A stretch of 64,000 bases of DNA from Ensifer adhaerens (lineage in GTDB: Bacteria; Pseudomonadota; Alphaproteobacteria; Rhizobiales; Rhizobiaceae), in the NCBI RefSeq assembly GCF_028993555.1, contig NZ_CP118611.1, forward strand, positions 1,172,001-1,236,000. Direction: 5' to 3'. The notes below the pieces were generated by a model. That model did no database searches, was not told where the DNA came from, and saw nothing but the letters and a program-made list of their open reading frames with translations. The position numbers were made by a program, and so were the translations under genes. Position 1 is the first letter of the stretch. Every line of letters starts with the position of its first letter. Positions 1-64,000 of the stretch are shown in pieces.

Positions 1-650
1 ATGTCGACGGCTGTATCGGTGCGCTACTTTCGATCTCGCCTGCGAACGCCTGGCGTGTGAAGGGCATCGAGCGGGCGGATTCCGTCGCGCTCGACCCGCA
101 CAAATGGCTTCATGCCCCGTTCGAGGTCGGTTGCGCGCTCGTGCGGGACCGGGTGAAGCACCGGGACGCGTTCGCCGTTTCGCCTGAATATCTCCAGGGC
201 ATGTCGCGCGGCATCGCCTCCGGCGAGTGGCTCCACGAGTTCGGCCTGCAGACCAGTCGTGGCTTCGCGGCGCTCAAGGTCTGGATGGCGCTGATGGAGC
301 ACGGCGTTGCCAAGTTTGGCCGCCTGATCGACCAGAACATCGCACAGGCGGCCTTCCTTGCGGACCTCGTGCGCTCGCATCCGCCGCTGGAACTCCTCAC
401 GGAGCCTGAAATCAACATCGTCTGCTTCCGCTATGCGCCGGAAGGTCAAAGCGAGGAGCGGCTGAAAGAGATCAATGTCGAGATCATGTTGCGTCTGCAG
501 GAAACCGGTGTGGCAGCACTTTCCGACACAACGATCCGAGGGAGGCATTGCCTGCGTGCGGCGATCTGCAACCACCGTACCCGCTTGGAAGACCTCAACC
601 TGCTCATCTCGGAAGTATTGCGGCTTGGCAGCGAGGTTGCCCCGTCGTGA
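1..650 (+). CDS. PLP-dependent group II decarboxylase, C-terminal part (5' end outside window)
   Basis: The reading frame is open from base 3, before any start codon, so this is the 3' part of a longer gene. It encodes the end of a fold-type I PLP enzyme of the aromatic-L-amino-acid/glutamate decarboxylase group. The decisive motif is DPHKW, whose lysine (bases 102-104) forms the Schiff base with pyridoxal phosphate. The preceding VDGCIGA stretch fits the PLP-binding segment and the following ~180 residues fit the small domain. Family members are about 470-500 residues, so more than half is missing. Substrate cannot be told from this fragment. Nothing obvious follows until the insertion sequence near 1081. 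Confidence 0.85.
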   Translation, partial: VDGCIGALLSISPANAWRVKGIERADSVALDPHKWLHAPFEVGCALVRDRVKHRDAFAVSPEYLQGMSRGIASGEWLHEFGLQTSRGFAALKVWMALMEHGVAKFGRLIDQNIAQAAFLADLVRSHPPLELLTEPEINIVCFRYAPEGQSEERLKEINVEIMLRLQETGVAALSDTTIRGRHCLRAAICNHRTRLEDLNLLISEVLRLGSEVAPS

Positions 651-1080
651 TCCGCTTCGCCCATCGTCGCCAAAGCGCAGAGGTCCGAGTGTGCAATTTC
701 AGCTTCACGCCGCTGCGCGATCGAACTCGGGTGTCTGCAATGGGCTGATGACGGAGGTGAAGCCTGACACGAGAGCCGTCGCCGCTATCAGCACCAAAGG
801 CTTCTCCGTGTTTTCCTTCTGTTTCCCATCCCTGGTTCAAGCAGACCGATTTCACAGGAATAGTCGATCCCGGTTCTGGGCAATCGGCAGTTACGGTTGA
901 GCCTATAGACGCACCGGCCTTTGACTGGTTGATCTCGATGAAAACATCAATCTCAACGCCTGCAGCACCGCTGACAGAGTGCCGTCGGCAATGGGGCCTC
1001 GGTTCGATGCGGTCGGCATCGATCTATGTATTCCGGCAAGTAAATAAGTTCCATAATCTATCTTATGTGATCTTTGTGTG
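651..1080. other. Gene-free stretch between decarboxylase and IS element
   Basis: No reading frame here has both a plausible start site and a recognisable product. The last ~60 bases before the IS are AT-rich. I see no terminator hairpin directly after the decarboxylase stop. Confidence 0.5.
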
Positions 1081-2685
1081 TAGTGGCATTTTAGAAATGC
1101 GACACATAGGCCAGTTAGAGATGCGACAGTCGTCGCCTCTTGGGATGCTGGTCGAAGGTCAGCGTTGGGGAGCAAGATCGCGACTTGCATCATGGCCAAG
1201 GCCATCTGTGTTCGGAGTCGTCATGTCTTGTTTGATCGTCATGTCGCAGAAAGAATTGCATCGCCTTGAACTCATTCAGCGGATTCGCGGTGGCAGCCTG
1301 AGTGTCGTCGAGGCGGCCGAGTTGCTTCGTCTTAGCCGCAGTCAGGTCCACCGGCTGTTGCGGGCCTATGACCTGGCCGGCGGCGACGGACTGGTCTCGA
1401 AGAAGCGCGGCCGTCCGAGCAACCGGCGCCACAGCGAGGATTTCCGCAACCTGGTGCTCGACCTGGTGCGTGAGCATTACGTGGATTTCGGTCCGACCTT
1501 GGCGGCCGAGAAGCTGATCGAACGCCATCGGGTTTCCGTCAGCAAGGAGACGCTGCGTCAGTGGATGATGGAAGCCGGACTTTGGCTATCACGCCGGGAG
1601 CGTAAGAAACGGGTCTTCCAGCCGCGCCGGCGGCGCGATTGTTTGGGCGAACTGGTTCAGATCGACGGCTCGCTTCATTGGTGGTTCGAGGGCCGTGGCC
1701 GCAAATGCGCCCTGCTCGTCTATATCGACGATGCGACCGGCAAGCTTCTGCACTTACGCTTTGCGGCTTCAGAGAACACCTTTGACTATCTGCACGCGAC
1801 GAAGGCCTATTTGCAGCAATGGGGCAAGCCGATTGCGTTCTACAGCGACAAGCACGGCGTTTTTCGCAGCACGCATGCGTCGGAGAAGGACCGCACGAGC
1901 GGTCTGACGCAATTCGGTCGGGCGCTTTATGAGCTCAACATCGACATCATCTGCGCCAACACTCCTCAGGCGAAAGGCCGTGTGGAGCGCGCCAACCAGA
2001 CGCTGCAGGATCGGCTGGTGAAGGAATTGCGGCTGCGCGGCATCGACACGATCGCGGCGGCCAATGCCTATGCGCCGGAGTTCATGGCCGACTTCAATCG
2101 CCGCTTTGGCAAGGCGCCGCGCAATCCGAAGGACATGCATCGGCCGGTTGCCGCGCATGAGAACCTCGATGGTGCGATGTGCCGCAAGGAGGTTCGGAAG
2201 CTGTCGAATTCGTTGACGCTGCGCTATGACAAGGTGATGTTCATTCTCGATCCGACAGATCGCGCAGCGGCGCTGGCTGGCAAGAAGGTTGTGGTTTGCG
2301 ACTATCCCGACGGACGCCTGGAGATCACAGACGGGCAAGCCACCCTGCCCTACAGGACGTTCGACACGTTACGGTCCGTGCATCGCCCTGATGTGGTCGA
2401 GAACAAACGGCTGGATGACATGCTTTCGATCGTCGCTGAGCTGCAGGCCGGCCGAGAGCAACAACGCAGCAAAGCCGGTCCGCGTCGGACTGGGCAAACG
2501 GATCATATGTTCGGCATTCGCGATGGCAGCCAAGGCAATGGCTATCAGAAGCGTGGCACCAAGCCAGGACGGAAGACCGATTTTACCCAGGATCCTGTGG
2601 TTATCGCAAAGCGGCGGCAAGCCCTTGCGCAGCTGAAAGCGGCGGAGTGATCGGGGTGTCAAAGCTAAAGTTTATTTTGCCACTA
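1081..2685 (+). mobile_element. ISNCY-type insertion sequence, about 1.6 kb, apparently intact
   Basis: The element is bounded by short imperfect inverted ends: TAGTGGCA at 1081-1088 and its reverse complement at 2678-2685. A single transposase gene fills it. Just inside the left end a 14-base sequence, TTAGAaATGCGACA, occurs twice as a direct repeat (1091-1104 and 1115-1128) with one mismatch, which looks like paired transposase-binding sites. A related sequence lies inside the right end on the opposite strand (about 2656-2670). No target-site duplication is evident in the flanks, so the exact ends are tentative. Confidence 0.65.
1241..2650 (+). CDS. ISNCY/IS481-like DDE transposase
   Basis: About 469 residues. 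An N-terminal helix-turn-helix (residues ~10-60, with SVVEAAELLRLSRSQVHRLL) is followed by an rve-type integrase core. The catalytic acidic residues are visible in LVQIDGSLHWWFEG (D), YSDKHGVF (D) and AKGRVERANQTL (E). This layout is typical of the rhizobial ISNCY transposases that have an IS481-like core and a long C-terminal tail. The frame is open from 929, but the upstream part precedes the IS end; ATG 1241 starts at the conserved SQKELHRLELI segment, with ATG 1223 as the alternative. No internal stop or frameshift is seen, so the enzyme may be active. Confidence 0.85.
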   Translation: MSQKELHRLELIQRIRGGSLSVVEAAELLRLSRSQVHRLLRAYDLAGGDGLVSKKRGRPSNRRHSEDFRNLVLDLVREHYVDFGPTLAAEKLIERHRVSVSKETLRQWMMEAGLWLSRRERKKRVFQPRRRRDCLGELVQIDGSLHWWFEGRGRKCALLVYIDDATGKLLHLRFAASENTFDYLHATKAYLQQWGKPIAFYSDKHGVFRSTHASEKDRTSGLTQFGRALYELNIDIICANTPQAKGRVERANQTLQDRLVKELRLRGIDTIAAANAYAPEFMADFNRRFGKAPRNPKDMHRPVAAHENLDGAMCRKEVRKLSNSLTLRYDKVMFILDPTDRAAALAGKKVVVCDYPDGRLEITDGQATLPYRTFDTLRSVHRPDVVENKRLDDMLSIVAELQAGREQQRSKAGPRRTGQTDHMFGIRDGSQGNGYQKRGTKPGRKTDFTQDPVVIAKRRQALAQLKAAE

Positions 2686-2887
2686 GAGCCATCCGCCGCC
2701 GCCCGGGCTGCGCAACCCTGACCAGCTCCACCCGGACGGCGGCTTGCGTCTGCGTATTATGCAAATATGTTCACTTGAAACCGCAGTAATAAACGATAGG
2801 ATCATGTCGCGTTTCTAATTTGATTACTTTGTCTCAGCTTTAAATAGCTGTGACATTGTGCTTTGGCTGGGCGGCTTCCATTTTCAA

Positions 2888-3798
2888 ATGCAACAGAGAC
2901 AAATCGGCCATCGCCAGGCGGCGCGGACGCTTCGCCGAGACCGCTCGACCATCTGCCGCGAGCTGCGGCGGAATTTCTGGCATGACCGTGAGGTTCCCCC
3001 TGCGGAAGGTTACTGACACGTGACGGCGCACCAGATGACTGAGGATCGGCGTCGACGCTCCCGCAAGCTTTTGCACGACCCGCTCCTTTGTGCCACGGGT
3101 ATCGATCGTCTGAAGGATGGCTGGTCACCGGAACGGATCTCAGGACGCCTGAGGCTTATCCGCGCGTCCTCGGCGCGACTGAGCCATGAGACGATCTATC
3201 AGTACGTTTATTCTCCGGAAGGTCAGGACCAACAGTTGGGGCGTCACTTGCCGGAACGACGGCGCAAGCGACGTCCCCGATATGCTCGAAAGCCGAGAAG
3301 CCTAGTCTTTCCAAGCGAATGCGCCATCGGCCAGACAACGTCAACTCCCGCAGCGACTTCGGCCACTGGGAGGCAGATCTGATGATCTTCCGGAAGGAGC
3401 ATGGATCGGCCAACGTCACCACCGTCGTGGAGCGCAAGAGCCGCTATACGGTTCTGTTCCGTAACAACGACAGGCGTTCGAAGCCGATTATGGGGCAGCT
3501 GATACGTCATCTAGGCGCCCTACCCGCACACGCCCGGCAAAGCCTGACGTTTGATCGAGGCCTGGAGTTCGTCTCGTGGCGCGAACTGGAAAAAGGCATG
3601 GGAACATCGGTCTGGTTCTGCGACCCACAAGCGCCCTGGCAAAAAGGCACGGTTGAGAACACCAACAAGCGTGTACGGCGCTACCTGCCGCCAGAGACCA
3701 GCGTCCTAGATGTGCCCACTCGGGAGATCCGTGCATTGTGCGAGCGCCTCAACACCACCCCGCGCGAGTGCCTGGGGTTCCAGACGCCGAAGGAGATC
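2888..3798 (+). pseudogene. Decayed IS30-family transposase
   Basis: Three pieces reconstruct an IS30 transposase. The first (from ATG 2888) holds the HTH end, RRDRSTICRELRRN, and stops at TGA 3014. The second continues in the same frame from about 3020 with the SHETIYQYVYS region. Near 3310 a one-base frameshift moves the rest into another frame, with HWEADLM (D), TFDRGLEFVSW (D) and QKGTVENTNKR (E). The first ~25 N-terminal codons are not recognisable, and the C-terminus ends abruptly after GFQTPKE near 3798. Nonsense mutation, frameshift and truncation together make it non-functional. Left boundary and terminal repeats could not be fixed. Confidence 0.85.
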
Positions 3799-5091
3799 GC
3801 GATGCTGACATTAGCGTCATGTATTTTCTGCACGGCATCCGAAGCAATTGAGTCTTGCGCTCGTCATGTTCTATTGCACGGTCGTGCAAGATGCAGACGT
3901 CGTCGAGACACCCCGACCGTAGCACCAAACTGCTGCGGACTTTCCGGAGGCAGTTCGGAAGAATTCAACGACACGGCTACGCACCACGGTCAAACCGTAG
4001 CCCGCAGCCCTTCTGAGCCGCGCGCGACGTGTAGGCTGTTGGCGCGGGAGGTTTTGCATGTGGCTACCGGCCGAGCGTATGTCGGCCAATTCGCTAACCC
4101 CATTTACGCATTTGTCTAATCCTTGACGGCTGCGTGCACTGTGACACGCTATGACTTCTCGGTTGTAATGCGTAGGGGGCATCCAGTGAAATTCTCAAAG
4201 GCCAAGAAGAAACATCCCGGAAAGATGCATAAGACAGTCGGTGCGATCGGTCGTTACGACGATGGCTTCGTCGGCGGCGGCCGCGCCAACCCCGGTTTCT
4301 CCTATCGGGGAAGATGGCTCAACGAAGGATGCCCCGGCACCTTCGAGACATGGCTTGTCAACAAGGGCGTGATGCCCAAGGTTTAACAACGACGCCCGGA
4401 CGGTGTTTCCATGGACTGCGCCGTCCGGCGTGCCGAACTGTCTTGCGCCTCGGTCGCGCGCTCAACGCTCCGTCACGGAAGCCTGGCGATCCGGCGGCAG
4501 CTTCGTTGCGGCGCGCCGTTCGTCGGTGGGACGTCATGCTGCTCAAGCGCTATGTTGAATAATGTTTGCGTCGGGCCTTCAGCCTTTCCAACGCCCCTGC
4601 GACCAAGGCAGGAATTCGCGGCGGATCGTCCAGGCGTGCGGCTTCGAGCAGGCCGTCGGAGTAAGCGGCAGCGTCCAGGGCCATAACGGGTGGTGCGCGC
4701 TGCGAAGTGAGTGATGTCTGCCTCACTTTCTGGCAGAGGATTGCATCTTCGACGTACCTTGTCATGGAAGCGGAGGAGATATGGACCAGCGACAGCCGCG
4801 GGATACTTGACGCGTCAGGGCACGCCGTCACCGCCCTTCAGTCATCCGGCGGAGCGGGTTCGCGCGTCCAACTGTGACAATCGGGGGCTCCCGTCGCTGG
4901 CGACTCAAGATCGACACACGTTGTGGAGGCTTCTGCCGAGCGGACCGTGCAACTTTTGCGCATCGTGCATCGTCAGGCAAAACGAAAAGTTTTGCATCCC
5001 TAATATACCCAATGCTATGGTCGATTGGTTTGACCCTCTCGCTCGGCAGAGCCCGTTGCCGGCAGGGGAGGCATAGTCCGGGGGCCCGAGC
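3799..5091. other. Gene-poor region downstream of IS30 remnant
   Basis: About 1.3 kb with no recognisable gene. The IS30 frame runs on to 4119 into sequence without family resemblance. A 103-codon frame on the minus strand (3871-4182) and a 93-codon one (4550-4831, minus) have no ribosome-binding site and no recognised product. The only candidate I would keep is the small frame at 4186-4386, listed separately. The last ~100 bases before 5092 hold the leader of the SulP gene. The stretch looks like scrambled DNA left by insertion and deletion. Confidence 0.5.
4186..4386 (+). CDS. Small basic hypothetical protein
   Basis: A GTG start with a purine-rich AGGGGG a few bases upstream opens a 66-codon frame; an in-frame ATG lies at 4171. 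The product is lysine-rich at the N-terminus (FSKAKKKHPGK) and has FSYRGRWLNEGCPG near the end. The GRWLNE stretch faintly recalls the SymE toxin family pattern of a GrWLeeAGF motif followed by a short strand, but the resemblance is weak and the glycine/phenylalanine pattern is not conserved. It could equally be a chance frame. No partner gene is visible. Confidence 0.3.
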   Translation: MKFSKAKKKHPGKMHKTVGAIGRYDDGFVGGGRANPGFSYRGRWLNEGCPGTFETWLVNKGVMPKV

Positions 5092-6888
5092 ATGCCATTC
5101 AATCTGCCTCGCTTGCCGTTGCTCGCGAACCTCGATGGTTATCGCGTCGGCTGGCTGCGCAGCGATATCTCCGCCGGACTTGCGATCGCCGCCGTCGGGC
5201 TGCCAAGCGCCATCGCCTACCCCGCTATAGCCGGACTGCCCGCTGAAACGGGCCTCTATGCCAGCATAACGCCGCTCATCGCCTATGCGCTCTTCGGCCC
5301 ATCGCGCCAGCTCATCGTTGGACCGGACGCTGCGACGATGACCGTGTTGGCAGCGGTTTTGACAACCGTATTCGCTACATCTGGCGCGACAGTCGACCGG
5401 GTGACGGCGGCCGCCCTACTCGCGCTGATCGTCGGCATCCTTTGTCTGCTTGCACGCCTTGTGCGGCTCGGGGTGCTGGCTACCTTTCTGTCCCGCCCGA
5501 TCCTGACCGGCTTCTTCGCCGGCATCTCGCTGTCGATCCTGGTTGGGCAGATCAAGCGCGTTACCGGCGTCAATATCGAGTCCGAGGGACTGGTATCCCC
5601 TGTTCTTGAACTCCTGCGGCAAGCCGGTTCGATCCATTGGCCGACCCTGGCCTTCGCCTTGGCCTGCTTTGCCCTCTTGCAAGCGGCGCGCATCTATCGC
5701 TCGCCCATACCGGGGCCTGTAATCGTCGTTTTCGTGGCGGTCTTGCTTTCCTTTCTCTTTGACTTCGAAGGCCAAGGAATGGCGGTCGTCGGCGATATAC
5801 CGCAAGGGCTGCCGTCGCTCATCCTGCCGCGCATCGGGAACCTGCCGATCGATGCCTTGCTGACGGGCGGAGCCGCCATCTTCCTTGTCAGTTTCGGCGC
5901 CGGCGTCATCACCGCGCGTAGTTTCGCAACGCTCGGCGGTTATCGGGTCGATCCGAATCAAGAACTGACGGGATTCGGTGCGGCAAACTTCGCCGCCGGC
6001 CTGTTCGGGACATTTCCGGTCACGGCTTCGGATTCCCGCACCGCCGTCAACTTTGCTGTCGGTGGCCGTTCGCAAATCGCAAGCCTGGTCGCGGCCGCCA
6101 CCCTCATGGCGGTGCTCGTGTTTCTCGGCGGCGTACTGCGTGTCCTGCCAATTGCAGCGCTGGGTGCAATTCTCGCGGCAACGGCAATCAGCTTGATCGA
6201 CATCGGGGGGCTCAGGCGGATCTGGCGCGTCAACCGGATCGAGTTCGTTTTTGCCCTGATTGCACTGTGGGGACCGATCGGCCTCGGCGTTTTGAACGGC
6301 GTGGTCATCGCCATTGCCGCAACGCTGATCTATCTGCTGCTGCAGACCATGTATCCGCACGACGCCCTGCTCGGCAGGATTCCTGGCCGGGACGGCTTCT
6401 ACAAGCTGCACCGCGCACCGGACGCCCGTCCGGTGCCGGGCTTCGGCGCCTGCATGATCCAGGACAGCCTGCTTTTCTACAATGCGGACTATGTGCGGGA
6501 GCGGCTGACGGCCATTGCCGATGAACTGCCGCGGCCGGCCCATTGGCTGGTGATTGATGCCAGCGCGATCCCCCAGATCGACAGCACCGCCGCCGAGATG
6601 CTCGGGGATCTGGCCGACGAACTGAAGGCCAGCGACATCGCGCTCGGTCTGGCCGAACTGCACACGGATGCCCGCGCCCTGCTCGACCGGGCCGGCATCC
6701 TCGAAAGAATTGGGCCGACCATGATCTTCGAGGGCATGGAGGACGCGCTCGACGCCTACGAGGCCCGGTACGGCGAAGGCAAGGCGGCAGACGGCGAAAT
6801 CGCTGCGAACTCCAACGCCGTGAAGACAGCACGCAGTATCGAAACGGGAGGGAACGATGGGAAAGCACGAAGGCAAGAAAAAGAATAA
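5092..6888 (+). CDS. SulP-family anion transporter with C-terminal STAS domain
   Basis: 598 residues, a normal length for bacterial SulP proteins. The N-terminal ~400 residues are a multi-spanning membrane domain with the typical opening DISAGLAIAAVGLPSAIAYPAIAGLP. The STAS regulatory domain occupies about residues 450-570 (LVIDASAIPQIDSTAAEML). SulP proteins move sulfate, bicarbonate or dicarboxylates, usually with Na+ or H+; the substrate cannot be read from sequence. The last ~30 bases overlap the start of the PPK2 gene, so the two are probably cotranslated. Confidence 0.9.
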   Translation: MPFNLPRLPLLANLDGYRVGWLRSDISAGLAIAAVGLPSAIAYPAIAGLPAETGLYASITPLIAYALFGPSRQLIVGPDAATMTVLAAVLTTVFATSGATVDRVTAAALLALIVGILCLLARLVRLGVLATFLSRPILTGFFAGISLSILVGQIKRVTGVNIESEGLVSPVLELLRQAGSIHWPTLAFALACFALLQAARIYRSPIPGPVIVVFVAVLLSFLFDFEGQGMAVVGDIPQGLPSLILPRIGNLPIDALLTGGAAIFLVSFGAGVITARSFATLGGYRVDPNQELTGFGAANFAAGLFGTFPVTASDSRTAVNFAVGGRSQIASLVAAATLMAVLVFLGGVLRVLPIAALGAILAATAISLIDIGGLRRIWRVNRIEFVFALIALWGPIGLGVLNGVVIAIAATLIYLLLQTMYPHDALLGRIPGRDGFYKLHRAPDARPVPGFGACMIQDSLLFYNADYVRERLTAIADELPRPAHWLVIDASAIPQIDSTAAEMLGDLADELKASDIALGLAELHTDARALLDRAGILERIGPTMIFEGMEDALDAYEARYGEGKAADGEIAANSNAVKTARSIETGGNDGKARRQEKE

Positions 6889-7708
6889 GGACAAGAACGG
6901 CGCCGACAAGGTTGCCGAAGCAGCAGCACCAGAGGAACGGTCATCCGCGGACTACGACGGGGAGCTCGCCCGATTGCAGGAGGAGATCGCACACCTGCAG
7001 GCCTGGGTGAAGAAGAGCGGCGCCCGCATCGTCATCGTCTTCGAAGGACGCGATGCCGCAGGCAAGGGTGGCGTGATCAGGCGGCTCACCGAGCGCGTCA
7101 GCCCTCGCGTCTTCCGGGTTACGGCCCTGCCCGCACCCACGGAGCGGGAAAAGTCGCAGATATACATGCAGCGCTACATTCAACATTTGCCGGCAGCCGG
7201 CGAGGTCGTGATCTTCGACCGGTCCTGGTACAACCGCCCGGGCGTGGAACGCGTCATGGGTTTCTGCACGGATGACAGCGCCAGGCGTTTCCTTGAACTC
7301 GCGCCGCGCTTCGAAGCGGCAATGGTTGAAAGCGGCATCGTCCTGCTGAAATACTTCCTCGACGTCAGCGAAAAGGAACAGGAGCGCCGGTTCCGCCAAC
7401 GCATCGCAGACCCGTTGCGCCAGTGGAAACTCAGCCCCATGGACGTCGAATCCTATCAGCGCTGGTGGGACTATACCCGGGCCTATAACGAAATGATCCG
7501 CATGACGGACACGGAATATGCCCCCTGGTGGATCGTGCCGTCAGACGACAAGAAGCGGGCGCGGATCAATTGCATCTCGCACATTCTCGCCTCGATCCCC
7601 TACGAGCGCGTGAAGTTCTCCGAACCGGACCTCGGCAAGCGCCAGAAGCGACCTGATGGCTTCGTAGCGGACGATCACGTTCGCAGAAACGTGCCTGACG
7701 TTTTCTAG
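6857..7708 (+). CDS. ppk2: Polyphosphate kinase 2 (PPK2)
   Basis: 283 residues. PPK2 enzymes transfer phosphate between polyphosphate and nucleotides, often making GTP or ATP from GDP or ADP. The Walker A motif GRDAAGKGG lies at ~64-72, the lid region follows (TERVSPR), and the Walker B motif is in VVIFDRSWYNR. A charged Lys-rich N-terminal tail (~30 residues) precedes the domain. The ATG follows GGGAGGG and overlaps the SulP gene by 32 bases. Pairing with an anion transporter suggests coupling of ion import to polyphosphate or nucleotide status; that link is inference. Confidence 0.92.
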   Translation: MGKHEGKKKNKDKNGADKVAEAAAPEERSSADYDGELARLQEEIAHLQAWVKKSGARIVIVFEGRDAAGKGGVIRRLTERVSPRVFRVTALPAPTEREKSQIYMQRYIQHLPAAGEVVIFDRSWYNRPGVERVMGFCTDDSARRFLELAPRFEAAMVESGIVLLKYFLDVSEKEQERRFRQRIADPLRQWKLSPMDVESYQRWWDYTRAYNEMIRMTDTEYAPWWIVPSDDKKRARINCISHILASIPYERVKFSEPDLGKRQKRPDGFVADDHVRRNVPDVF

Positions 7709-7712
7709 AATG

Positions 7713-7742
7713 GTAGGCCCGCGCCTTCCGGCGCCGGCCTAC
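7713..7742. terminator. GC-rich hairpin after PPK2
   Basis: Five bases after the PPK2 stop, GTAGGCC-c-GCGCC-ttcc-GGCGC-c-GGCCTAC forms a 12-pair stem with one C-C mismatch and a four-base loop. There is no T-run after it on either strand, so it is either a weak bidirectional terminator between the convergent PPK2 and downstream hypothetical genes or an RNA-stabilising hairpin. Confidence 0.5.
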
Positions 7743-7813
7743 AGCATCGATTGAGCGCTCCCTGATAGCGCTTCCGGTGCCGGCGCGCCATCCAACACCT
7801 GGCTTGATCGCGT

Positions 7814-8284
7814 TCAGGCCTTGTCCGGAGCCCAGTTCAGGAAGAACCCGACATCGCCGGGCACACCACCCGGAAAATTGATGATCATCGCCTTCAGCTT
7901 GTAGCCCTGCGGCTTGCCATAGGTTTGATAGCGATCGAAAAACTCTTTCGCCTTGCCTTGCAGCGTGTTGGGCCAGTCGCGGTCGCCGCTGTTGATGGCG
8001 CGTCCGCTATCCGTGCAAAGCTCGGAGGGGAAGCTATAAACCATCGCCTCAAACTTTCCGGCCTTGACGGCGTTCGTGACAAGGCGGCGTACGATCCCAA
8101 TTTCCTCTTCGGTCACATGTTTCTTGAGAAAATCGGCGGCAAAGTCGGCGTGTTTCTGCTCTTCGATGGCTTTCAGCCGCCGCTCCTTGTCCATTTCCTC
8201 CATCTCGCGCTGCAGCATCTGCATTCTCAAGTCCTGGGCGCTCAAGGGGTTTGCGGTTGGGTCTAGATCTTTTTTCTCAGGCAT
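7814..8284 (-). CDS. Conserved hypothetical protein
   Basis: 156 residues from ATG 8284. I do not recognise the family. Residues ~15-55 are highly charged and probably helical (MQREMEEMDKERRLKAIEEQKHA), likely a coiled coil. The C-terminal half has a compact, globular-looking pattern with FPSELCTDSGRAINSGD and a tyrosine/glycine-rich segment. No signal peptide or membrane span. The frame extends upstream to 8377 but that part is arginine-rich and atypical. It is convergent with PPK2 and lies downstream of the patatin gene on the same strand, with a 340-base gap. Confidence 0.65.
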   Translation of the reverse strand: MPEKKDLDPTANPLSAQDLRMQMLQREMEEMDKERRLKAIEEQKHADFAADFLKKHVTEEEIGIVRRLVTNAVKAGKFEAMVYSFPSELCTDSGRAINSGDRDWPNTLQGKAKEFFDRYQTYGKPQGYKLKAMIINFPGGVPGDVGFFLNWAPDKA

Positions 8285-8627
8285 CGCGTCGATCCACTTC
8301 AAGCAAATGGGAACACTGTGGCGGGGCACACGCCTGCCGTGCGCTGCATGCCAAAGACGTCCCGCAGGTACATCCAAGGGAACCCGATCGGCATACCAAT
8401 TCGGGGACGAAGCACTTTCGAGTATGAGCCGCTTCTTGTCCGAGGGCTCTCTATTTATTGATCTTTCTCACCACCAAACGGGATAGCCGATGTGGGCTAA
8501 TCCCCCACAAGGCTATCCTAAAATACTACAACCGCAAGAGGACGGTGACAATTCGGAATGAGCGATCAAATTCATCCGGAACTCCAGTTTCACCGCCACG
8601 TTTCCTATCACCGGAGGGTGGGGCCTG
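8285..8627. other. Intergenic region with hairpin
   Basis: No gene seen. A two-part hairpin at 8481-8518 pairs GGATAGCC with GGCTATCC and, inside it, TGTGGG with CCCACA. It lies ~110 bases downstream of the patatin stop on the minus strand. It lacks a T-run, so its role (terminator, processing site or leader of the hypothetical gene) is open. Confidence 0.5.
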
Positions 8628-10508
8628 CTACAGGGCGGACCGGTCCCGGCCATTCACGATCGACTGCGACAGGTCGTGTCCAGGCGGAATGCCGAGTATC
8701 TGCAGGAGCTTCGGATCGCTCTCGCTGAGACGGTTCTCGATCCATCTCTTCGTCCAGTCGTAAGCGTCGGCGTAGAGCTCGGAATGCCGGCTCCAGTCCA
8801 TGAACCCGATTGCGTTCGACATCGGCGGGGAGACGAGGAGATCGCGCTCACCGAGCATGAGCTCTTCCGGCCTGTGTGCCAATACGCTGGCCGTAATCAC
8901 CTGGATTACGCTCGGGACCTTCGGCAGGTTGGCACGGCCGAACGGTGTGAGCATCCGCACCGCCAGTTCGGACGCCCCAGGGATGCTGTCATAGTCGATA
9001 TGATGTTTTCTTGGTCCGTCGGACCCAAGACTGGCGACTACATTGGGCCCCGTCTTGAGGTCTTTCATCTGCTCCAGCGGCAGATTGTTCATGATGGCGC
9101 CATCGACGAGCATATCGCCTTCGGCGGTAAAGTACGGCGGCAGGACGCCGGGGATCGAGCCCGACGCCCTGACAGCCTGCCAGAGCTTTCCCCGACGGTG
9201 GACATGCGCCTGCCGGCTGCTGAGATTGGTCGACAGAGCAAAGAACGGAAGCCAGAGGTCCTCGATCAGAACGTCGCCATATTCCGCCTGCAGCGTGCGG
9301 TCGAGCACCTTGTGATCGAGCAGCGCATATTGCGGCAAGGTGAGACGACGAAAGGCGCGGCTCTCGACGAAGATGATGTGTGTTCCCCGGTCGATCGCGT
9401 CGGCGTCCAATCCTCTCGCGAACCCGGCCATGATCGCGGCTCCGGAACTGGTGCCGCCGAGATAGTCGAAGGACGCTCCGGCCTCGACGAATGCCTTATA
9501 GACCCCGATATGCGCGCAGCCGAGCGAGCCGCCGCCGGCGGCAACGAAGCCCCTCGCCTCACCCGATATGAACCGGACCAGACGTTCGACATCCTGCCGA
9601 TCTTCCAGCGAAACGTGGTGATGCTGGCGAACGCCGGGCCGTGCATCGAGCCAGGCGGCGGTTCCGGAAACCGTTGCCGCGCGCGTCCTGTGGACAAGCA
9701 CAAGCCGAAGGTTGGACGGCGTGTGGACCGAGAGCGCCAGCGCTTCGCAGGAACTGAGGCCGGGTGGATCGGATGCGTCGGCGAACAGCAGGACGTTGTC
9801 GGCCTGGCGGATACACACACGCGTCCATTCGCTTGGCTCGTCGTCGGCGACATAAATGATGATGTCGGCCTTGATCTCGAGATGGTTCAGCCAGTCGAGC
9901 ACGGACTGATCGTCGATCGGAAGCCTGGCGAAGCGGTCTTCGAGGTCCCTTCGGGTCAGGAACACGGCTCGCTTATGCGCAAATGCAGCGCGGAGCTGTG
10001 CGATAAAATCAGGTGAAATCCGACTGCGGCCGGCAGGAACGATTGCCAGCGTCCGGAGCCTGCAGGGCTGCTTGGTCTGCGCCTGCGCTGGCGACTGCAT
10101 GGCGAACCGGCGCGCAAGAAACGTCGTCACCGACTGGCGCAGACTGGGCAACGCCTTGGCGGCCCGCTCGAACTGATCGTCGCGAATCTCGAGTACGATG
10201 GAATCACGCGCTGCAATCACTGTGGCAATGCGCGGCAGCGCGGCGAAGAAGCCCACCTCGCCGACGAGCTCGCCCTGGCCGATCTCGGCGACGGGCTGCG
10301 CAACACCCTCCCGGTGCACCGTGAAGCGGCCCGACAAAACGACGAAGAAGCGGTCCGAGCGGTCTCCCTCACGGACGAGAATTTCACCACGGCGCAAGAT
10401 CCTGCGATCGGAGTTGGCGGCCAGGGCCTCCAATGCGGACAAGGACGTCTGGTCGAACAGCAAGGTCGCCGATAGCAATTTGGCAGCAAAGGAACCGGTA
10501 GAATCCAT
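8628..10508 (-). CDS. Cyclic-nucleotide-binding patatin-like phospholipase
   Basis: 626 residues from ATG 10508, preceded by AAGGAAGG. Residues ~15-130 are a cNMP-binding domain (LVREGDRSDRFFVVLSGRF, GELVGEVGFFAALPR). A linker domain of ~150 residues follows. From ~residue 310 comes a patatin esterase domain with all three signatures: the oxyanion loop GGGSLGCAHIG, the nucleophile serine in GGTSSGAA and the catalytic aspartate in DGAIMNN. The architecture matches the NTE/YlbK-type lysophospholipases that act on membrane lipids and may be tuned by a cyclic nucleotide. It appears monocistronic. Confidence 0.9.
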   Translation of the reverse strand: MDSTGSFAAKLLSATLLFDQTSLSALEALAANSDRRILRRGEILVREGDRSDRFFVVLSGRFTVHREGVAQPVAEIGQGELVGEVGFFAALPRIATVIAARDSIVLEIRDDQFERAAKALPSLRQSVTTFLARRFAMQSPAQAQTKQPCRLRTLAIVPAGRSRISPDFIAQLRAAFAHKRAVFLTRRDLEDRFARLPIDDQSVLDWLNHLEIKADIIIYVADDEPSEWTRVCIRQADNVLLFADASDPPGLSSCEALALSVHTPSNLRLVLVHRTRAATVSGTAAWLDARPGVRQHHHVSLEDRQDVERLVRFISGEARGFVAAGGGSLGCAHIGVYKAFVEAGASFDYLGGTSSGAAIMAGFARGLDADAIDRGTHIIFVESRAFRRLTLPQYALLDHKVLDRTLQAEYGDVLIEDLWLPFFALSTNLSSRQAHVHRRGKLWQAVRASGSIPGVLPPYFTAEGDMLVDGAIMNNLPLEQMKDLKTGPNVVASLGSDGPRKHHIDYDSIPGASELAVRMLTPFGRANLPKVPSVIQVITASVLAHRPEELMLGERDLLVSPPMSNAIGFMDWSRHSELYADAYDWTKRWIENRLSESDPKLLQILGIPPGHDLSQSIVNGRDRSAL

Positions 10509-10848
10509 CGAACCTTCCTTGATACAGCGTCTGTCGACCTTAGCGGTTCCGACAGAAATTGCCGAACAGATTTGCGCGATCCGCGATCGGCAAAAAGAGC
10601 GCCGCATGCCCAAGCCGCCGATGTGTGGAGCCGCCGCTTCGGCTACCGCAAAGGCAATTGGATGAAAGAGTTCACGCAATAGGTTGTTTGAATAGACATA
10701 TTCCGTTTTGCAACGAGCCTGATCTTAACGTTGCGGACTGTAAACAGGACGCTTCGGGCGCGCCAGAGACTTTCCCTCCATGGCACTCGGCCGGCATGGA
10801 GTTTTGACGAGATGGCCGGCGCTCGATCGCATCGCGTGGAAGCCAAAC
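10509..10848. other. Intergenic region between mgtC and the patatin gene
   Basis: No gene or strong hairpin seen. Bases 10670-10745 are AT-richer than the surroundings and probably hold the promoter of the patatin gene, which reads leftwards from here. Confidence 0.4.
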
Positions 10849-11379
10849 CTAACGCTTGGCGTTGGTATCGTTCGCCTCGTCCCGCGGTTCCACATCAGGC
10901 TTTTCGTAGCACATGGCCCGCGCCTCGATGGAGCCGATGACGAAGAGGACAGAGAAGGCAGAAGCAACTGCAAAGCCGGCGACGACCCATTGACCGAAGC
11001 CCACAGCAAGGCCGATGGCCCCCGCGAGCCAGAGGCTGGCACCGGTCGTTATCCCCTGAACTTCCCCCCTGGAAAGCACGATGGTGCCGGCGGCGAGAAA
11101 GGCAACGCCCGCGGTCACCGCTTCCACGACCCGCAGCGGATCGAGGCGGACGCGATCGTCGAAGAAGCCTCCGAGACGGACGCTTTCGAGTGAGATGATG
11201 CCGAAGGTGCACGCGGCAAGGCAGACGAGCATATGGGTCTTGAGGCCCGCTGGTCGCGCCTTTGCTTCACGCTCGAAGCCGATGATCGCACCAAAAAATA
11301 GCGCGCCGAGAATGCGCGCAAACATGACGGGATAGGAAATCTGTGAAGACGGGAATAGTTCGGCGGCGATCTGATCCAT
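10849..11379 (-). CDS. mgtC: MgtC/SapB family inner-membrane protein
   Basis: 176 residues. The start MDQIAAELFPSSQ and the GALFFGAIIGFERE motif are typical of the MgtC N-terminal membrane domain; about five hydrophobic spans follow (LVCLAACTFGIISLE, AVTAGVAFLAAGTIV, LWLAGAIGLAVGFG, FAVASAFSVLFVIGSI). The C-terminal cytoplasmic domain of Salmonella MgtC is absent, so this is the short SapB-like form. The family is linked to low Mg2+, acid and intracellular survival, partly by inhibiting F-type ATPase. The ATG lies in the arm of a long hairpin, with no ribosome-binding site directly upstream. Confidence 0.85.
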   Translation of the reverse strand: MDQIAAELFPSSQISYPVMFARILGALFFGAIIGFEREAKARPAGLKTHMLVCLAACTFGIISLESVRLGGFFDDRVRLDPLRVVEAVTAGVAFLAAGTIVLSRGEVQGITTGASLWLAGAIGLAVGFGQWVVAGFAVASAFSVLFVIGSIEARAMCYEKPDVEPRDEANDTNAKR

Positions 11380-11416
11380 GCGGAACCAACGCGAAGCCTT
11401 CGCATTGGTTCCGCAT
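11378..11416 (-). promoter_or_regulatory. Inverted repeat covering the mgtC start codon
   Basis: ATGCGGAACCAA (11378-11389) and TTGGTTCCGCAT (11405-11416) are perfect 12-base inverted repeats; inner bases CGCGAAG/TTCGC extend the stem. In minus-strand RNA the mgtC start codon falls in the 3' arm, so translation would need the stem to open. It could also serve as a transcription barrier after pseudoazurin, although no T-run follows. Confidence 0.6.
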
Positions 11417-11494
11417 GATGGCGCCGCGCCTCACCCAGTGCGCGGACGCCTGGAGCGGCCTGTCCCCACCCCGCTCCGAAGCGTAGCCAGGTGC

Positions 11495-12013
<519 letters not shown>

Positions 12014-12058
12014 CTACTTTGATGCGCGTCAAATTCGCAGCGCTTTTCCAACGTCCGA

Positions 12059-12087
12059 TTGACAATACATAGGATTCCTATATTTAT
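12059..12087. promoter_or_regulatory. MarR-type palindrome inside a promoter
   Basis: ATAGGA-T-TCCTAT (12069-12081) is a perfect 6+6 inverted repeat. It sits directly after a consensus TTGACA (12059-12064), with AT-rich bases at the expected -10 position, 14 bases before the MarR ATG at 12095. Binding here would block that promoter and could also affect the divergent pseudoazurin gene 118 bases away. Confidence 0.65.
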
Positions 12088-12094
12088 GCTCGCC

Positions 12095-12751
12095 ATGAGT
12101 ATCGAACCTGGCAACACACCCACTTTGGTCGACCGGATCGGCGACGGGCTATCGCGCGTGGCAACGGCCATGCGCAGCGAGGCCTGGACGGCTGCCGAGG
12201 CGATCGGCCTCAATCCGACGCAATTGCAGATCCTCACCTTTCTCGTCGCCCGTGGACGGAGCGGCATGCGTGTCAAAGAGATTGCCGCCTATCTCGGCGT
12301 CAGCCAGCCGACCACGACGGATTCGGTCAATGCGCTCCTGCGCAAGGGGCTTGTCGAGAAACAGGCCGACCCGAGCGACGCACGTGCTCTTAAAGTTGCG
12401 GCGACGTTGCAGGGCGAGGCCGCAGTGCGCCAGGCTGGTCAACTGGCATCGGCGACCGAAGATGCTATCGCAGCGCTCTCCAAACTCGAGCAGCAGGACC
12501 TGCTGATGCACCTCATCAAGATCATCCGCCGCCTACAGTCGGTCGGGGCGATCCCGGAACAGCGCATGTGCGTCAACTGTCGCTACTTCCGGCCCAATGT
12601 CTACGACGATCCGAAAGCACCGCACCATTGCGCCTTCGTCGATGCCGCCTTCGGGCCGTCGGAGTTGCGCGTCGACTGCGGTGAATTTGAAAGCGCCGAC
12701 GCTGCGGATCGGGACGCGGCCTGGCGGGTTTTCAACCGCGGCGCGGCCTGA
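12095..12751 (+). CDS. MarR-family regulator with C-terminal four-cysteine module
   Basis: 218 residues from ATG 12095; ATG 12086 is also possible. Residues ~35-105 are a winged helix-turn-helix (LNPTQLQILTFLVARG, IAAYLGVSQPTTTDSVNALL) with a conserved wing (KQADPSDARA). Unlike ordinary MarR proteins (~150 residues) it has an extra ~60 residues carrying Cys159, 162, 179 and 195, spaced C-x2-C-x16-C-x15-C, with CRYF after the first pair. This spacing resembles HiPIP-type [4Fe-4S] ligation, so a redox or metal sensor is plausible. It is divergent from pseudoazurin and precedes redox-related genes. A promoter-like sequence ends just before the ATG, so the mRNA may be leaderless. Confidence 0.85.
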   Translation: MSIEPGNTPTLVDRIGDGLSRVATAMRSEAWTAAEAIGLNPTQLQILTFLVARGRSGMRVKEIAAYLGVSQPTTTDSVNALLRKGLVEKQADPSDARALKVAATLQGEAAVRQAGQLASATEDAIAALSKLEQQDLLMHLIKIIRRLQSVGAIPEQRMCVNCRYFRPNVYDDPKAPHHCAFVDAAFGPSELRVDCGEFESADAADRDAAWRVFNRGAA

Positions 12752-12786
12752 AATGAGAATGAAAGGAAACACGAGCGCCGGCAACC

Positions 12787-12811
12787 AAGTCCGGGGCAAG
12801 TCCGGGGCAAG
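12787..12811. repeat. Short tandem repeat, 11-base unit
   Basis: AAGTCCGGGGC occurs twice head to tail, followed by a third AAG, in the gap between the MarR and AhpD-like genes. It is too short to suggest a function. Confidence 0.6.
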
Positions 12812-12971
12812 ACCGCGAGCGCGACCATGCTCTCGCCCAGCTTCAACATCGGGGCCCACGAGCACCCGTCTCAGTACTGCGAGCAGGCGTCGATGATGTT
12901 GGCGCCGGTCCGACGACTGCCATCGGCGGACCGGCAATTTTCTCCCTCCACGCAAACAGAAAGAGAAAACC

Positions 12972-13520
12972 ATGAGCAGAATTAATCTAGTTGACCCCAT
13001 TTCCGCAACCGGCGCCAGTGCTGAACTGCTTGGCGAGATCCGGTCCGCCTTCGGGGTCGCGCCCAACATGTTCCGGGCGGTCGCCAACTCGCCGGCTGCC
13101 CTTGCCAGCATGTGGGGCTCTTTCGGCGCGCTCGGAAATGGCCGCCTCAGCGCCAAGCTCGGCGAGCAGATCGCCGTTGCCGTCGCCGACCGCAACGATT
13201 GCCACTATTGCCTGGCCGCCCACACCGCACTTGGCCGCAAGGCCGGCGCGACCGCCGAGGAGATGGTAAGCGCGCAACGGGGCAAATCATCCGACCCGAA
13301 GACGGCGGTCGCGTTGACGTTCGCCCAAAAGCTCGTCGATGCCCGCGGCCAGATCACTGACGCCGACGTACGGGCGCTACGTGATGCCGGCTACGACGAT
13401 CAGGACGTGGTCGAGATCATCGCCCATGTCGCCCTCAACCTCTTCACCAATTACATCAACGTTGCGCTTGCCGTGCCGGTCGATTTTCCCGGCGTGAAGC
13501 TCGTACGCGAAGCGGCCTGA
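12972..13520 (+). CDS. Carboxymuconolactone decarboxylase / AhpD-like protein
   Basis: 182 residues. The CMD fold is recognised from AVAVADRNDCHYCLAAHTALG, with the redox pair CHYC and the downstream histidine of the AhpD active site. Such proteins act as alkylhydroperoxidase-like disulfide reductases. The ATG follows AAGAGAAAACC. It opens a tight run with the redoxin, amidotransferase and MOSC genes (gaps of 47 and 9 bases, then an overlap), downstream of the cysteine-rich MarR regulator, which may control it. Confidence 0.9.
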   Translation: MSRINLVDPISATGASAELLGEIRSAFGVAPNMFRAVANSPAALASMWGSFGALGNGRLSAKLGEQIAVAVADRNDCHYCLAAHTALGRKAGATAEEMVSAQRGKSSDPKTAVALTFAQKLVDARGQITDADVRALRDAGYDDQDVVEIIAHVALNLFTNYINVALAVPVDFPGVKLVREAA

Positions 13521-13567
13521 CAAGGCGGCCGGGCGGCACGCCCGTCCGGCCTTCTCCGGAGAAGACA

Positions 13568-14131
13568 ATGAACAGCAACTATCGGATCGCGGCGCCGGAA
13601 CTCGCCGTTTCGAAATGGTTCAATGCCCCGACACCCCTCAGCCTCGAGCGACTTCGCGGACGGGTCGTTTTCCTCCATGCCTTCCAGATGCTCTGCCCCG
13701 CATGCGTTTCGCACGGACTGCCGCAGGCGCAGCGCGCCCAGGACATCTTTCGCGAGACCGACCTCCAGGTCATCGGCCTGCATTCGGTGTTCGAGCATCA
13801 CGCGGTCATGACGCCGGAGGCACTCAAGGCCTTCATCCACGAATACCGGCTGACCTTCCCGATTGCCGTCGATCAACCATCCGACGATGGGCCGATACCG
13901 AAGACAATGGAGCGTTACGGCATGCGCGGGACACCGACTGCGATCATTATTGGCCGCGACGGCCACGTTGAATACCATCGCTTCGGTATCGAAGACGATA
14001 TGGTCGTCGGCGCACGCCTGGCGACACTGCTCGCTACCCCGATCCCGGACTTCTCCGCAGCAGTTTCGGAAACGCTCGGATGTACGAGCGACGGCTGCAC
14101 GATCCCCGATACCCAGAATGGTCGCCGCTAG
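13568..14131 (+). CDS. Redoxin/thioredoxin-fold protein (TlpA-like)
   Basis: 187 residues without a signal peptide, so probably cytoplasmic. The thioredoxin-fold active site is FQMLCPACVSHGLPQAQ (CPAC). The cis-proline loop is GMRGTPTAIIIGRDGHVEYHRFG. A short tail contains another cysteine pair (LGCTSDGCTIPD). The fold suits a peroxiredoxin- or thiol-reductase-type role next to the AhpD-like gene. RBS GGAGAAG precedes the ATG. Confidence 0.85.
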   Translation: MNSNYRIAAPELAVSKWFNAPTPLSLERLRGRVVFLHAFQMLCPACVSHGLPQAQRAQDIFRETDLQVIGLHSVFEHHAVMTPEALKAFIHEYRLTFPIAVDQPSDDGPIPKTMERYGMRGTPTAIIIGRDGHVEYHRFGIEDDMVVGARLATLLATPIPDFSAAVSETLGCTSDGCTIPDTQNGRR

Positions 14132-14140
14132 AGGAGACGC

Positions 14141-14851
14141 ATGATGACCACGATGAAGGCCGTTGCCGTGCGGCACGTGCATTTCGAAGACCTTGGCACC
14201 TTTGCGGACGCGCTGGCCGCGGCGGGGTTTGCCATCGAGTATCGAGATGTCGGCAATGCCGACTATCTGTCGTTCGATCCAATCGAGCCGGATCTTCTCG
14301 TCGTGCTCGGCGGGCCAATCGGCGTCTATGAGGAGACGGCCTATCCTTTCGTGGCGGAGGAGATCTCGCTGCTGCAGACGCGTCTTGCCGCAAATCGACC
14401 AACGCTTGGCAATTGCCTGGGCGCGCAACTGATCGCTCGGGCACTCGGCGCGCGCGTCTATTCGTCCGGCATCAAGGAGATCGGCTTTTCGCCGCTTGGC
14501 CTCTCATATTCAGGCCTCGCCTCACCTCTCCGTCATCTCGCGGACATTTCCGTATTGCACTGGCATGGCGACACCTATGACCTGCCGCCCGGAGCCGATT
14601 TGCTGGCGTCGACACCACAAATCGTGCAGCAGGCTTTCATGCGCGGGCGCAACATCCTGGGCTTGCAGTTTCATCCTGAGACGGAAACGGGTGCTGCCTT
14701 CGAACGCTGGTTGGTCGGCCATGCCTGCGAACTGGCGGCAGCAGGATTGAGCGTGCCGGATCTTCGTGCCGATGCGGAGCGCTTCGGCCCAAGCCTGAAG
14801 CGCGCTGCCACAGCGATGATTGGCGAGTGGCTGGAACAGATTGATGATTGA
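14141..14851 (+). CDS. Class I glutamine amidotransferase domain protein
   Basis: 236 residues, a stand-alone GATase1. The nucleophile elbow is TLGNCLGAQLIARALGA (Cys) and the His/Glu pair is in LQFHPETE. Related stand-alone proteins include GMP-synthase-like amidotransferases and gamma-glutamyl hydrolases such as PuuD, so a glutamine or gamma-glutamyl substrate is likely, but the exact reaction cannot be named. RBS GAGGAG lies directly upstream; the stop codon overlaps the next ATG. Confidence 0.85.
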   Translation: MMTTMKAVAVRHVHFEDLGTFADALAAAGFAIEYRDVGNADYLSFDPIEPDLLVVLGGPIGVYEETAYPFVAEEISLLQTRLAANRPTLGNCLGAQLIARALGARVYSSGIKEIGFSPLGLSYSGLASPLRHLADISVLHWHGDTYDLPPGADLLASTPQIVQQAFMRGRNILGLQFHPETETGAAFERWLVGHACELAAAGLSVPDLRADAERFGPSLKRAATAMIGEWLEQIDD

Positions 14852-15557
14852 CCGGCAGCCGATCACGCTCGACGCCCTGCTCGTCGGTGGCCTCGCGCCG
14901 ATCGACGATCGCGGGACCCTGAGCGGCATTGACAAGCATCCGCTCGACGGTGCCGTTTTGCTCTGTGCCACCGGCTTTTCCGGCGACCATCAGGGTGACC
15001 TGAAAAGGCACGGCGGTGTCGACAAGGCCGTTCATCACTATCCTCGGGATCACTACCGAGCCTGGGCGGACGAGATCGGTTCCATCCCGCTGTTGCGACT
15101 GCCGGGCGCATTTGGTGAAAATCTCTCGACCCTGGGGCTGACGGAGAGAGATGTCGCGGTCGGCGACCGCTTCCGCATCGGCGGCGCTCTTCTGGAAGTA
15201 AGCCAGGGAAGGCAACCCTGCTGGAAACTGAACCGCCGCTTCGACTTGCCGGACATGGCGCGGCGCCTTCAGCAATCCGGGCGCACCGGCTGGTATTATC
15301 GCGTCGTCGAGGGCGGACTGTTATCGGCTGGCGACCGAATGCACCTCGTCGAGCGCCGCCATCCGGAGTGGACGATCGCCCGGCTCTGGCACTTCCTCTA
15401 CGTCGACACGCTCAACCGGGAGGCTCTCGAAGAGATCGCGAATCTCGCAATACTCCCTTCCAGCTGGCGGGATTATGCAGCCAAGCGCCTGCAAACACAC
15501 ACGGTGGAGGATTGGTCGCGACGTCTCGACGGAGAAGCCACGCCGGTCAACGGCTAG
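14844..15557 (+). CDS. MOSC-domain protein (YiiM-like)
   Basis: 237 residues from ATG 14844, overlapping the amidotransferase stop by 8 bases. MOSC features include HGGVDKAVHHYPRDHY, FGENLSTLGLTERDVAVGD and the key cysteine in GRQPCWKLNRRF, which in the family binds the molybdenum cofactor. YiiM proteins reduce N-hydroxylated bases such as 6-hydroxylaminopurine and need Moco and a redox partner. The 3-alpha tail domain is present. Its 3' end overlaps the convergent FAD oxidoreductase by 11 bases. Confidence 0.88.
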   Translation: MIDRQPITLDALLVGGLAPIDDRGTLSGIDKHPLDGAVLLCATGFSGDHQGDLKRHGGVDKAVHHYPRDHYRAWADEIGSIPLLRLPGAFGENLSTLGLTERDVAVGDRFRIGGALLEVSQGRQPCWKLNRRFDLPDMARRLQQSGRTGWYYRVVEGGLLSAGDRMHLVERRHPEWTIARLWHFLYVDTLNREALEEIANLAILPSSWRDYAAKRLQTHTVEDWSRRLDGEATPVNG

Positions 15558-17031
15558 CGACGTCGCGCGCTTTCGTTGTCTGCCTTTGCTGCATTCTTGC
15601 GACGGTAGCAACACGCCGGCTATCTCGTCTCGACTTCACCAACATGTCTGCAACCTCGTTGGCGACGAATATTGCGTGATCGTTGACTTGCGGCAGGCCC
15701 ATGAGTTCGCCAAACGTACCGCGCGCCAGCGGCCCCGCGACGATCAGCGATCGCTCGGCCATGCCGTTCGCACCGATCGCACAGCTGACCTCGTCACAGG
15801 CAAGCCCCAGACCCACGTCATCCGAACGCAACCACCCTTGTGATGCGAGATCGGCAAGCCAACCCTGGCTTGAAAGTATTCCTGTATGGGCCGGACCGGT
15901 CGTCACCACGCAGGCATCGAAGAGCAGGCGCTCCCTGTGGCCCGTGTGCCGGTGGCGGATATCGACGGCGATGACCTGACCGCGTCTTTCGACCTCCTCG
16001 ATCGAAGCTCCGAGGATTCGGAGCCGCCCCTGCTCCAGCCCATGCAGGATCGCTCCATCGATCTGTGGCGCAACGCGAAAACGGTGAACGTCCCAGAAGG
16101 GACGCAGATGGCGCACGAGCCGGCGGCGCTCCGTCACCGGCAGGGCCCGCCAGATCTCGCCACCTTGGCTGCGAAGCGCATCGAAAACGCCATGCCAGCT
16201 CGTACCGATGTCGGCCGCATCCAGCAAGGCACGCCGGACCCGCTTCAACAGTTCGAGTGCGGTTCGCGCCGGTTCGCCGGTAAAATCGCCGAAAGGCTCC
16301 TGGGGCACGGCCGCATGGCCGCGTGACCGCAGGCCGCGGCGCGACAACGCAACGATCGGCCCACGATGATCGGCGAGACCCAACGAGGCAATCACGTCGG
16401 CTGCCGTGAGCCCGTTTCCGACGACAAGGACGTGGTCATCGGCGCGGATGCAGGCCAAGGCACCTGCAACGGTGGAATCAGGCACATAGCGCGGGTGGCC
16501 GTGAAGGACCTGATCCAGGTGCCGTGGGGCGCACGGCGCCGGATGGGTGGTGGCGATAACGACGATATCGGCCAGCAGTTCCGTGCCGGCCGAACTGCTC
16601 AGCCGCCAACGGCTCCCGCGGCGCTCGATGTGCTCGACGCGTTCGCGCCGATGCTCCACCTTTCCACTTTTCAGAAAGGGCGCGATGAACTCGCCGACAT
16701 AGCGGCCGAACACTGCCCGGCGCGGATAGAGATTGCCGTCGACCGCCAGGGCCTCCGGATCATCGCGCGGTTCACCTCTTGTCACCATCCAGTTGAGGAA
16801 ATCGTCGGGATCATCGGGAATGAGGCTCATGCGCGCGGCCGGCACATTGATGCGGTGCGCAGGATTGTCCGTGTCATAGGCGAGGCCTGCGCCAAGTCGC
16901 ACCCTCGGCTCGAAAACAACAATGTCCGCGCCGTCACTTGCCGCGTTTCGCGCCAGGTTTGCAGCAACCGCCGCCCCGGTGAAGCCGCCGCCGACGATTG
17001 CGATCACGGTTCGGCGCGCCGTTCCTGTCAC
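15547..17031 (-). CDS. FAD/NAD(P)-binding oxidoreductase of the sulfonate cluster
   Basis: 494 residues, GTG start, overlapping the ssuD stop by four bases (GTGA), so translation is probably coupled. The dinucleotide motif [19 protein letters not shown] is at the N-terminus. [16 protein letters not shown] and a second [13 protein letters not shown] match the NAD_binding_9 group. A related protein is encoded at 21872. The reaction is unknown. Placement behind ssuD suggests a role in sulfonate use, such as oxidation of a sulfur intermediate or electron supply. Confidence 0.85.
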
Positions 17032-18209
17032 GACTGGGAGACCTTCAGCTTCGGACGATGGTCGCCAGCAATCGTTTCGCCAAACGGCCCGGTGTTGATC
17101 GACGCTTCGCGTGCCGGAACGGCATGGGCAAGTGGCAGGTTCGGCAGCACCAGTTCACCGAACCGATAGGCCTCCTCAAGGTGCGGATAGCCGGACAGGA
17201 TGAAACTATCGATACCCGCCTGCCGGTACTCCTCCATGCGGGCCTTCACCTGATCAGGATCACCGACAAGGGCCGTGCCCGCGCCGCCGCGCACCAAGCC
17301 GACCCCGGCCCAGAGGTTCGGAGCGACTTCAAGCTTGTCGCGCAGGCCACCATGCAGACGGCTCATGCGGCTCTGCCCAACCGAATCCATACGCTCGAAC
17401 ACCTTCTGTGCGGCGGCAATCGTGTCGTCATCGACATATTGTATCAGTTCGTCGGCCGCCTGCCATGCCTCCTTGGCGGTTTCGCGCACGATCACGTGAA
17501 GGCGGATGCCGAAGGTCACATCCCTGCCCTCGGCATCTGCGAGCGCGCGAACCTCGGCAATCTTCCTGGCAACGTCTTCGACGGGTTCTCCCCAGGTCAG
17601 GTACTTGTCGATGGTGCGCGCCGCCACTTCCTGGCCCTTGCCCGATGAACCGCCGAAATAAAGCGGCGGATGCGGCTTCTGCACAGGCTGGAACAGAAGC
17701 TTCCCGTCCTCGATATCGAAGTGGTTCCCCTTGAAATCGACGTCTTCGCCGCGAAGCACCGCCTTGTAGATGTTCAGAAATTCCTCCGTCACCTCGTAGC
17801 GTTCGGTGTGCGAGAGGTGGATACCATCGCCCTTGTTTTCGATCGGGTCGCCGCCGGTGACGACGTTGATCAGCAGTCGTCCGTTCGAGAGCCGATCGAG
17901 CGTCGCAGTCATGCGCGCTGCCAATGTCGGCGACAGAAGGCCGGGTCGCACTGCAATCAGGAAGCGCAGTTTTTCGGTCAGCGGCGCCAGCGCCGAGGCG
18001 ACCACCCAGCTATCCTCGCAGCTGCGCCCCGTCGGAATGAGCACGCCGTAATAGCCGAGCGAGTCGGCGGCCTGCGCCACTTGCTTCAGGTAGTTGATAT
18101 CGACATTGCGGCCGCCGCGCGTGGTGCCGAGATAGCGACTGTCACCATGGGTCGGAAGGAACCAGAGAACATTGATCTTTTCAGGGACTTTTACGGGCGC
18201 AGTGTTCAT
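17028..18209 (-). CDS. ssuD: FMNH2-dependent alkanesulfonate monooxygenase
   Basis: 393 residues from ATG 18209, close to the usual ~380-390. It releases sulfite from aliphatic sulfonates using FMNH2 and O2. Characteristic stretches are [18 protein letters not shown] at the start, [19 protein letters not shown] core, VVTGGDP and [18 protein letters not shown] near the end. The frame extends upstream, but 18209 begins exactly where SsuD proteins begin and has GAGG upstream. The divergent flavin reductase gene would supply FMNH2. Confidence 0.95.
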
Positions 18210-18277
18210 CGGCAAATGCCTCCTCGCAAGCTCGTTTTCGGCAGCCATGATCGCCTTGCCGAAGCGAAAAACATAAA

Positions 18278-18294
18278 CTCTATAAAATTTATTG
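18278..18294. promoter_or_regulatory. TCTATAAA element upstream of ssuD
   Basis: CTCTATAAAATTTATTG lies in the ssuD / flavin reductase divergent gap and contains the small palindrome ATAAA-A-TTTAT. Similar TCTATA(TA)AA elements stand at 19037, 23516 and 24335, each in front of a gene of this sulfur island. Confidence 0.45.
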
Positions 18295-18394
18295 ACAATC
18301 AATTTTGAGGCTATCATTTTTGATGAGAGGAAAAATTTTTCTCGTATCGCCGGATTGCGATCGGGAATTAGGCAAAATTTTCGAGGGACTGGCC

Positions 18395-18943
18395 ATGACG
18401 ATCGCGCTCGCCGCATCTCCAGCATTCGACGCAAGCATTCCAACCGGAAACGGCTACGCACCGATCACGGCGCCGGCCCTCAAGGCGGCGATGCGCAATT
18501 TCTCAGGGGGCGTATCCGTGATCACGGCCGGCATCGGGGACGACCGGACGGGTGCCACAGTCACCTCGGCGACGGCGCTGTCGGTGGACCCGCCGACCAT
18601 GATCGTCAACATCAACCGAACGTCTTCGACCTGGCCGATCATCCAGCGCTACCGGCATTTCTGCGTCAACGTCCTCGCGCGAGAGCATCAGAGGGTGGCG
18701 GAGCGCTTCTCCGGCGTTGATGGAGCAAAGGGCCCTGCCCGCTATGAGGGCGCCGACTGGGTTCGGCTGGCAAGCGGCGCGTCAGCATTGAGCGGGGCAT
18801 TGGCCGCGATCGACTGCGAGGTCGAGGAAATCATCGAGCGCCACAGCCACGCGATCATCCTCGGCCGGGTAGTCGCCATCACCGCGGGCTCTGGCGAGCC
18901 GATCGTCTACCACCACGGCCGTTATGGCGGTCTTAGTCTCTAG
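18395..18943 (+). CDS. Flavin reductase, SsuE/HpaC-like
   Basis: 182 residues from ATG 18395, preceded by GAGGGA. The flavin-reductase-like split barrel is seen in [36 protein letters not shown] and the closing YHHGRYGGL. These NAD(P)H:FMN reductases feed two-component monooxygenases, so it is the likely partner of the divergent SsuD. It is of the HpaC/DIM6 fold and not the flavodoxin-like fold of E. coli SsuE. Confidence 0.9.
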
Positions 18944-19036
18944 TCTCGCGGTGAAGCCTCGGGCGCACGAAGCTGCGCCGAAACGGCTCAACTTTGGAAT
19001 GGACCCACTGCGGGCCAGCGAAATGCGGAATAAATT

Positions 19037-19054
19037 ATCTATATAAAATACATC
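19037..19054. promoter_or_regulatory. TCTATA(TA)AA element upstream of tauA-like gene
   Basis: ATCTATATAAAATACATC lies 66-83 bases before the start codon. It is AT-rich in otherwise GC-rich DNA and matches the elements at 18278, 23516 and 24335. Confidence 0.45.
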
Positions 19055-19119
19055 TTTTTAATCAGCATTGTGATGAGGCTCCACAGCGGGGCCAGGACCC
19101 AACCGTTGAGGAGCACACA

Positions 19120-20127
19120 ATGACGATCCGCAGACGCACCCTTCTCGCCGCAAGTGCGGCAATGCTTCTGGCCAGCCAGGCCGCCTCCCCCGCTCTCGCT
19201 GCCGAGACAACGCTGACGATCGGCTACCAACCGATCGTCGAGCCGTCACGCGTGCCGCAGGCGGATGGCACCTACGAAAAGGCCACCGGAGCCAAGATCA
19301 CCTGGCAGAAGTTTGATGGCGGCGCCGACGTGATCGCCGCGCTCGCTTCAGGGTCGATCGACATCGGCTATGTCGGCTCGTCGCCGCTCGCCGCTGCTGC
19401 CAGCCGGCAAATCCCCCTCGAAACCATCTTCGTCGTCGGACTGATCAGCGAAGCCGAGGCACTCGCCGTCAAGGGCATCGATAAGCCGGAGCAGCTTGCC
19501 GGCAAGAAGATCGCAACGCCCTTCGTTTCGACGGCGCACTACAGCCTGCTCACGGCCCTGAAACACTGGAACCTCGACCCGAAATCCGTCGAGATCCTCA
19601 ACCTCCGGCCGCCGGAAATCGCGGCGGCCTGGCAGCGCGGCGATATCGACGGCGCCTATGTCTGGGATCCAGTGCTCTCCGAAATCAAGAAGACCGCGAC
19701 GGTGCTTGCGACCTCGAGCGACGTGGCGAAATGGGGCGGTCCGACGTTCGACGCCTGGATCGTCAGCAAGAAGTTTGCCGAGGAACATCCGGATATCGTG
19801 ACCGGCTTCGTCAAGGTGACTGGCGACGCCTATGCGGATTACCGCGCAAAGCCGGAAAACTGGAACGTGGGTTCGCCTGAGGTGGAGAAGATCGCCCGCC
19901 TGACCGGCGCAAAGACCGAGGACGTGCCGACCCTGCTCAAGGGCTATTACTTCCCTTCGCTTGAAGAGCAGGCAGGCGCCGATCTTCTCGGCGGGGCGAC
20001 GGCCAAGGCAATCGCGCAGACCTCGGCCTTCCTGCTCGAACAGGGCAAGATCCCCGCGGTGCTTCCGGATTACGCGCCCTACGTCTCCGCCCGCTGGGCG
20101 CAGGAAGCGGCGAAACTCTCGTTCTGA
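19120..20127 (+). CDS. tauA: Taurine/sulfonate ABC transporter substrate-binding protein
   Basis: 335 residues from ATG 19120 (GAGGAG upstream). A signal peptide with RRRTLLAASAAML ends at AAPALAAE-like ALAAE; the twin arginines could also allow Tat export. The mature protein begins TLTIGYQPIVEPSRVPQADG and continues with GSIDIGYVGSSPLAAA, close to TauA. It captures taurine or related sulfonates in the periplasm. It leads a tauABC-type operon (81 bases to tauB, 4-base overlap tauB/tauC). No TauD dioxygenase is present; SsuD is the local desulfonating enzyme. Confidence 0.9.
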   Translation: MTIRRRTLLAASAAMLLASQAASPALAAETTLTIGYQPIVEPSRVPQADGTYEKATGAKITWQKFDGGADVIAALASGSIDIGYVGSSPLAAAASRQIPLETIFVVGLISEAEALAVKGIDKPEQLAGKKIATPFVSTAHYSLLTALKHWNLDPKSVEILNLRPPEIAAAWQRGDIDGAYVWDPVLSEIKKTATVLATSSDVAKWGGPTFDAWIVSKKFAEEHPDIVTGFVKVTGDAYADYRAKPENWNVGSPEVEKIARLTGAKTEDVPTLLKGYYFPSLEEQAGADLLGGATAKAIAQTSAFLLEQGKIPAVLPDYAPYVSARWAQEAAKLSF

Positions 20128-20207
20128 GACCAGCGCGGTTCGCATGTTTGCCGGGCACAGAGCGCCCGGCAAACATGTCGACGTGCCACCCAGGCTGGAG
20201 CAGCAGG

Positions 20208-20999
20208 ATGTCCGTTCTCTCCCTCGAAAATGTCACGCTGCGCTATCCAGCCTCTGACAGCAGGACCGCCCCGGTTCTCGCTTCCATCAACCTGAAGATC
20301 GCCCGCGACGAATTCGTCGTCGTCATCGGCCGTTCCGGCTCGGGCAAGACCAGCCTTCTCAATCTCGCCGCCGGTTTCGTGGCGGCAAGCAGCGGCCATG
20401 TCGGCATCGATGGTCGGCCAGTAACGGTTCCGGGCTCAGATCGGGCCGTCGTTTTCCAGGACGATGCGCTCTATCCGTGGCTGACCACTCTCGACAACGT
20501 CGCCTTTCCGCTTCATCTGCGCGGCATTTCCAGATCGGAGCGCGTGGAAAAGGCAAGGGGTCTCCTTGACCGGGTCGGCCTGCCCGACGCGGCGAGCCGC
20601 CATGTCTGGGAACTTTCCGGTGGCATGCGCCAGAGGGTTGGCATCGCCAGAGCACTCGCTTCCGATCCGAAGTTCCTGCTCATGGATGAACCGCTTGGCG
20701 CGCTCGATGCACTCACGCGCAGTCGCATGCAGGGCTTTCTTCTCGATGTCTGGCAGAAGAGCGGCGTCGGTGCGCTGTTGATCACCCACAGCATCGAGGA
20801 AGCACTTCTGCTTGCGACCCGGATCATCGTGCTCGCGCCCAATCCCGGGCGCGTCGCCAGCGATATGACGACCACATTTGGTCGCGACCTTCTGGCCGGC
20901 GTACCGCTTTCCGAAATCCGCAGTTCGCCGGCGTTCCGGCGCCTGCATGACGAATTGACCGACCTCATCCACGCCGAAGACGAAGGGATCGCGGCATGA
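20208..20999 (+). CDS. tauB: Taurine/sulfonate ABC transporter ATP-binding protein
   Basis: 263 residues from ATG 20208. Walker A is GRSGSGKT, the signature is LSGGMRQR and Walker B is FLLMDEP; the Q-loop is VFQDDALYPWL, typical of the TauB/SsuB group. It powers import with the adjacent permease. The frame opens at 20148, but the downstream ATG has the better upstream purines and fits the family start. Confidence 0.93.
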   Translation: MSVLSLENVTLRYPASDSRTAPVLASINLKIARDEFVVVIGRSGSGKTSLLNLAAGFVAASSGHVGIDGRPVTVPGSDRAVVFQDDALYPWLTTLDNVAFPLHLRGISRSERVEKARGLLDRVGLPDAASRHVWELSGGMRQRVGIARALASDPKFLLMDEPLGALDALTRSRMQGFLLDVWQKSGVGALLITHSIEEALLLATRIIVLAPNPGRVASDMTTTFGRDLLAGVPLSEIRSSPAFRRLHDELTDLIHAEDEGIAA

Positions 21000-21847
21000 G
21001 CCTCTCGATCGAAAACGCGCCGTCGACGACGCGTCGGCCGCATGGCATCGTCGAACAGCCGGGAACGGGCAAGACAAGGTCGCCGCTACCGCTCGCCTGG
21101 ATATCCCTAACGACAATCGCTGTGTTGCTCGTTCTTTGGATCCTCGCCTCAAGCTATGGTCTGGTCTCGCCGCTGTTCCTGCCTTCGCCACTCGCCGTCT
21201 ATCAGGCTCTACAGAGTCTCGCCGTTACCGGTTTCGTCGACGCGACCCTCGCCCAGCATGTGGGCGCGAGCCTCCTGCGGATTTTCGGCGCGCTCGCAGT
21301 CGCCATCCTCCTCGGTGTGCCGGCTGGAATTGCCATCGGCACGAGCCGGCTCGGCAAAGGCATCCTCGATCCGATCGTAGAGTTTTTGCGCCCCTTGCCG
21401 CCGCTTGCCTATCTTCCACTGGTGATCATCTGGCTGGGCATCGGCGAGGCTTCCAAGATCGCGGTCATTGCGCTTGCAATGTTGCCGCCGATAATTCTGT
21501 CGACGGCGACCGGCGTCAAATCCACCGCGACCGATCACATCAACGCGGCCCGCTCCTTTGGCGCGTCGCGTCTACAGGTCTTGCGCCACGTCATCCTGCC
21601 AAGCGCCCTGCCTTCGGTCTTGACCGGAACCCGGATCGCGCTCGGAGCGGGCTGGTCGACCCTGGTGGCCGCCGAACTGGTGGCGGCAACGCGCGGCCTC
21701 GGCTTCATGATCCAGTCTGCAGCCCAGTTTCTGGTGACCGATGTGGTGATTGCTGGCATCGTCGTCATTGCGGCCGTTGCTTTCGTCTTCGAGATGACGG
21801 CACGCCTGCTAGAACGATGGCTGGTACCGTGGGCGACACGACGCTGA
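20996..21847 (+). CDS. tauC: Taurine/sulfonate ABC transporter permease
   Basis: 283 residues, overlapping tauB by four bases (ATGA). About six membrane spans. The cytoplasmic coupling loop with the EAA-type motif is visible as AARSFGASRLQVLRHVILPSALPSVLTG. The N-terminal ~30 residues are a polar cytoplasmic tail. Its 3' end is convergent with the FAD oxidoreductase at 21872, only 24 bases away. Confidence 0.93.
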   Translation: MSLSIENAPSTTRRPHGIVEQPGTGKTRSPLPLAWISLTTIAVLLVLWILASSYGLVSPLFLPSPLAVYQALQSLAVTGFVDATLAQHVGASLLRIFGALAVAILLGVPAGIAIGTSRLGKGILDPIVEFLRPLPPLAYLPLVIIWLGIGEASKIAVIALAMLPPIILSTATGVKSTATDHINAARSFGASRLQVLRHVILPSALPSVLTGTRIALGAGWSTLVAAELVAATRGLGFMIQSAAQFLVTDVVIAGIVVIAAVAFVFEMTARLLERWLVPWATRR

Positions 21848-21871
21848 CGCCCCGGGGGATCGGATAGACCG

Positions 21872-23278
21872 TCACCCGGTCTTCAGCGTCACGCGATGCC
21901 GCGTAGCGATCAATCGTGCCGCCGCGTAGGTCTGCGTCACGATTTCAGGTACCAGGTCAATGTCCGGCAGACTGCCGACACCGAGCGGTCCGATCGCGTA
22001 GAGATTGCGGGTCGCTTGCCCGCCGGCCAGAACTTCGCCAGCCGGGCTGACGGCAATGCCGAGATTGAGTTCGTCCGGCTCGGCCAGGCCGCCGGCAAAG
22101 AGGCTCTGCATCAGTTGCGCCCGAAGGTCCGGCGCCGAACAACGACAGTCGATCACCTGATCGGCCGAAAGCAGAGTCTCCTCGCTTTCGGCCGCCCAGC
22201 GCACCATCAACCCGTCGGGCCGGCGCTTACCCGCCCAGCCCTTCCGGATGCTGGTCTGCCCGCCGGCCAACTCCTGCTGGAGACGCAAATGGAGCGGCGC
22301 CGGCAAACGGTTGCGGTGGCTGTCATAGATCGACCGCAGGTGCCGGTTGAACCGACGCTTTTCCTCTTCGGGCAAAGATTGCCAGAGGGAACGTGCGCGC
22401 CGGCGCAGACCGTTCATGGCCGCTTGCCAGCCAAGGCCGGCCGCTTCCGCCTGGGCACAGGCCTGCCGGACGAAGCGGACGATATCGCCGAGCCGGGTCG
22501 GCATCGGTTCGACCGGAAAGGTTGGCGCGGCCGCAAGGCGTGTGTGCGGCTGCGGCAGGAAGCCGTGTCGGGAAAGAATGGTGATCTCGCCAGCAAAGCC
22601 ATTGTCGCGCAACTGCAGCAGGCGGTCGACCACCCTGACGCCGCTGCCGAGCAGGACCGTATGGCGCGGGACGACCAGACGGCGGGCGCGCACCAGCGGC
22701 CTCTCCTCTTTGGCAATCTGCATCTCGCCATGGCGAAGGCCGAAGCCGGTCGCCAGCACGACGGCATCGCACTCCACCGTTGCTTCCTCCTGCACCACCA
22801 GGAAGCGGCCGTTGGCTTGCTTGCGCAGCCCCAAGACCGCCTGGCAGGAGAGTTGCATCGAAATGTCAGGCCGGCGCGTCAGCGCTTCGGAAAAACGCTG
22901 ATAGACATAGTCGCTGAAGATGCTCTTCGGCACGAAGATCTGCTGAAAGCCGGGGATCGCGGCAGAGACGGCCGCGCGAAATTCGGCATTCGCCAGCAGC
23001 CAATCGTTGAAGTCCTCCGGCTGGCCGGCGGCGACTGAAAGGTCGCGCACCCGGCTGTTGAGGATCTCCCCGCTCTGGGCGGCGGCCAGCACCTGACCGC
23101 CGCTGATCGTCGGCTGCGGATCGAAGAGGTGCACGTGGAACGCCGTCCGCACCGATTTCATCAGCGCAATGGCCATCATCACGCCGGAAAAGCCGCGGCC
23201 GATGATGGCGATGTGCGGCTTGGTTCGCGCACCGGCTCCCTCCGGAGCGACCTTCGCAAACAATCCATGGACAGTCAT
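21872..23278 (-). CDS. Second FAD/NAD(P)-binding oxidoreductase
   Basis: 468 residues from ATG 23278 (GGGAGAG upstream). N-terminal IAIIGRGFSGVMMAIAL is the FAD motif; ILNSRVRDLSVAAGQPEDFNDWL corresponds to the NAD_binding_9 segment, and a GSGVRVVDRLLQL site follows. It is a distant paralogue of the protein at 15547-17031 and flanks the other side of the sulfonate transporter. Both lack a recognisable monooxygenase signature. Function is unknown; co-location suggests work on a sulfur compound. Confidence 0.85.
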   Translation of the reverse strand: MTVHGLFAKVAPEGAGARTKPHIAIIGRGFSGVMMAIALMKSVRTAFHVHLFDPQPTISGGQVLAAAQSGEILNSRVRDLSVAAGQPEDFNDWLLANAEFRAAVSAAIPGFQQIFVPKSIFSDYVYQRFSEALTRRPDISMQLSCQAVLGLRKQANGRFLVVQEEATVECDAVVLATGFGLRHGEMQIAKEERPLVRARRLVVPRHTVLLGSGVRVVDRLLQLRDNGFAGEITILSRHGFLPQPHTRLAAAPTFPVEPMPTRLGDIVRFVRQACAQAEAAGLGWQAAMNGLRRRARSLWQSLPEEEKRRFNRHLRSIYDSHRNRLPAPLHLRLQQELAGGQTSIRKGWAGKRRPDGLMVRWAAESEETLLSADQVIDCRCSAPDLRAQLMQSLFAGGLAEPDELNLGIAVSPAGEVLAGGQATRNLYAIGPLGVGSLPDIDLVPEIVTQTYAAARLIATRHRVTLKTG

Positions 23279-23606
23279 GTGCACTCTCCCATGGCCGGTT
23301 CTACCCGGCAAAGTCTGAAATGCATGGCTGTTTCGGTTCGAAACGCGGATACCGACCGAATAGTGAAAAATTGCCGACCGCCTTACTCAATTGTCGATCT
23401 GCGCAAAAGTCGAGGGGTCGGGAAAACATAGCGCCCGCCGCGGCAGCGGTCGAGCCCGTATCCGTTGTTCCGGTTGGCCTGGCACTTTGGCGCATGGTCA
23501 TCCCTAGACGGCATACTCTATAAAGTTAGTGCTCTATTAGAGCGCGAAACGATCCGAACATCAAGTGCTGTGTGAAACAGCCTGTGGACCGGCCCTCCAA
23601 AAGGCT
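23279..23606. other. Intergenic region with palindrome
   Basis: No gene seen. It holds CTCTATAAAGTTAGT (23516-23530), then a perfect inverted repeat GCTCTA-t-TAGAGC (23531-23543). These probably belong to the promoter of the leftward oxidoreductase gene. Confidence 0.5.
23516..23543. promoter_or_regulatory. TCTATAAA element with adjoining palindrome
   Basis: The element CTCTATAAAG abuts the 6+6 palindrome GCTCTA-t-TAGAGC. It lies ~240 bases upstream of the FAD oxidoreductase start and is the third copy of the sulfur-island element. Confidence 0.45.
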
Positions 23607-24218
23607 TCAGGCCAGACCGTTTGGCACGGGTGAGCGGTCCATCCCCTCAAGTTCCATCGATTGCGCACGCGGTTGTTCGCGCCGCGCGATGCCGTTCAAA
23701 ACACGCAACAGATCATAGCCGTGCGACCAGCGACCGAAGCCACTGGCGATATTGATATGGCCGGCATGGCCAAGGTCGACGAGGCGGCTGCCCCATCGTG
23801 TCGAAAAGTGCCGCAAGCGATCGAAAGGCATGTAGGGATCGTTGAGGCTGCCGACGACGAGGCTGGAAAAGGGCAACGGCAGATCGGGCATCGGGCCAAA
23901 ATCGATGGCAGCGGGATGCAGGCGCTCGGTTGGCCCAAGGTCGCAGGGCGCGACAAGCAGCGCGCTGCGCACATGTCTTGCCAAGGGGCGTCGCGCCAGA
24001 TTGGCAACGAGAACCGAGCCGAGACTGTGGGCGACCAGGTCGACGACCCCGTGCCGAAGGATTTCGCGCTCGAGAGCATCGCGCCAATCAGCGAGTCTTG
24101 GCCGGTTCCAATCGTTTTGTTCGACCAGAACCGCATCCGGATGATCCCGCAGCCAGTGGCGCTGCCAGTGCCCCTCGTCGGACCCGAACAATCCAGGAAT
24201 GATCAGTGTTTTTGCCAT
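23607..24218 (-). CDS. RBBP9/YdeN-family serine hydrolase
   Basis: 203 residues from ATG 24218. The family opening TLIIPGLFGSDEGHWQRHW is clear; the nucleophile serine is in VAHSLGSVLVAN, an aspartate lies in GSLNDPYMPFDR and the histidine in GHAGHINIASGFG. These small alpha/beta hydrolases have poorly known substrates. In many proteobacteria they sit with sulfonate or sulfate transporter genes, as here between the tau-like operon and cysTWA. Confidence 0.9.
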   Translation of the reverse strand: MAKTLIIPGLFGSDEGHWQRHWLRDHPDAVLVEQNDWNRPRLADWRDALEREILRHGVVDLVAHSLGSVLVANLARRPLARHVRSALLVAPCDLGPTERLHPAAIDFGPMPDLPLPFSSLVVGSLNDPYMPFDRLRHFSTRWGSRLVDLGHAGHINIASGFGRWSHGYDLLRVLNGIARREQPRAQSMELEGMDRSPVPNGLA

Positions 24219-24636
24219 GACATCAATCTCTTGCGAAGACGATCCGGGCCTTGCAACGACCCGTTGCAAACAGGTCCGGTTCTGGATCGACTATGCGCAA
24301 GCGGCAGACTGCGGAGAAGCACGGAACACCTAATATCTATAAATTCGATAGTATTTATTTTCTTATCCGGAAGTTACGTCCGCGTGATCGACAATCCGGC
24401 ATGGAACAATATTCGCAGTAGAGTGTTTCCATCGACGCGGCTCAAAAGCGAAATCAGTTTCCTTGTGACCCGTCCCAGCGTCAAAAATTTGCGTTGTTGG
24501 AGCCCGCGAAATTGTTAGTTTGGCGCCGAATACACCGGCGCTCTGACAAGCCGGCCAACCGGCGACTTGATGATCGGTTTGGATGAGGGGATGGCGCAAC
24601 CGTTTACGGTTGCAGGGCTGAAAAGGTGACCGAAAG
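24219..24636. other. Divergent control region between hydrolase and cysT
   Basis: About 420 bases with no gene. The expected sulfate-binding-protein gene is not here. It holds ATCTATAAATTCGATAG (24335-24351) near the hydrolase side and a hairpin, GCAACCGT-tt-ACGGTTGC (24596-24613), just before cysT. Confidence 0.55.
24335..24351. promoter_or_regulatory. TCTATAAA element between hydrolase and cysTWA
   Basis: ATCTATAAATTCGATAG is the fourth copy of the AT-rich element shared by this island. It lies 117 bases before the hydrolase start and ~290 bases before cysT. Confidence 0.45.
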
Positions 24637-25497
24637 TTGACGGAGCGACGCAATGGGAACCGCTGGCGGTTTCGCCAGCCGAGTGTTTTGCCCGGGTTTG
24701 GGCTGTCGCTCGGGATCACGCTGAGCTGGCTGGTGCTGATCGTGTTGATCCCGCTGTCGGGCCTGGTGTTTCGGGCCAGCGGGCTCGGCTGGGCCAAGTT
24801 CTTTGAACTGGCGCTGGATCCGCGCACGCTCAATGCGCTGAAGATCTCGTTCGGCACGGCGTTTCTCGCCGCGATCATCAACCTCGTCTTCGGCGTCATC
24901 CTCGCCTGGGTGCTGGTGCGCTATCGTTTCCCCGGCAAACGGGTGATCGACGCCATGGTCGACCTGCCGTTCGCGCTGCCGACCGCGGTTGCCGGCATCG
25001 CGCTGACGACGCTTTATGCCCCGAACGGCTGGATCGGCCAGTTCATCGAGCCGCTCGGGCTCAAGATCGCCTTTACCCCCGCCGGCATCGTCATCGCCCT
25101 GATCTTCGTCGGCCTGCCCTTCGTCGTCAGGACCGTGCAGCCGATCATGGAGGAGATCGACAAGGAAGTGGAGGAGGCCGCCGCCACGCTCGGCGCCAGC
25201 CGCTTCCAGACGATCAGCCGGGTGCTGTTGCCGGGGCTGCTGCCGGCCGGCCTCACCGGCTTTGCGCTCGCCTTTGCCCGCGGCGTCGGCGAATACGGCT
25301 CGGTGATCTTCATCGCCGGCAACCTGCCTTATGTCTCCGAGATCGCGCCGCTTCTGATCGTCATCCGGCTCGAAGAGTTTAACTACGCTGCCGCCACCGC
25401 CATTGCCGCGGTCATGCTGGCGATCTCCTTTGCCATGCTGCTGCTCATCAACTCGATCCAGGCCTGGAGCCGGCGGAGATATGTCTATGTCGCATGA
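24637..25497 (+). CDS. cysT: Sulfate/thiosulfate ABC transporter permease CysT
   Basis: 286 residues. TTG start at 24637, about ten bases after AAAAGG; an upstream in-frame TGA at 24619 rules out a longer protein. It has six hydrophobic spans and typical CysT stretches: [44 protein letters not shown], and the coupling loop [25 protein letters not shown]. With CysW and CysA it imports sulfate. No periplasmic binding-protein gene precedes it. Confidence 0.95.
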
Positions 25498-26407
25498 TCT
25501 GACCGCCAGCCCCCTGCCCGCATCCGGCCCGCTGCCGGCGTCCGGCCCGCAGCCCGCCTTGCCGGAACTGGCCGCCGCCACCTCGGAAAGCCGCTTTGCC
25601 CGGCTGACGCTGACGATCACGGCGCTTGCCTTCGTCGCGCTGTTCCTGCTGTTGCCGCTCGCCGCCGTCTTTACCGAGGCGCTGCGCAAGGGCATCGGCG
25701 AGTTTGTTGCAGCCCTCGGCGATGCCGAGACCTTCTCGGCGATCCGCCTGACGCTCACCGTCGCTGCCATCGCCGTGCCGCTCAACCTCGTCTTCGGCGT
25801 CGCCGCCGCCTGGGCGATCGCCAAGTTCGAGTTCAAGGGCAAGGCGTTCCTGACGACGCTGATCGACCTGCCGTTCTCGGTCTCGCCGGTGATCTCCGGC
25901 CTCGTCTTCGTGCTGCTGTTCGGCTCGCACAGCCTGATCGGTCCGTGGCTGCAGAGCCACGGCATCCAGATCCTGTTTGCCGTGCCCGGGCTGGTGCTGG
26001 CCACCGTCTTCGTCACCTTCCCCTTCGTTGCCCGCGAGCTGATCCCGTTGATGCAGGAACAGGGTTCCAGCGACGAGGAGGCCGCACTCTCCTTGGGCGC
26101 ATCGGGCTGGCAGACCTTCTGGCATGTGACGCTGCCCAACATCAAATGGGGGCTGCTCTACGGCGTGCTCCTCTGCAACGCCCGGGCCATGGGCGAGTTC
26201 GGCGCCGTCTCGGTGGTCTCCGGCCATATTCGCGGTGAGACCAACACCATGCCGTTGCAGGTCGAAATCCTCTATAATGAGTACAACTTCGTCGCCGCCT
26301 TCGCGGTGGCGGCGTTGCTGGCGCTGCTGGCGCTGATCACCCTGATCCTGAAGACGGCGCTGGAGATCCGCTACAGCGCCGAGATCGCCGCCAGCCGCAG
26401 ACATTGA
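25487..26407 (+). CDS. cysW: Sulfate/thiosulfate ABC transporter permease CysW
   Basis: 306 residues from ATG 25487, overlapping cysT; GGAG lies eight bases upstream, favouring it over ATG 25481. Residues ~8-25 are a proline/alanine/serine-rich tail containing the near repeat [13 protein letters not shown]. The membrane domain has [20 protein letters not shown] and the coupling loop [23 protein letters not shown]. Family length is ~290. Confidence 0.94.
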
Positions 26408-26477
26408 CCGCCGTGCAAGCATTGACCGGGAAAGCCCGCATTCGACCAGCTGCCGCAGGCATTTGAAAGGTATCGCC

Positions 26478-27605
<1,128 letters not shown>

Positions 27606-27624
27606 GGAGAGTCGGTTTTCGGAT

Positions 27625-27954
27625 CTAAGGATCCTCGAGCGGCCAGACCTCGACCACCCCGTGAGCGACCGCGCACGGGGTGCGTGACACTATATCGATC
27701 GCTTCGGCCAGGTCTTCGGCCTCGATCACCGCGAAGCCGGCCACAGGAAGCGACGACGACATGAACGGACCGCTTCGCTTCTCGATATGTGCAGCGTTGG
27801 CGTTGCGTACCTGGACAGGCGCTCCGGCGATCCCCATCAGGGCCCCTCTTGCACGAAGTTCCGCATCATGCGCGTGCGCCGCATCCCGGACGTCCGTCGC
27901 TGTGCGGTCGTAGCCTGCACGGTCCCCATATCCAATGGTCACGAATTTCGGCAT
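27625..27954 (-). CDS. YCII-related (DGPF) domain protein
   Basis: 109 residues from ATG 27954. A small ferredoxin-like alpha/beta protein of the YciI/DGPF group: MPKFVTIGYGDRAGYDR, then a central segment ARGALMGIAGAPVQVRN, and FAVIEAEDLAEAIDIVSRTP at the end. Many such proteins lie next to ECF sigma factors, but none is present here. Function unknown. Confidence 0.8.
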   Translation of the reverse strand: MPKFVTIGYGDRAGYDRTATDVRDAAHAHDAELRARGALMGIAGAPVQVRNANAAHIEKRSGPFMSSSLPVAGFAVIEAEDLAEAIDIVSRTPCAVAHGVVEVWPLEDP

Positions 27955-28095
27955 CAAAAGCGTCCTCGTGGCGACGGCGCCCTACTCCCGACGGGCTAAT
28001 TGACAGCCGGCCCCAGCGGGCCTTCCGTGAGGGAACGCAGATGCACAGGAAAAGTTGCGACAATCCGACGTCCATGCCACGGCAGGGAGGATGCA

Positions 28096-28362
28096 ATGCC
28101 AACCATCATCGCCCACCATAAGATCACCAAGGGTGCGGAACACTGGCTGAAGTCGCCAAAGCGCAAAGAGGTATTTGGCACGCTCGGCGTGACCAACATC
28201 CGAACCTTCGTCGATCCCCAGGACCAGACCCGGGTGGCCATTCTCATGGATGTCCCCGATCTGGACGCCCTGTCGAAGGCCATGCAGACCCAGGCCGCTG
28301 CCGATGCGATGGTCTTTGATGGCGTCGTGCCGGAATCAATCGTGATCCTGGTCGAGTCATAG
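28096..28362 (+). CDS. Small conserved hypothetical protein
   Basis: 88 residues from ATG 28096, preceded by GGGAGG. The pattern of short beta-strands and helices (PTIIAHHKITKGAEHWL, TNIRTFVDPQDQTRVAILMDVPDLDALSKAMQ) suggests a dimeric alpha/beta-barrel like antibiotic-biosynthesis monooxygenase or DUF3764 proteins. No signal peptide or membrane span. It appears to be its own transcript. Confidence 0.7.
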   Translation: MPTIIAHHKITKGAEHWLKSPKRKEVFGTLGVTNIRTFVDPQDQTRVAILMDVPDLDALSKAMQTQAAADAMVFDGVVPESIVILVES

Positions 28363-28561
28363 GGAACACTCCCCCCGTATTCGGTCCCTGAGGCCCGACA
28401 GACGTCACCGGCGGAGCCGCCCGACCCGCAGTCCTTCGCTGCGGCCTGAGCCCGGCCCCGTACATTGCGGTACATTCACCGGCTGTGGCCGACATAACCG
28501 GGATACCTCGCCGAACCAGATTGCGCTCGTCACCTCAACGGCCTCGAAAAGGAACGATCGC

Positions 28562-29320
28562 ATGCGCTCCCGAATTATCCCTACTCTTGCCCTAGCCTTT
28601 GCGACGAGCGTGGTTGCTTTCGCCGCCCAGGCGGCAGACATCAAGAACATCGTCATCGTGCACGGCGCTTTCGCCGATGGTTCGGGCTGGCGCCAGGCAA
28701 GCGACATCCTGGAGCGGCGTGGCTTCAAGGTGACAGTCGTGCAGGAGCCGCTGACGTCCCTTGCCGCCGACATCGAGGCGACGAAGCGCGTTCTGGACCT
28801 GCAGGATGGGCCGACCTTGCTCGTCGGTCACAGTTACGGCGGCATGGTGATCAGCGAAGCCGGGCATCACCAGAAGGTCGAGGGATTGGTCTACGTCGCA
28901 GCGTTTCAGCCCGACAAAGGCGAGGACCTGGCAACGCTTGCCGGCTCGAAACCGCCGGCGGCGATGAGCATCAAGGAAACCGCTGATGGCAAGTACCTCT
29001 ATCTCGACCCGTTGGCGTTTGCCGCCGATTTTGCCGCCGACCTCCCCAAGGCGGAGACTGCCTTTGCGGCGAAGTCACAAGTCTTTGCCGCCAAGGAGGT
29101 TTTCACTGCCAAGGCCGACGAGCCCGCCTGGCGGACGAAGAAAAGCTGGGCGATCGTGGCGACCGAAGACCGTGCCATCAATCCGGACCTTGAACGAAGC
29201 ATGGCGAAGCGCGCCGGCAGCCAGGTAAGCGAAATCAAGGCGAGCCACGCCGTCTTTGCCTCGCAAGCGGAAAAGGTCGCCAAGGTCATCGAGACCGCGG
29301 CCAAGGACGCCGGTAAATAG
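28562..29320 (+). CDS. Exported alpha/beta hydrolase
   Basis: 252 residues with an N-terminal signal peptide ending at AFAAQAAD. The core has IVIVHGAFADGSGWRQ (oxyanion HG), the nucleophile serine in LVGHSYGGMVISEAG, and a late histidine in KASHAVFASQ. It resembles the salicylate-esterase/hydroxynitrile-lyase-type hydrolases that bacteria export to the periplasm. Substrate unknown. AAAAGGAACG serves as ribosome-binding site. Confidence 0.87.
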   Translation: MRSRIIPTLALAFATSVVAFAAQAADIKNIVIVHGAFADGSGWRQASDILERRGFKVTVVQEPLTSLAADIEATKRVLDLQDGPTLLVGHSYGGMVISEAGHHQKVEGLVYVAAFQPDKGEDLATLAGSKPPAAMSIKETADGKYLYLDPLAFAADFAADLPKAETAFAAKSQVFAAKEVFTAKADEPAWRTKKSWAIVATEDRAINPDLERSMAKRAGSQVSEIKASHAVFASQAEKVAKVIETAAKDAGK

Positions 29321-29341
29321 CCCGAACACGCCGAGCGTCTG

Positions 29342-29376
29342 CGTCCTGAGTGCGGCGCCCTTCCGCACTCAGGACG
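29342..29376 (+). terminator. Long hairpin after the exported hydrolase
   Basis: CGTCCTGAGTGCGG and CCGCACTCAGGACG form a perfect 14-pair stem with a seven-base loop, 21 bases after the hydrolase stop. No strong T-run follows (GTGTATTG), so termination may be partly factor-dependent. Confidence 0.6.
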
Positions 29377-29523
29377 GTGTATTGACGATGTTGTTCCATT
29401 CCAAGTCCTCGACTTGACAGCCCGCTCAAAGAGCGGAAAACTTCAGGCATGGGGGTGCGATCACCCCATGAGGCGCCAGCCGAAGCATCGCGTCCATAGA
29501 ACCGCTCATCCGGAGGACGCGTC

Positions 29524-30345
29524 ATGTCGTCATTTCTCGAAATCTCCTCGGAAAAACTCTCTCGCCTCATCGGCACGCCGAACTGTCCCGAACTGATCGA
29601 TGTCAGGATCGACGACGATTTCGAAACCGATCCCCGCCTCATCCCCGGCTCCCACCGGCGTGACTATCGCCAGGTGCAGGACTGGATGGGGGATGTCGAC
29701 CGGGCATCGGCAATCATCATCTGCCAGCAGGGCAAGAAGCTCAGCCATGGTGTTGCGGCCTGGCTTCGCAATGCCGGTGTTGCGGCCGACGTGCTGGAAG
29801 GCGGGTTCGAGGCCTGGGTGGAGGGCCACCATCCGTCTGTGCCAGTATCCGCGATACCTGAACGGAACGCCGGGGGACGGACCGTCTGGGTTACGCGGGC
29901 GCGTCCGAAGATCGACCGCATTGCCTGCCCTTGGCTGATCCGTCGCTTCGTCGACCCGAAAGCGGTGTTCCTGTATGTGGCGCCGTCAGAAGTAGAGATG
30001 GTCGGCGAGCGCTTCGGCGCAACGCCCTTCGATATTGATGCTCCGATCCGCTGGAGCCACCGCGGCGAGCTCTGCACATTCGATGTCATGGTCGAGCAAT
30101 TCGGCCTTGCAACCGCCCCGCTTCTGCGGCTTGCGACCATCGTGCGTGGCGCCGACACCGCCCGCCTCGCGCTCGCGCCCGAGGCGCCCGGCTTGCTTGC
30201 CGCCTCGCTCGGTCTCTCGCGCATGTATGCCGACGACCTGGAGCAACTGGAAGCCGGAATGCTGCTCTACGACGCCTTCTATCGCTGGTGCCGGGATGCG
30301 ACCAACGAGACGCACAATTGGCCCTCGCCCAAGAAGGACGCCTGA
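29524..30345 (+). CDS. Rhodanese-ChrB fusion protein, chromate-resistance type
   Basis: 273 residues. Residues ~1-105 are a rhodanese domain (PELIDVRIDDDFETD, active-site loop IICQQGKKLSHGVA with the cysteine, and GGFEAW). Residues ~120-270 are the ChrB C-terminal domain (TRARPKIDRIACPWLIRRFVDP, FDVMVEQFG). It lies one base before chrA and is surely cotranscribed. The usual ChrB regulatory N-terminus is replaced by rhodanese, so a role in sulfur- or thiol-linked oxyanion handling, instead of transcription control, is likely. Confidence 0.87.
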   Translation: MSSFLEISSEKLSRLIGTPNCPELIDVRIDDDFETDPRLIPGSHRRDYRQVQDWMGDVDRASAIIICQQGKKLSHGVAAWLRNAGVAADVLEGGFEAWVEGHHPSVPVSAIPERNAGGRTVWVTRARPKIDRIACPWLIRRFVDPKAVFLYVAPSEVEMVGERFGATPFDIDAPIRWSHRGELCTFDVMVEQFGLATAPLLRLATIVRGADTARLALAPEAPGLLAASLGLSRMYADDLEQLEAGMLLYDAFYRWCRDATNETHNWPSPKKDA

Positions 30346-30346
30346 G

Positions 30347-31753
30347 ATGACCGACATTACTGACAGGGCCGCGCCCGATGTGGCGCGGCAACGGCCAAGC
30401 CACGGCATCCCGTTCGGCGAAGCAGTGCGGGTTTGGGCCCGGATTGCGGCTTTGAGCTTCGGCGGCCCCGCCGGGCAGATCGCGGTGATGCACCGCATCC
30501 TTGTCGACGAGAAGCGCTGGATCGGCGAGCATCGTTTCCTGCATGCGCTGAACTACTGCATGCTGCTTCCTGGCCCCGAGGCACAGCAGCTTGCCGTCTA
30601 TATCGGCTGGCTCCTCCACCGCACCGCCGGCGGCCTCGTTGCCGGCCTTCTCTTCGTGCTACCGGGGTTCCTCGCGATTCTCGGCCTCAGCTACATCTAC
30701 GCCGCCTTCGGCAATGTCACCGTCGTCGAAGGTCTCTTCTTCGGCCTCAAGGCCGCCGTGCTCGCGGTGGTCGTCCAGGCGGTCTTCCGTATTGGCGGCC
30801 GGGCACTCAAGAACCGGATGATGATCGGCATCGCGGCGGCCGCCTTCGTCGCCATCTTCTTTTTCCGTATCCCCTTCCCGCTGATCATCCTTGCAGCCGG
30901 TGTACTTGGCTATGTCGGCGCCCGCTTCGGCTCGCCGCTCTTTCGCATCGGCGGCGGACACAAGGCTGGTACGGGCGCGGTCCTGAAGGACGAGGACTCT
31001 GCGCTCGGCGAAGAAATACCCGCGCATGCGCGCCCGAACCTGGCATGGTCGCTGCGGATTTCCGGCGTCCTGCTTGTGCTCTGGCTTGCCCCCCTGGCAC
31101 TGCTCGTCATCGTCCTTGGCTGGAACAACGTCTTCAGCCAGATCGGCCTGTTCTTCAGCCAGATGGCGGTCGTTACTTTCGGCGGCGCCTATGCCGTACT
31201 CGCCTACGTCGCCCAGGAAGCCGTCCAACACTACGGCTGGCTGAAGCCCGGCGAGATGCTCGACGGCCTCGGCATGGCCGAGACGACGCCGGGACCGCTG
31301 ATCATGGTCGTCCAATTCGTCGGCTTCATGGGCGCCTATCGCGACCCGGGGACGTTCCACCCGATGATCGCGGCGACTTTGGCGGCGATGCTGACCACCT
31401 GGGTCACATTCGTCCCGTGCTTCCTCTGGATCTTCCTCGGCGCACCCTTCATCGAGCGGCTGCGGAACAATGCCGCGCTGACGGGCGCCATGTCGGCGAT
31501 CACGGCCGCCGTCGTGGGGGTGATCCTCAACCTTGCCGTCTGGTTCGGGCTGCACACGCTGTTTGGGGAACTCGTAAGCTGGCGTTTCGGGCCGTTCGCG
31601 CTCGACATACCGGTATTGCGGTCGCTGGTGCTGCCATCGTTCCTGCTGACGGTTGCCGCCGGCGTGGCTATCTTCCGCTTCAACGCTTCGGTCATCGCAA
31701 CGCTGCTTGCCTGCGCGCTTGCCGGCATGGCCTGGACGCTGGCAACGAACTGA
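30347..31753 (+). CDS. chrA: Chromate transporter, ChrA/CHR family
   Basis: 468 residues, long-chain CHR type with two homologous halves. Each half has the family motif: ALSFGGPAGQIAVMHR...LPGPEAQQLAVYIG at the start, and AVVTFGGAYAVLAYVAQEA...ETTPGPLIMVVQFVGF in the second half. About ten membrane spans. It expels chromate, perhaps also sulfate-like anions, at the inner membrane. The ATG lies directly after the ChrB-like stop. Confidence 0.93.
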   Translation: MTDITDRAAPDVARQRPSHGIPFGEAVRVWARIAALSFGGPAGQIAVMHRILVDEKRWIGEHRFLHALNYCMLLPGPEAQQLAVYIGWLLHRTAGGLVAGLLFVLPGFLAILGLSYIYAAFGNVTVVEGLFFGLKAAVLAVVVQAVFRIGGRALKNRMMIGIAAAAFVAIFFFRIPFPLIILAAGVLGYVGARFGSPLFRIGGGHKAGTGAVLKDEDSALGEEIPAHARPNLAWSLRISGVLLVLWLAPLALLVIVLGWNNVFSQIGLFFSQMAVVTFGGAYAVLAYVAQEAVQHYGWLKPGEMLDGLGMAETTPGPLIMVVQFVGFMGAYRDPGTFHPMIAATLAAMLTTWVTFVPCFLWIFLGAPFIERLRNNAALTGAMSAITAAVVGVILNLAVWFGLHTLFGELVSWRFGPFALDIPVLRSLVLPSFLLTVAAGVAIFRFNASVIATLLACALAGMAWTLATN

Positions 31754-31768
31754 TCGCAAACGCTGCGC

Positions 31769-31963
31769 CTAGTCGTCGTAGACCGATTGCGGGAGGTGGA
31801 ATCCCTCCGGCAATTGCGATCCATAGAAGCGCTCCTCCGGCGGAGGCGGTGGAGGTTCGCGATGCTTCACCGCGCAGGCGGCAAGCACGGCCTTGAGCTG
31901 CACTGGCCGATAGTGTTCGACAAGGCTCGGAGGTGGATCTTGCTCGTCCGTCTGTTGCGACAT
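31769..31963 (-). CDS. Small proline-rich hypothetical protein
   Basis: 64 residues from ATG 31963, with GAGGACC upstream. It contains a run of six prolines (EPPPPPPEE) and ends LPEGFHLPQSVYDD. No signal peptide. Composition and ribosome-binding site favour a real gene. It is convergent with chrA, 15 bases apart. Function unknown. Confidence 0.55.
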   Translation of the reverse strand: MSQQTDEQDPPPSLVEHYRPVQLKAVLAACAVKHREPPPPPPEERFYGSQLPEGFHLPQSVYDD

Positions 31964-32202
31964 CAGGGTCCTCATGGGAACGGCTCGTCACCGATAACAG
32001 TGCCAGCCAATCGATCTCACCGCAACTGCTCGCCGGCATCGTCGTCGTCGAACCGTGCGACATTGGACAGTTGACCTCCGGCCGCTCCGGGTTTCCTTTA
32101 TGGTCCGGGATAATCCGGCGATCAGTGCGACCGCTCGTCGACTTTCACATCAGCCCGCACCCGCCGGCAGACAAGAACACGCATTCAACGAGGATATCGA
32201 AC

Positions 32203-33231
32203 ATGCAGGATCCCCTGGCGAAACTTGGCCTGAAGCACCCGCTGATCGTCGCGCCGATGGCCGGTGGCCCCTCGTCGCCGGAACTCGTCATCGCATCATC
32301 GGCATCGGGAGCATTGGGGTCGATCGGTGCTGCCTATTCGAGCCCGGCGGCCATCACCGAGTTCGTCGACAAAGTTCGTGCACGTACCGACCGCCCTTTT
32401 GCGATCAATCTCTTCATTCAGCACCCGCAGCCGCAGATCGACGCAACCACGGTCGAACGGGCCCTGGCGGCAACGGCGAGGTACCGAGACGAACTGGATC
32501 TGCCTACGCCGCAATTCGCCGCGCCCTATGAAGAGGATTTCGATCAGCAGTTCGAGGCGGTGCTGAAGGCGAAGCCGGATGTCCTCAGTTTCGTGTTTGG
32601 CGTACTTCCTGCCGAACACACGCGAGCCGCGCGCGGGGCCGGGATGCTGATCGTCGGCACCGCGACGACACCGGAGGAAGCAGAGGCGCTCGAAGAAAGC
32701 GGCGTGGATGCGATTACCCTCCAGGGTTTTGAAGCCGGCGGCCATCGCGGCATCTTCGATCCCGAGGCCAAGGACAGTGAAATCGGGCTTCGGGACCTGC
32801 TGACCCGAACCCTTCCGAAGGCCAAGGTGCCACTGATCGCGGCAGGCGGCATCATGACGGCTGCGGACATCCGGTCGTCGCTTTCCATGGGCGCCAGTGC
32901 CGTGCAGATGGGCACGGCTTTCCTCGCCACCACCGAAGCCGGAACCTCGGCGCCCTACCGGACAGCGCTGCGGGGTGCAGAACGCACGACGCGGACAACG
33001 CGCTCCTTCTCCGGCCGGTTTGCGCGTGGCATCGAGAACCGCTTCATGAACGAGGTGGACGCCGCCGCCGTCATGCCTTTCCCGGCTCAGAACAAGTTCA
33101 CGCGCGATATCAGAGGCGCGTCGGCAGCAAAGGGATCGTCGGACTTCCTCTCCCTTTGGGCTGGAACCGGCAAGGGAGAGCTTTGGCAAGGCTCAGCTGC
33201 CAACCTGATCGAAAAGCTGTTTGCCGACTGA
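32203..33231 (+). CDS. Nitronate monooxygenase (NMO/2-nitropropane dioxygenase family)
   Basis: 342 residues from ATG 32203. A TIM-barrel FMN enzyme: PLIVAPMAGGPSSPELV at the start, then GVDAITLQGFEAGGHRG (FMN/histidine loop) and PLIAAGGIMTAADIRSSLSMGASAVQMGTAFL, the phosphate-binding end. It oxidises alkyl nitronates to carbonyl and nitrite. It probably starts its own transcript, 124 bases before the LysR gene on the same strand. Confidence 0.9.
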   Translation: MQDPLAKLGLKHPLIVAPMAGGPSSPELVIASSASGALGSIGAAYSSPAAITEFVDKVRARTDRPFAINLFIQHPQPQIDATTVERALAATARYRDELDLPTPQFAAPYEEDFDQQFEAVLKAKPDVLSFVFGVLPAEHTRAARGAGMLIVGTATTPEEAEALEESGVDAITLQGFEAGGHRGIFDPEAKDSEIGLRDLLTRTLPKAKVPLIAAGGIMTAADIRSSLSMGASAVQMGTAFLATTEAGTSAPYRTALRGAERTTRTTRSFSGRFARGIENRFMNEVDAAAVMPFPAQNKFTRDIRGASAAKGSSDFLSLWAGTGKGELWQGSAANLIEKLFAD

Positions 33232-33355
33232 TCGCCCGTTGCTCGAAATGTGCCTCCGAAGCCGTTGACGACAGGATAGAGCCTTCCCCTTTACTTCCGC
33301 CAAAACGTGGGTGAATGCTAGGCGATTGGCAATGATCATCGCGAAAGTCGGCAGA

Positions 33356-34288
33356 ATGGATCGTATCGACGCAATGAAGGTGTTCGTGACAGCAGTCGAC
33401 GAAGGCAGCCTTGCGGCCGCAGCCCGGCGGCTGAAACGATCACCGACGGCGGTCAGCCGCGCCCTGAACCTGCTCGAAGCCCATGTCGGGGTGGAGTTGC
33501 TGCATCGAACGACGCGATCGCTGAAGCTCAGCGAAGCCGGCCAGCGCTATGCAGCCGCCTGCCGGCGGGTGCTGATCGATCTCGAAGAGGCCGACATGCT
33601 CGCAGGTGGCGAACGTGCAGCCCCTCGCGGCACGCTGACGATCTCCGCGCCACCGATCGTTGGCGAAGAGGTCCTGCGCCCGATCCTCGACGACTTCCTC
33701 CACCAATATCCTGCAGTTTCGGCCCGGCTTCTCCTGCTCGACCGCTTCGTGAACCTTGTCGACGAAGGTGTCGATATCGCGCTCCGAATCGGCCATCTCG
33801 CGGACTCTTCGCTGATTTCAACACGGATCGGCGGCGATGTCCGGCGCGTCGTCGTCGGCTCGCCTCGCTATCTGGCCAACCACCCGCGGATCGACGAGCC
33901 AGCCGATCTCGCCAAACACCAGATCGTGGCCTTCACCAACTTCGGTCTCGATTCCTGGACGTTCACGCCAGTCGAGGGCTCCTTGATCCCCCGCACGGTA
34001 CAGTTCACGCCGCGGTGCATCGTCAACAGCGTGCGTGCTGCAGTCGATTCTGCCGCCGCGGGTACCGGCCTGACCCGGCTCTACTCCTACCACGTCGCGC
34101 GCTACGTCAGCGATGGGCGGCTGAAAATCGTGCTGGCCGACGCCGAGCATTCGCCGATGCCGGTCCACCTTCTTGCGCCGCAGGGCCGCATGTCGGTTCC
34201 GAAGGTTCGCGCCTTTGCCGATTTCGCGCTGCCGCGTCTGCGGACTGAGTTCTCGCGGATGGCAACGGAAGCCGGCACTCTCGCCTGA
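33356..34288 (+). CDS. LysR-family transcriptional regulator
   Basis: 310 residues from ATG 33356. N-terminal HTH: MKVFVTAVDEGSLAAAARRLKRSPTAVSRALNLLE. A LysR substrate-binding domain follows (RGTLTISAPPIVGEEVLRPIL, FTNFGLDSWTF). It is of the CrgA/DsdC-like group that often controls neighbouring oxidoreductases. Likely targets are the SDR and tautomerase genes just downstream. Confidence 0.9.
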   Translation: MDRIDAMKVFVTAVDEGSLAAAARRLKRSPTAVSRALNLLEAHVGVELLHRTTRSLKLSEAGQRYAAACRRVLIDLEEADMLAGGERAAPRGTLTISAPPIVGEEVLRPILDDFLHQYPAVSARLLLLDRFVNLVDEGVDIALRIGHLADSSLISTRIGGDVRRVVVGSPRYLANHPRIDEPADLAKHQIVAFTNFGLDSWTFTPVEGSLIPRTVQFTPRCIVNSVRAAVDSAAAGTGLTRLYSYHVARYVSDGRLKIVLADAEHSPMPVHLLAPQGRMSVPKVRAFADFALPRLRTEFSRMATEAGTLA

Positions 34289-34431
34289 TTATGCCAATTA
34301 TCGGTTGATTGACTACCGAACGCCGCTAATTCTCCCAATCATCGGATAGGTCTAAATCTGATTGCACCAACGCCGAGGGCGGAGGGCGGGCCGCACAGAG
34401 CGCCCGTTGCAATCGAAGAAGGATCATATCC

Positions 34432-35145
34432 ATGAGCAACGAACAGAAGGTCGCCATCATCACCGGTGCATCGCAGGGTATCGGCGCCGCCCTGGTCCAG
34501 GCCTACCGCGATCGCAACTATCGTGTCGTCGCCACGTCCCGGTCCATCCAGGAAAGTTCGGATGCCGGCGTTCTCAGTGTAGCCGGCGATATCAGCAAGC
34601 CGGAGACCGCAGAGCGGGTCATTCGCCAGGCTCTGGAACGGTTCGGCAGGATCGACACGCTGGTCAACAACGCCGGTGTCTTCACCGCCAAGCCGTTCAC
34701 CGAGTTCACCCAGGAAGACTATGATTTGAACCTCGGGGTCAACGTCGCCGGTTTCTTCCATATCACCCAGCACGCCGCCCGCGAGATGCTGAAGCAGGGC
34801 TCCGGTCACATCGTCAGCATCACGACCAGCCTCGTGAACCAGCCGATTGCCGGTGTTCCGGCTGCTCTGGCATCGATCACCAAGGGTGGTCTGAATTCCG
34901 TGACCCAGGCGCTCGCGATCGAATTCGCCCAGTCCGGCATCCGCGTCAACGCGGTCTCGCCGGGCATCATCAAGACCCCGATGCACCCGCCGGAAACGCA
35001 CGCGGCACTCTCGACGCTGCACCCCGTCGGCCGCATGGGCGATATCCGCGATATCGTCGACGCCGTCCTTTATCTGGAGAACGCCGGTTTCGTGACGGGT
35101 GAGATTCTGCACGTCGATGGCGGTCAGAACGCAGGGCGCTGGTAA
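34432..35145 (+). CDS. Short-chain dehydrogenase/reductase
   Basis: 237 residues. Cofactor motif VAIITGASQGIGAAL, NNAG in LVNNAGVF, and the conserved RVNAVSPGIIKTPMHP region are present. The usual catalytic YxxxK is not evident: the matching stretch reads VPAALASITKGGLNSVTQ, so the tyrosine seems replaced while the lysine remains. This would make it an atypical SDR. It is followed 123 bases later by a tautomerase-like gene. Confidence 0.85.
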   Translation: MSNEQKVAIITGASQGIGAALVQAYRDRNYRVVATSRSIQESSDAGVLSVAGDISKPETAERVIRQALERFGRIDTLVNNAGVFTAKPFTEFTQEDYDLNLGVNVAGFFHITQHAAREMLKQGSGHIVSITTSLVNQPIAGVPAALASITKGGLNSVTQALAIEFAQSGIRVNAVSPGIIKTPMHPPETHAALSTLHPVGRMGDIRDIVDAVLYLENAGFVTGEILHVDGGQNAGRW

Positions 35146-35268
35146 CAGCATAGGGGATGTCCGGGAGCGACCATTGCCTAATCCTGGCCGCTCCCCCCTC
35201 CCCTTACAATGCAGACGATACGGCACCTGATGGTGCCGGCAACATCCAGATCTGAAGAGGAGACGGCA

Positions 35269-35508
35269 ATGCCGATCGTTACAGTTCAGGTGACCCGCGA
35301 AGGCACCACTCAAGACCGCAAGTCGGTCACGGCCGAGGAAAAGGCCGAAATCATCAAGGGCGTGAGCCAGGTCCTGCTCGACGTGCTCAACAAGCCGCTG
35401 GAATCCACCTACGTTGTCATCGAGGAAGTCGAGCTCGACAATTGGGGCTGGGGCGGTCTGCCGACCGCGCAATATCGCGCCCTGCTGGCCGCTCAAGCAA
35501 AGGCCTGA
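35269..35508 (+). CDS. Tautomerase-family protein (4-oxalocrotonate tautomerase-like)
   Basis: 79 residues from ATG 35269 with GAAGAGGAG upstream. The mature protein would begin with the catalytic Pro1 (PIVTVQVTREG). The conserved core is EKAEIIKGVSQVLLDVLNKPLESTYVVIEEV. Members tautomerise or dehalogenate small carbonyl compounds. It probably shares a transcript with the SDR upstream. Confidence 0.9.
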   Translation: MPIVTVQVTREGTTQDRKSVTAEEKAEIIKGVSQVLLDVLNKPLESTYVVIEEVELDNWGWGGLPTAQYRALLAAQAKA

Positions 35509-35533
35509 CACCGCCGATCAGACGTTCCTGCAA

Positions 35534-35566
35534 CCCGCCGCTTGTCCGCAAGCGGCGGGTTTCGTT
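35534..35566 (+). terminator. Rho-independent terminator after tautomerase gene
   Basis: CCCGCCGCTTG-tccg-CAAGCGGCGGG forms a perfect 11-pair stem with a four-base loop, followed by TTTCGTTT. It lies 25 bases after the stop codon. Confidence 0.85.
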
Positions 35567-35585
35567 TGCGAAATTGTGTCGAAAT

Positions 35586-35621
35586 GTATCCGAAGGTGCT
35601 TGCATTACATTCGCATGCAAG
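35586..35621 (+). promoter_or_regulatory. Possible autoregulatory site of the two-component operon
   Basis: A single GTATC (35586-35590) and an inverted repeat CTTGCAT-N9-ATGCAAG (35599-35621) lie ~130-160 bases before the response-regulator ATG. GTATC is the half-site repeated upstream of the facing operons, but only one copy is present here. Confidence 0.4.
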
Positions 35622-35748
35622 TCTGGATGTCGCGAACACACCGAGGACATATCCTGGGCGCCAATGAGACTGAGCGGATGTTCCCCGGCCCTGCCCAGGT
35701 GGTGCCGCAAGGACGCGAAGACCAGAACGGATTTGAGGAGTTTGCTCG

Positions 35749-36489
35749 ATGGAGCATATCGACCATGTGCTGATTGTCGATGACGACCGTGAGATCCGCG
35801 AACTCGTGTCTGGTTACCTCAAGAAGAACGGGCTGCGCGCAACCGCCGTCGCCGATGGGCGACAGATGCGCAGCTTCCTCGAGGGCGATACCGTCGATCT
35901 CATCGTGCTCGACGTGATGATGCCGGGCGACGACGGGCTCGTGCTCAGCCGCGAGCTGCGGGCCGGCAAGCACAAGGCGATCCCGATCATCATGCTGACG
36001 GCCCGCAGCGACGAGATGGACCGGATCCTGGGGCTCGAGATGGGGGCCGATGACTATCTCTCCAAGCCGTTCTCCGCGCGCGAGCTGCTTGCCCGCATCA
36101 AGGCGGTGCTCCGGCGTGCGCGCATGCTGCCGCCAAACCTCCAGATCTCGGAGGCTGGGCAACTGCTGCGCTTCGGTCAGTGGAAACTCGATACGACCGC
36201 CCGGCATCTGATCGATGCAGACGGCACGGTAATTGCGCTGAGCGGCGCTGAATATCGGCTGCTGAAGGTCTTCATCGATCACCCCCAGCGCGTGCTCAAC
36301 CGCGACCAGCTTCTCAACCTCACCCAGGGTCGCGAGGCCGATCTCTTCGATCGCTCGATCGATCTGCTCGTCAGCCGTGTTCGCCAACGGCTCGGCGATG
36401 ATGCCCGCGAGCCGACCTACATCAAGACGGTGCGCAGTGAAGGTTATGTCTTTTCGGTCCCGATAGAAATCGTGGAGGCGCGCGAATGA
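35749..36489 (+). CDS. OmpR-family response regulator
   Basis: 246 residues. The receiver domain (1-~120) has the acidic pair in IVDDDRE, phospho-acceptor Asp55 (IVLDVMMPG), the threonine in MLTARS and the lysine in LSKPFSARELLARIKAVLRR. A winged-helix DNA-binding domain follows (LSGAEYRLLKVFIDHP, RSIDLLVSRVRQRLG, IKTVRSEGYVF). It overlaps its sensor kinase by four bases. It is the best candidate to bind the GTATC repeats between 38.5 and 48.7 kb, since OmpR-type proteins favour direct repeats spaced by one helical turn. Confidence 0.95.
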   Translation: MEHIDHVLIVDDDREIRELVSGYLKKNGLRATAVADGRQMRSFLEGDTVDLIVLDVMMPGDDGLVLSRELRAGKHKAIPIIMLTARSDEMDRILGLEMGADDYLSKPFSARELLARIKAVLRRARMLPPNLQISEAGQLLRFGQWKLDTTARHLIDADGTVIALSGAEYRLLKVFIDHPQRVLNRDQLLNLTQGREADLFDRSIDLLVSRVRQRLGDDAREPTYIKTVRSEGYVFSVPIEIVEARE

Positions 36490-37820
36490 CGACGAGCGCA
36501 AACCCAGGAAGCATTCGACTGTGGCCGCGCACGCTCAGGGCGCGGCTCTTTGTTATCCTGCTGGCCGGTCTGACTATCGCGCATGTCATGTCGTTCACCG
36601 TGCTGTTCTTCGAGCGCTACATGGCCGCGAGATCGGTCATGTTCGATACGCTCGAAAACGAAATCGCCACGTCTATCGCCATACTCGATCGTCTGCCCGC
36701 GCCCGAGCGTGCCTCGTGGCTCCCTCGCCTGGACCGCGATAATTACGGCTTCCTTCTCGGACCTGGCGTTGCGGGCAATCCGTCGCTCGACCCGGCCGCC
36801 ACGGAGATCGCGACGAAGATCGAGCGGGCGACCGGCCTTCAATTTCCGGTCAAAGTCGAAACTATCCCGGGCGAACGTCGCCATCTGCAGGCGCATCTGA
36901 CATTGAGCGACGGTTCGCCGCTGACGATCGACGTCTTTCCCAAGGGTGTCATGCCATTGGCAAACTGGTTGCCCTTCGTGCTCGTGGCCCAACTCGTGCT
37001 TCTGCTCCTGTGCAGTTGGTTCGCCATGCGTCAGGCGGTGCGCCCGCTCGTCAACCTTGCCGCGGCTGCCGATACGCTGGACCCGAACCGGAATACGCCG
37101 CGCCTCAGCGAAACCGGACCCACCGAGGTCGCCTACGCGGCGACTGCGTTCAATGCCATGCGCGACCGCATTGCCCAGTATCTCGAAGAGCGGGTTCAGA
37201 TCCTCGCTGCGATTTCCCACGATCTGCAGACGCCGATTACACGCATGAAGCTGCGCGCCGAAATGGCGGATGATTTCGCCGACCGGGAGAAGCTGATCCA
37301 GGATCTCGGCCAGATCGAAAGTCTGGTCAAGGAAGGTGTCGCCTATGCTCGAAGCGCCCACGGCAATGTCGAAAAGGCGACACGCATCGATCTTGCCTCC
37401 TTTGTCGAAAGCCTTGTCTATGACTATCAGGACACCGGCAAGGCGGTTAGCACAAACGATGGCGATGGCGGCGCGATCACCACCCGGCCCCAGGCGCTGA
37501 GACGCATCCTTACCAACCTGGTCGACAACGCACTCAAGTTTGGTGGCAGCGCGGAGATCGAAGTCAGGCGGCTGGCGGACGACACGGTGACCATCAAGGT
37601 GCTCGACCGCGGACCCGGCATTCCCACTGACCAGCTGGATGCCGTACTCAAACCCTTCGTCCGGCTGGAGGATTCCCGCAACCGCGACACCGGCGGAACC
37701 GGCCTCGGCCTTGCCATTGCCCAACAGCTTGCGGCCTCCATCGATGCCTCACTGAAGCTGACCAACCGCGACGGCGGTGGATTGGTTGCAGAACTCGCCA
37801 TTCGTCGCCTTCCGGCATGA
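36486..37820 (+). CDS. Sensor histidine kinase
   Basis: 444 residues. First membrane span at ~18-42, a periplasmic sensor region of ~110 residues without a recognised fold, second span at ~160-180, then a HAMP linker. The HisKA motif AAISHDLQTPITRMK carries His245. The ATPase domain has NLVDNALKFGG (N box), DRGPGIP (G1) and GGTGLGLAIAQQLA (G2). Overlap with the response regulator (ATGA) shows a matched pair. A signal from the periplasm fits the exported proteins in the putative regulon. Confidence 0.95.
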   Translation: MTTSANPGSIRLWPRTLRARLFVILLAGLTIAHVMSFTVLFFERYMAARSVMFDTLENEIATSIAILDRLPAPERASWLPRLDRDNYGFLLGPGVAGNPSLDPAATEIATKIERATGLQFPVKVETIPGERRHLQAHLTLSDGSPLTIDVFPKGVMPLANWLPFVLVAQLVLLLLCSWFAMRQAVRPLVNLAAAADTLDPNRNTPRLSETGPTEVAYAATAFNAMRDRIAQYLEERVQILAAISHDLQTPITRMKLRAEMADDFADREKLIQDLGQIESLVKEGVAYARSAHGNVEKATRIDLASFVESLVYDYQDTGKAVSTNDGDGGAITTRPQALRRILTNLVDNALKFGGSAEIEVRRLADDTVTIKVLDRGPGIPTDQLDAVLKPFVRLEDSRNRDTGGTGLGLAIAQQLAASIDASLKLTNRDGGGLVAELAIRRLPA

Positions 37821-37889
37821 GGCACAACAAGGCGCGGTGACTTCACATGCCTGCGCCTCAGCCGCTCTCGGAACGACCAATCCTCCAAT

Positions 37890-37919
37890 AAAAAAAGCGG
37901 CGGCCTCATCGGCCGCCGC
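37890..37919 (-). terminator. Rho-independent terminator of ohr-like gene
   Basis: On the minus strand GCGGCGGCC-gatga-GGCCGCCGC is followed by seven T residues. It lies 46 bases after the OsmC-family stop and may also stop the convergent histidine-kinase transcript. Confidence 0.88.
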
Positions 37920-37964
37920 CTTCGTGGATCAAGCTACTGAAGGTTGCCGCAACCAGCATCCCCG

Positions 37965-38381
37965 TTAGATGAGATTGATCGTCACATCGATGTTGCCGCG
38001 CGTCGCCTTGGAATAGGGGCACGTCTGGTGCGCGGCATCGACCAACTGGCGCGCAACATCGGCGTCGATCCCCGGCAGGCTGACATTCAGCCGCGCCTGC
38101 AGGAAATAGCCTCCGTCGCGGTTACGCAGGTCCACCTCGGCATCGACGGCAAGGTCGGCCGGAAGCGCGACCTTCCGTTGGCCAGCCGCCAGTCCGATTG
38201 CACCGATGAAGCAAGCCGACCAGCCGGCGGCGAAAAGCTGCTCCGGGTTCGTCCCTGGCCGTGCGCTGCCGGGCGTCGAGAGCTTGACGTCCAGACGCCC
38301 GTCGTCGCTCTGGGAGGCGCCGTCGCGGCCGCCGGTTGTGTGGGTCTTGCCGGTGTAGAGTATCTTTTCAGCTTCACTCAT
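37965..38381 (-). CDS. ohr: Organic hydroperoxide resistance protein (Ohr/OsmC family)
   Basis: 138 residues from ATG 38381 (AAGGAAGAG upstream). Ohr features: ILYTGKTHTTGGRDG near the N-terminus, the peroxidatic cysteine in FAAGWSACFIGAIGL, and the resolving cysteine in HQTCPYSKATRGN. It reduces organic hydroperoxides with lipoylated protein as electron source. No ohrR regulator is adjacent; instead the gene has two GTATC half-sites spaced 10 bases apart, ~140 bases upstream. Confidence 0.95.
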   Translation of the reverse strand: MSEAEKILYTGKTHTTGGRDGASQSDDGRLDVKLSTPGSARPGTNPEQLFAAGWSACFIGAIGLAAGQRKVALPADLAVDAEVDLRNRDGGYFLQARLNVSLPGIDADVARQLVDAAHQTCPYSKATRGNIDVTINLI

Positions 38382-38521
38382 CGTGCTCTTCCTTTCGACA
38401 GGTGTTCCTTTCGGGCCCGATTGCCCCGTGCGACTGTCGAGACACAGATGGCGCGCGACAGGTGTATGGGATGTTTCAGCGACAAGCGGAAATGTGTGGA
38501 AGTCTGCCAAGTACCGGAGCT

Positions 38522-38536
38522 GATACACGCTGATAC
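38522..38536 (-). promoter_or_regulatory. GTATC direct repeat upstream of ohr
   Basis: On the minus strand GTATC-agcgt-GTATC, two half-sites with a 10-base period, 141-155 bases before the ohr ATG. The same layout and the shared GTGTATC occur upstream of the Tat-exported hydrolase (39854). Confidence 0.65.
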
Positions 38537-38633
38537 GAAGGCGGCCATCTGGTGCATGCGGATCGGCGCGCGTGAAACGCGCTCGGCCCGGCGTCTTTCC
38601 GTGCCGGGCAGTTTTCAATATGCATCGGCACGC

Positions 38634-38668
38634 AAAAAAGCGCGGGCCCGGTGAACCGGAACCCGCGC
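38634..38668 (-). terminator. Rho-independent terminator of Tat-exported hydrolase
   Basis: On the minus strand GCGCGGG and CCCGCGC enclose an inner hairpin (CCGGTTCACCGG) and are followed by a run of six T. It starts 26 bases after the hydrolase stop. Confidence 0.82.
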
Positions 38669-38693
38669 CTCCACGCAATCAGCGGGAGAAAAA

Positions 38694-39746
38694 CTAGAAG
38701 CGGTCGACGTCGATGATCGCTTGGGCGAAGGCGGACGGCGCCTCCTGCGGCAGGTTGTGGCCGATGCCGCCGGTGGCCAGCCGATGCTCGTACTTGCCGG
38801 AGAAGCGCTTGGCATAGGCTGCGGGGTCCGGATGCGGAGCACCGTTGGCGTCGCCCTCGAGTGTAATGGTCGGCACCGTAATGGTCGGGAACTGCGCGAG
38901 CCGCCTTTCGAGATCGTCAAACTTTGCTTCGCCCTCGGCGAGACTGAGCCGCCAGCGGTAATTGTGGATCGAGACATCGACATGATCAGGGTTTTCGAGC
39001 GCCTCGGCGCTCCTGTCGAAGGTGGCATCGTCGAAATCCCACTTGGGCGAAGCGAGCTTCCAGATCAGTCTGGCGAACTCCTTGTGGTTCTGCTTGTAGC
39101 CCTCATACCCCCGCTCGGTGGCGAAGTAGAACTGATACCACCAGGCAAGCTCGGCCTGCGGTGACAACGGCTTCCTGTTCACCTCCTGGCTGCCGATCAG
39201 GTAGCCGCTGACCGAGACCATCGCCTTGCAACGCTCGGGCCAGAGTGCGGCGATGATGTTGGCGGTGCGCGCACCCCAGTCGCAGCCGCCGATGACCGCC
39301 TGCTCGATCTTGAGCGCATCCATCATGGCAATGATGTCCGCGGCAATTGCCGCCTGTTGGCCGTTGCGCGGTGTGTCGGCGGAGAGGAACCGGGTCGTGC
39401 CGTAGCCGCGCAGATAAGGAACGATGACACGATAGCCGGCATCGGCCAGGAGCGGCGCCACATCCACATAGGTGTGGATGTCATAGGGCCAGCCGTGCAG
39501 CAGGATCACGACCGGCGCATCGCTTGCGCCAAGTTCGGCGTAGCCGACGTTCAAGACGCCAGCATCGATCTGCTTGAGGCTCGCGAAGGATTTGTTCGTC
39601 CCGGGAGTGACGGTCGGAAGGCGCGGCGCCTCGCCGTTTGCTGCTTGCGCCCTCGCGACGCTCACTGATGCGAACTGCGTCGCCGCAAGCGAGAGTGCGA
39701 GTGCGCCGAGGAAACGACGGCGTGGGTGATTGATTTCGTCCGACAT
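38694..39746 (-). CDS. Tat-exported alpha/beta hydrolase, epoxide hydrolase-like
   Basis: 350 residues from ATG 39746. The N-terminus has a Tat signal (HPRRRFLGALALSLAATQF) with cleavage near ARAQA. The fold is clear from VVILLHGWPYDIHTY and RVIVPYLRGYGTTRF. The nucleophile position is aspartate, in VIGGCDWGARTANIIAA, as in epoxide hydrolases and haloalkane dehalogenases; the late histidine is in GGIGHNLPQEAP. It acts in the periplasm on an unknown epoxide-like or halogenated substrate. It has its own GTATC repeat. Confidence 0.88.
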   Translation of the reverse strand: MSDEINHPRRRFLGALALSLAATQFASVSVARAQAANGEAPRLPTVTPGTNKSFASLKQIDAGVLNVGYAELGASDAPVVILLHGWPYDIHTYVDVAPLLADAGYRVIVPYLRGYGTTRFLSADTPRNGQQAAIAADIIAMMDALKIEQAVIGGCDWGARTANIIAALWPERCKAMVSVSGYLIGSQEVNRKPLSPQAELAWWYQFYFATERGYEGYKQNHKEFARLIWKLASPKWDFDDATFDRSAEALENPDHVDVSIHNYRWRLSLAEGEAKFDDLERRLAQFPTITVPTITLEGDANGAPHPDPAAYAKRFSGKYEHRLATGGIGHNLPQEAPSAFAQAIIDVDRF

Positions 39747-39853
39747 TGGCTGCCTCCGGTGAACTGAGCTGTCATCAGAGATGGAGCACCTGTGTAACGC
39801 GGTCGTGTGCTTTGCGGCTCCTATTGCAAGCAAGTGTAGAGTACCAAGCGGCG

Positions 39854-39868
39854 GATACACGGCGATAC
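39854..39868 (-). promoter_or_regulatory. GTATC direct repeat upstream of Tat-exported hydrolase
   Basis: On the minus strand GTATC-gccgt-GTATC, again a 10-base period, 108-122 bases before the ATG at 39746. It lies between the AraC gene stop and the hydrolase, so the hydrolase can be transcribed separately. Confidence 0.65.
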
Positions 39869-39903
39869 AAATTTCGGCAGAAGGAGACCAATCGCTGTGC
39901 CGT

Positions 39904-40845
39904 TCAGGCGATGCCTTCGCGCGCATTGCGTCGGATCGTCTGTGGCGGCTGTCCGAGCGTGCGCAGAAAAGCCCGACGCATGCGGTCGCTGTCGGCAAAA
40001 CCGGTCTCCTCGGCAATCACGTCCATCGAGTGGCGTCCCTGCTCCATCAACAGGCGCGCCGCTTCCACGCGCAGATGCTCGACCGCTTTCGCCGGCGACT
40101 GCCCGGTTTCCGAGCGGAAGGCACGGCTGAACTGCCGCGCACTCAGGCCTGCGGCGTCCGCGAGCTCCTCGACCGACAAGACGCTGCGCAGGTTCGCCTT
40201 GGCATAGTTGACCGACTTCTGGATGCGGTCCGACTTCGGATCGAGTTCGAGCAATGCGGAAAACTGTGACTGGCCGCCGGCGCGCCGATGATAGACGACA
40301 AGCTTGCGCGCCACCTGGCGCGCGACATCCTCGCCATGGTCCTTCTCGATCATCGCCAGCGCCAGATCGATGCTGGCCGTCATGCCTGCCGAGGTCCACA
40401 CGCTGCCATCGACGATGAAGATGCGATCCTCCTCGACCCGCACCTCCGGGAAACGCTCCCGCAACTGGCGCGCAAACACCCAATGAGTCGTGGCGCGGCG
40501 CCCGTCCAGCAATCCGGACTCAGCGAGGATGAATGCACCGGTACAAGGCGCAGCCACCCGCCGCGAGGCCTTGAGCGCCTGACGCGCGAACGCGACCAAC
40601 CCTGACGTTACCGGTTCGATCTCGGTGCCCGCTCCAAACATGACGGTCTCGTAGGCGGTATAGTCGAAGGCCTTCGTCAGCACGCCGAAACCGGCGGACG
40701 ACTTGATCTCGCCGCCGACCTCGGACAGCAATTCGATCTCGTAGACCTGTTCCCCAAGCGTCAGATTGGCGACCTCGAAGGCAGTGACCGCCGCAAACCC
40801 CATGAGCTGAAATCCTGGAAAGACAACGTAGCCAATCCTGTGCAT
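39904..40845 (-). CDS. GlxA-type AraC-family regulator with DJ-1/PfpI domain
   Basis: 313 residues. Residues ~1-190 are a DJ-1/PfpI domain (RIGYVVFPGFQLMGFAAVTAFEVAN, APCTGAFILAESGLLDGRRATTHW). Residues ~210-310 are two AraC helix-turn-helices (LSVEELADAAGLSARQFSRAFRSETGQSPAKAVEHLR; MDVIAEETGFADSDRMRRAF). Such regulators sense small metabolites or reactive carbonyls. It lies amid the putative regulon and is an alternative or additional controller to the two-component system. Confidence 0.92.
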   Translation of the reverse strand: MHRIGYVVFPGFQLMGFAAVTAFEVANLTLGEQVYEIELLSEVGGEIKSSAGFGVLTKAFDYTAYETVMFGAGTEIEPVTSGLVAFARQALKASRRVAAPCTGAFILAESGLLDGRRATTHWVFARQLRERFPEVRVEEDRIFIVDGSVWTSAGMTASIDLALAMIEKDHGEDVARQVARKLVVYHRRAGGQSQFSALLELDPKSDRIQKSVNYAKANLRSVLSVEELADAAGLSARQFSRAFRSETGQSPAKAVEHLRVEAARLLMEQGRHSMDVIAEETGFADSDRMRRAFLRTLGQPPQTIRRNAREGIA

Positions 40846-40923
40846 GTCATACCACTCCTGTCCGGAATGATCGCTTATAGCAGATTTGCGCCATGAAGGG
40901 AATGTGGCGGCCTTGGGACTGCC

Positions 40924-41562
40924 TCATTCGGGCAACGGTTTTCCGGCATGCTCTGCGACCATGTGGGCGGCATACCAATCCGGCCAGTTGTGGTCGTGTT
41001 GTCCACCGTGGCGCTTCTCGTGTTCGCCGTGCGCGGCGGCGGCGCGACGCAGCGCCGCCGCAAGATCGGCCACCGAAGCGAATTCCGTGGCATCGGCGTC
41101 CACGCGGCCAGGCAGGCGCTCGGTCACTTCCTGCAGCAGCCAGCCGTTCCCATCGGGATCGCTGAAGGTCGCATAGGAGCGGTAGCTGCTACGGGCCGGA
41201 TCACGGCCGCTGATCGCCGGTTTCCCAGGACCTTCGCGATGGAAGATTTCGCTGACCTCCGCACCGCCCTTGATGAGTTGCGAACGAGCCGCCTCGATAT
41301 CAGAGACGACCAGATAGAGGCCGCTCGCCGATCCAGGAGGGGCCGAGGTCAACCCCGTGCCGAAGTGGATGGACGCCGGCGAGCCGGGCGGCGTGAACTG
41401 GACGACCCGAAACGTATCGCCGACCGGGAAATCCGCATCGAGCCGCCAACCAAGATTGGCGTAAAAGGCCCTGGCGCGGTCAACATCCGAAACGGGTATG
41501 AGCGCGACTTCGAACTTAAAGTCGACGGTTTGCGCTCTCTTTTCGCTACCTGCACTTGTCAT
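40924..41562 (-). CDS. VOC-family (glyoxalase-like) protein
   Basis: 212 residues from ATG 41562 with AAGGAGAAG upstream. The first ~135 residues are a vicinal-oxygen-chelate domain (VALIPVSDVDRARAFYANLGWRLDADF, FSDPDGNGWLLQEVTERLPG). The C-terminal ~70 residues are rich in His, Ala and Glu (AAAAHGEHEKRHGGQHDHNWPDW) and could bind metal. It is the third gene of the SDR / epoxide-hydrolase-like / VOC operon and might detoxify reactive carbonyls or epoxides. Confidence 0.85.
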   Translation of the reverse strand: MTSAGSEKRAQTVDFKFEVALIPVSDVDRARAFYANLGWRLDADFPVGDTFRVVQFTPPGSPASIHFGTGLTSAPPGSASGLYLVVSDIEAARSQLIKGGAEVSEIFHREGPGKPAISGRDPARSSYRSYATFSDPDGNGWLLQEVTERLPGRVDADATEFASVADLAAALRRAAAAHGEHEKRHGGQHDHNWPDWYAAHMVAEHAGKPLPE

Positions 41563-41615
41563 GACACTTCTCCTTTCTTGCAACAGCGGGGCGCGCTCTC
41601 GCACGCCCCTTTCTG

Positions 41616-42959
41616 TCAGCTCGGTTGACGCAGTGACTTGAAGGAAGCTCTCAATTCATCGACCAGGGCTTCCGGCTGTTCCCAGGCTGCAAAATGTCCG
41701 CCCTTGGCGAGACGATTATAATGGATAAGCTTCGGGAACGCCTTCTCCGCCCAGGACTTCGGCGCCTGATAAAGTTCGTCCGGGAAGGCGCTGACAGCCA
41801 CGGGAATCTGGATGCCCTTCGGCTGGAAGAACGCGAGCTTGTTCTCCCAGTAGAGACGCGCCGATGACACGGCAGTATTGGTCAGCCAATAGAGCGTGAT
41901 GTTGTCGAGCACATCATCGCGGCTCAGGCCCTCCGACTGACCGTCGAAGACGCGGGCGATCAGTTCGTAGCTACGAGCGTCATGGTCCAGCATCCAGCTG
42001 GCAAGCCCGATCGGCGAGTCCTCGATGCCATAAAGCGTCTGCGGACGCTTGCTCATCTCCTGCGCATAGGACAGGCCGTTCTTGTAGAAGAAATCGAGCT
42101 GGTCATAGGCACGGCGCTCGTCGGCCGAGAGATTGGATGGCGCTGGACCACCGGCGTCGAGGCTCTTCTGGATCTCGGCCGGGACGGTCGCCGGCATGTT
42201 TGTGTGGATGCCCAGCAATCCGGCCGGCTGCTGCAGGGCCATCTGTTCCGTGACGGCATCGCCCCAGTCACCGCCCTGCGCGATATAGTGGGTATAACCC
42301 AGCCGTTGCATCAGGATCGCCCAGGCCCGCGCGATCCGCACCGGATCCCAGCCGCGTTCGGTGGGCTTGCCGGAGAAGCCGTAGCCCGGGAGCGAGGGAA
42401 TGACCACGTCGAAGGCATCGGCTTCGCTGCCGCCGTGCGCCGTCGGGTTCACGAGAGGATCGATGATTTTCAGCTGTTCGATGATCGAGCCCGGCCAGCC
42501 ATGGGTCACGATAAGAGGCATCGCGTTCTTGTGCTTCGACCGCACGTGGATGAAATGGATGTCGACGCCGTCGATGTTGGTCACGAACTGCGGCAGGCCG
42601 TTGAGCTTCTTCTCGACCCTGCGCCAATCGTACTTGGTGGCCCAATAGTCGGCGAGCTTTTGCATGGTAGCGAGTTGCACGCCCTGGGTGCCATCGTTGA
42701 CCAATTCGCGGTCGGGCCACTTGGTCGCCTGAATGCGCTGCTTAAGGTCGGAAAGCGCCGCATCGCTGGCATGAAACTGGAATGGGCGGATGGATTCGTC
42801 TGCCGCAGGCTTTGCGGCAGCGGTGATCTGGGCACCGCCCACCGAGGAGGCATCTGCGGCATGGGCGGCGAACGGCGGAAGCAGGATCGCGATCGCTCCG
42901 GACAGCGCGAAGGCGGCCAAGCGACTGCTCTTGGCAGTTGGCAAATAGCGTCTGGACAT
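41616..42959 (-). CDS. Exported epoxide hydrolase (EHN-type) alpha/beta hydrolase
   Basis: 447 residues from the third of three consecutive ATGs (42965, 42962, 42959), best spaced from AGGAGA. A signal peptide ends at FAAHAADA. The N-terminal epoxide-hydrolase lid domain (EHN) covers ~60-170 (IRPFQFHASDAALSDLKQRI, WRRVEKKLNGLPQFV). The oxyanion HGWPG is in LIVTHGWPGSI, the nucleophile aspartate in IAQGGDWGDAV, and the late histidine in AKGGHFAAWEQPE. Exported to the periplasm, in one operon with SDR and VOC genes. Confidence 0.9.
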   Translation of the reverse strand: MSRRYLPTAKSSRLAAFALSGAIAILLPPFAAHAADASSVGGAQITAAAKPAADESIRPFQFHASDAALSDLKQRIQATKWPDRELVNDGTQGVQLATMQKLADYWATKYDWRRVEKKLNGLPQFVTNIDGVDIHFIHVRSKHKNAMPLIVTHGWPGSIIEQLKIIDPLVNPTAHGGSEADAFDVVIPSLPGYGFSGKPTERGWDPVRIARAWAILMQRLGYTHYIAQGGDWGDAVTEQMALQQPAGLLGIHTNMPATVPAEIQKSLDAGGPAPSNLSADERRAYDQLDFFYKNGLSYAQEMSKRPQTLYGIEDSPIGLASWMLDHDARSYELIARVFDGQSEGLSRDDVLDNITLYWLTNTAVSSARLYWENKLAFFQPKGIQIPVAVSAFPDELYQAPKSWAEKAFPKLIHYNRLAKGGHFAAWEQPEALVDELRASFKSLRQPS

Positions 42960-43046
42960 CATCATTCTCCTGGTTCGAGTTGAGGCGATGCCAGAGGCAT
43001 CGCCAGGTAATTCCGGGATGGGAGGAGCCCGGAAGCAGATCGGGGG

Positions 43047-43847
43047 CTATCCCCCGATGTTGTAGCGAGCGGCGGGTGCGCTCCTGGAAAGGTTCGGCAT
43101 GAGTTTTTGGCGGGCCGCCTCATAGGTTGCCCAATCTGCGGCATCCGGCAGCGCCGGGATCGTGATCACCTCGCCTTGGTCGAGACCGGCAAGTGCGGCA
43201 TCAACCATGTCTTCGGCCCGCATGACGATCTCGCTTGGAACATGTTCGAGCGGAGTGCCGGCAATGCCCCAGAAATCGGTCGCAGTCGCCCCCGGCAGCA
43301 CGGCCTGGATGCGGATGTTCTTGTCGGCAAGTTCCTTCTGAAGCGACAAGGTGAAGGCCAGCACGAAGGCCTTCGTGCCACCGTAGACGCCGTTCAGAAG
43401 CTCCGGCGCAACGCCGACGATCGAGGCGATGTTGATGATCGTGGCGGCGCCACGTGCAGCAAATCCGGGCGCGGCCGCATAGGTCAGGCGCGTCAGCGCG
43501 CTGACATTGAGCGTGATCATCTCCTCCATCTTGTCGACATCGGACGCGAGCAGCGGCGCAGTAGCACCAACCCCGGCGTTGTTGATCAGCACCGTGATGC
43601 TCGCGTCACTTTTGAGGATGTTCTCGACCCGCCGGACATCGTCCTTGTTGCCGAGATCCGCAGCGACGACTTCGATGGCGCGTCCCGTCTCGTCCGCCAG
43701 GCGGCTGGCGAGATCATTCAATCGCTCGCGGTTGCGGGCAACGAGGATCAGATCGAGGCCGCGGCGGGCCAGGCGATCGGCATAGATTGCACCGATACCG
43801 GATGATGCGCCGGTGATGAGTGCCGTACCTTTGGAATTTCTGCTCAT
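43047..43847 (-). CDS. Short-chain dehydrogenase/reductase
   Basis: 266 residues from ATG 43847 (AAGGAG upstream). NAD(P) motif TALITGASSGIGAIYADRLA, NNAG in LINNAGVG, active-site serine/tyrosine/lysine region NIASIVGVAPELLNGVYGGTKAF (Y-x3-K). It resembles YqjQ/DltE-type SDRs. First gene of its operon; three GTATC/GATAC half-sites stand upstream at 44011-44086. Confidence 0.92.
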   Translation of the reverse strand: MSRNSKGTALITGASSGIGAIYADRLARRGLDLILVARNRERLNDLASRLADETGRAIEVVAADLGNKDDVRRVENILKSDASITVLINNAGVGATAPLLASDVDKMEEMITLNVSALTRLTYAAAPGFAARGAATIINIASIVGVAPELLNGVYGGTKAFVLAFTLSLQKELADKNIRIQAVLPGATATDFWGIAGTPLEHVPSEIVMRAEDMVDAALAGLDQGEVITIPALPDAADWATYEAARQKLMPNLSRSAPAARYNIGG

Positions 43848-44217
43848 TTCAAGCTCCTTTGCCTTGGTTGGAGCCTCGATGTTAGGGTGAAACGTCGACG
43901 TCTCAAATGTCATAATTCCAGCACTTTACGCCATTGCGCCCGCACCGGCTTTCTACGACCGCATGGGGCCGGATGCGAACCAAATTTCGCCGTGACCATG
44001 CGTGCGCGGTGTATCCGAGATGTGTTCGGGAGCGGCGTCTGTGTATCTCAATGTTCAAAAGGGCGAGCGCGACTGCAGACCGATACGCAATGCTCAGGGG
44101 TTCCGCGGCGGCACCTTGCGAGTCTGCAAAAGCGAACGGGGCCGACGCAGTGTCGACCCCGCTCCAGAACATCCACACGCCGATCGGCTTCGCTGGAAAA
44201 CACAGCGGACCGACGGG
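43848..44217. other. Regulatory gap before the SDR operon
   Basis: No gene seen in these 370 bases. It contains the three half-sites listed at 44011-44086, and presumably the SDR operon promoter between them and 43870. Confidence 0.6.
44011..44086 (-). promoter_or_regulatory. Three-site GTATC/GATAC array upstream of SDR operon
   Basis: On the plus strand GTATC at 44011, GTATC at 44043 and inverted GATAC at 44082, i.e. steps of 32 and 39 bases. The bases around the first (GTATCCGAGATGTGT) align with those at 45910 and 48647. The nearest site is 164 bases upstream of the SDR ATG. Confidence 0.65.
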
Positions 44218-45543
44218 TCAGAGATTGTAGAGGCTGCGCGCAAACGCGCCGATGCCTATTTCGTCGAGGAGGCTGAGCGGAGCACGGAAAGTCACACGGG
44301 CCACACCCGGGTGGCGGCCGATTTCGATGGCCCCGGCAATGGTCGCGCGGTTCATCACTTCCGGAACGCTGATACCAAAGAGCTCCGCAGCGCGTTCCAG
44401 CCCGTTTTCGGTTGCTTCATTCAGGTTCGCACCGGTGCCGATGAAGGTGACCGGGGCATCGGCCTCGATGTCGCGAACACCATGCTTACGCGCAAGCGCT
44501 TCCACCCGGGTGCGTTCTGCATCGTCGAGCGGACGCGCCAGAAACGGCACGTCGTCCAGAACCGGCAGCAGGATCGGTCCGTCGATCTTGAGCCCCTTGA
44601 TGACGTGAACCTCCAGCGTCACTGTCCCGGAGACATCACAGGTATGGCCAGCGATTTCGCCGTCTCCCTGCATTGCGTGCATGTCGCCCATATAGACGCC
44701 GCCACCCGGAACTTTGACCGGGCATATCAGGATCGCCCCTTCCCGCACCGTGTTCACGTCCAGATGGCCGTCGGTCTTGTGCTTGGTGAGTTCCTCCGCC
44801 GTGAGGGAATAGGCATGCGGAGCATCGGTCAGGAACTGGCCGAAATCGCCGGCATTGTGTGAGTCCGGCATCGCCTTCGAGGGCGTGGTGCCCAATTGGC
44901 CTAGGAAGGGCCGCAGCCGTGTGGCAACACCGACGAGATCGGCCGGCGCGAAGGTCAGGATCGGATGCTGGATCGAGCTGTCAGGCAAGGCCATCAGGCG
45001 ATCCGCATCTGTGGCGAAGGCCTCCGCGACGGATTTCCCGACGGTGAGGCCGACCCGGCGCTCATCGTCGAAGGCGATCGTGTAGCCATTGGTGAAGATG
45101 AACGGCGTCGCGTCCGCACCGCAGTTTTCGCAGCGGATCGCGGCCTGGCCGATGCCCTCCACCCTCGTGCGCGGCCATTGCGTGCCGCAGCCCGGGCAAA
45201 CGGCGGCACAGAAGGGATCACCATTGAAGCGGCCCACCACCACCTCGTCGTTTCCGGAGGCCGTCGCCGCCGAGGTGACGACCAGCGATCGGATCCGGAT
45301 GGCGATCGCATCGCCGACCTCGGCGCCCGCAACGGCCACCGGCCGCGTGACCTCATGTCCGCCGCGGATTTCGGGTGTGATCATTGGCCCCCAACATCCC
45401 GGCGCCGTGTTCGCGATAATGACACCGCCATCGGCGACGGGGCCGAGCATCGGCTCCGCCGGGTCGAGTATCCCGTTGGTCAACTCGTTGACGAATACCG
45501 TCCGAGCAGCGACGGTATGGCGCTCTCCTGCTTTCTCAAGCAT
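44218..45543 (-). CDS. Acetamidase/formamidase family protein with zinc-ribbon insertion
   Basis: 441 residues from ATG 45543 (GGAGGAAAG upstream). The FmdA/AmdA fold is recognised by NTAPGCWGPMITPE, VPGGGVYMGDMHAMQGDGEIAGHTCDVSG and ITGAGANLNEAT-like IGTGANLNEATENG. Between residues ~115 and 150 there are two Cys pairs (CPGCG and CENCG), a zinc-ribbon insertion. It hydrolyses short-chain amides to ammonia and acid; the natural substrate is unknown. It follows the small secreted protein gene on the same transcript. Confidence 0.9.
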   Translation of the reverse strand: MLEKAGERHTVAARTVFVNELTNGILDPAEPMLGPVADGGVIIANTAPGCWGPMITPEIRGGHEVTRPVAVAGAEVGDAIAIRIRSLVVTSAATASGNDEVVVGRFNGDPFCAAVCPGCGTQWPRTRVEGIGQAAIRCENCGADATPFIFTNGYTIAFDDERRVGLTVGKSVAEAFATDADRLMALPDSSIQHPILTFAPADLVGVATRLRPFLGQLGTTPSKAMPDSHNAGDFGQFLTDAPHAYSLTAEELTKHKTDGHLDVNTVREGAILICPVKVPGGGVYMGDMHAMQGDGEIAGHTCDVSGTVTLEVHVIKGLKIDGPILLPVLDDVPFLARPLDDAERTRVEALARKHGVRDIEADAPVTFIGTGANLNEATENGLERAAELFGISVPEVMNRATIAGAIEIGRHPGVARVTFRAPLSLLDEIGIGAFARSLYNL

Positions 45544-45606
45544 GTGACTTTCCTCCGTGTTGATTGGTTTCAAGGGTTGGTGCCGCCGGTCTTCACGGCG
45601 TGATCG

Positions 45607-45822
45607 TCAATCGAGGAACGGGCTGGAATGCTCCTCATGCGGCGCTTCCTGCAGCAATCCTCCGTCCTCAAACGCGGCCACCTGCGGCCGAACGGTGGCC
45701 GTTGCGGACGTCGAACCGGCGACGAGCGCGGCAAGAAGCGAAGGCTCTCCCGGATCGCTATCCCAAGCGCATGGTGCGGCCGCGAGGACGGCGATGGCGA
45801 AAGCTGTTGCGAAGATACGCAT
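45607..45822 (-). CDS. Small secreted hypothetical protein
   Basis: 71 residues with strong GGAAGGAG upstream. A signal peptide (MRIFATAFAIAVLAAAPCA) leaves a mature peptide of ~50 residues, acidic at the end (EAPHEEHSSPFLD). No family recognised. It is the first gene after the GTATC array at 45910-45986 and precedes the acetamidase by 63 bases. Confidence 0.7.
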   Translation of the reverse strand: MRIFATAFAIAVLAAAPCAWDSDPGEPSLLAALVAGSTSATATVRPQVAAFEDGGLLQEAPHEEHSSPFLD

Positions 45823-45909
45823 GATGGCTCCTTCCGTTGATCATGACTGCTGCGGCTCGCCCGTTACCGAGGACCCGAGCCTTGCTCGCAGACAGAGTGT
45901 CCCTTGGGC

Positions 45910-45986
45910 GTATCGCGGATGTGTGCAGGCAGCCGCGAAACTGTATCCTTATGTAGAAGGCTGACTGGCTCGGCCCCTCCCGATAC
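45910..45986 (-). promoter_or_regulatory. Three-site GTATC/GATAC array upstream of small secreted protein
   Basis: GTATC at 45910, GTATC at 45943 and GATAC at 45982 on the plus strand (steps 33 and 39). The 16 bases GGCGTATCGCGGATGT around the first are identical to those at 48645-48660. The nearest site is 88 bases from the ATG. Confidence 0.7.
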
Positions 45987-46055
45987 GCGTGTGCAGCGCA
46001 CGCGCTCGTCGACGCACCCTGTCGTTCTTAAGGATTCCCGCAAGCTCGCGACCAG

Positions 46056-46793
46056 CTACGACGCGCTGCCTGCGACAAGCACCGGCTTCTCGCGATAGAA
46101 GTCCGGGAACAGATGGTGCAGCGCTCCGATCTTCGGTTGCTCGTAGATGACCACATAGGGCTGGCCTGGATTGTTGTAGACGTAATCCTGGTGATAGGCC
46201 TCCGCTTGATAGAAAGCCTTTCCAGGTTCGACCGTCGTCGCAAGCGGCCGAGCAAAGACGGCCGCCGCGGTCAGTTGCGCAATATAGTCGGAGGCGACCT
46301 TCGCCTGCGCTTCATCGCGCGGGAAGATCGCCGATCGGTATTGCGGTCCGCTGTCCGGCCCCTGCCCGTCGACCTGTGTCGGATCATGTGCGACCGAGAA
46401 GTAGATCTCGAGCAGTCGCCCATAACTGATCTTCTTGGGATCGAAAGTGATCTCCACCGCTTCGGCGTGGCCGGTGGTTCCGGTTTCCGTCAGTTCATAG
46501 GTTGCCGTCTCCGCGCTGCCGCCGGCATAACCGGACCTGACGCCCGTGACGCCGACCACATGCTGAAACACGGCTTGCACACCCCAGAAGCAACCGCCTG
46601 CGAGCACGGCCGTCTGCGTTGCCTCCGTTGAAGCGACATCATGGAGCGCCTTGGGAATGGGTTTGACCTGCTGCGCCGCCGTCTGCTCGTCCAAGGCGAG
46701 GATCAGCCCGCCGCCGACTATTGCCAGTGCGACGAGCAGACGTCGGCCAAGGGCGGGCATGCGGCGCCCGTGCTGCTGTTGTTTGTCGGCCAT
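46056..46793 (-). CDS. msrA: Membrane-anchored/periplasmic peptide methionine sulfoxide reductase A
   Basis: 245 residues. A hydrophobic N-terminal segment (~17-34) after Arg residues acts as a signal or anchor, so the enzyme faces the periplasm. The MsrA domain starts near 60 with the catalytic Cys68 in AGGCFWGVQAVF; GYAGG, GHAEAVEITFDP, and EAYHQDY follow. It repairs methionine-S-sulfoxide in oxidised envelope proteins. It lies 10 bases after the DipZ-like gene, whose thioredoxin domain is the obvious reductant. Confidence 0.94.
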   Translation of the reverse strand: MADKQQQHGRRMPALGRRLLVALAIVGGGLILALDEQTAAQQVKPIPKALHDVASTEATQTAVLAGGCFWGVQAVFQHVVGVTGVRSGYAGGSAETATYELTETGTTGHAEAVEITFDPKKISYGRLLEIYFSVAHDPTQVDGQGPDSGPQYRSAIFPRDEAQAKVASDYIAQLTAAAVFARPLATTVEPGKAFYQAEAYHQDYVYNNPGQPYVVIYEQPKIGALHHLFPDFYREKPVLVAGSAS

Positions 46794-46803
46794 CTCTCAA
46801 CTC

Positions 46804-48576
46804 TCATCCAAATGTGAAAACGAAGGCTTCTGCGCCGGGCTCGAGAAAGCGGATCTCGAACGTCCGTTCCCGCGCCGCGCCTGATTGGCGCACAAGCTGA
46901 TAGAGGCGCGTCTCCGTGACCGTCCCCCTTCCGGACGCGTCGATATCCGAGCCACGGTCTGCTGCGGGCGGCGCGCCATCCACCGTCACCTGAAACCGGA
47001 TCGGTTTGCCGCCGGCGCCAGGCCCCAGAACCAAGTGCAGATCGCGGGCGCGAAACCGGTAGGTGATACCGCCGCCCGCTTCGTTGACACGCGCCTGCTG
47101 GGCTCCGACTGTCCAGTTGCCGGTGAGGCCCCACTCGTTGAGACGCGGGCTATCGATCGTGTACCGCTTGGCGCTGTCTGCGGAGACGCCTTCCGGAGAC
47201 ACGAAATTCGCGGCCCTCTCATACCCGACATAGGTCTCGCTCGATCCGAGGCGGGAAAGGTCGGGCGCGGCTTCTGCGCCTTTCGCATCCGGTTTGACGT
47301 AGTTTTCTTCGGCCTTCCGCTTTCCCGCGGCCTCCGCCAGCAAATCCTGGATCACCCGCTCGGAACCCTCATAGTCGCCTTCGCCGAAATGCGTGTAGCG
47401 GATCTGCCCCTCGGCATCGATGAAGTAGTGGGCCGGCCAGTAGCTGTTGGAGAAGGCGCGCCAGATGGCGAAGTCGTTGTCGATCGCCACCGGGTAGGTG
47501 ATCTTGAAGTCCCGCACCGCCTTCTCGACGTTGCCGATCTGCTTCTCGAAGGCAAACTCCGGCGCGTGCACCCCGATCACGACCAGGCCCTGGTCCCGGT
47601 ACTTCTCCGCCCAGGCCCGGACATAGGGGATGGTGCGGATGCAGTTGATGCAGGAGTAGGTCCAGAAATCGACAAGGACGACCTTGCCGCGAAGCTCGGC
47701 CGGCGTCAGCGGCTTGGAATTCAGCCACTGAACGGCGCCGTCGAGCGACGGGAACGACCCTTCGACCGGCAGATCGCTGCGATAGTCCGCCTGTCGCGTA
47801 TCCTTCGCGGCAACGGTCATGCGCGTGCTGGCGACGTCCACAGGTGACGCATCGCTGCGCAGGCGATCGAGAATCGACTGTTCGAAGCCCGACGTACTCG
47901 CATAGGAAAGCTGCGCCAGCAGGCCTGTGTCGAGGCCAAGGGCGATGGCCGCGACGCCGGCAAGGACTGCGATCCCAAGGCCCTGCCTGATCCGGTCGCC
48001 GATGCCGAGGAAACGCTTCATCGCCGCAAACACCCGTGCGCCGGCAAGAACGGCCAGCGCCAGCGAGGTCGCGGCACCGGCAGCATAGGCGACAAGCAGC
48101 AGCGTCGTCTGCACGTTCGCACCGTTAAGCGCCGCGCCGGTCAGCACCAGGCCGAGCACCGGCCCGGCGCAGGGCGCCCAGAGCAGTCCGGTCGCCACAC
48201 CGAGCAGGATAGCCCCACCGATGCTGCCCTTCTCCCCGGTCGTGGCCTTTCTCGACAGCCGATTGCCGAGTGCGACGAGCGGGCCGGTCACGAAAGCCGA
48301 GGCCCGCGTTGAGAGCAGCGTTACGCCGAAGACGGCGAGCAGCGCGATCGCGGCATAGCGGCCAAACGCGTTCGCCTGAACCGCCCAATTGCCGCCGAGT
48401 GCTGCAAGCGAGGCGATCGCCGCAAAGGTCACGATCTTGGCAAGTAGCATTGGAAGAATGCTGGTGGAAAAGGGTTGGCCGGCGCGGGCAAACACGAATG
48501 GCAAGACCGGCAGGATACAGGGACTGACGATGGTCAGCACGCCCGCAAGATAGGCTACAACAAAGAGGATCATCAT
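46804..48576 (-). CDS. DipZ-like thiol:disulfide protein (CcdA membrane domain + thioredoxin + C-terminal beta domain)
   Basis: 590 residues from ATG 48576 (GGAGAG upstream). Residues ~1-245 are a CcdA/DsbD-like membrane domain with the redox cysteines in TIVSPCILPVLPFVFAR and LLWAPCAGPVLGLVL. A TlpA-like thioredoxin domain follows, with active site WTYSCINCIRT. The last ~150 residues are a beta-rich domain as in mycobacterial DipZ. It moves electrons from cytoplasmic thioredoxin to the periplasm, probably for MsrA. First gene after the GTATC array at 48647-48731. Confidence 0.92.
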   Translation of the reverse strand: MMILFVVAYLAGVLTIVSPCILPVLPFVFARAGQPFSTSILPMLLAKIVTFAAIASLAALGGNWAVQANAFGRYAAIALLAVFGVTLLSTRASAFVTGPLVALGNRLSRKATTGEKGSIGGAILLGVATGLLWAPCAGPVLGLVLTGAALNGANVQTTLLLVAYAAGAATSLALAVLAGARVFAAMKRFLGIGDRIRQGLGIAVLAGVAAIALGLDTGLLAQLSYASTSGFEQSILDRLRSDASPVDVASTRMTVAAKDTRQADYRSDLPVEGSFPSLDGAVQWLNSKPLTPAELRGKVVLVDFWTYSCINCIRTIPYVRAWAEKYRDQGLVVIGVHAPEFAFEKQIGNVEKAVRDFKITYPVAIDNDFAIWRAFSNSYWPAHYFIDAEGQIRYTHFGEGDYEGSERVIQDLLAEAAGKRKAEENYVKPDAKGAEAAPDLSRLGSSETYVGYERAANFVSPEGVSADSAKRYTIDSPRLNEWGLTGNWTVGAQQARVNEAGGGITYRFRARDLHLVLGPGAGGKPIRFQVTVDGAPPAADRGSDIDASGRGTVTETRLYQLVRQSGAARERTFEIRFLEPGAEAFVFTFG

Positions 48577-48646
48577 CGTCTCTCCGCACTGGATCAATGC
48601 CCGAGGCAGTGATCACTTGATATGTGCGGCAGAGGACCATCGTGGC

Positions 48647-48731
48647 GTATCGCGGATGTTTCCGATCGATGGAGAATTGTATCTCAGTGCAACAGCCGCG
48701 GTGCTTGCGGGGTGGCGGCACGTCGCGATAC
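48647..48731 (-). promoter_or_regulatory. Three-site GTATC/GATAC array upstream of the dipZ-like/msrA operon
   Basis: GTATC at 48647, GTATC at 48679 and GATAC at 48727 on the plus strand (steps 32 and 48). The nearest site is 71 bases from the ATG. The first site shares 16 identical bases with the array at 45910. Confidence 0.7.
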
Positions 48732-48836
48732 ACGCTTACGGCCAGTTGTTCGCTCGAACCGGCGGGCACTAGGGACCAAAACAAAGGAGGCCAGGACGGG
48801 CCCGGCCTCGATTGATAGGCAGCGTATGCTATCAGC

Positions 48837-50423
48837 TCAGAACGTGCTTCGCCCCGGAGCAGCCTCCAGCAAGGTTCTCGTATAGGGATGGCTTGGCGCC
48901 TGCAGCACCATTGCAGCCGTCCCCCGTTCGACGATCTCGCCCTTCTGCATCACCACGATCTCATCGCTGATCTGGGCTGCGACCCGCAGGTCGTGGGTGA
49001 TGAACACGATGGCGAGCTGTAGCCTCTCCTGCAAATCGCGAAGCAGCGCCAGCACCTGCGCCTGGACCGAGACATCAAGCGCCGAGACGCTTTCGTCGGC
49101 GATCAGCACATCCGGCTGCATGGCAAGCGCCCGGGCAATGCCGATGCGCTGCCGCTGGCCGCCGGAAAAAGCGCCGGGCTTGCGCCAATAGGCGCCCTTG
49201 TGCAGGCCAACGAGATCGAGAAGCTCCTCCGTCCGCCGCCGCGCCTCAGTGGAATTTGCGCCCGCAAGGCGTGCAGCGCGCGCGATCATCGGGCCGACCC
49301 TGCGGCGCGGATTAAGCGAGCCGAAGGGATCCTGAAAGATCATCTGGATCGTGCGTCGATACTTCTCGAGCTTCTTGCCCGGCAGGGCCAGAATGTCGGT
49401 GCCCGCCACCTCGACACGCCCGCCCTTCGCCTCGATCAGCCGGATCATCGCCTTGGCAAGCGTCGACTTTCCGCAACCGGATTCTCCGACGATGGAGACG
49501 ACCCGTCCGGGTGCAAGGCTGAGATCGATGTCCCTCAACACGGCCAACGCGCCATAGGAGTGCTGCAAGCCGCGGACGGCAAGCACTGGGTCCGCTTGTG
49601 CCGCGGCCGGACGATCGTGCGGATTAAGGCTTGGAACCGCTGCGATCAAAGCTTGGGTATAGGGATGTTGCGGTGCTGTCAGCACCTGCTTCGCCACGCC
49701 GATCTCGACGATCTCGCCATGCTTCATCACCGCGACCCGGTCAGCGATATCGGCGACGACGCCGAAATCATGGGTGATGAAGACGATGCCGTGGCCATGG
49801 ACGTCTCTGAGTTCGCCGATCAGCTTCAGGACCTGTGCCTGGGTGGTCACGTCGAGCGCAGTCGTCGGCTCGTCGGCAATGAGCACGCGCGGGTTCATGG
49901 CAAGCGCCATGGCGATCACCACGCGCTGGCACTGACCGCCGGAGAGCTGATGCGGATAGGCCTTGAGGATGCGGTCCGGATTGGGGAGCCGCATCGCCTC
50001 CACCAGTGCCCGCGCCCGTTTTGCCCTTTCGCCGGCATCGAAGTCCGAATGAAGGAGGAAGACTTCCTCGATCTGCGCCGCGACCGTCATTGCCGGATTG
50101 AGCGAGGCCATTGGCTCCTGGAAGATCATCGCGATGTCACGGCCGCGAATGGCACGAAACGCCTTCTCCGACAGGCGCGTCAGGTCCTTGCCCTCAAGTA
50201 GAACCTGCCCGCCGCTAAGCTTCAGCCCCTCCGGTACTGCGCCCATCAGCGCACTCGACAGTACCGACTTGCCTGAACCGGACTCGCCGACGACGCAGAG
50301 GATCTCGCCGGGCCTCAAATCAAAGCTGACATCATTGACCGCAAACGGGCGATCGGCGCCCTTAGGCAAGGCGACGCTCAGGTTTTCGACCTTGAGGATC
50401 GGTTGTCTTTCATCCGTTCTCAT
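48837..50423 (-). CDS. Oligopeptide-type ABC transporter, double ATP-binding protein
   Basis: 528 residues with two fused ATPase halves, as in YejF/GsiA. First half: [45 protein letters not shown]. Second half: [46 protein letters not shown]. The second Walker B aspartate-glutamate pair is followed by Ser instead of Pro, as is common here. It overlaps the permease gene by four bases and ends the operon. Confidence 0.93.
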
Positions 50424-51265
50424 GCGCGCCGTCCTTGTGCGTCGGATACTTCCCGCAATCCATCCGCAAGCAGGCTGAGGCCCAGCATCAGTGACGAGAT
50501 TGCAAGACAGGGAAAGATCACGAGATGCGGAAAGGCAATCGCCATGCCGCGGCCCTCATTGACCATGGTGCCCCAGTCGGGCGTTGGCGGCGGCAGGCCC
50601 AGGCCGAGGAAGCCGAGCGTGCCGATGGTGATGGCGGTGTAGCCAAGACGAAGACAGAAATCGACGGCGAGAGGGCCACTGGCATTGGGCAGGATGTCGA
50701 AAAGCATGATGCGCCAGGCGCTCTCGCCCTGTGTAATTGCAGCCGAAACGTAGTCGCGGCTCGCCACATCGATGGTGATGCCACGCACGATACGAAAGAT
50801 CGCCGGCGCACTGCCGAAGGTCACCGCCAGGATGATGTTGAACGGCGATGAGCCGATCACCACGATGATGACGATGTAGAGCACCAGCACCGGAAATGAG
50901 AGCACGACGTTGGCGAAGTAGGACAAAACCGCGTCGAAGCGGCCGCGCCAGTAGCCGGCGGCAAGACCTAGCGTCACGCCGACGAAATAGGCCGTCAACG
51001 TCGCAAGCGTCGCAAAGACCACGACCGTGCGGGCGCCATAGATCAGCCGCGAGAGGATGTCGCGACCGAGCATGTCGGTACCGAGCCAGAAGGTGCCGCC
51101 TGCCGGATTGAGCGCGCCGGGTTTGGCGAGCGGCATCAGCGTCTTGATCGGATCAAAGGGGGCGAGAACCGGCGCCAGCAGCGCGGTTAGCAGCCAGCCG
51201 AGACTGAGCAGGCCGCCGACGACGGTGATCGGGCTCGAAAGATAGGGAAACAGAAATTTGCGCAT
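50420..51265 (-). CDS. Oligopeptide-type ABC transporter permease (DppC-like)
   Basis: 281 residues. N-terminal span LLSLGWLLTALLAPVLAPFDP, the GTDMLGRDILSRLIYGARTVV segment and the coupling loop YVSAAITQGESAWRIMLFDILPNASGPL identify a DppC/OppC permease. Six spans. It lies nine bases after the DppB-like gene. Confidence 0.93.
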   Translation of the reverse strand: MRKFLFPYLSSPITVVGGLLSLGWLLTALLAPVLAPFDPIKTLMPLAKPGALNPAGGTFWLGTDMLGRDILSRLIYGARTVVVFATLATLTAYFVGVTLGLAAGYWRGRFDAVLSYFANVVLSFPVLVLYIVIIVVIGSSPFNIILAVTFGSAPAIFRIVRGITIDVASRDYVSAAITQGESAWRIMLFDILPNASGPLAVDFCLRLGYTAITIGTLGFLGLGLPPPTPDWGTMVNEGRGMAIAFPHLVIFPCLAISSLMLGLSLLADGLREVSDAQGRRA

Positions 51266-51274
51266 GTCGGTGAC

Positions 51275-52234
51275 CTATTTGCTGCCCATCGCCGCTTCGA
51301 GAAGCGATACGCGGGGATTGAGCCAGCCATATGCGATGTCGGAAAGGATCTGGGTGGCGACCACCACGAGAACGCTGACCATGGCGCAGGCTTCGACGAG
51401 GCGGATGTCACTGTTGAGCGCGGCGTCGTAGAGCAGCGTGCCGAAGCCCTTGTAGGCATAGAAGACCTCGACGACGATAACGCCCGACAAGAGCCACGGC
51501 AGTTGCAACATGATGACGGTGACGGGCGTAATCAGCGCATTTCTGAGCGCATGGCGCCAGACGATGCGGGCCGGGCTCGCGCCCTTCAGGCGGGCGGTCC
51601 GGATGTAGTGCGTGCCCATGACTTCGACCATCGAGGCCCGCGTGACCCGCGCAAGATAGCCGGTCGAATAGAAGGCGAGCACCAGGACCGGCAGGACCAT
51701 TTCACTCAGCGAGAAGCCCGAGAGCATCGTGCTCGCTCCCGGAAGCCAATTGAGCCAGAAGACGAAGACCGCCGAAAGAAACACCGCCGAAGCGAAATCC
51801 GGGATCGATGTGGTAACGATCGATAGCAGCGATACGGCCCTATCGATGAGCGAGCCCGGCCGCATGCCGGCGAGGATACCAGCGAGCAGACCGACTGGAA
51901 CCATGACCAGCAAAGCCCCGCCGGCGAGCAGGCCGGAAGCGACCAGCCGGTCGGGAACGAGATCGATCACCGGTGCACGGTAGTAGGTCGATTCACCCCA
52001 GTTTCCTGACACGAAGGACCATAGCCAGCGGCCATAGCGGATGAAGAATGGATCGTCATAGCCGTTGGCCGTCAGCCAGGCGGCGCGCTGAGCGTCCGTC
52101 GAGAACTGGCCGAGCACCTTGACGGCAACGTCCTCAACGTTGACCTCAAGCGCCAGGTACACGAGGAAAGACACGGTCAGCATGGCGACCGCCGCGCCGC
52201 CGAGCTTGCGCACGATAAAAAGGATCAGGGTCAC
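51275..52234 (-). CDS. Oligopeptide-type ABC transporter permease (DppB-like)
   Basis: 319 residues from GTG 52234, with AAGGAG nine bases upstream; the frame is open much further but that part lies inside the neighbouring gene in another frame. The start ILFIVRKLGGAAVAMLTVSFLVYLAL matches DppB. The coupling loop is YIRTARLKGASPARIVWRHALRNALITPVT. Confidence 0.9.
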   Translation of the reverse strand: MTLILFIVRKLGGAAVAMLTVSFLVYLALEVNVEDVAVKVLGQFSTDAQRAAWLTANGYDDPFFIRYGRWLWSFVSGNWGESTYYRAPVIDLVPDRLVASGLLAGGALLVMVPVGLLAGILAGMRPGSLIDRAVSLLSIVTTSIPDFASAVFLSAVFVFWLNWLPGASTMLSGFSLSEMVLPVLVLAFYSTGYLARVTRASMVEVMGTHYIRTARLKGASPARIVWRHALRNALITPVTVIMLQLPWLLSGVIVVEVFYAYKGFGTLLYDAALNSDIRLVEACAMVSVLVVVATQILSDIAYGWLNPRVSLLEAAMGSK

Positions 52235-52293
52235 GGGGAACCACTCCTTGCCGGGTGGGTATAGGGCCGCAGGATGTGCGGCCCCTTGTGAAA

Positions 52294-53922
52294 TTACGCC
52301 TGGGCGAGCCAGATGCCGTCCATGCGGAAGTAATCCGCCGGGTGCAGCTTGTAATTTCTGACCTTCATGGATGTTGCGCAGAAGCGGCTCGGCCAGTAGG
52401 CCTGCACCATGACGGCATTGTCCTGAAGGATCTGTTCGACCTCTTTCATCGCCTCGCTGCGCTTGGCCGGATCGACCACCGCCATCGCCTTGTCGAGGGC
52501 TGCGTCGAACTCCTTGCTGGCGAAATGGCTCTCGTTCCAGGCGCCGCCGGAACGATAGGCAAGATCCAGCGTCATCGAGCCGAGTGGACGGTGCGCCCAA
52601 TAGGTCAGGCCAAAGGGAACCTTGTCCCAGACCGGCCAGTATTGCGAGGCGGGGAGCACGTTGAGCTTCAGCCGGATACCGGCTTCCGCCAGGTTCTGCT
52701 GCAGCACCTGGACGGTGTCCTGTTCCCATTTGCCTTGAGTGTTGCCGAGCGTGATCTCGATATCGAGGCCGTCCTTGTAGCCGGCCTCGGCAAGCAGGGC
52801 CTTGGCCTTCTCGACATCACGGGTGACAGGCTCCAGCGGGAAGTAGTCCGGCTGCGTCGGCGAAACATGCACGTTCGCGCCAATGACACCTTCGCCACGA
52901 TAGGCGACGTCGAGCATCTGCTTGTTGTCGGCGGCAAGCTGGATAGCCTTGCGAACGCGGATATCGTCGAACGGCTTTGCGTCCACCTGCATGCGCATGA
53001 CCAGCGTATGCGCCGGATTGGCCTTCAGCACCTGGATGTTCGGCAGCGACTTCATCAGGTCGTATTCGGCGATGCTGGCGCGATAGATGACGTCGATCTG
53101 CCCGCTTGCGAGAGCCGCCAGATGCGTCGTCACATCCGTGCCCATATCGATGTAGTGGATCTCGTCGAGATGCGCCGGCGTTCCCCAATAGTCCGCACGC
53201 TTGGTGAACACAGCCTGACGGCCGACCTCGAAGCTTGCGAGCTTGAACGGACCGGTTCCGATCGGGTTTGCCGGCCAATTGCTGCCGTCCTTGACGAAAT
53301 TGTGGTGCACCATCGGGCAGGTGTAGGAATAGAGCTGCTCTGGCAGCGAGGACACGCCGCGCGACAGCGTGATGCGCACGCTGTGATCACCCGTCTTCTC
53401 AACCTTCTCCACAGCGGAAAATGCCGTCTTGTTCGACGATTGCGCGTCCGGCGCGATCCAGCGCTCGATGTTGAAGATCACGTCCTCGGGCGTGAAAGCA
53501 TCGCCATTCGACCACTTGGCGCGCTCATCCAGCTCAAAGTCCCAGACCTTCAGGTCCTCGGACGGCGTCCAGCTCTTGGCAAGGTAAGGATGGGTGATGT
53601 TGTCGGCATCGACGTAGGTCAGAAATTCGAGGCAGTTGCGATAGAGGTTGGAAGCCTCGATCCAGCTCGAAAGCATCGGATCGGTCAGTTCCTGGATCTG
53701 GCAGGCAAACCGCAGCTTGCCGCCGTCGACGGGCGTCTCTGTCTGGGCGAGCGCCTTCCCCGTCATGCCGGCAAAAGCGCTGGCGGATGCGACGGAAACG
53801 CCAAGCCAGGCGCTGGCGCGCAGGAACGAGCGGCGGTCGATCGCACCGGAGCGGACTTGCTCAACCAGGTCCTTGACGGACGAATGGAGCGGCTGACCGC
53901 TGTTTGTCTTTAGATCCTTCAT
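52294..53922 (-). CDS. ABC transporter substrate-binding protein, family 5 (peptide/nickel/opine type)
   Basis: 542 residues from ATG 53922 with strong GAGGAGGAGG. A Tat-like signal (DRRSFLRASAWLGVSVASASAFAG) sits behind a ~28-residue N-terminal extension. SBP_bac_5 features: TYVDADNITHPYLAKSWTPSEDLKVW, NGDAFTPEDVIFNIERW and NPIGTGPFKL. It captures the ligand of the operon's transporter in the periplasm. Ligand unknown; the neighbouring aldehyde enzymes suggest something other than plain peptides. Confidence 0.92.
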   Translation of the reverse strand: MKDLKTNSGQPLHSSVKDLVEQVRSGAIDRRSFLRASAWLGVSVASASAFAGMTGKALAQTETPVDGGKLRFACQIQELTDPMLSSWIEASNLYRNCLEFLTYVDADNITHPYLAKSWTPSEDLKVWDFELDERAKWSNGDAFTPEDVIFNIERWIAPDAQSSNKTAFSAVEKVEKTGDHSVRITLSRGVSSLPEQLYSYTCPMVHHNFVKDGSNWPANPIGTGPFKLASFEVGRQAVFTKRADYWGTPAHLDEIHYIDMGTDVTTHLAALASGQIDVIYRASIAEYDLMKSLPNIQVLKANPAHTLVMRMQVDAKPFDDIRVRKAIQLAADNKQMLDVAYRGEGVIGANVHVSPTQPDYFPLEPVTRDVEKAKALLAEAGYKDGLDIEITLGNTQGKWEQDTVQVLQQNLAEAGIRLKLNVLPASQYWPVWDKVPFGLTYWAHRPLGSMTLDLAYRSGGAWNESHFASKEFDAALDKAMAVVDPAKRSEAMKEVEQILQDNAVMVQAYWPSRFCATSMKVRNYKLHPADYFRMDGIWLAQA

Positions 53923-53951
53923 GTTTCCTCCTCCTCGATTATGTTTGGTTT

Positions 53952-54902
53952 TCAGGCGCTGTCGGTCCCGCCGATCACGCGCAGGCCTCTGCGGTGGCCA
54001 TTCGGCCGACCATTGTTTCTGAAGCGGCTGATAAGCCACGAGCGGAAGCCGGCGATGAGCGGATCCGCCAGTCCATCGGCATCGATTTTCAGGTAGTAGC
54101 CAAAGCCCTCGTAGTAGTCGGCGTCGAAGGGCGTCACGAGCCGACCGCTTTCGAGTTCTTCGCGGAAAAGCACCGGATCGACGAGCACCATGCCGTGTCC
54201 AGAAAGCACGTACTGGACGGCGAGGCTGGCGCTGTCGAACGTCACGCCGCGACCGGTCGAGACATCGGAGATACCGTTCTGCAGCACGAACCGCTGCCAC
54301 ATATGGTGCGGATCGAGATCGACGATCTTGATATGAACGATCTCGTTCTCGGCGATGAAGGCGGCGATTTCGGGCAAGCCGTTACGCACCAGGTCCGGAT
54401 GGCAAAGGATCGTCGGGCGCTCCTCCCAAAGAAGGTCGGTGATCCATTCATCGACCGTCGGCCGCGAATAGACGACAGCGAGGTCGAACTCGCTGTTCGG
54501 CCCGCCGTAAGGCGTCGACACTTCGAACAAAACCTCCGGGAAGCTGCGGCGGAAATCGGTGAGCAGCGGCACCGTGAGCTTCATGGCGAAACTCGGCGGC
54601 AGATTGATGCGCAGCTTGCGCTTCTGCCCGTCCTTTTGCCCTACCTCCCTGAGCGCCTGCTCGATCCGGTCGAAACCCTTGGCCACGCCTGACAGTAGCG
54701 CCCGGCCTTCGACCGTCAGCGCGATCGACTTGTGGCCCCGCTCGAACAGCTTGTGGCCGATCGATTCCTCCAGCCCGATGACATGACGCGAGAGCGCGCT
54801 TTGCGAAATGTTGAGAGCATTCGCAGCGTCGGTGAAGCTGTTGTAGTGCGCCACGGCTTCGAAGGCGCGCAGGGCATTGAGAGGAAGGCGACGGCGATCC
54901 AT
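53952..54902 (-). CDS. LysR-family regulator (GcvA-like)
   Basis: 316 residues. HTH: LPLNALRAFEAVAHYNSFTDAANALNISQSALSRHVIGLEESIG. Effector domain includes LRINLPPSFAMKLTVPLL. It lies within the operon, 36 bases after the aldehyde dehydrogenase and 29 bases before the binding-protein gene, so it probably regulates the whole set, including itself. Confidence 0.92.
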   Translation of the reverse strand: MDRRRLPLNALRAFEAVAHYNSFTDAANALNISQSALSRHVIGLEESIGHKLFERGHKSIALTVEGRALLSGVAKGFDRIEQALREVGQKDGQKRKLRINLPPSFAMKLTVPLLTDFRRSFPEVLFEVSTPYGGPNSEFDLAVVYSRPTVDEWITDLLWEERPTILCHPDLVRNGLPEIAAFIAENEIVHIKIVDLDPHHMWQRFVLQNGISDVSTGRGVTFDSASLAVQYVLSGHGMVLVDPVLFREELESGRLVTPFDADYYEGFGYYLKIDADGLADPLIAGFRSWLISRFRNNGRPNGHRRGLRVIGGTDSA

Positions 54903-54938
54903 GGTCGGATCCTTTCTGTTCGGGGCGGGGGCGGTCTC

Positions 54939-56387
54939 TTATTGTACGGAGAGCCCTCCGAAGAGCACGTATTTGCTTTCCAAATACTCATCGAGCCCTT
55001 CGCTCGCGCCTTCACGACCGAGACCCGATTGCTTGATCCCGCCAAAGGGTGCGACTTCGGTTGAAATCACCCCTTCGTTGATGCCCACCATGCCCGCTTC
55101 GAGCGCCCCGGCAACGCGCCAGGCGCGGCCGATATCGCGCGTGAAGAAGTAGGCGGACAGACCCGTTTCCGTGGCGTTGGCAAGCGCGATCGCCTCGTCT
55201 TCGCCACGGAAGCGGAAGAGGCCTGCCACAGGCCCGAAGGTCTCTTCCTGCGCCAGCGCCATGTCCGGCGTGACGTCCTTGAGGACCGTCGGCGCGTAAA
55301 ACAGCCCACCGCGGTCGTGGCGTGCGCCCCCCGTCAGGACGCTCGCGCCCTTCGAAATCGCATCGGCAACGTGCCGCTCGACCTTGGTCAGGGCCGCAGC
55401 ATTGATGAGCGGCCCCTGGGCCGCGCCATCTTCCACGCCAGCCGCCACCTTGAGCGCAGACACCGCCTCGCTGAGGGCGGCCGCATAACGGTCGTAGATG
55501 CCGTCCTCGACAAGGATGCGGTTGGCGCAGACGCAGGTCTGTCCAGTGTTGCGGAACTTCGAGGCAATCGTGCCGCGAACCGCCAATTCTATGTCGGCAT
55601 CGTCGAACACGATCAGAGGCGCGTTGCCGCCGAGCTCGAGGCTGACGCGCTTCACCGTGTCTGCACACTGCCGCATCAGCAGCTTGCCGGTCGCCGTCGA
55701 GCCAGTGAAGGAAAACTTCCGAACGACCGGGCTCGCCATCCAGACGCCGACGACGTCAGCCGGAGACTTCGTCGTAACGATGCTCACAACGCCGGCTGGC
55801 ACGCCGGCCTCCTCGCCGAGGCGGGCGAGCGCCAGTGCCGACAGCGGTGTGTCCTCGGCGGGCTTGATGACGATCGTACAGCCGGCTGCAAGCGCCGGGC
55901 CAATCTTGCGGGTGATCATCGCCAGCGGGAAATTCCAGGGCGTGACCGCCGCAACGACACCAACCGGCTCCTTCATCACGACGATACGGGCGTCGCTCCG
56001 GTGCGGCGGCACGACGCCGCCATGTGAGCGACGGCCTTCCTCCGCAAACCAGGTCAGGAACCCGGCGGCATAGGCGACCTCACCACGGGCTTCCGCCAGC
56101 GGCTTGCCCTGCTCGGCAGTGAGAAGCCGCGCAAGCTCCTCCTGCTTCGCGAGCATCAGCCCGGCCCAGCGCCGCAGCACCTCGGAGCGCTGCGCGGCCG
56201 TGGTCTGCCGCCAGCTCCGAAAGGCGAGCTCCGCGGCATCGAGCGCTTGTTGGGCTTCCGTGGCACCGCAATCGGCAACGCGGGTGATTTCGCTCCCATC
56301 GGCTGGATTAAGGACGGAGAAGCGCTTCTCGTAGGCGGCGTCTTTCCACTCTCCGCCCACCAGGGCCTGGCGTTCTACAAGCTGCAT
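54939..56387 (-). CDS. NAD(P)-dependent aldehyde dehydrogenase, succinate-semialdehyde type
   Basis: 482 residues, close to GabD. Cofactor and catalytic stretches: VTPWNFPLAMITRKIGPALAAGCT, FTGSTATGKLL, ELGGNAPLIVFDDAD (Glu) and FRNTGQTCVCANRILVE (nucleophile Cys). The end, GGIKQSGLGREGASEGLDEYLESKY, is typical of the GabD group. It starts three bases after the fae-like stop. Probable substrate: a semialdehyde made from the imported compound. Confidence 0.93.
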   Translation of the reverse strand: MQLVERQALVGGEWKDAAYEKRFSVLNPADGSEITRVADCGATEAQQALDAAELAFRSWRQTTAAQRSEVLRRWAGLMLAKQEELARLLTAEQGKPLAEARGEVAYAAGFLTWFAEEGRRSHGGVVPPHRSDARIVVMKEPVGVVAAVTPWNFPLAMITRKIGPALAAGCTIVIKPAEDTPLSALALARLGEEAGVPAGVVSIVTTKSPADVVGVWMASPVVRKFSFTGSTATGKLLMRQCADTVKRVSLELGGNAPLIVFDDADIELAVRGTIASKFRNTGQTCVCANRILVEDGIYDRYAAALSEAVSALKVAAGVEDGAAQGPLINAAALTKVERHVADAISKGASVLTGGARHDRGGLFYAPTVLKDVTPDMALAQEETFGPVAGLFRFRGEDEAIALANATETGLSAYFFTRDIGRAWRVAGALEAGMVGINEGVISTEVAPFGGIKQSGLGREGASEGLDEYLESKYVLFGGLSVQ

Positions 56388-56390
56388 GGA

Positions 56391-56897
56391 TCAGGCAGCC
56401 TTCGGCGTGAAGAACGGATTGCCGACGGTCTGTAGACCCTGCTTCAACTCGTCACGCGACGGCCAGTTGCGGGTCAGCGCACGCTTAGCTGCCATGTGCG
56501 TCGCCGTCCTGTTGTGGGCGTAAACCGCTTCGGCATCATCGGCCGTCGGGTTGACCCATACCGCGGCGATCGCCAGCCAGTCATCCTCGGCCTCAGCCGG
56601 CAGCGTACCATCGAGCAGCGCTTCGGTGATGCCGGCGGCGACGCCCGCCTGGGCCGGCCCCCAGGTCATGGTCTCATGCGTACCCGGCTGCAGCACCGCC
56701 TTGGCGATGAACAGCGTCACCGGCTTTGCCGGCAGGTTCGGTTTCAGGATTGCCTGGAAGGGCAAGTGGCCGGGACCGGGGCTGGCCGCCGCCGTCGCCA
56801 GCGCACCGGCGATCGGACCATCCTTCGGACCGAGGTAGAGATTGATATGCGCAGCATTCGGGCCGGAGCCCTCGAAGCCTTCACCGATATAAAGCAC
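56391..56897 (-). CDS. Formaldehyde-activating enzyme (Fae) homologue
   Basis: 168 residues from GTG 56897 (GGAG upstream), the normal Fae length (~170). Family stretches: YIGEGFEGSGPNAAHINLYLG with the catalytic histidine at position 17, then GHLPFQAILKPNLPAKPVTLFIAKA, GPAQAGVAAGITEAL and THMAAKRAL. True Fae condenses formaldehyde with tetrahydromethanopterin. No other H4MPT genes are visible, so this is probably a Fae-like paralogue acting on another aldehyde-amine condensation. Confidence 0.88.
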   Translation of the reverse strand: MLYIGEGFEGSGPNAAHINLYLGPKDGPIAGALATAAASPGPGHLPFQAILKPNLPAKPVTLFIAKAVLQPGTHETMTWGPAQAGVAAGITEALLDGTLPAEAEDDWLAIAAVWVNPTADDAEAVYAHNRTATHMAAKRALTRNWPSRDELKQGLQTVGNPFFTPKAA

Positions 56898-56924
56898 GGG
56901 TATTCTCCAGAATGAGGAAGTCGA

Positions 56925-57944
56925 TCAGGACGCCACGGCCAGGGGCGCAGCCGGCGCGGAAAGCGAGCGCGGGCGGCGGACCGGGTTGTAATCGTTGATC
57001 ATGTCACGTGGCCGGTAGGGTTCTTCGAGATAGGCACGATCGCCGGCGTCGAGTTCGATCTTTGCCGCTTCGAGCGCTGCTTCGACCTGCTCGGCACTTT
57101 CGGCCCCGAAAATCGGCACCGTGCTGTTGCCGGAACCGATGACCCAGGCCTGGGCGATCTGGCTGGCGGTCTTGCCGTATTTGCGTGCGATCTCGTTCAC
57201 CCGGTGGGCGATCTCCTGGTCGATCTCGTCGCCAAACCAATCGAGGTAAAGATCATGCGCGATGCGCGGGGCTGAGCCACCGCCTGCGAGATAGCCGCGC
57301 GCCAGCGGCGAAAAGGTCGTGACTGCGATGCCCTCGTCTTTGCAGTAGGGCATCATCTCGCGCTCTTCCTCGCGGTAGAGCAGCGAGTACTGGCATTGCA
57401 TGTTGATGAAGGGGGTCCAGCCGTTCTTTTCGGCGATGTGGTTCATCTTCGCGAACTGCCAGGCATACATCGTCGATGCGCCAAGATAGCGGGCCTTGCC
57501 GGATTTGACGATGTCGTGGAGCGCCGACATGGTCTCTTCGATCGGCGTTTCCGGATCGAAAGCGTGGATCATGTAGATGTCGACGTAGTCGGTGCCCATC
57601 TGCTCCAACGAGCGGTCGATCGACTTCATCAGGTGCTTGCGCGAAAGGCCCTTGTCGTTCGGGCTGTCGCTCATCGGATAGAAGGCTTTGGTGGTGAGCA
57701 CCAGGTTTTCGCGGCTGGTCAACGACAGGAGCGTGCGGCTGACGACGCGCTCGTTGAGCCCGGTCGAGTACCAGTCGGCCATGTCGAAGAAGTTGATGCC
57801 CGCATCCAGCGCGGCCTTCAAGACCGGCACGGAGCGGCCTTCGTCGAGAACCCAGCCCTTCCACTTGGAAGAACCGAGACCCATGGTGCCAAGGCAAAGG
57901 GATGACGTCTTCAGGCCGGTCTGGCCAAAGCGATTGTATTCCAC
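56925..57944 (-). CDS. Aldo/keto reductase
   Basis: 339 residues from GTG 57944. TIM-barrel AKR with catalytic Asp/Tyr in FFDMADWYSTGLNE, Lys in LVLTTKAFYP and His in YMIHAFDPET; the NADPH site includes QAWVIGSGNSTVPIFG. Resembles YajO/AKR11-type enzymes. It is the first gene of the long leftward operon and probably reduces an aldehyde. It is divergent from the ABC binding-protein gene at 58219. Confidence 0.9.
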   Translation of the reverse strand: MEYNRFGQTGLKTSSLCLGTMGLGSSKWKGWVLDEGRSVPVLKAALDAGINFFDMADWYSTGLNERVVSRTLLSLTSRENLVLTTKAFYPMSDSPNDKGLSRKHLMKSIDRSLEQMGTDYVDIYMIHAFDPETPIEETMSALHDIVKSGKARYLGASTMYAWQFAKMNHIAEKNGWTPFINMQCQYSLLYREEEREMMPYCKDEGIAVTTFSPLARGYLAGGGSAPRIAHDLYLDWFGDEIDQEIAHRVNEIARKYGKTASQIAQAWVIGSGNSTVPIFGAESAEQVEAALEAAKIELDAGDRAYLEEPYRPRDMINDYNPVRRPRSLSAPAAPLAVAS

Positions 57945-58146
57945 GGCGATGTCCTAAAAGAGTTTCTCCTCGACCGGGACAATGTCGATGGTCCGCCGAT
58001 TTGACAAATAGACTTATTCGATCGCGCCATCTCAAAAAGAGATGGGAAAAGAAGAGGATGGCGGCGACCACCCTTCGCTTGCGGGGATACGGCGGTGCGC
58101 ACCGCTTGCGCCGCTTCATTCCGTTCGTTCGCCGCGATTTTTCAGG

Positions 58147-58170
58147 CAATATATTCCACGAGATATAACG
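58147..58170. promoter_or_regulatory. ModE-like molybdate operator candidate
   Basis: CAATATAT-N8-ATATAACG is an imperfect palindrome (six of eight arm positions pair) resembling ModE/Mop boxes (CGNTATAT...ATATAACG). It lies 49-72 bases before the importer's first ATG. With a mop-type gene at the other end of the locus, molybdate control is plausible. Confidence 0.45.
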
Positions 58171-58218
58171 TGGTGCCATAGTGCGCGCCGACCGATCCCT
58201 CTCGCTATCGTGGCCTCC

Positions 58219-59256
58219 ATGTTGAAATCTCTTGCGATAATCGTCTCAGCCGTGCTCGGCCTTGCTTCTGCCGCTGCCGAGGCGCGTACCATCATCGATG
58301 CCGCCGGGCGAACGGTCGAGGTTCCCGATACCATCACGCGCGTGCTTGCCGCCGGCCCGCCAGCTTCGGTGCTGACCTATGTTCTGGCACCGGACAAGCT
58401 CGCCGGTTGGGTGCGCGAGCCGACGGATGAGCAAAAGGCATATCTGGTGCCGTCAGTCCGTGATCTCCCGACCTATGGCCAACTCACAGGCAAGGGAGGC
58501 AGCGCCAATGTCGAGGCGGTGCTTGCCGCAAAGCCCGATATCATTCTCGATGTCGGCACCGTCAACGACACCTACCGCTCGCTTGCCGACAAGGTACAGG
58601 CGCAGACCGGCGTCCCCTACGTCCTGATCGACGGGCGCTTCGCCGACAGCGGCAAGGCGCTGCGCGATGTCGGCGCCCTGCTTGGCGTGACCGAACGCGC
58701 CGAGACACTCGCGACTTACGCCGATCGGCGGATCAAGGATCTGAACGACAATCTTGCAAAGATCCCAAGGGATCAGCGGCCGCGCGTCTATTATGGCCGC
58801 GGCCCGGAAGGGTTGGAAACGGGACTTTCCGGGTCCATCAATGTCGAGATCCTCGAAGCCGTCGGCGCCGCGAACGTGGCGGCTGCCGCCGGCAAGGGCA
58901 GCCTGACCCAAGTGTCGCTAGAACAGATCCTGTCCTGGAACCCGGACTTCATCATCGCCGCAAGCGGAAAGTTCGCGGCCTCGGTAAGAAAGGACCCGCT
59001 CTGGGCCGATGTGAAGGCGGTCACCAACGGCCGGGTCTTCACCGCGCCGTCGCTACCCTACGGCTGGTTCGATTCGCCGCCCGCCATCAACCGACTGATT
59101 GGAGTGGTATGGCTCCAGAAGCTGTTCTATCCCGCTAGCTTTAATGGTGATCTCGCTGCCGAGGCCCGCAATTTCTACAGGCTGTTCTACCAGGTCGATC
59201 TGACGGACGAACAAGTGGCCACGCTCCTGAACGGGGCGGTGCCCCCTTCGAAATGA
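58219..59256 (+). CDS. ABC transporter substrate-binding protein, TroA/FepB type
   Basis: 345 residues from ATG 58219. A signal peptide ends near AAAEARTI. The class III binding-protein fold is shown by RTIIDAAGRTVEVPDTITRVLAAGP, NVEAVLAAKPDIILDVG and EQILSWNPDFIIAAS. Such proteins bind iron-siderophores, cobalamin or heme, but some (MolA) bind molybdate or tungstate. It overlaps the permease start by four bases. Confidence 0.9.
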   Translation: MLKSLAIIVSAVLGLASAAAEARTIIDAAGRTVEVPDTITRVLAAGPPASVLTYVLAPDKLAGWVREPTDEQKAYLVPSVRDLPTYGQLTGKGGSANVEAVLAAKPDIILDVGTVNDTYRSLADKVQAQTGVPYVLIDGRFADSGKALRDVGALLGVTERAETLATYADRRIKDLNDNLAKIPRDQRPRVYYGRGPEGLETGLSGSINVEILEAVGAANVAAAAGKGSLTQVSLEQILSWNPDFIIAASGKFAASVRKDPLWADVKAVTNGRVFTAPSLPYGWFDSPPAINRLIGVVWLQKLFYPASFNGDLAAEARNFYRLFYQVDLTDEQVATLLNGAVPPSK

Positions 59257-60287
59257 ACAGGAGACAGGAAACGCCGGAATTGATGGCGGCCGAGCGCAAG
59301 GGCCGGCTCTGGCTACTCGTCGGCGCTCTCTTCCTGCTCGCCTTGGCGTCGCTGTCGGTCGGCAAATATGCCGGCCCGTCGGAGATTTGGCATGCGCTGC
59401 GGGCGGCCGTCTCCGGCGAAGCAGGCGATCCCGTTCTTTCGACTGTGCTGTGGAACGTCCGTCTGCCGCGCGTGGCGGCTGCAGTGCTCATCGGCGCTGC
59501 GCTCGCCGCTGCCGGTGCCACCTATCAGGGACTGTTCCGCAATCCCCTCGTCTCGCCCGATATTCTCGGCGTTTCCGGCGGCGCGAGCCTCGGCGCAGTC
59601 GTTGGCATCTTTCTCTCCCTGCCGGTCCTCGCAATCCAGGCGATGAGTTTTGTCGGAGGACTGCTGGCAGTCGCCGCGGTCTATGCCGTGGGGGTGGCGA
59701 TCCGCGGGCGCGACCCGACGCTGACACTGGTGCTGGCGGGGATCGCCATCGGCGCCCTTGTCGGCTCAGGCATATCGCTCGTCAAGATTCTTGCCGATCC
59801 CTACGACCAGCTCCCGGCAATCACTTACTGGCTGCTCGGCAGCCTCACCGCGATCACCCGTCTCGACGTGATGTCTATCCTGCCGGCGCTGCTGATCGGG
59901 CTGGTGCCGCTTGTGCTTTATCGCTGACGCATGAACCTGATGACGCTCGGTGACGAGGAAGCCCAGACCTTGGGCATCGACACCCGCCTCACCCGCGCAG
60001 TGCTTATCGCTGCGGCAACCCTGATCACGGCGGCCGTCGTCTCCGTTAGCGGGATCATCGGCTGGATTGGCCTCGTGATACCGCATATCGCGCGCATGCT
60101 GGTCGGTCCGGACTTTCGCCGTCTGCTGCCGGCCTCGATGATTTTCGGAGGCGCGTATCTCCGGATCGTCGACATGCTGGCGCGCAGCATCGCCCTCATC
60201 GAAGTGCCGCTCGGCATCCTGACCGCTGCCGTCGGCGCGCCTTTCTTTCTGTGGCTGCTCGCCTCCGGCCGGAGGGCCTGGCAATGA
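59253..60287 (+). pseudogene. FecCD-family permease interrupted by an in-frame TGA
   Basis: The reading frame encodes a full FecCD permease (~344 codons) but has TGA at 59925-59927. Upstream part (224 residues): LWNVRLPRVAAAVLIGAALAAAGATYQGLFRNPLVSPDILG-type motifs. Downstream, in the same frame: MNLMTLGDEEAQTLGIDTR and GWIGLVIPHIARMLVGPD. Homologues usually read R-W-x-N-L-x-LGDEEA here, so the TGA most likely replaces a Trp TGG by one base. Either the importer is inactive, or the codon is read through or misread in the sequence. Everything else about the gene looks intact, including its overlaps with both neighbours. Confidence 0.85.
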
Positions 60288-61108
60288 CGCTGGAAATCCG
60301 GAGCCTCGCCTTTGGTTATGGCGCGCGCACTGTGGGCGAGAACATTTCCCTATCGCTTGCGGCCGGAGAGGTCTTGGCGCTGCTTGGTCCCAATGGCGCA
60401 GGCAAGACCACATTGTTCAAGACCGTTCTTGGTCTCCTACCGGTCAGGGCCGGCGACATACTTCTGGACCAGAAACCGTTATCTGTCTGGTCGCGGCGCC
60501 AGCGCGCCAGGCACATCGCTTATGTGCCGCAGGCACATGCGGCGCTTTTCCCGTTCACCGTGCTGGAGGTGGTGCTGATGGGGCGAGCCCCTCACCTCGC
60601 ACCGTTCTCGTCGCCTGGCTCCCGCGATCGTCGGATCGCGATGGAGGCGCTGGCCGGCCTTGGCATGGCGCACCTCGCGATGCAGCCCTATACCGAGATC
60701 AGCGGCGGCGAGCGCCAGATGGCGCTGATTGCTCGCGCCCTTGCCCAGGAACCCTCCATCCTCGTCATGGACGAACCGACTGCCAATCTCGATTACGGGA
60801 ACCAGATGCGGGCGCTCTCTAACATCAGGGTACTGGCGGCGCGCGGGCTCTCGGTCGTGCTCTCGACGCACAATCCGGATCATGCCTTTCTGGTCGCCGA
60901 TCGCGTCGCCCTCCTCCATGCCTCCAAGCTCATCGCGCTCGGTTCGCCCAAGGATGTGTTGACGCCCGCGGCGCTGAAACAACTCTACGACATCGATGTG
61001 GTGATCGGTTCGATCGACGGCAGTGCGGCCCGCCTGTGTGCGCCGCGCTTTGCCATCCCCTCTGCAAGCAAAGGAGCAGGCCATGGTCCGCCAGAACGAA
61101 ATCCGTGA
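60284..61108 (+). CDS. ABC transporter ATP-binding protein, FecE type
   Basis: 274 residues from ATG 60284, overlapping the permease stop by four bases. Walker A GPNGAGKTTLFK, signature ISGGERQMALIARALA, Walker B ILVMDEPTANLD, and the H-loop in VVLSTHNPDHAF. The gene is intact, in contrast to its permease. Confidence 0.92.
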   Translation: MTLEIRSLAFGYGARTVGENISLSLAAGEVLALLGPNGAGKTTLFKTVLGLLPVRAGDILLDQKPLSVWSRRQRARHIAYVPQAHAALFPFTVLEVVLMGRAPHLAPFSSPGSRDRRIAMEALAGLGMAHLAMQPYTEISGGERQMALIARALAQEPSILVMDEPTANLDYGNQMRALSNIRVLAARGLSVVLSTHNPDHAFLVADRVALLHASKLIALGSPKDVLTPAALKQLYDIDVVIGSIDGSAARLCAPRFAIPSASKGAGHGPPERNP

Positions 61109-61604
61109 GAACGAGGTGGCAGTGGAGCCGCCAGTGGCAACCGATGCCGGCCTTGTCTTCATCGGCCGCATCTCCACACCCTGGACCTCGCGCATGGAAA
61201 CGCCGCGTCAAGGCCGCCATGACGGTCCCGTCTGCCGCATCGAAATCTTCGCTCCCTGGGTTCTCGCCCTGAAGGGTGTGGAAGTCTTCGAGCGCCTGGA
61301 GATCCTCTATTGGCTCGACCGCTCACGCCGCGACCTGGTGCTGCAAAGCCCCGCCAGCAACGGTGAAGTGCATGGGACGTTTTCGTTGCGCTCGCCAGTG
61401 CGACCCAATCCGATTGGCACGTCGATCGTCAAGCTTGAAGCGGTGGAAGGCTCGACCCTGCTTGTGCGCGGTCTCGACTGCCTCGACGGTACGCCACTCA
61501 TCGACCTCAAGCCGGACCGAACCCTCTTCAAGCCGATCGCGCCACCGCAGCGCGGCGATTTCGAGACCGGCGACAGCGGCCCGCATCATTGCCAGAAAGC
61601 GTGA
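61083..61604 (+). CDS. TrmO/TsaA-like SAM-dependent methyltransferase
   Basis: 173 residues from ATG 61083 (AAAGGAG upstream), overlapping the ATPase gene by 26 bases. The family signature is visible: FIGRISTPWTSRMETPRQG, SPVRPNPIGTSIVKLE and LDGTPLIDLKPDRTLF. TrmO methylates t6A37 in tRNA; TsaA-like paralogues also sit in metal-importer operons with unknown roles, which fits this placement better. Confidence 0.85.
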   Translation: MVRQNEIRENEVAVEPPVATDAGLVFIGRISTPWTSRMETPRQGRHDGPVCRIEIFAPWVLALKGVEVFERLEILYWLDRSRRDLVLQSPASNGEVHGTFSLRSPVRPNPIGTSIVKLEAVEGSTLLVRGLDCLDGTPLIDLKPDRTLFKPIAPPQRGDFETGDSGPHHCQKA

Positions 61605-61661
61605 TACGATCGTGAGTTGGATGGGCGCGACGGAAATCCGCGCGCCCTTCCGGTCGACGTG

Positions 61662-61867
61662 TCAGTCAATCCCGACCATGACATCAGAAGCCTTGATGAC
61701 CGCGTAGGCCTCGCTGCCGACCTTCAAACCCAACTCGTCGACCGACTCGTTGGTGATTGCTGCGGTCACGATCGAGCCGCCGACGTCGATACGAACGTGG
61801 GCGGTGGTTGCGCCCTTGATCACTTCGACGATCTGCCCTTGAGGCGATTGCGTGCGCTGATTTTCAT
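61662..61867 (-). pseudogene. mop: Molbindin-like mop gene with one-base frameshift
   Basis: ATG 61867 begins MKISARNRLKG, the usual Mop/TOBE start, but the frame then shifts and stops soon after. The next frame continues with QIVEVIKGATTAHVRIDVGGSIVTA and VGSEAYAVIKASDVMVGID, giving a complete ~68-residue Mop domain. Loss of one C near 61835 (GGC-CAG becoming GGCAG) explains it. Mop proteins bind molybdate or tungstate. The gene is convergent with the TrmO-like gene. Confidence 0.82.
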
Positions 61868-61943
61868 GCGGTTCTCCAATGAAAGAACGCAAGGGGCAAA
61901 ACACCTCCATTTGGCGGCTTTTCCTTGGGTTCGGTTGGTTATT

Positions 61944-61963
61944 GATCGGCATTTTCGCCGATC
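61944..61963. promoter_or_regulatory. Inverted repeat upstream of mop
   Basis: GATCGGC-attttc-GCCGATC, perfect seven-base arms, ~80 bases upstream of the mop ATG. It could be an operator or a hairpin; no T-run follows on the minus strand. Confidence 0.4.
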
Positions 61964-62132
61964 GGCTAAATGTCTTCCTTCCGCGCGACAGGCATCTGCC
62001 GTTCGGTTCTCGAACCAATCTCCAATGCGTGACCTGATGCGTTGGCTTCGGTCACAGAGTGACGTTCGGCTCCCGGCTTCCCATTCTCCTTGAGGAGCGC
62101 AGCCCGGACCTGCCGGGCTCGCTAGAACCTGA

Positions 62133-63200
62133 TCAGGACAGCTGGGATATCGTCGACGCGCCTTCCATGGGGCTGGTGTCGCGCCGCTCGTAGGCGCGCT
62201 GGTCACGCAGGATCTGGAAGGCGATCGTCAAAAGCTTGCGTGCGATCGCCACACGCGCCTTGTTCACTCCTCTGAACTTCAAGTGGTCGTACTGGGCGCG
62301 CAGCTCAGGATCGCTGGCGATGGCGGGGGTGACCGCCTCGACGAACGCCCAGCGCAACCATTTATTGCCCTGCTTGATGATCTTGCCGTGGTAGGTCTTG
62401 CCGCCGGAGGAATAGGTCGATGGCACGAGGCCGGCATAGGCGGCCAGCTTCTTCGGGGTGCGGAACCGGCTGATATCGTCGATCTCCGCATCGATCAGCC
62501 GGGCGAAGAACTCGCCGATGCCGGGGATCGTCTTCAACAGCCTGACATTGCCATTGCCCTTGGTCATCGCCCGGATCGTTGCTTCCGCCTGCTTGATCCG
62601 CACGTCAATGTCGCCGATGAAGGCGAGGCCACGGTCGATCTGGATACGGTCGATCGCTGAGACCTCAATCTGCGCCAGCTGGCTGCGGCCGGCCTTGCCA
62701 AACAGGTCCCCAAGCGTCTTCAACTGCGCCGTCTGTTCCGGATAACGATCAAACACCGTGACTATGCGGTTCTTCGTCATCGTGCGCAGCCGCACGTAAA
62801 ACATCCGCTCGCGCAGCGCGACACGCAACTCGCGGGCCTTGTCGCTCGGTGCCCAGGCCTGTGGCACCAGGTCGGCCCTGAGCAGGTGTGCCAGCACGGT
62901 GGCGTCGATCTTGTCGGTCTTGATCTTGGCGTCGGCGATCGCCTTGACCTTCAACGGATGGGCGAGAACGACATCATCACATATGTCGTCGAGCCAGTCG
63001 TAGATCACCATCCAGTTGCGCGTCGCCTCGACAACCGCATGGCTGTTCTCGCGATAGCGTTCGAGAAAGCTGCCCAGCGACTGGCGGTCGTTCTTCACCC
63101 GGCCGGATCTGAGCGTCTTGCCGCCCGAATCCTGCACCACCAGGTGGCTGTAGGATTTGTGGTAGTCGACGCCGATATGGTATTCATAGGACGCAGTCAT
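62133..63200 (-). CDS. IS110-family transposase
   Basis: 355 residues from ATG 63200. The N-terminal DEDD domain is seen in YHIGVDYHKSYSHLVV (D), HAVVEATRNW (E) and DAKIKTDKIDATVLAHLL (D). The C-terminal domain has TIPGIGEFFARLIDAEI and the active-site serine region LVPSTYSSGGKTYHGKI. The gene is intact. Element ends cannot be placed since this family lacks clear terminal repeats; an AGCCCGG/CCGGGCT hairpin at 62102-62120 just after the stop may mark one end. Confidence 0.92.
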   Translation of the reverse strand: MTASYEYHIGVDYHKSYSHLVVQDSGGKTLRSGRVKNDRQSLGSFLERYRENSHAVVEATRNWMVIYDWLDDICDDVVLAHPLKVKAIADAKIKTDKIDATVLAHLLRADLVPQAWAPSDKARELRVALRERMFYVRLRTMTKNRIVTVFDRYPEQTAQLKTLGDLFGKAGRSQLAQIEVSAIDRIQIDRGLAFIGDIDVRIKQAEATIRAMTKGNGNVRLLKTIPGIGEFFARLIDAEIDDISRFRTPKKLAAYAGLVPSTYSSGGKTYHGKIIKQGNKWLRWAFVEAVTPAIASDPELRAQYDHLKFRGVNKARVAIARKLLTIAFQILRDQRAYERRDTSPMEGASTISQLS

Positions 63201-63490
63201 GCTTCCAACTCCCGTGTTGAGATCTCGAAAACCCCAACAGGATAAGCCGAAAGGCTGGAAGCGTGACTGTCCCTCGATCATCACCTGCATCTCAGTGATC
63301 CGTTCTCTCCGCGGGCGACCTCTTTCATGTCACCTCCTTGGTTTTGGTCGGCTTGGACGTTACGGTTGGCCGCATCCATCTGCCGGACCGGGGTGTAACC
63401 CGGATGCGGGGCGCGAATAGCCGGGGGCGATGCGAAACGGTATCATCGCTGGGCATAGGTTAGCAGCCTCGTTGCCGCAATTTGAGGCGA

Positions 63491-64000
63491 TCAATCCCGC
63501 AACGTGATCCACACCGGAGCGTGATCGCTCGCACCGTCTACGCCGCGCACTTCGCGGTTTATGCCAGCACCGGTAAGTTTGCGGGAAAGCTTGCGGCTGA
63601 GCAGCATATGATCGAGCCGGAGCCCCGCGTCGCGCTGCCACCGGTTCCGGCGATAGTCCCAGAAGGTGAAGATTTGTCCCTTCGGATGGACCTTGCGCAG
63701 CGCATCGAGCCAGCCCTGGTCAAGAAGCGTACGGAACGCGGCCCGACTTTCCGGCTGAACCAGAGCGTTGTCGTCGTAGGAACCTGTCGGGTAGATGTCG
63801 CGCGGTTCCGGCACGATGTTGTAGTCGCCTGCAAGCACTACAGGCAGATCGAGGGCGTAGAGTTCGGCCGCGTGTTTGGCCAGGCGCTCGTGCCAGGCAA
63901 GCTTGTAGGTAAACTTGGGGCCGGGCCGCGGGTTGCCGTTGGGAGCATAGAGGCAGGCGATCAGAATGCCGCTGACGGCAGCCTCTATGTAGCGAGCCTG
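63491..64000 (-). CDS. xthA: Exodeoxyribonuclease III, C-terminal part (runs off window)
   Basis: The frame is open through the window end, so the N-terminus lies beyond base 64000. Visible motifs of the exonuclease III/AP-endonuclease fold are YAPNGNPRPGPKFTYKLAWHERL, the catalytic LAGDYNIVPEPRDIY (Asp/Asn), RLDHMLLS and the final SDHAPVW (Asp/His). It removes nucleotides from 3' ends and cuts abasic sites. The reading frame carries no lesion in the part seen. Confidence 0.93.
   Translation of the reverse strand, partial: QARYIEAAVSGILIACLYAPNGNPRPGPKFTYKLAWHERLAKHAAELYALDLPVVLAGDYNIVPEPRDIYPTGSYDDNALVQPESRAAFRTLLDQGWLDALRKVHPKGQIFTFWDYRRNRWQRDAGLRLDHMLLSRKLSRKLTGAGINREVRGVDGASDHAPVWITLRD

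Follow-up and report, generated by a model that had tools for sequence, protein, structure and literature searches.

A putative two-component regulon with paired, opposed operators in Ensifer adhaerens

The stretch of Ensifer adhaerens DNA analyzed here (64,000 nucleotides, termed the window) probably contains the central part of a small regulon under an OmpR/PhoB-type response regulator (RR) and its sensor histidine kinase (HK), with promoters composed of an upstream and a downstream operator (UO and DO) and products that repair oxidant damage; the probability of this reading is put at about 0.77. The RR most likely acts as an activator at the UO, with the DO tuning its action, and its likely targets are DipZ, MsrA, Ohr, exported hydrolases, and a small protein that appears to be exported. 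RR binding, the direction of control, and the signal are suggested by the sequence; that the signal is an oxidant is guessed from the genes of the set. For this two-component pair, which occurs in rhizobia and Cupriavidus, the analysis offers a probable function, a list of targets, and an exact operator; a search of open-licence PubMed Central showed neither the regulon nor the operator described.

The two-component pair and its presumed targets

The RR combines a receiver (PF00072 at 3.7e-30) with a winged-helix domain (PF00486 at 1.7e-20), and a membrane kinase adjoins it, as is typical of the OmpR/PhoB family; the HisKA domain of this HK scored 25.6 bits vs. a Pfam cut-off of 26.9. In an alignment of the kinases from 80 loci with an orthologous kinase and the window, Met52 and Cys176 are invariant (81/81 each) and Met156 is present in 73/81. 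Together they form the two-methionine, membrane-cysteine set of the HprS type, with the membrane or periplasmic placement assigned by eye and from a weak structure model (pTM 0.39). By analogy, Met52 and the membrane Cys176 recall Escherichia coli HprS and may point to an oxidant signal. Among solved structures, HprS is not the closest kinase: over the kinase core, CpxA (6.5e-31) and EnvZ (2.1e-26) score better than HprS (2.5e-13). The matches listed in a fold search with the sensor domain of the same model were kinase cores or poorly fitting whole kinases and told nothing about the sensor.

The genes and promoter elements are compiled in Table 1. The DsbD_TM match of the DipZ-type protein (24.9 bits) lies below the cut-off of 27.1, small ORFs resembling the 71-aa protein occupy the same place in the loci of nine relatives, and hydrolase targets were identified by Pfam. 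No MsrPQ was detected among the window proteins scanned, and no MarR-like (OhrR) protein among ten of them.

Table 1. Genes and promoter elements of the window (R1, step-type profile; R2, repeat-type profile).
Feature	Position	Strand	Basis or score
Second alpha/beta hydrolase	28562..29320	+	Pfam; export by eye
Newly found step-type site	28455..28509	-	R1, 25.4 bits; DO 28490-28509; UO not clear
ChrB_C/rhodanese protein, after second hydrolase	29524-30345		Pfam
Chromate transporter, after ChrB_C/rhodanese protein	30347-31753		Pfam
LysR-like gene	at 33311		from sequence
RR promoter, degenerate UO GTGTC-N5-GTATC and -10-like TACAT	35573..35610	+	R2, 13.7 bits
RR promoter, weak DO, offset 61	35634..35653	+	best matrix position, score 3.4
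RR, OmpR/PhoB type	35749..36489	+	Pfam Response_reg, Trans_reg_C
HK	36486..37820	+	Pfam HAMP, HATPase_c; HisKA just below cut-off
Ohr-family peroxiredoxin	37965..38381	-	NCBIfam TIGR03561
ohr promoter, DO, offset 61	38459..38478	-	score 9.4
ohr promoter, UO GTATC-N5-GTATC, no TACAYT at usual place	38505..38539	-	13.0 bits
Alpha/beta hydrolase	38694..39746	-	Abhydrolase_1; twin-arginine leader and GxDxG nucleophile motif by eye
Hydrolase promoter, weak DO, offset 61	39791..39810	-	score -0.7, position only
Hydrolase promoter, UO and -10-like TACACT	39833..39871	-	R2, 24.6 bits, genome's best among candidates scored
AraC/DJ-1 type regulator gene	at 39904
Glyoxalase-like protein, after epoxide hydrolase	40924-41604
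Epoxide hydrolase, after SDR	41616-42965
Short-chain dehydrogenase (SDR)	43047..43913	-	domain search
SDR promoter, DO (44008-44027) and middle GATACA	44008..44055	+	R1, 24.6 bits
SDR promoter, upstream GTATC, offset 62	44082-44086
Acetamidase/formamidase family	44218..45573	-	domain search
Small protein, 71 aa, predicted exported	45607..45822	-	PCAWDxxPxEP motif
Small protein/acetamidase promoter, DO and middle GATACA	45907..45960	+	R1, 36.3 bits, genome's best among candidates scored
Small protein/acetamidase promoter, upstream GTATC, offset 63	45982-45986
MsrA	46056..46793	-	Pfam PMSR; apparent export signal by eye
DipZ-type membrane protein with thioredoxin domains	46804..48576	-	Pfam AhpC-TSA, Thioredoxin_10, DsbD_TM
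dipZ/msrA promoter, DO and middle GATACA	48644..48697	+	R1, 35.3 bits
dipZ/msrA promoter, upstream GTATC, offset 71	48727-48731

Operator sequence and architecture

The original prediction described five promoters in two layouts. The first, GTATC-N5-GTATC on the minus strand, is indeed found before ohr (38522-38536) and the hydrolase gene (39854-39868); the second, three half-sites, precedes the SDR, small protein/acetamidase, and dipZ/msrA genes with steps of 32/39, 33/39, and 32/48 bases, and the identity over 16 bases claimed for the first sites in two promoters was confirmed. All five promoters hold, and the set also takes in the RR promoter and one at 28.5 kb. The distance to the start codons, given as 70-165 bases, amounts to 71-141 from the ATGs used here, the value of 165 requiring a later SDR start. 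The single GTATC ascribed to the RR promoter is literally correct, but this promoter carries a degenerate GTGTC-N5-GTATC one mismatch off (35576-35590), followed 15 bases later by TACAT. The division into two layouts was dropped because the downstream element lies equally far from the upstream one in both, so that a single architecture, a UO and then a reversed DO, accounts for them.

A typical UO reads TTGTATC-N4-TGTATC and occupies the position of the -35 box, with a -10-like TACAYT 15-16 bases beyond it in most promoters. Most direct-repeat sites have a TACA some 30 bases past their first GTATC, and many step-type sites show a word resembling CTACA at the equivalent position; in view of these words, the idea that GATACA forms a -35/-10 pair by way of the 32-base step was considered by eye and dropped. 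The DO (GGACACAT-N4-GATAC) has the opposite orientation and starts about 61 bases after the UO start. A reverse-oriented repeat was found at about this distance in 91/99 cases vs. 37/1940 for random anchors, and in forward orientation in 4/99; where the DO lay outside the training set, the spacing was kept in 69/77. The -10-like TACA usually falls between both operators, placing the DO at about +16 to +35 as reckoned from the predicted -10. Deviations occur in Ensifer ohr promoters, which have no TACA at the usual place, and in many Ensifer/Sinorhizobium dipZ promoters, where the DO half is strong and the UO not recognizable.

The half-sites are genuine and far exceed chance expectation. For the window, 0.02 matches to GTATC-N5-GTATC are expected, and two were never attained in 100 shuffles. 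The 80 kinase loci contain 75 exact sites (in 55 loci), compared with an average of 1.47 for the other 38 half-site spacings and 20 for the best anagram half-site; the 32-33-base step occurs 57 times. The spacing of five bases in 55/80 loci agrees with the direct repeats of 10-11-base period bound by OmpR/PhoB-type regulators. In a motif search of this genome, which the original prediction had proposed, the exact 15-mer showed no enrichment over the genome as a whole (six matches, two of them in the window, vs. five for the reversed control) and was therefore dropped as a marker; specificity resides in the fuller pattern and its conservation. Profiles built from relatives for the step type (R1) and the repeat type (R2) gave 131 and 77 hits at or above 15 bits across the 80 loci and the window, training sites included; two control copies, one reversed and the other shuffled, gave none. 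In the 7.77-Mb Ensifer genome, R1 yielded four strong matches (E 3e-8 to 1.4e-4), all within the window, the next having E 0.17. With R2, the RR promoter (E 0.68) and the ohr promoter (E 1.1) range among four unrelated matches (E 0.3 to 2). These whole-genome searches scored the best first-look candidates, e.g. the best 150 of 1287 for R1.

Co-occurrence with the regulator and rival explanations

The sites track the RR, not other neighbors. Step-type sites at E<0.001 occur in 22/22 genomes with the RR vs. 0/24 without it (best first-look candidates scored), the 22/22 not being independent of training because some of these genomes are training-locus strains (by coordinates, G010 is L037 and G011 is L040). 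At 10 bits, sites lie near 15 of 16 RR orthologues and none of 14 paralogues. Both comparisons support, at the level of sequence, the predicted control of the set by the adjacent pair, and the expected conservation in relatives is borne out. Five of the 80 HK loci are devoid of any site of at least 15 bits. DipZ and Ohr are the most constant targets. DipZ is found in all 10 RR-positive genomes among 121 and in two others in part only, and sites at 12 bits are missing from 10/74 dipZ and 14/53 ohr loci, some at locus ends. No site precedes any of fourteen ohr homologues from RR-negative genomes, the best score there being 5.6 bits. Sites are also kept in genome G008, whose target cluster and RR are 1.86 Mb apart on the contig (0.49 Mb if it is circular), and in a second target island (G014). 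In the betaproteobacterium Cupriavidus, the exact UO is present in 6/7 loci, and the best DO position is 59-61 for 8/8 UOs.

According to the proposed mechanism, RR and HK would control about seven window promoters, their own included. The phosphorylated RR would bind the UO and recruit RNA polymerase to promoters with a poor -35 (class II activation), and the same RR may bind the DO to damp or gate the promoter. The HK may sense envelope oxidants via Met52/Met156 and Cys176, whereupon DipZ, MsrA, Ohr, the exported hydrolases, and the glyoxalase-like protein would repair oxidized thiols, methionines, and lipids. In its boldest version, which we rate at somewhat below even odds, opposed RR dimers six helical turns apart bracket the -10 and start point of nearly every promoter, a closed two-sided OmpR-family design conserved in alpha- and betaproteobacteria that turns on envelope chlorine/oxidant repair via MsrA-DipZ instead of MsrPQ.

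The two-component genes might merely be neighbors of a motif read by another regulator, be it the AraC/DJ-1 type, the LysR-like, or a distant global one. An AraC gene and, by sequence, a LysR-like gene do lie in the cluster, and the 51-70 RR-like matches per genome offer many other candidates. Of the 75 site-bearing HK loci, however, 58 have no AraC and 59 no LysR gene within the locus DNA examined, the sites are absent from all 24 RR-negative genomes and all 14 paralogue loci at the thresholds given above, and the 10-11-base step fits OmpR-type dimers. AraC or LysR as the reader was rejected on this co-occurrence, and the explanation as a whole is very improbable. Still less credit is due to a common alternative (ECF) sigma factor with the elements as its -35/-10: such factors respond to oxidants or metals in other alphaproteobacteria, as two reports describe (PMC3511200, PMC3420878), but the element here is a direct repeat with a 10-base step that recurs in reverse about 61 bases away, and it accompanies the RR.

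Concerning the DO, it is unlikely, if by a smaller margin, that the RR binds the UO alone and the DO is a 5'-leader RNA element or a core-promoter part. The predicted -10 puts the DO inside the transcript, and in the Ensifer/Rhizobium group the dipZ leader is able to fold over its ribosome-binding site, with both-sided changes in 2/14 pairs; against this, DOs consist of reversed copies of the same half-sites (GTATC, TGTGTC) at a fixed distance ahead of unrelated genes in alpha- and betaproteobacteria. A fair minority chance is left for a regulon as described whose signal is chromate, copper, aldehydes, or epoxides from partner plants or microbes. One target is followed by genes for a ChrB-like protein and a chromate transporter, and epoxide hydrolase and glyoxalase-like genes belong to the set, whereas the most constant targets are redox proteins and the kinase methionine and membrane cysteine are invariant. 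Targets and HK residues argue against a non-oxidant signal, yet name no signal.

Comparison with known systems

CpxR binds GTAAA-N5-GTAAA, and the UO shares with such OmpR-family operators the five-base half-sites, the direct repeat with a 10-base step, and the class II position; what differs is the second, reversed repeat at a fixed distance in nearly every promoter. This two-sided operator raises the mechanistic question of why a reversed site lies just past the start point, and the conservation of the arrangement between rhizobia and a distantly related genus makes it easy to test. The ohr gene, elsewhere controlled by OhrR, is among the targets here, but its operator is common to dipZ, the hydrolase genes, and the RR gene and is missing from ohr homologues of RR-negative genomes. 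ECF and sigma-F regulons of alphaproteobacteria include msr genes and have other promoter elements, and HprR recognizes an operator different from that of the window. Metal or oxidant regulons are treated for Caulobacter sigma-F and a Bradyrhizobium ECF factor in PMC3511200 and PMC3420878; they resemble the present set as alphaproteobacterial metal/oxidant responses and differ in using sigma factors instead of a phosphorelay. For E. coli, the review PMC10151825 describes HprSR (YedVW) as an oxidant-responsive two-component system inducing envelope methionine-sulfoxide repair (msrPQ), in which HprS senses by two periplasmic methionines and needs a membrane cysteine for signaling. Met52, Met156, and Cys176 of the HK resemble these residues, whereas the HK is nearer to CpxA/EnvZ and the target set has MsrA/DipZ/Ohr and hydrolases in place of MsrPQ. 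If the oxidant reading is true, the regulon would independently solve the task that falls to HprSR-MsrPQ in E. coli.

Conservation and genomic distribution of the sites

In the cluster under study, genes for an OmpR-type response regulator (RR) and a sensor histidine kinase (HK) face minus-strand genes for an Ohr peroxiredoxin, an alpha/beta hydrolase, an AraC/DJ-1 regulator, a glyoxalase-like protein, an epoxide hydrolase, an SDR, an acetamidase, MsrA, and DipZ. The original prediction had placed phased GTATC/GATAC half-sites at five promoters of these genes, and a pattern check of the window sequence located all of them. The exact direct repeat GTATC-N5-GTATC occurs twice in the window (0.02 expected); throughout the genome it has six matches versus five for the reversed control, and since this genome-wide motif count reveals no excess, the exact pattern alone is no regulon marker.

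Conservation was followed in 80 loci, comprising up to 10 kb on either side (1.65 Mb in total), from an HK search (best 80 of 238 relatives). They belong mostly to Ensifer/Sinorhizobium and Rhizobium, besides Agrobacterium, Phyllobacterium, Bosea, others, and Cupriavidus (seven loci). Two GTATC words are found at spacing 5 in 75 cases (55 of the 80 loci), at spacing 27 in 25 and at spacing 28 in 32, compared with a mean of 1.47 and a maximum of 10 for 38 other spacings; anagrams of GTATC in equal layout reach at most 20 occurrences. Some pattern matches are non-operators, e.g. one direct repeat within the HK gene of the relative's locus L037. Two profiles were built without the window, though close relatives such as L037 were included: R1 from 53 step-type sites (half-sites 32-33 bases apart) and R2 from 66 direct repeats, each extended by the 22 bases that follow. 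The HK-internal repeat, three step-type pairs, repeated sequences, and four direct repeats overlapping step-type sites were left out.

On the own genome, R1 yields four matches (E 3e-8 to 1.4e-4), all inside the window, the next one having E 0.17 (150 of 1287 first-look candidates scored). Three are predicted sites; the fourth (see table) is an extra one, where ChrB-like and chromate-transporter genes come after the hydrolase. The best R2 match is the hydrolase promoter of the cluster (E 2e-4); the RR (0.68) and ohr (1.1) promoters do not surpass four matches elsewhere, and within the window these two score 13.7 and 13.0 bits. The RR likely controls its own promoter, as the exact repeat precedes the RR gene in six relatives (L042, L043, L048, L053, L055, and L064).

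Coordinates of features in the window (G000:C2:1172001-1236000, within a 7.77-Mb genome) and in relatives
Feature	Place	Coordinates (strand)	Remark
RR gene	window	35749-36489 (+)	
HK gene	window	36486-37820 (+)	
Extra step-type site	window	28455-28509	R1 profile; precedes alpha/beta hydrolase with apparent export signal
Target hydrolase	window	28562-29320	
ChrB_C/rhodanese protein and chromate transporter	window	29524-31753 (+)	~200-base gap behind target hydrolase; may have common promoter
Small exported protein	window	45607-45822 (-)	71 aa, PCAWDxxPxEP motif
dipZ leader	window	48562-48652 (-)	possible fold
Two adjacent RR/HK pairs	Cupriavidus plantarum L070	9170-12233	RRs 82% and 71% identical to window RR
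Step-type site	G003, L189	~3886-3935	32.0 bits; contig other than that of RR
Broken hydrolase homologue	G008, L188	2128-3013	homologous to window hydrolase 28562-29320; several ORFs; adjoining weak site, 12.5 bits

Co-occurrence with the response regulator

Of 121 genomes from the family (counting the own one), an RR orthologue is present in 10 and DipZ in the same 10 and, partially, in two more; TTGTATC-N5-GTATC occurs in 6 of the 10 RR-positive versus 10 of the 111 remaining genomes. When 46 genomes were searched with R1, all 22 with the RR gave a match (worst best-E 1.7e-6) and none of the 24 without it fell below E 0.001 (three at 0.0046-0.025). The latter set combines G005, a genome of the same genus counted as RR-negative (best RR match merely 3e-42), with 23 drawn from the 111 RR-negative genomes; ten of these 23 were chosen for their TTGTATC-N5-GTATC matches. 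Since the genomes G010 and G011 are, by coordinates, strains of the training loci L037 and L040, the RR-positive result is partly built in; this does not apply to the RR-negative result.

Within 1.5 kb on either side of the RR orthologue, 15 of 16 loci contain a match of at least 10 bits, the single miss being the second RR copy of G007 (78% identical), and none of 14 RR-paralogue loci does. Likewise, no site accompanies any of 14 ohr homologues taken from RR-negative genomes (11 of those 24). Sites are also retained far from the RR: in G008, a dipZ-SDR-epoxide hydrolase cluster 1.86 Mb away along the contig (0.49 Mb if a circle) has sites of 35.8 and 19.1 bits, and a second island of G014, with dipZ, msrA, and epoxide hydrolase and ~0.8 Mb away, retains three sites scoring 18-21 bits besides two that are weaker. 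The AraC gene is absent from 58 of 75 HK loci having a site of 15 bits. The RR is therefore what the site-bearing settings have in common. The proposal that the adjoining RR/HK pair controls the promoters thus holds as far as co-occurrence is concerned; control itself is what we infer from it.

A two-part promoter and its possible working

The two layouts originally distinguished, direct repeats and step-type sites, turned out to be one architecture. For 99 upstream matches of at least 11 bits (80 loci and window), the best reverse-oriented step-type 20-mer within 300 bases either way begins at +57 to +66 in 91 cases, 69 of these at 61 or 62, compared with 37 of 1940 random anchors and 4 of 99 in the forward-sense control. 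RR, unlabelled, and Cupriavidus promoters with a downstream 20-mer outside the training set also fit (69 of 77), and all eight Cupriavidus upstream sites (cut 12 bits) have a downstream part at 59-61, the score being negative in one case. In the window, the distance from upstream to downstream operator is 61 bases at the RR, ohr, and hydrolase promoters, 62 at SDR, 63 at the small protein, and 71, about one helical turn longer, at dipZ; at the RR (3.4) and hydrolase (-0.7) promoters the downstream score is low and position alone speaks. No clear upstream part was found by this test at the 28.5-kb promoter.

Further elements have preferred positions. Counted from the first GTATC, base 30 of the direct-repeat sites (73 distinct ones) is occupied by TACA, 15 bases beyond the repeat (59 to 81% per letter), the Ensifer ohr promoters being exceptions. 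In 99 step-type promoters, TTTGT/TTGTA/TTGTG occurs 86 times in the 60 bases upstream of the middle G[AG]TACA, 61 times at -41 or -40 (overlapping words scored separately), and of 44 GT..TGT pairs there, 38 lie at -39 or -38.

Sites, spacing, co-occurrence, and extra promoters are established by computation; we infer RR binding, activation, a role of the downstream operator, and a signal. The promoters combine a repeat replacing the -35 element, a conserved -10, and the lack of a good -35, as required when an OmpR-type regulator activates in the class II mode, for which PhoB is the model. The RR on the upstream repeat, in the -35 place, would activate in this manner. As 61-62 bases correspond to about six turns, both operators would face the same DNA side. 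The downstream one, at ~+16 to +35 from the inferred start, may serve as a damper at high RR level or as a gate, with resting RR bound on both sides. That it is an RNA element is less likely: orientation, fixed distance, and common half-sites favor a DNA operator to which the same RR would bind. The dipZ leader has a possible fold pairing the ribosome-binding site (14 pairs in 21 sequences, both-sided change at two), possibly a second control layer.

Target genes and likeness to known systems

DipZ and Ohr are the most constant targets: at a cut of 12 bits, a site accompanies 64 of 74 DipZ loci and 39 of 53 Ohr loci. Alpha/beta hydrolases, MsrA, epoxide hydrolase, and SDR are targets in some places only, and a glyoxalase-like protein, cytochrome P460, and a small exported protein are further occasional ones. 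This set would suit a repair function for oxidized thiols, methionines, and lipids in the envelope. For the 71-aa PCAWDxxPxEP protein we know of no function; sites of this type are followed by small ORFs (60-80 aa) that share its start in nine loci from relatives, and by a shorter cousin in L073. The G003 site precedes, by eye, an EamA-like transporter, a possible further target. In Cupriavidus plantarum, a direct-repeat site lies 80-95 bases ahead of each RR, on the opposite strand.

Across the HK alignment, Met52 and Cys176 are invariant and Met156 is mostly kept. These residues recall E. coli HprS, which, in a review (PMC10151825), is described to sense hypochlorite via two periplasmic Met, to need a membrane Cys for signaling, and to induce msrPQ. 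By sequence, the window HK is nearer to CpxA and EnvZ than to HprS, and its resemblance to HprS is therefore read as one in working, not in membership.
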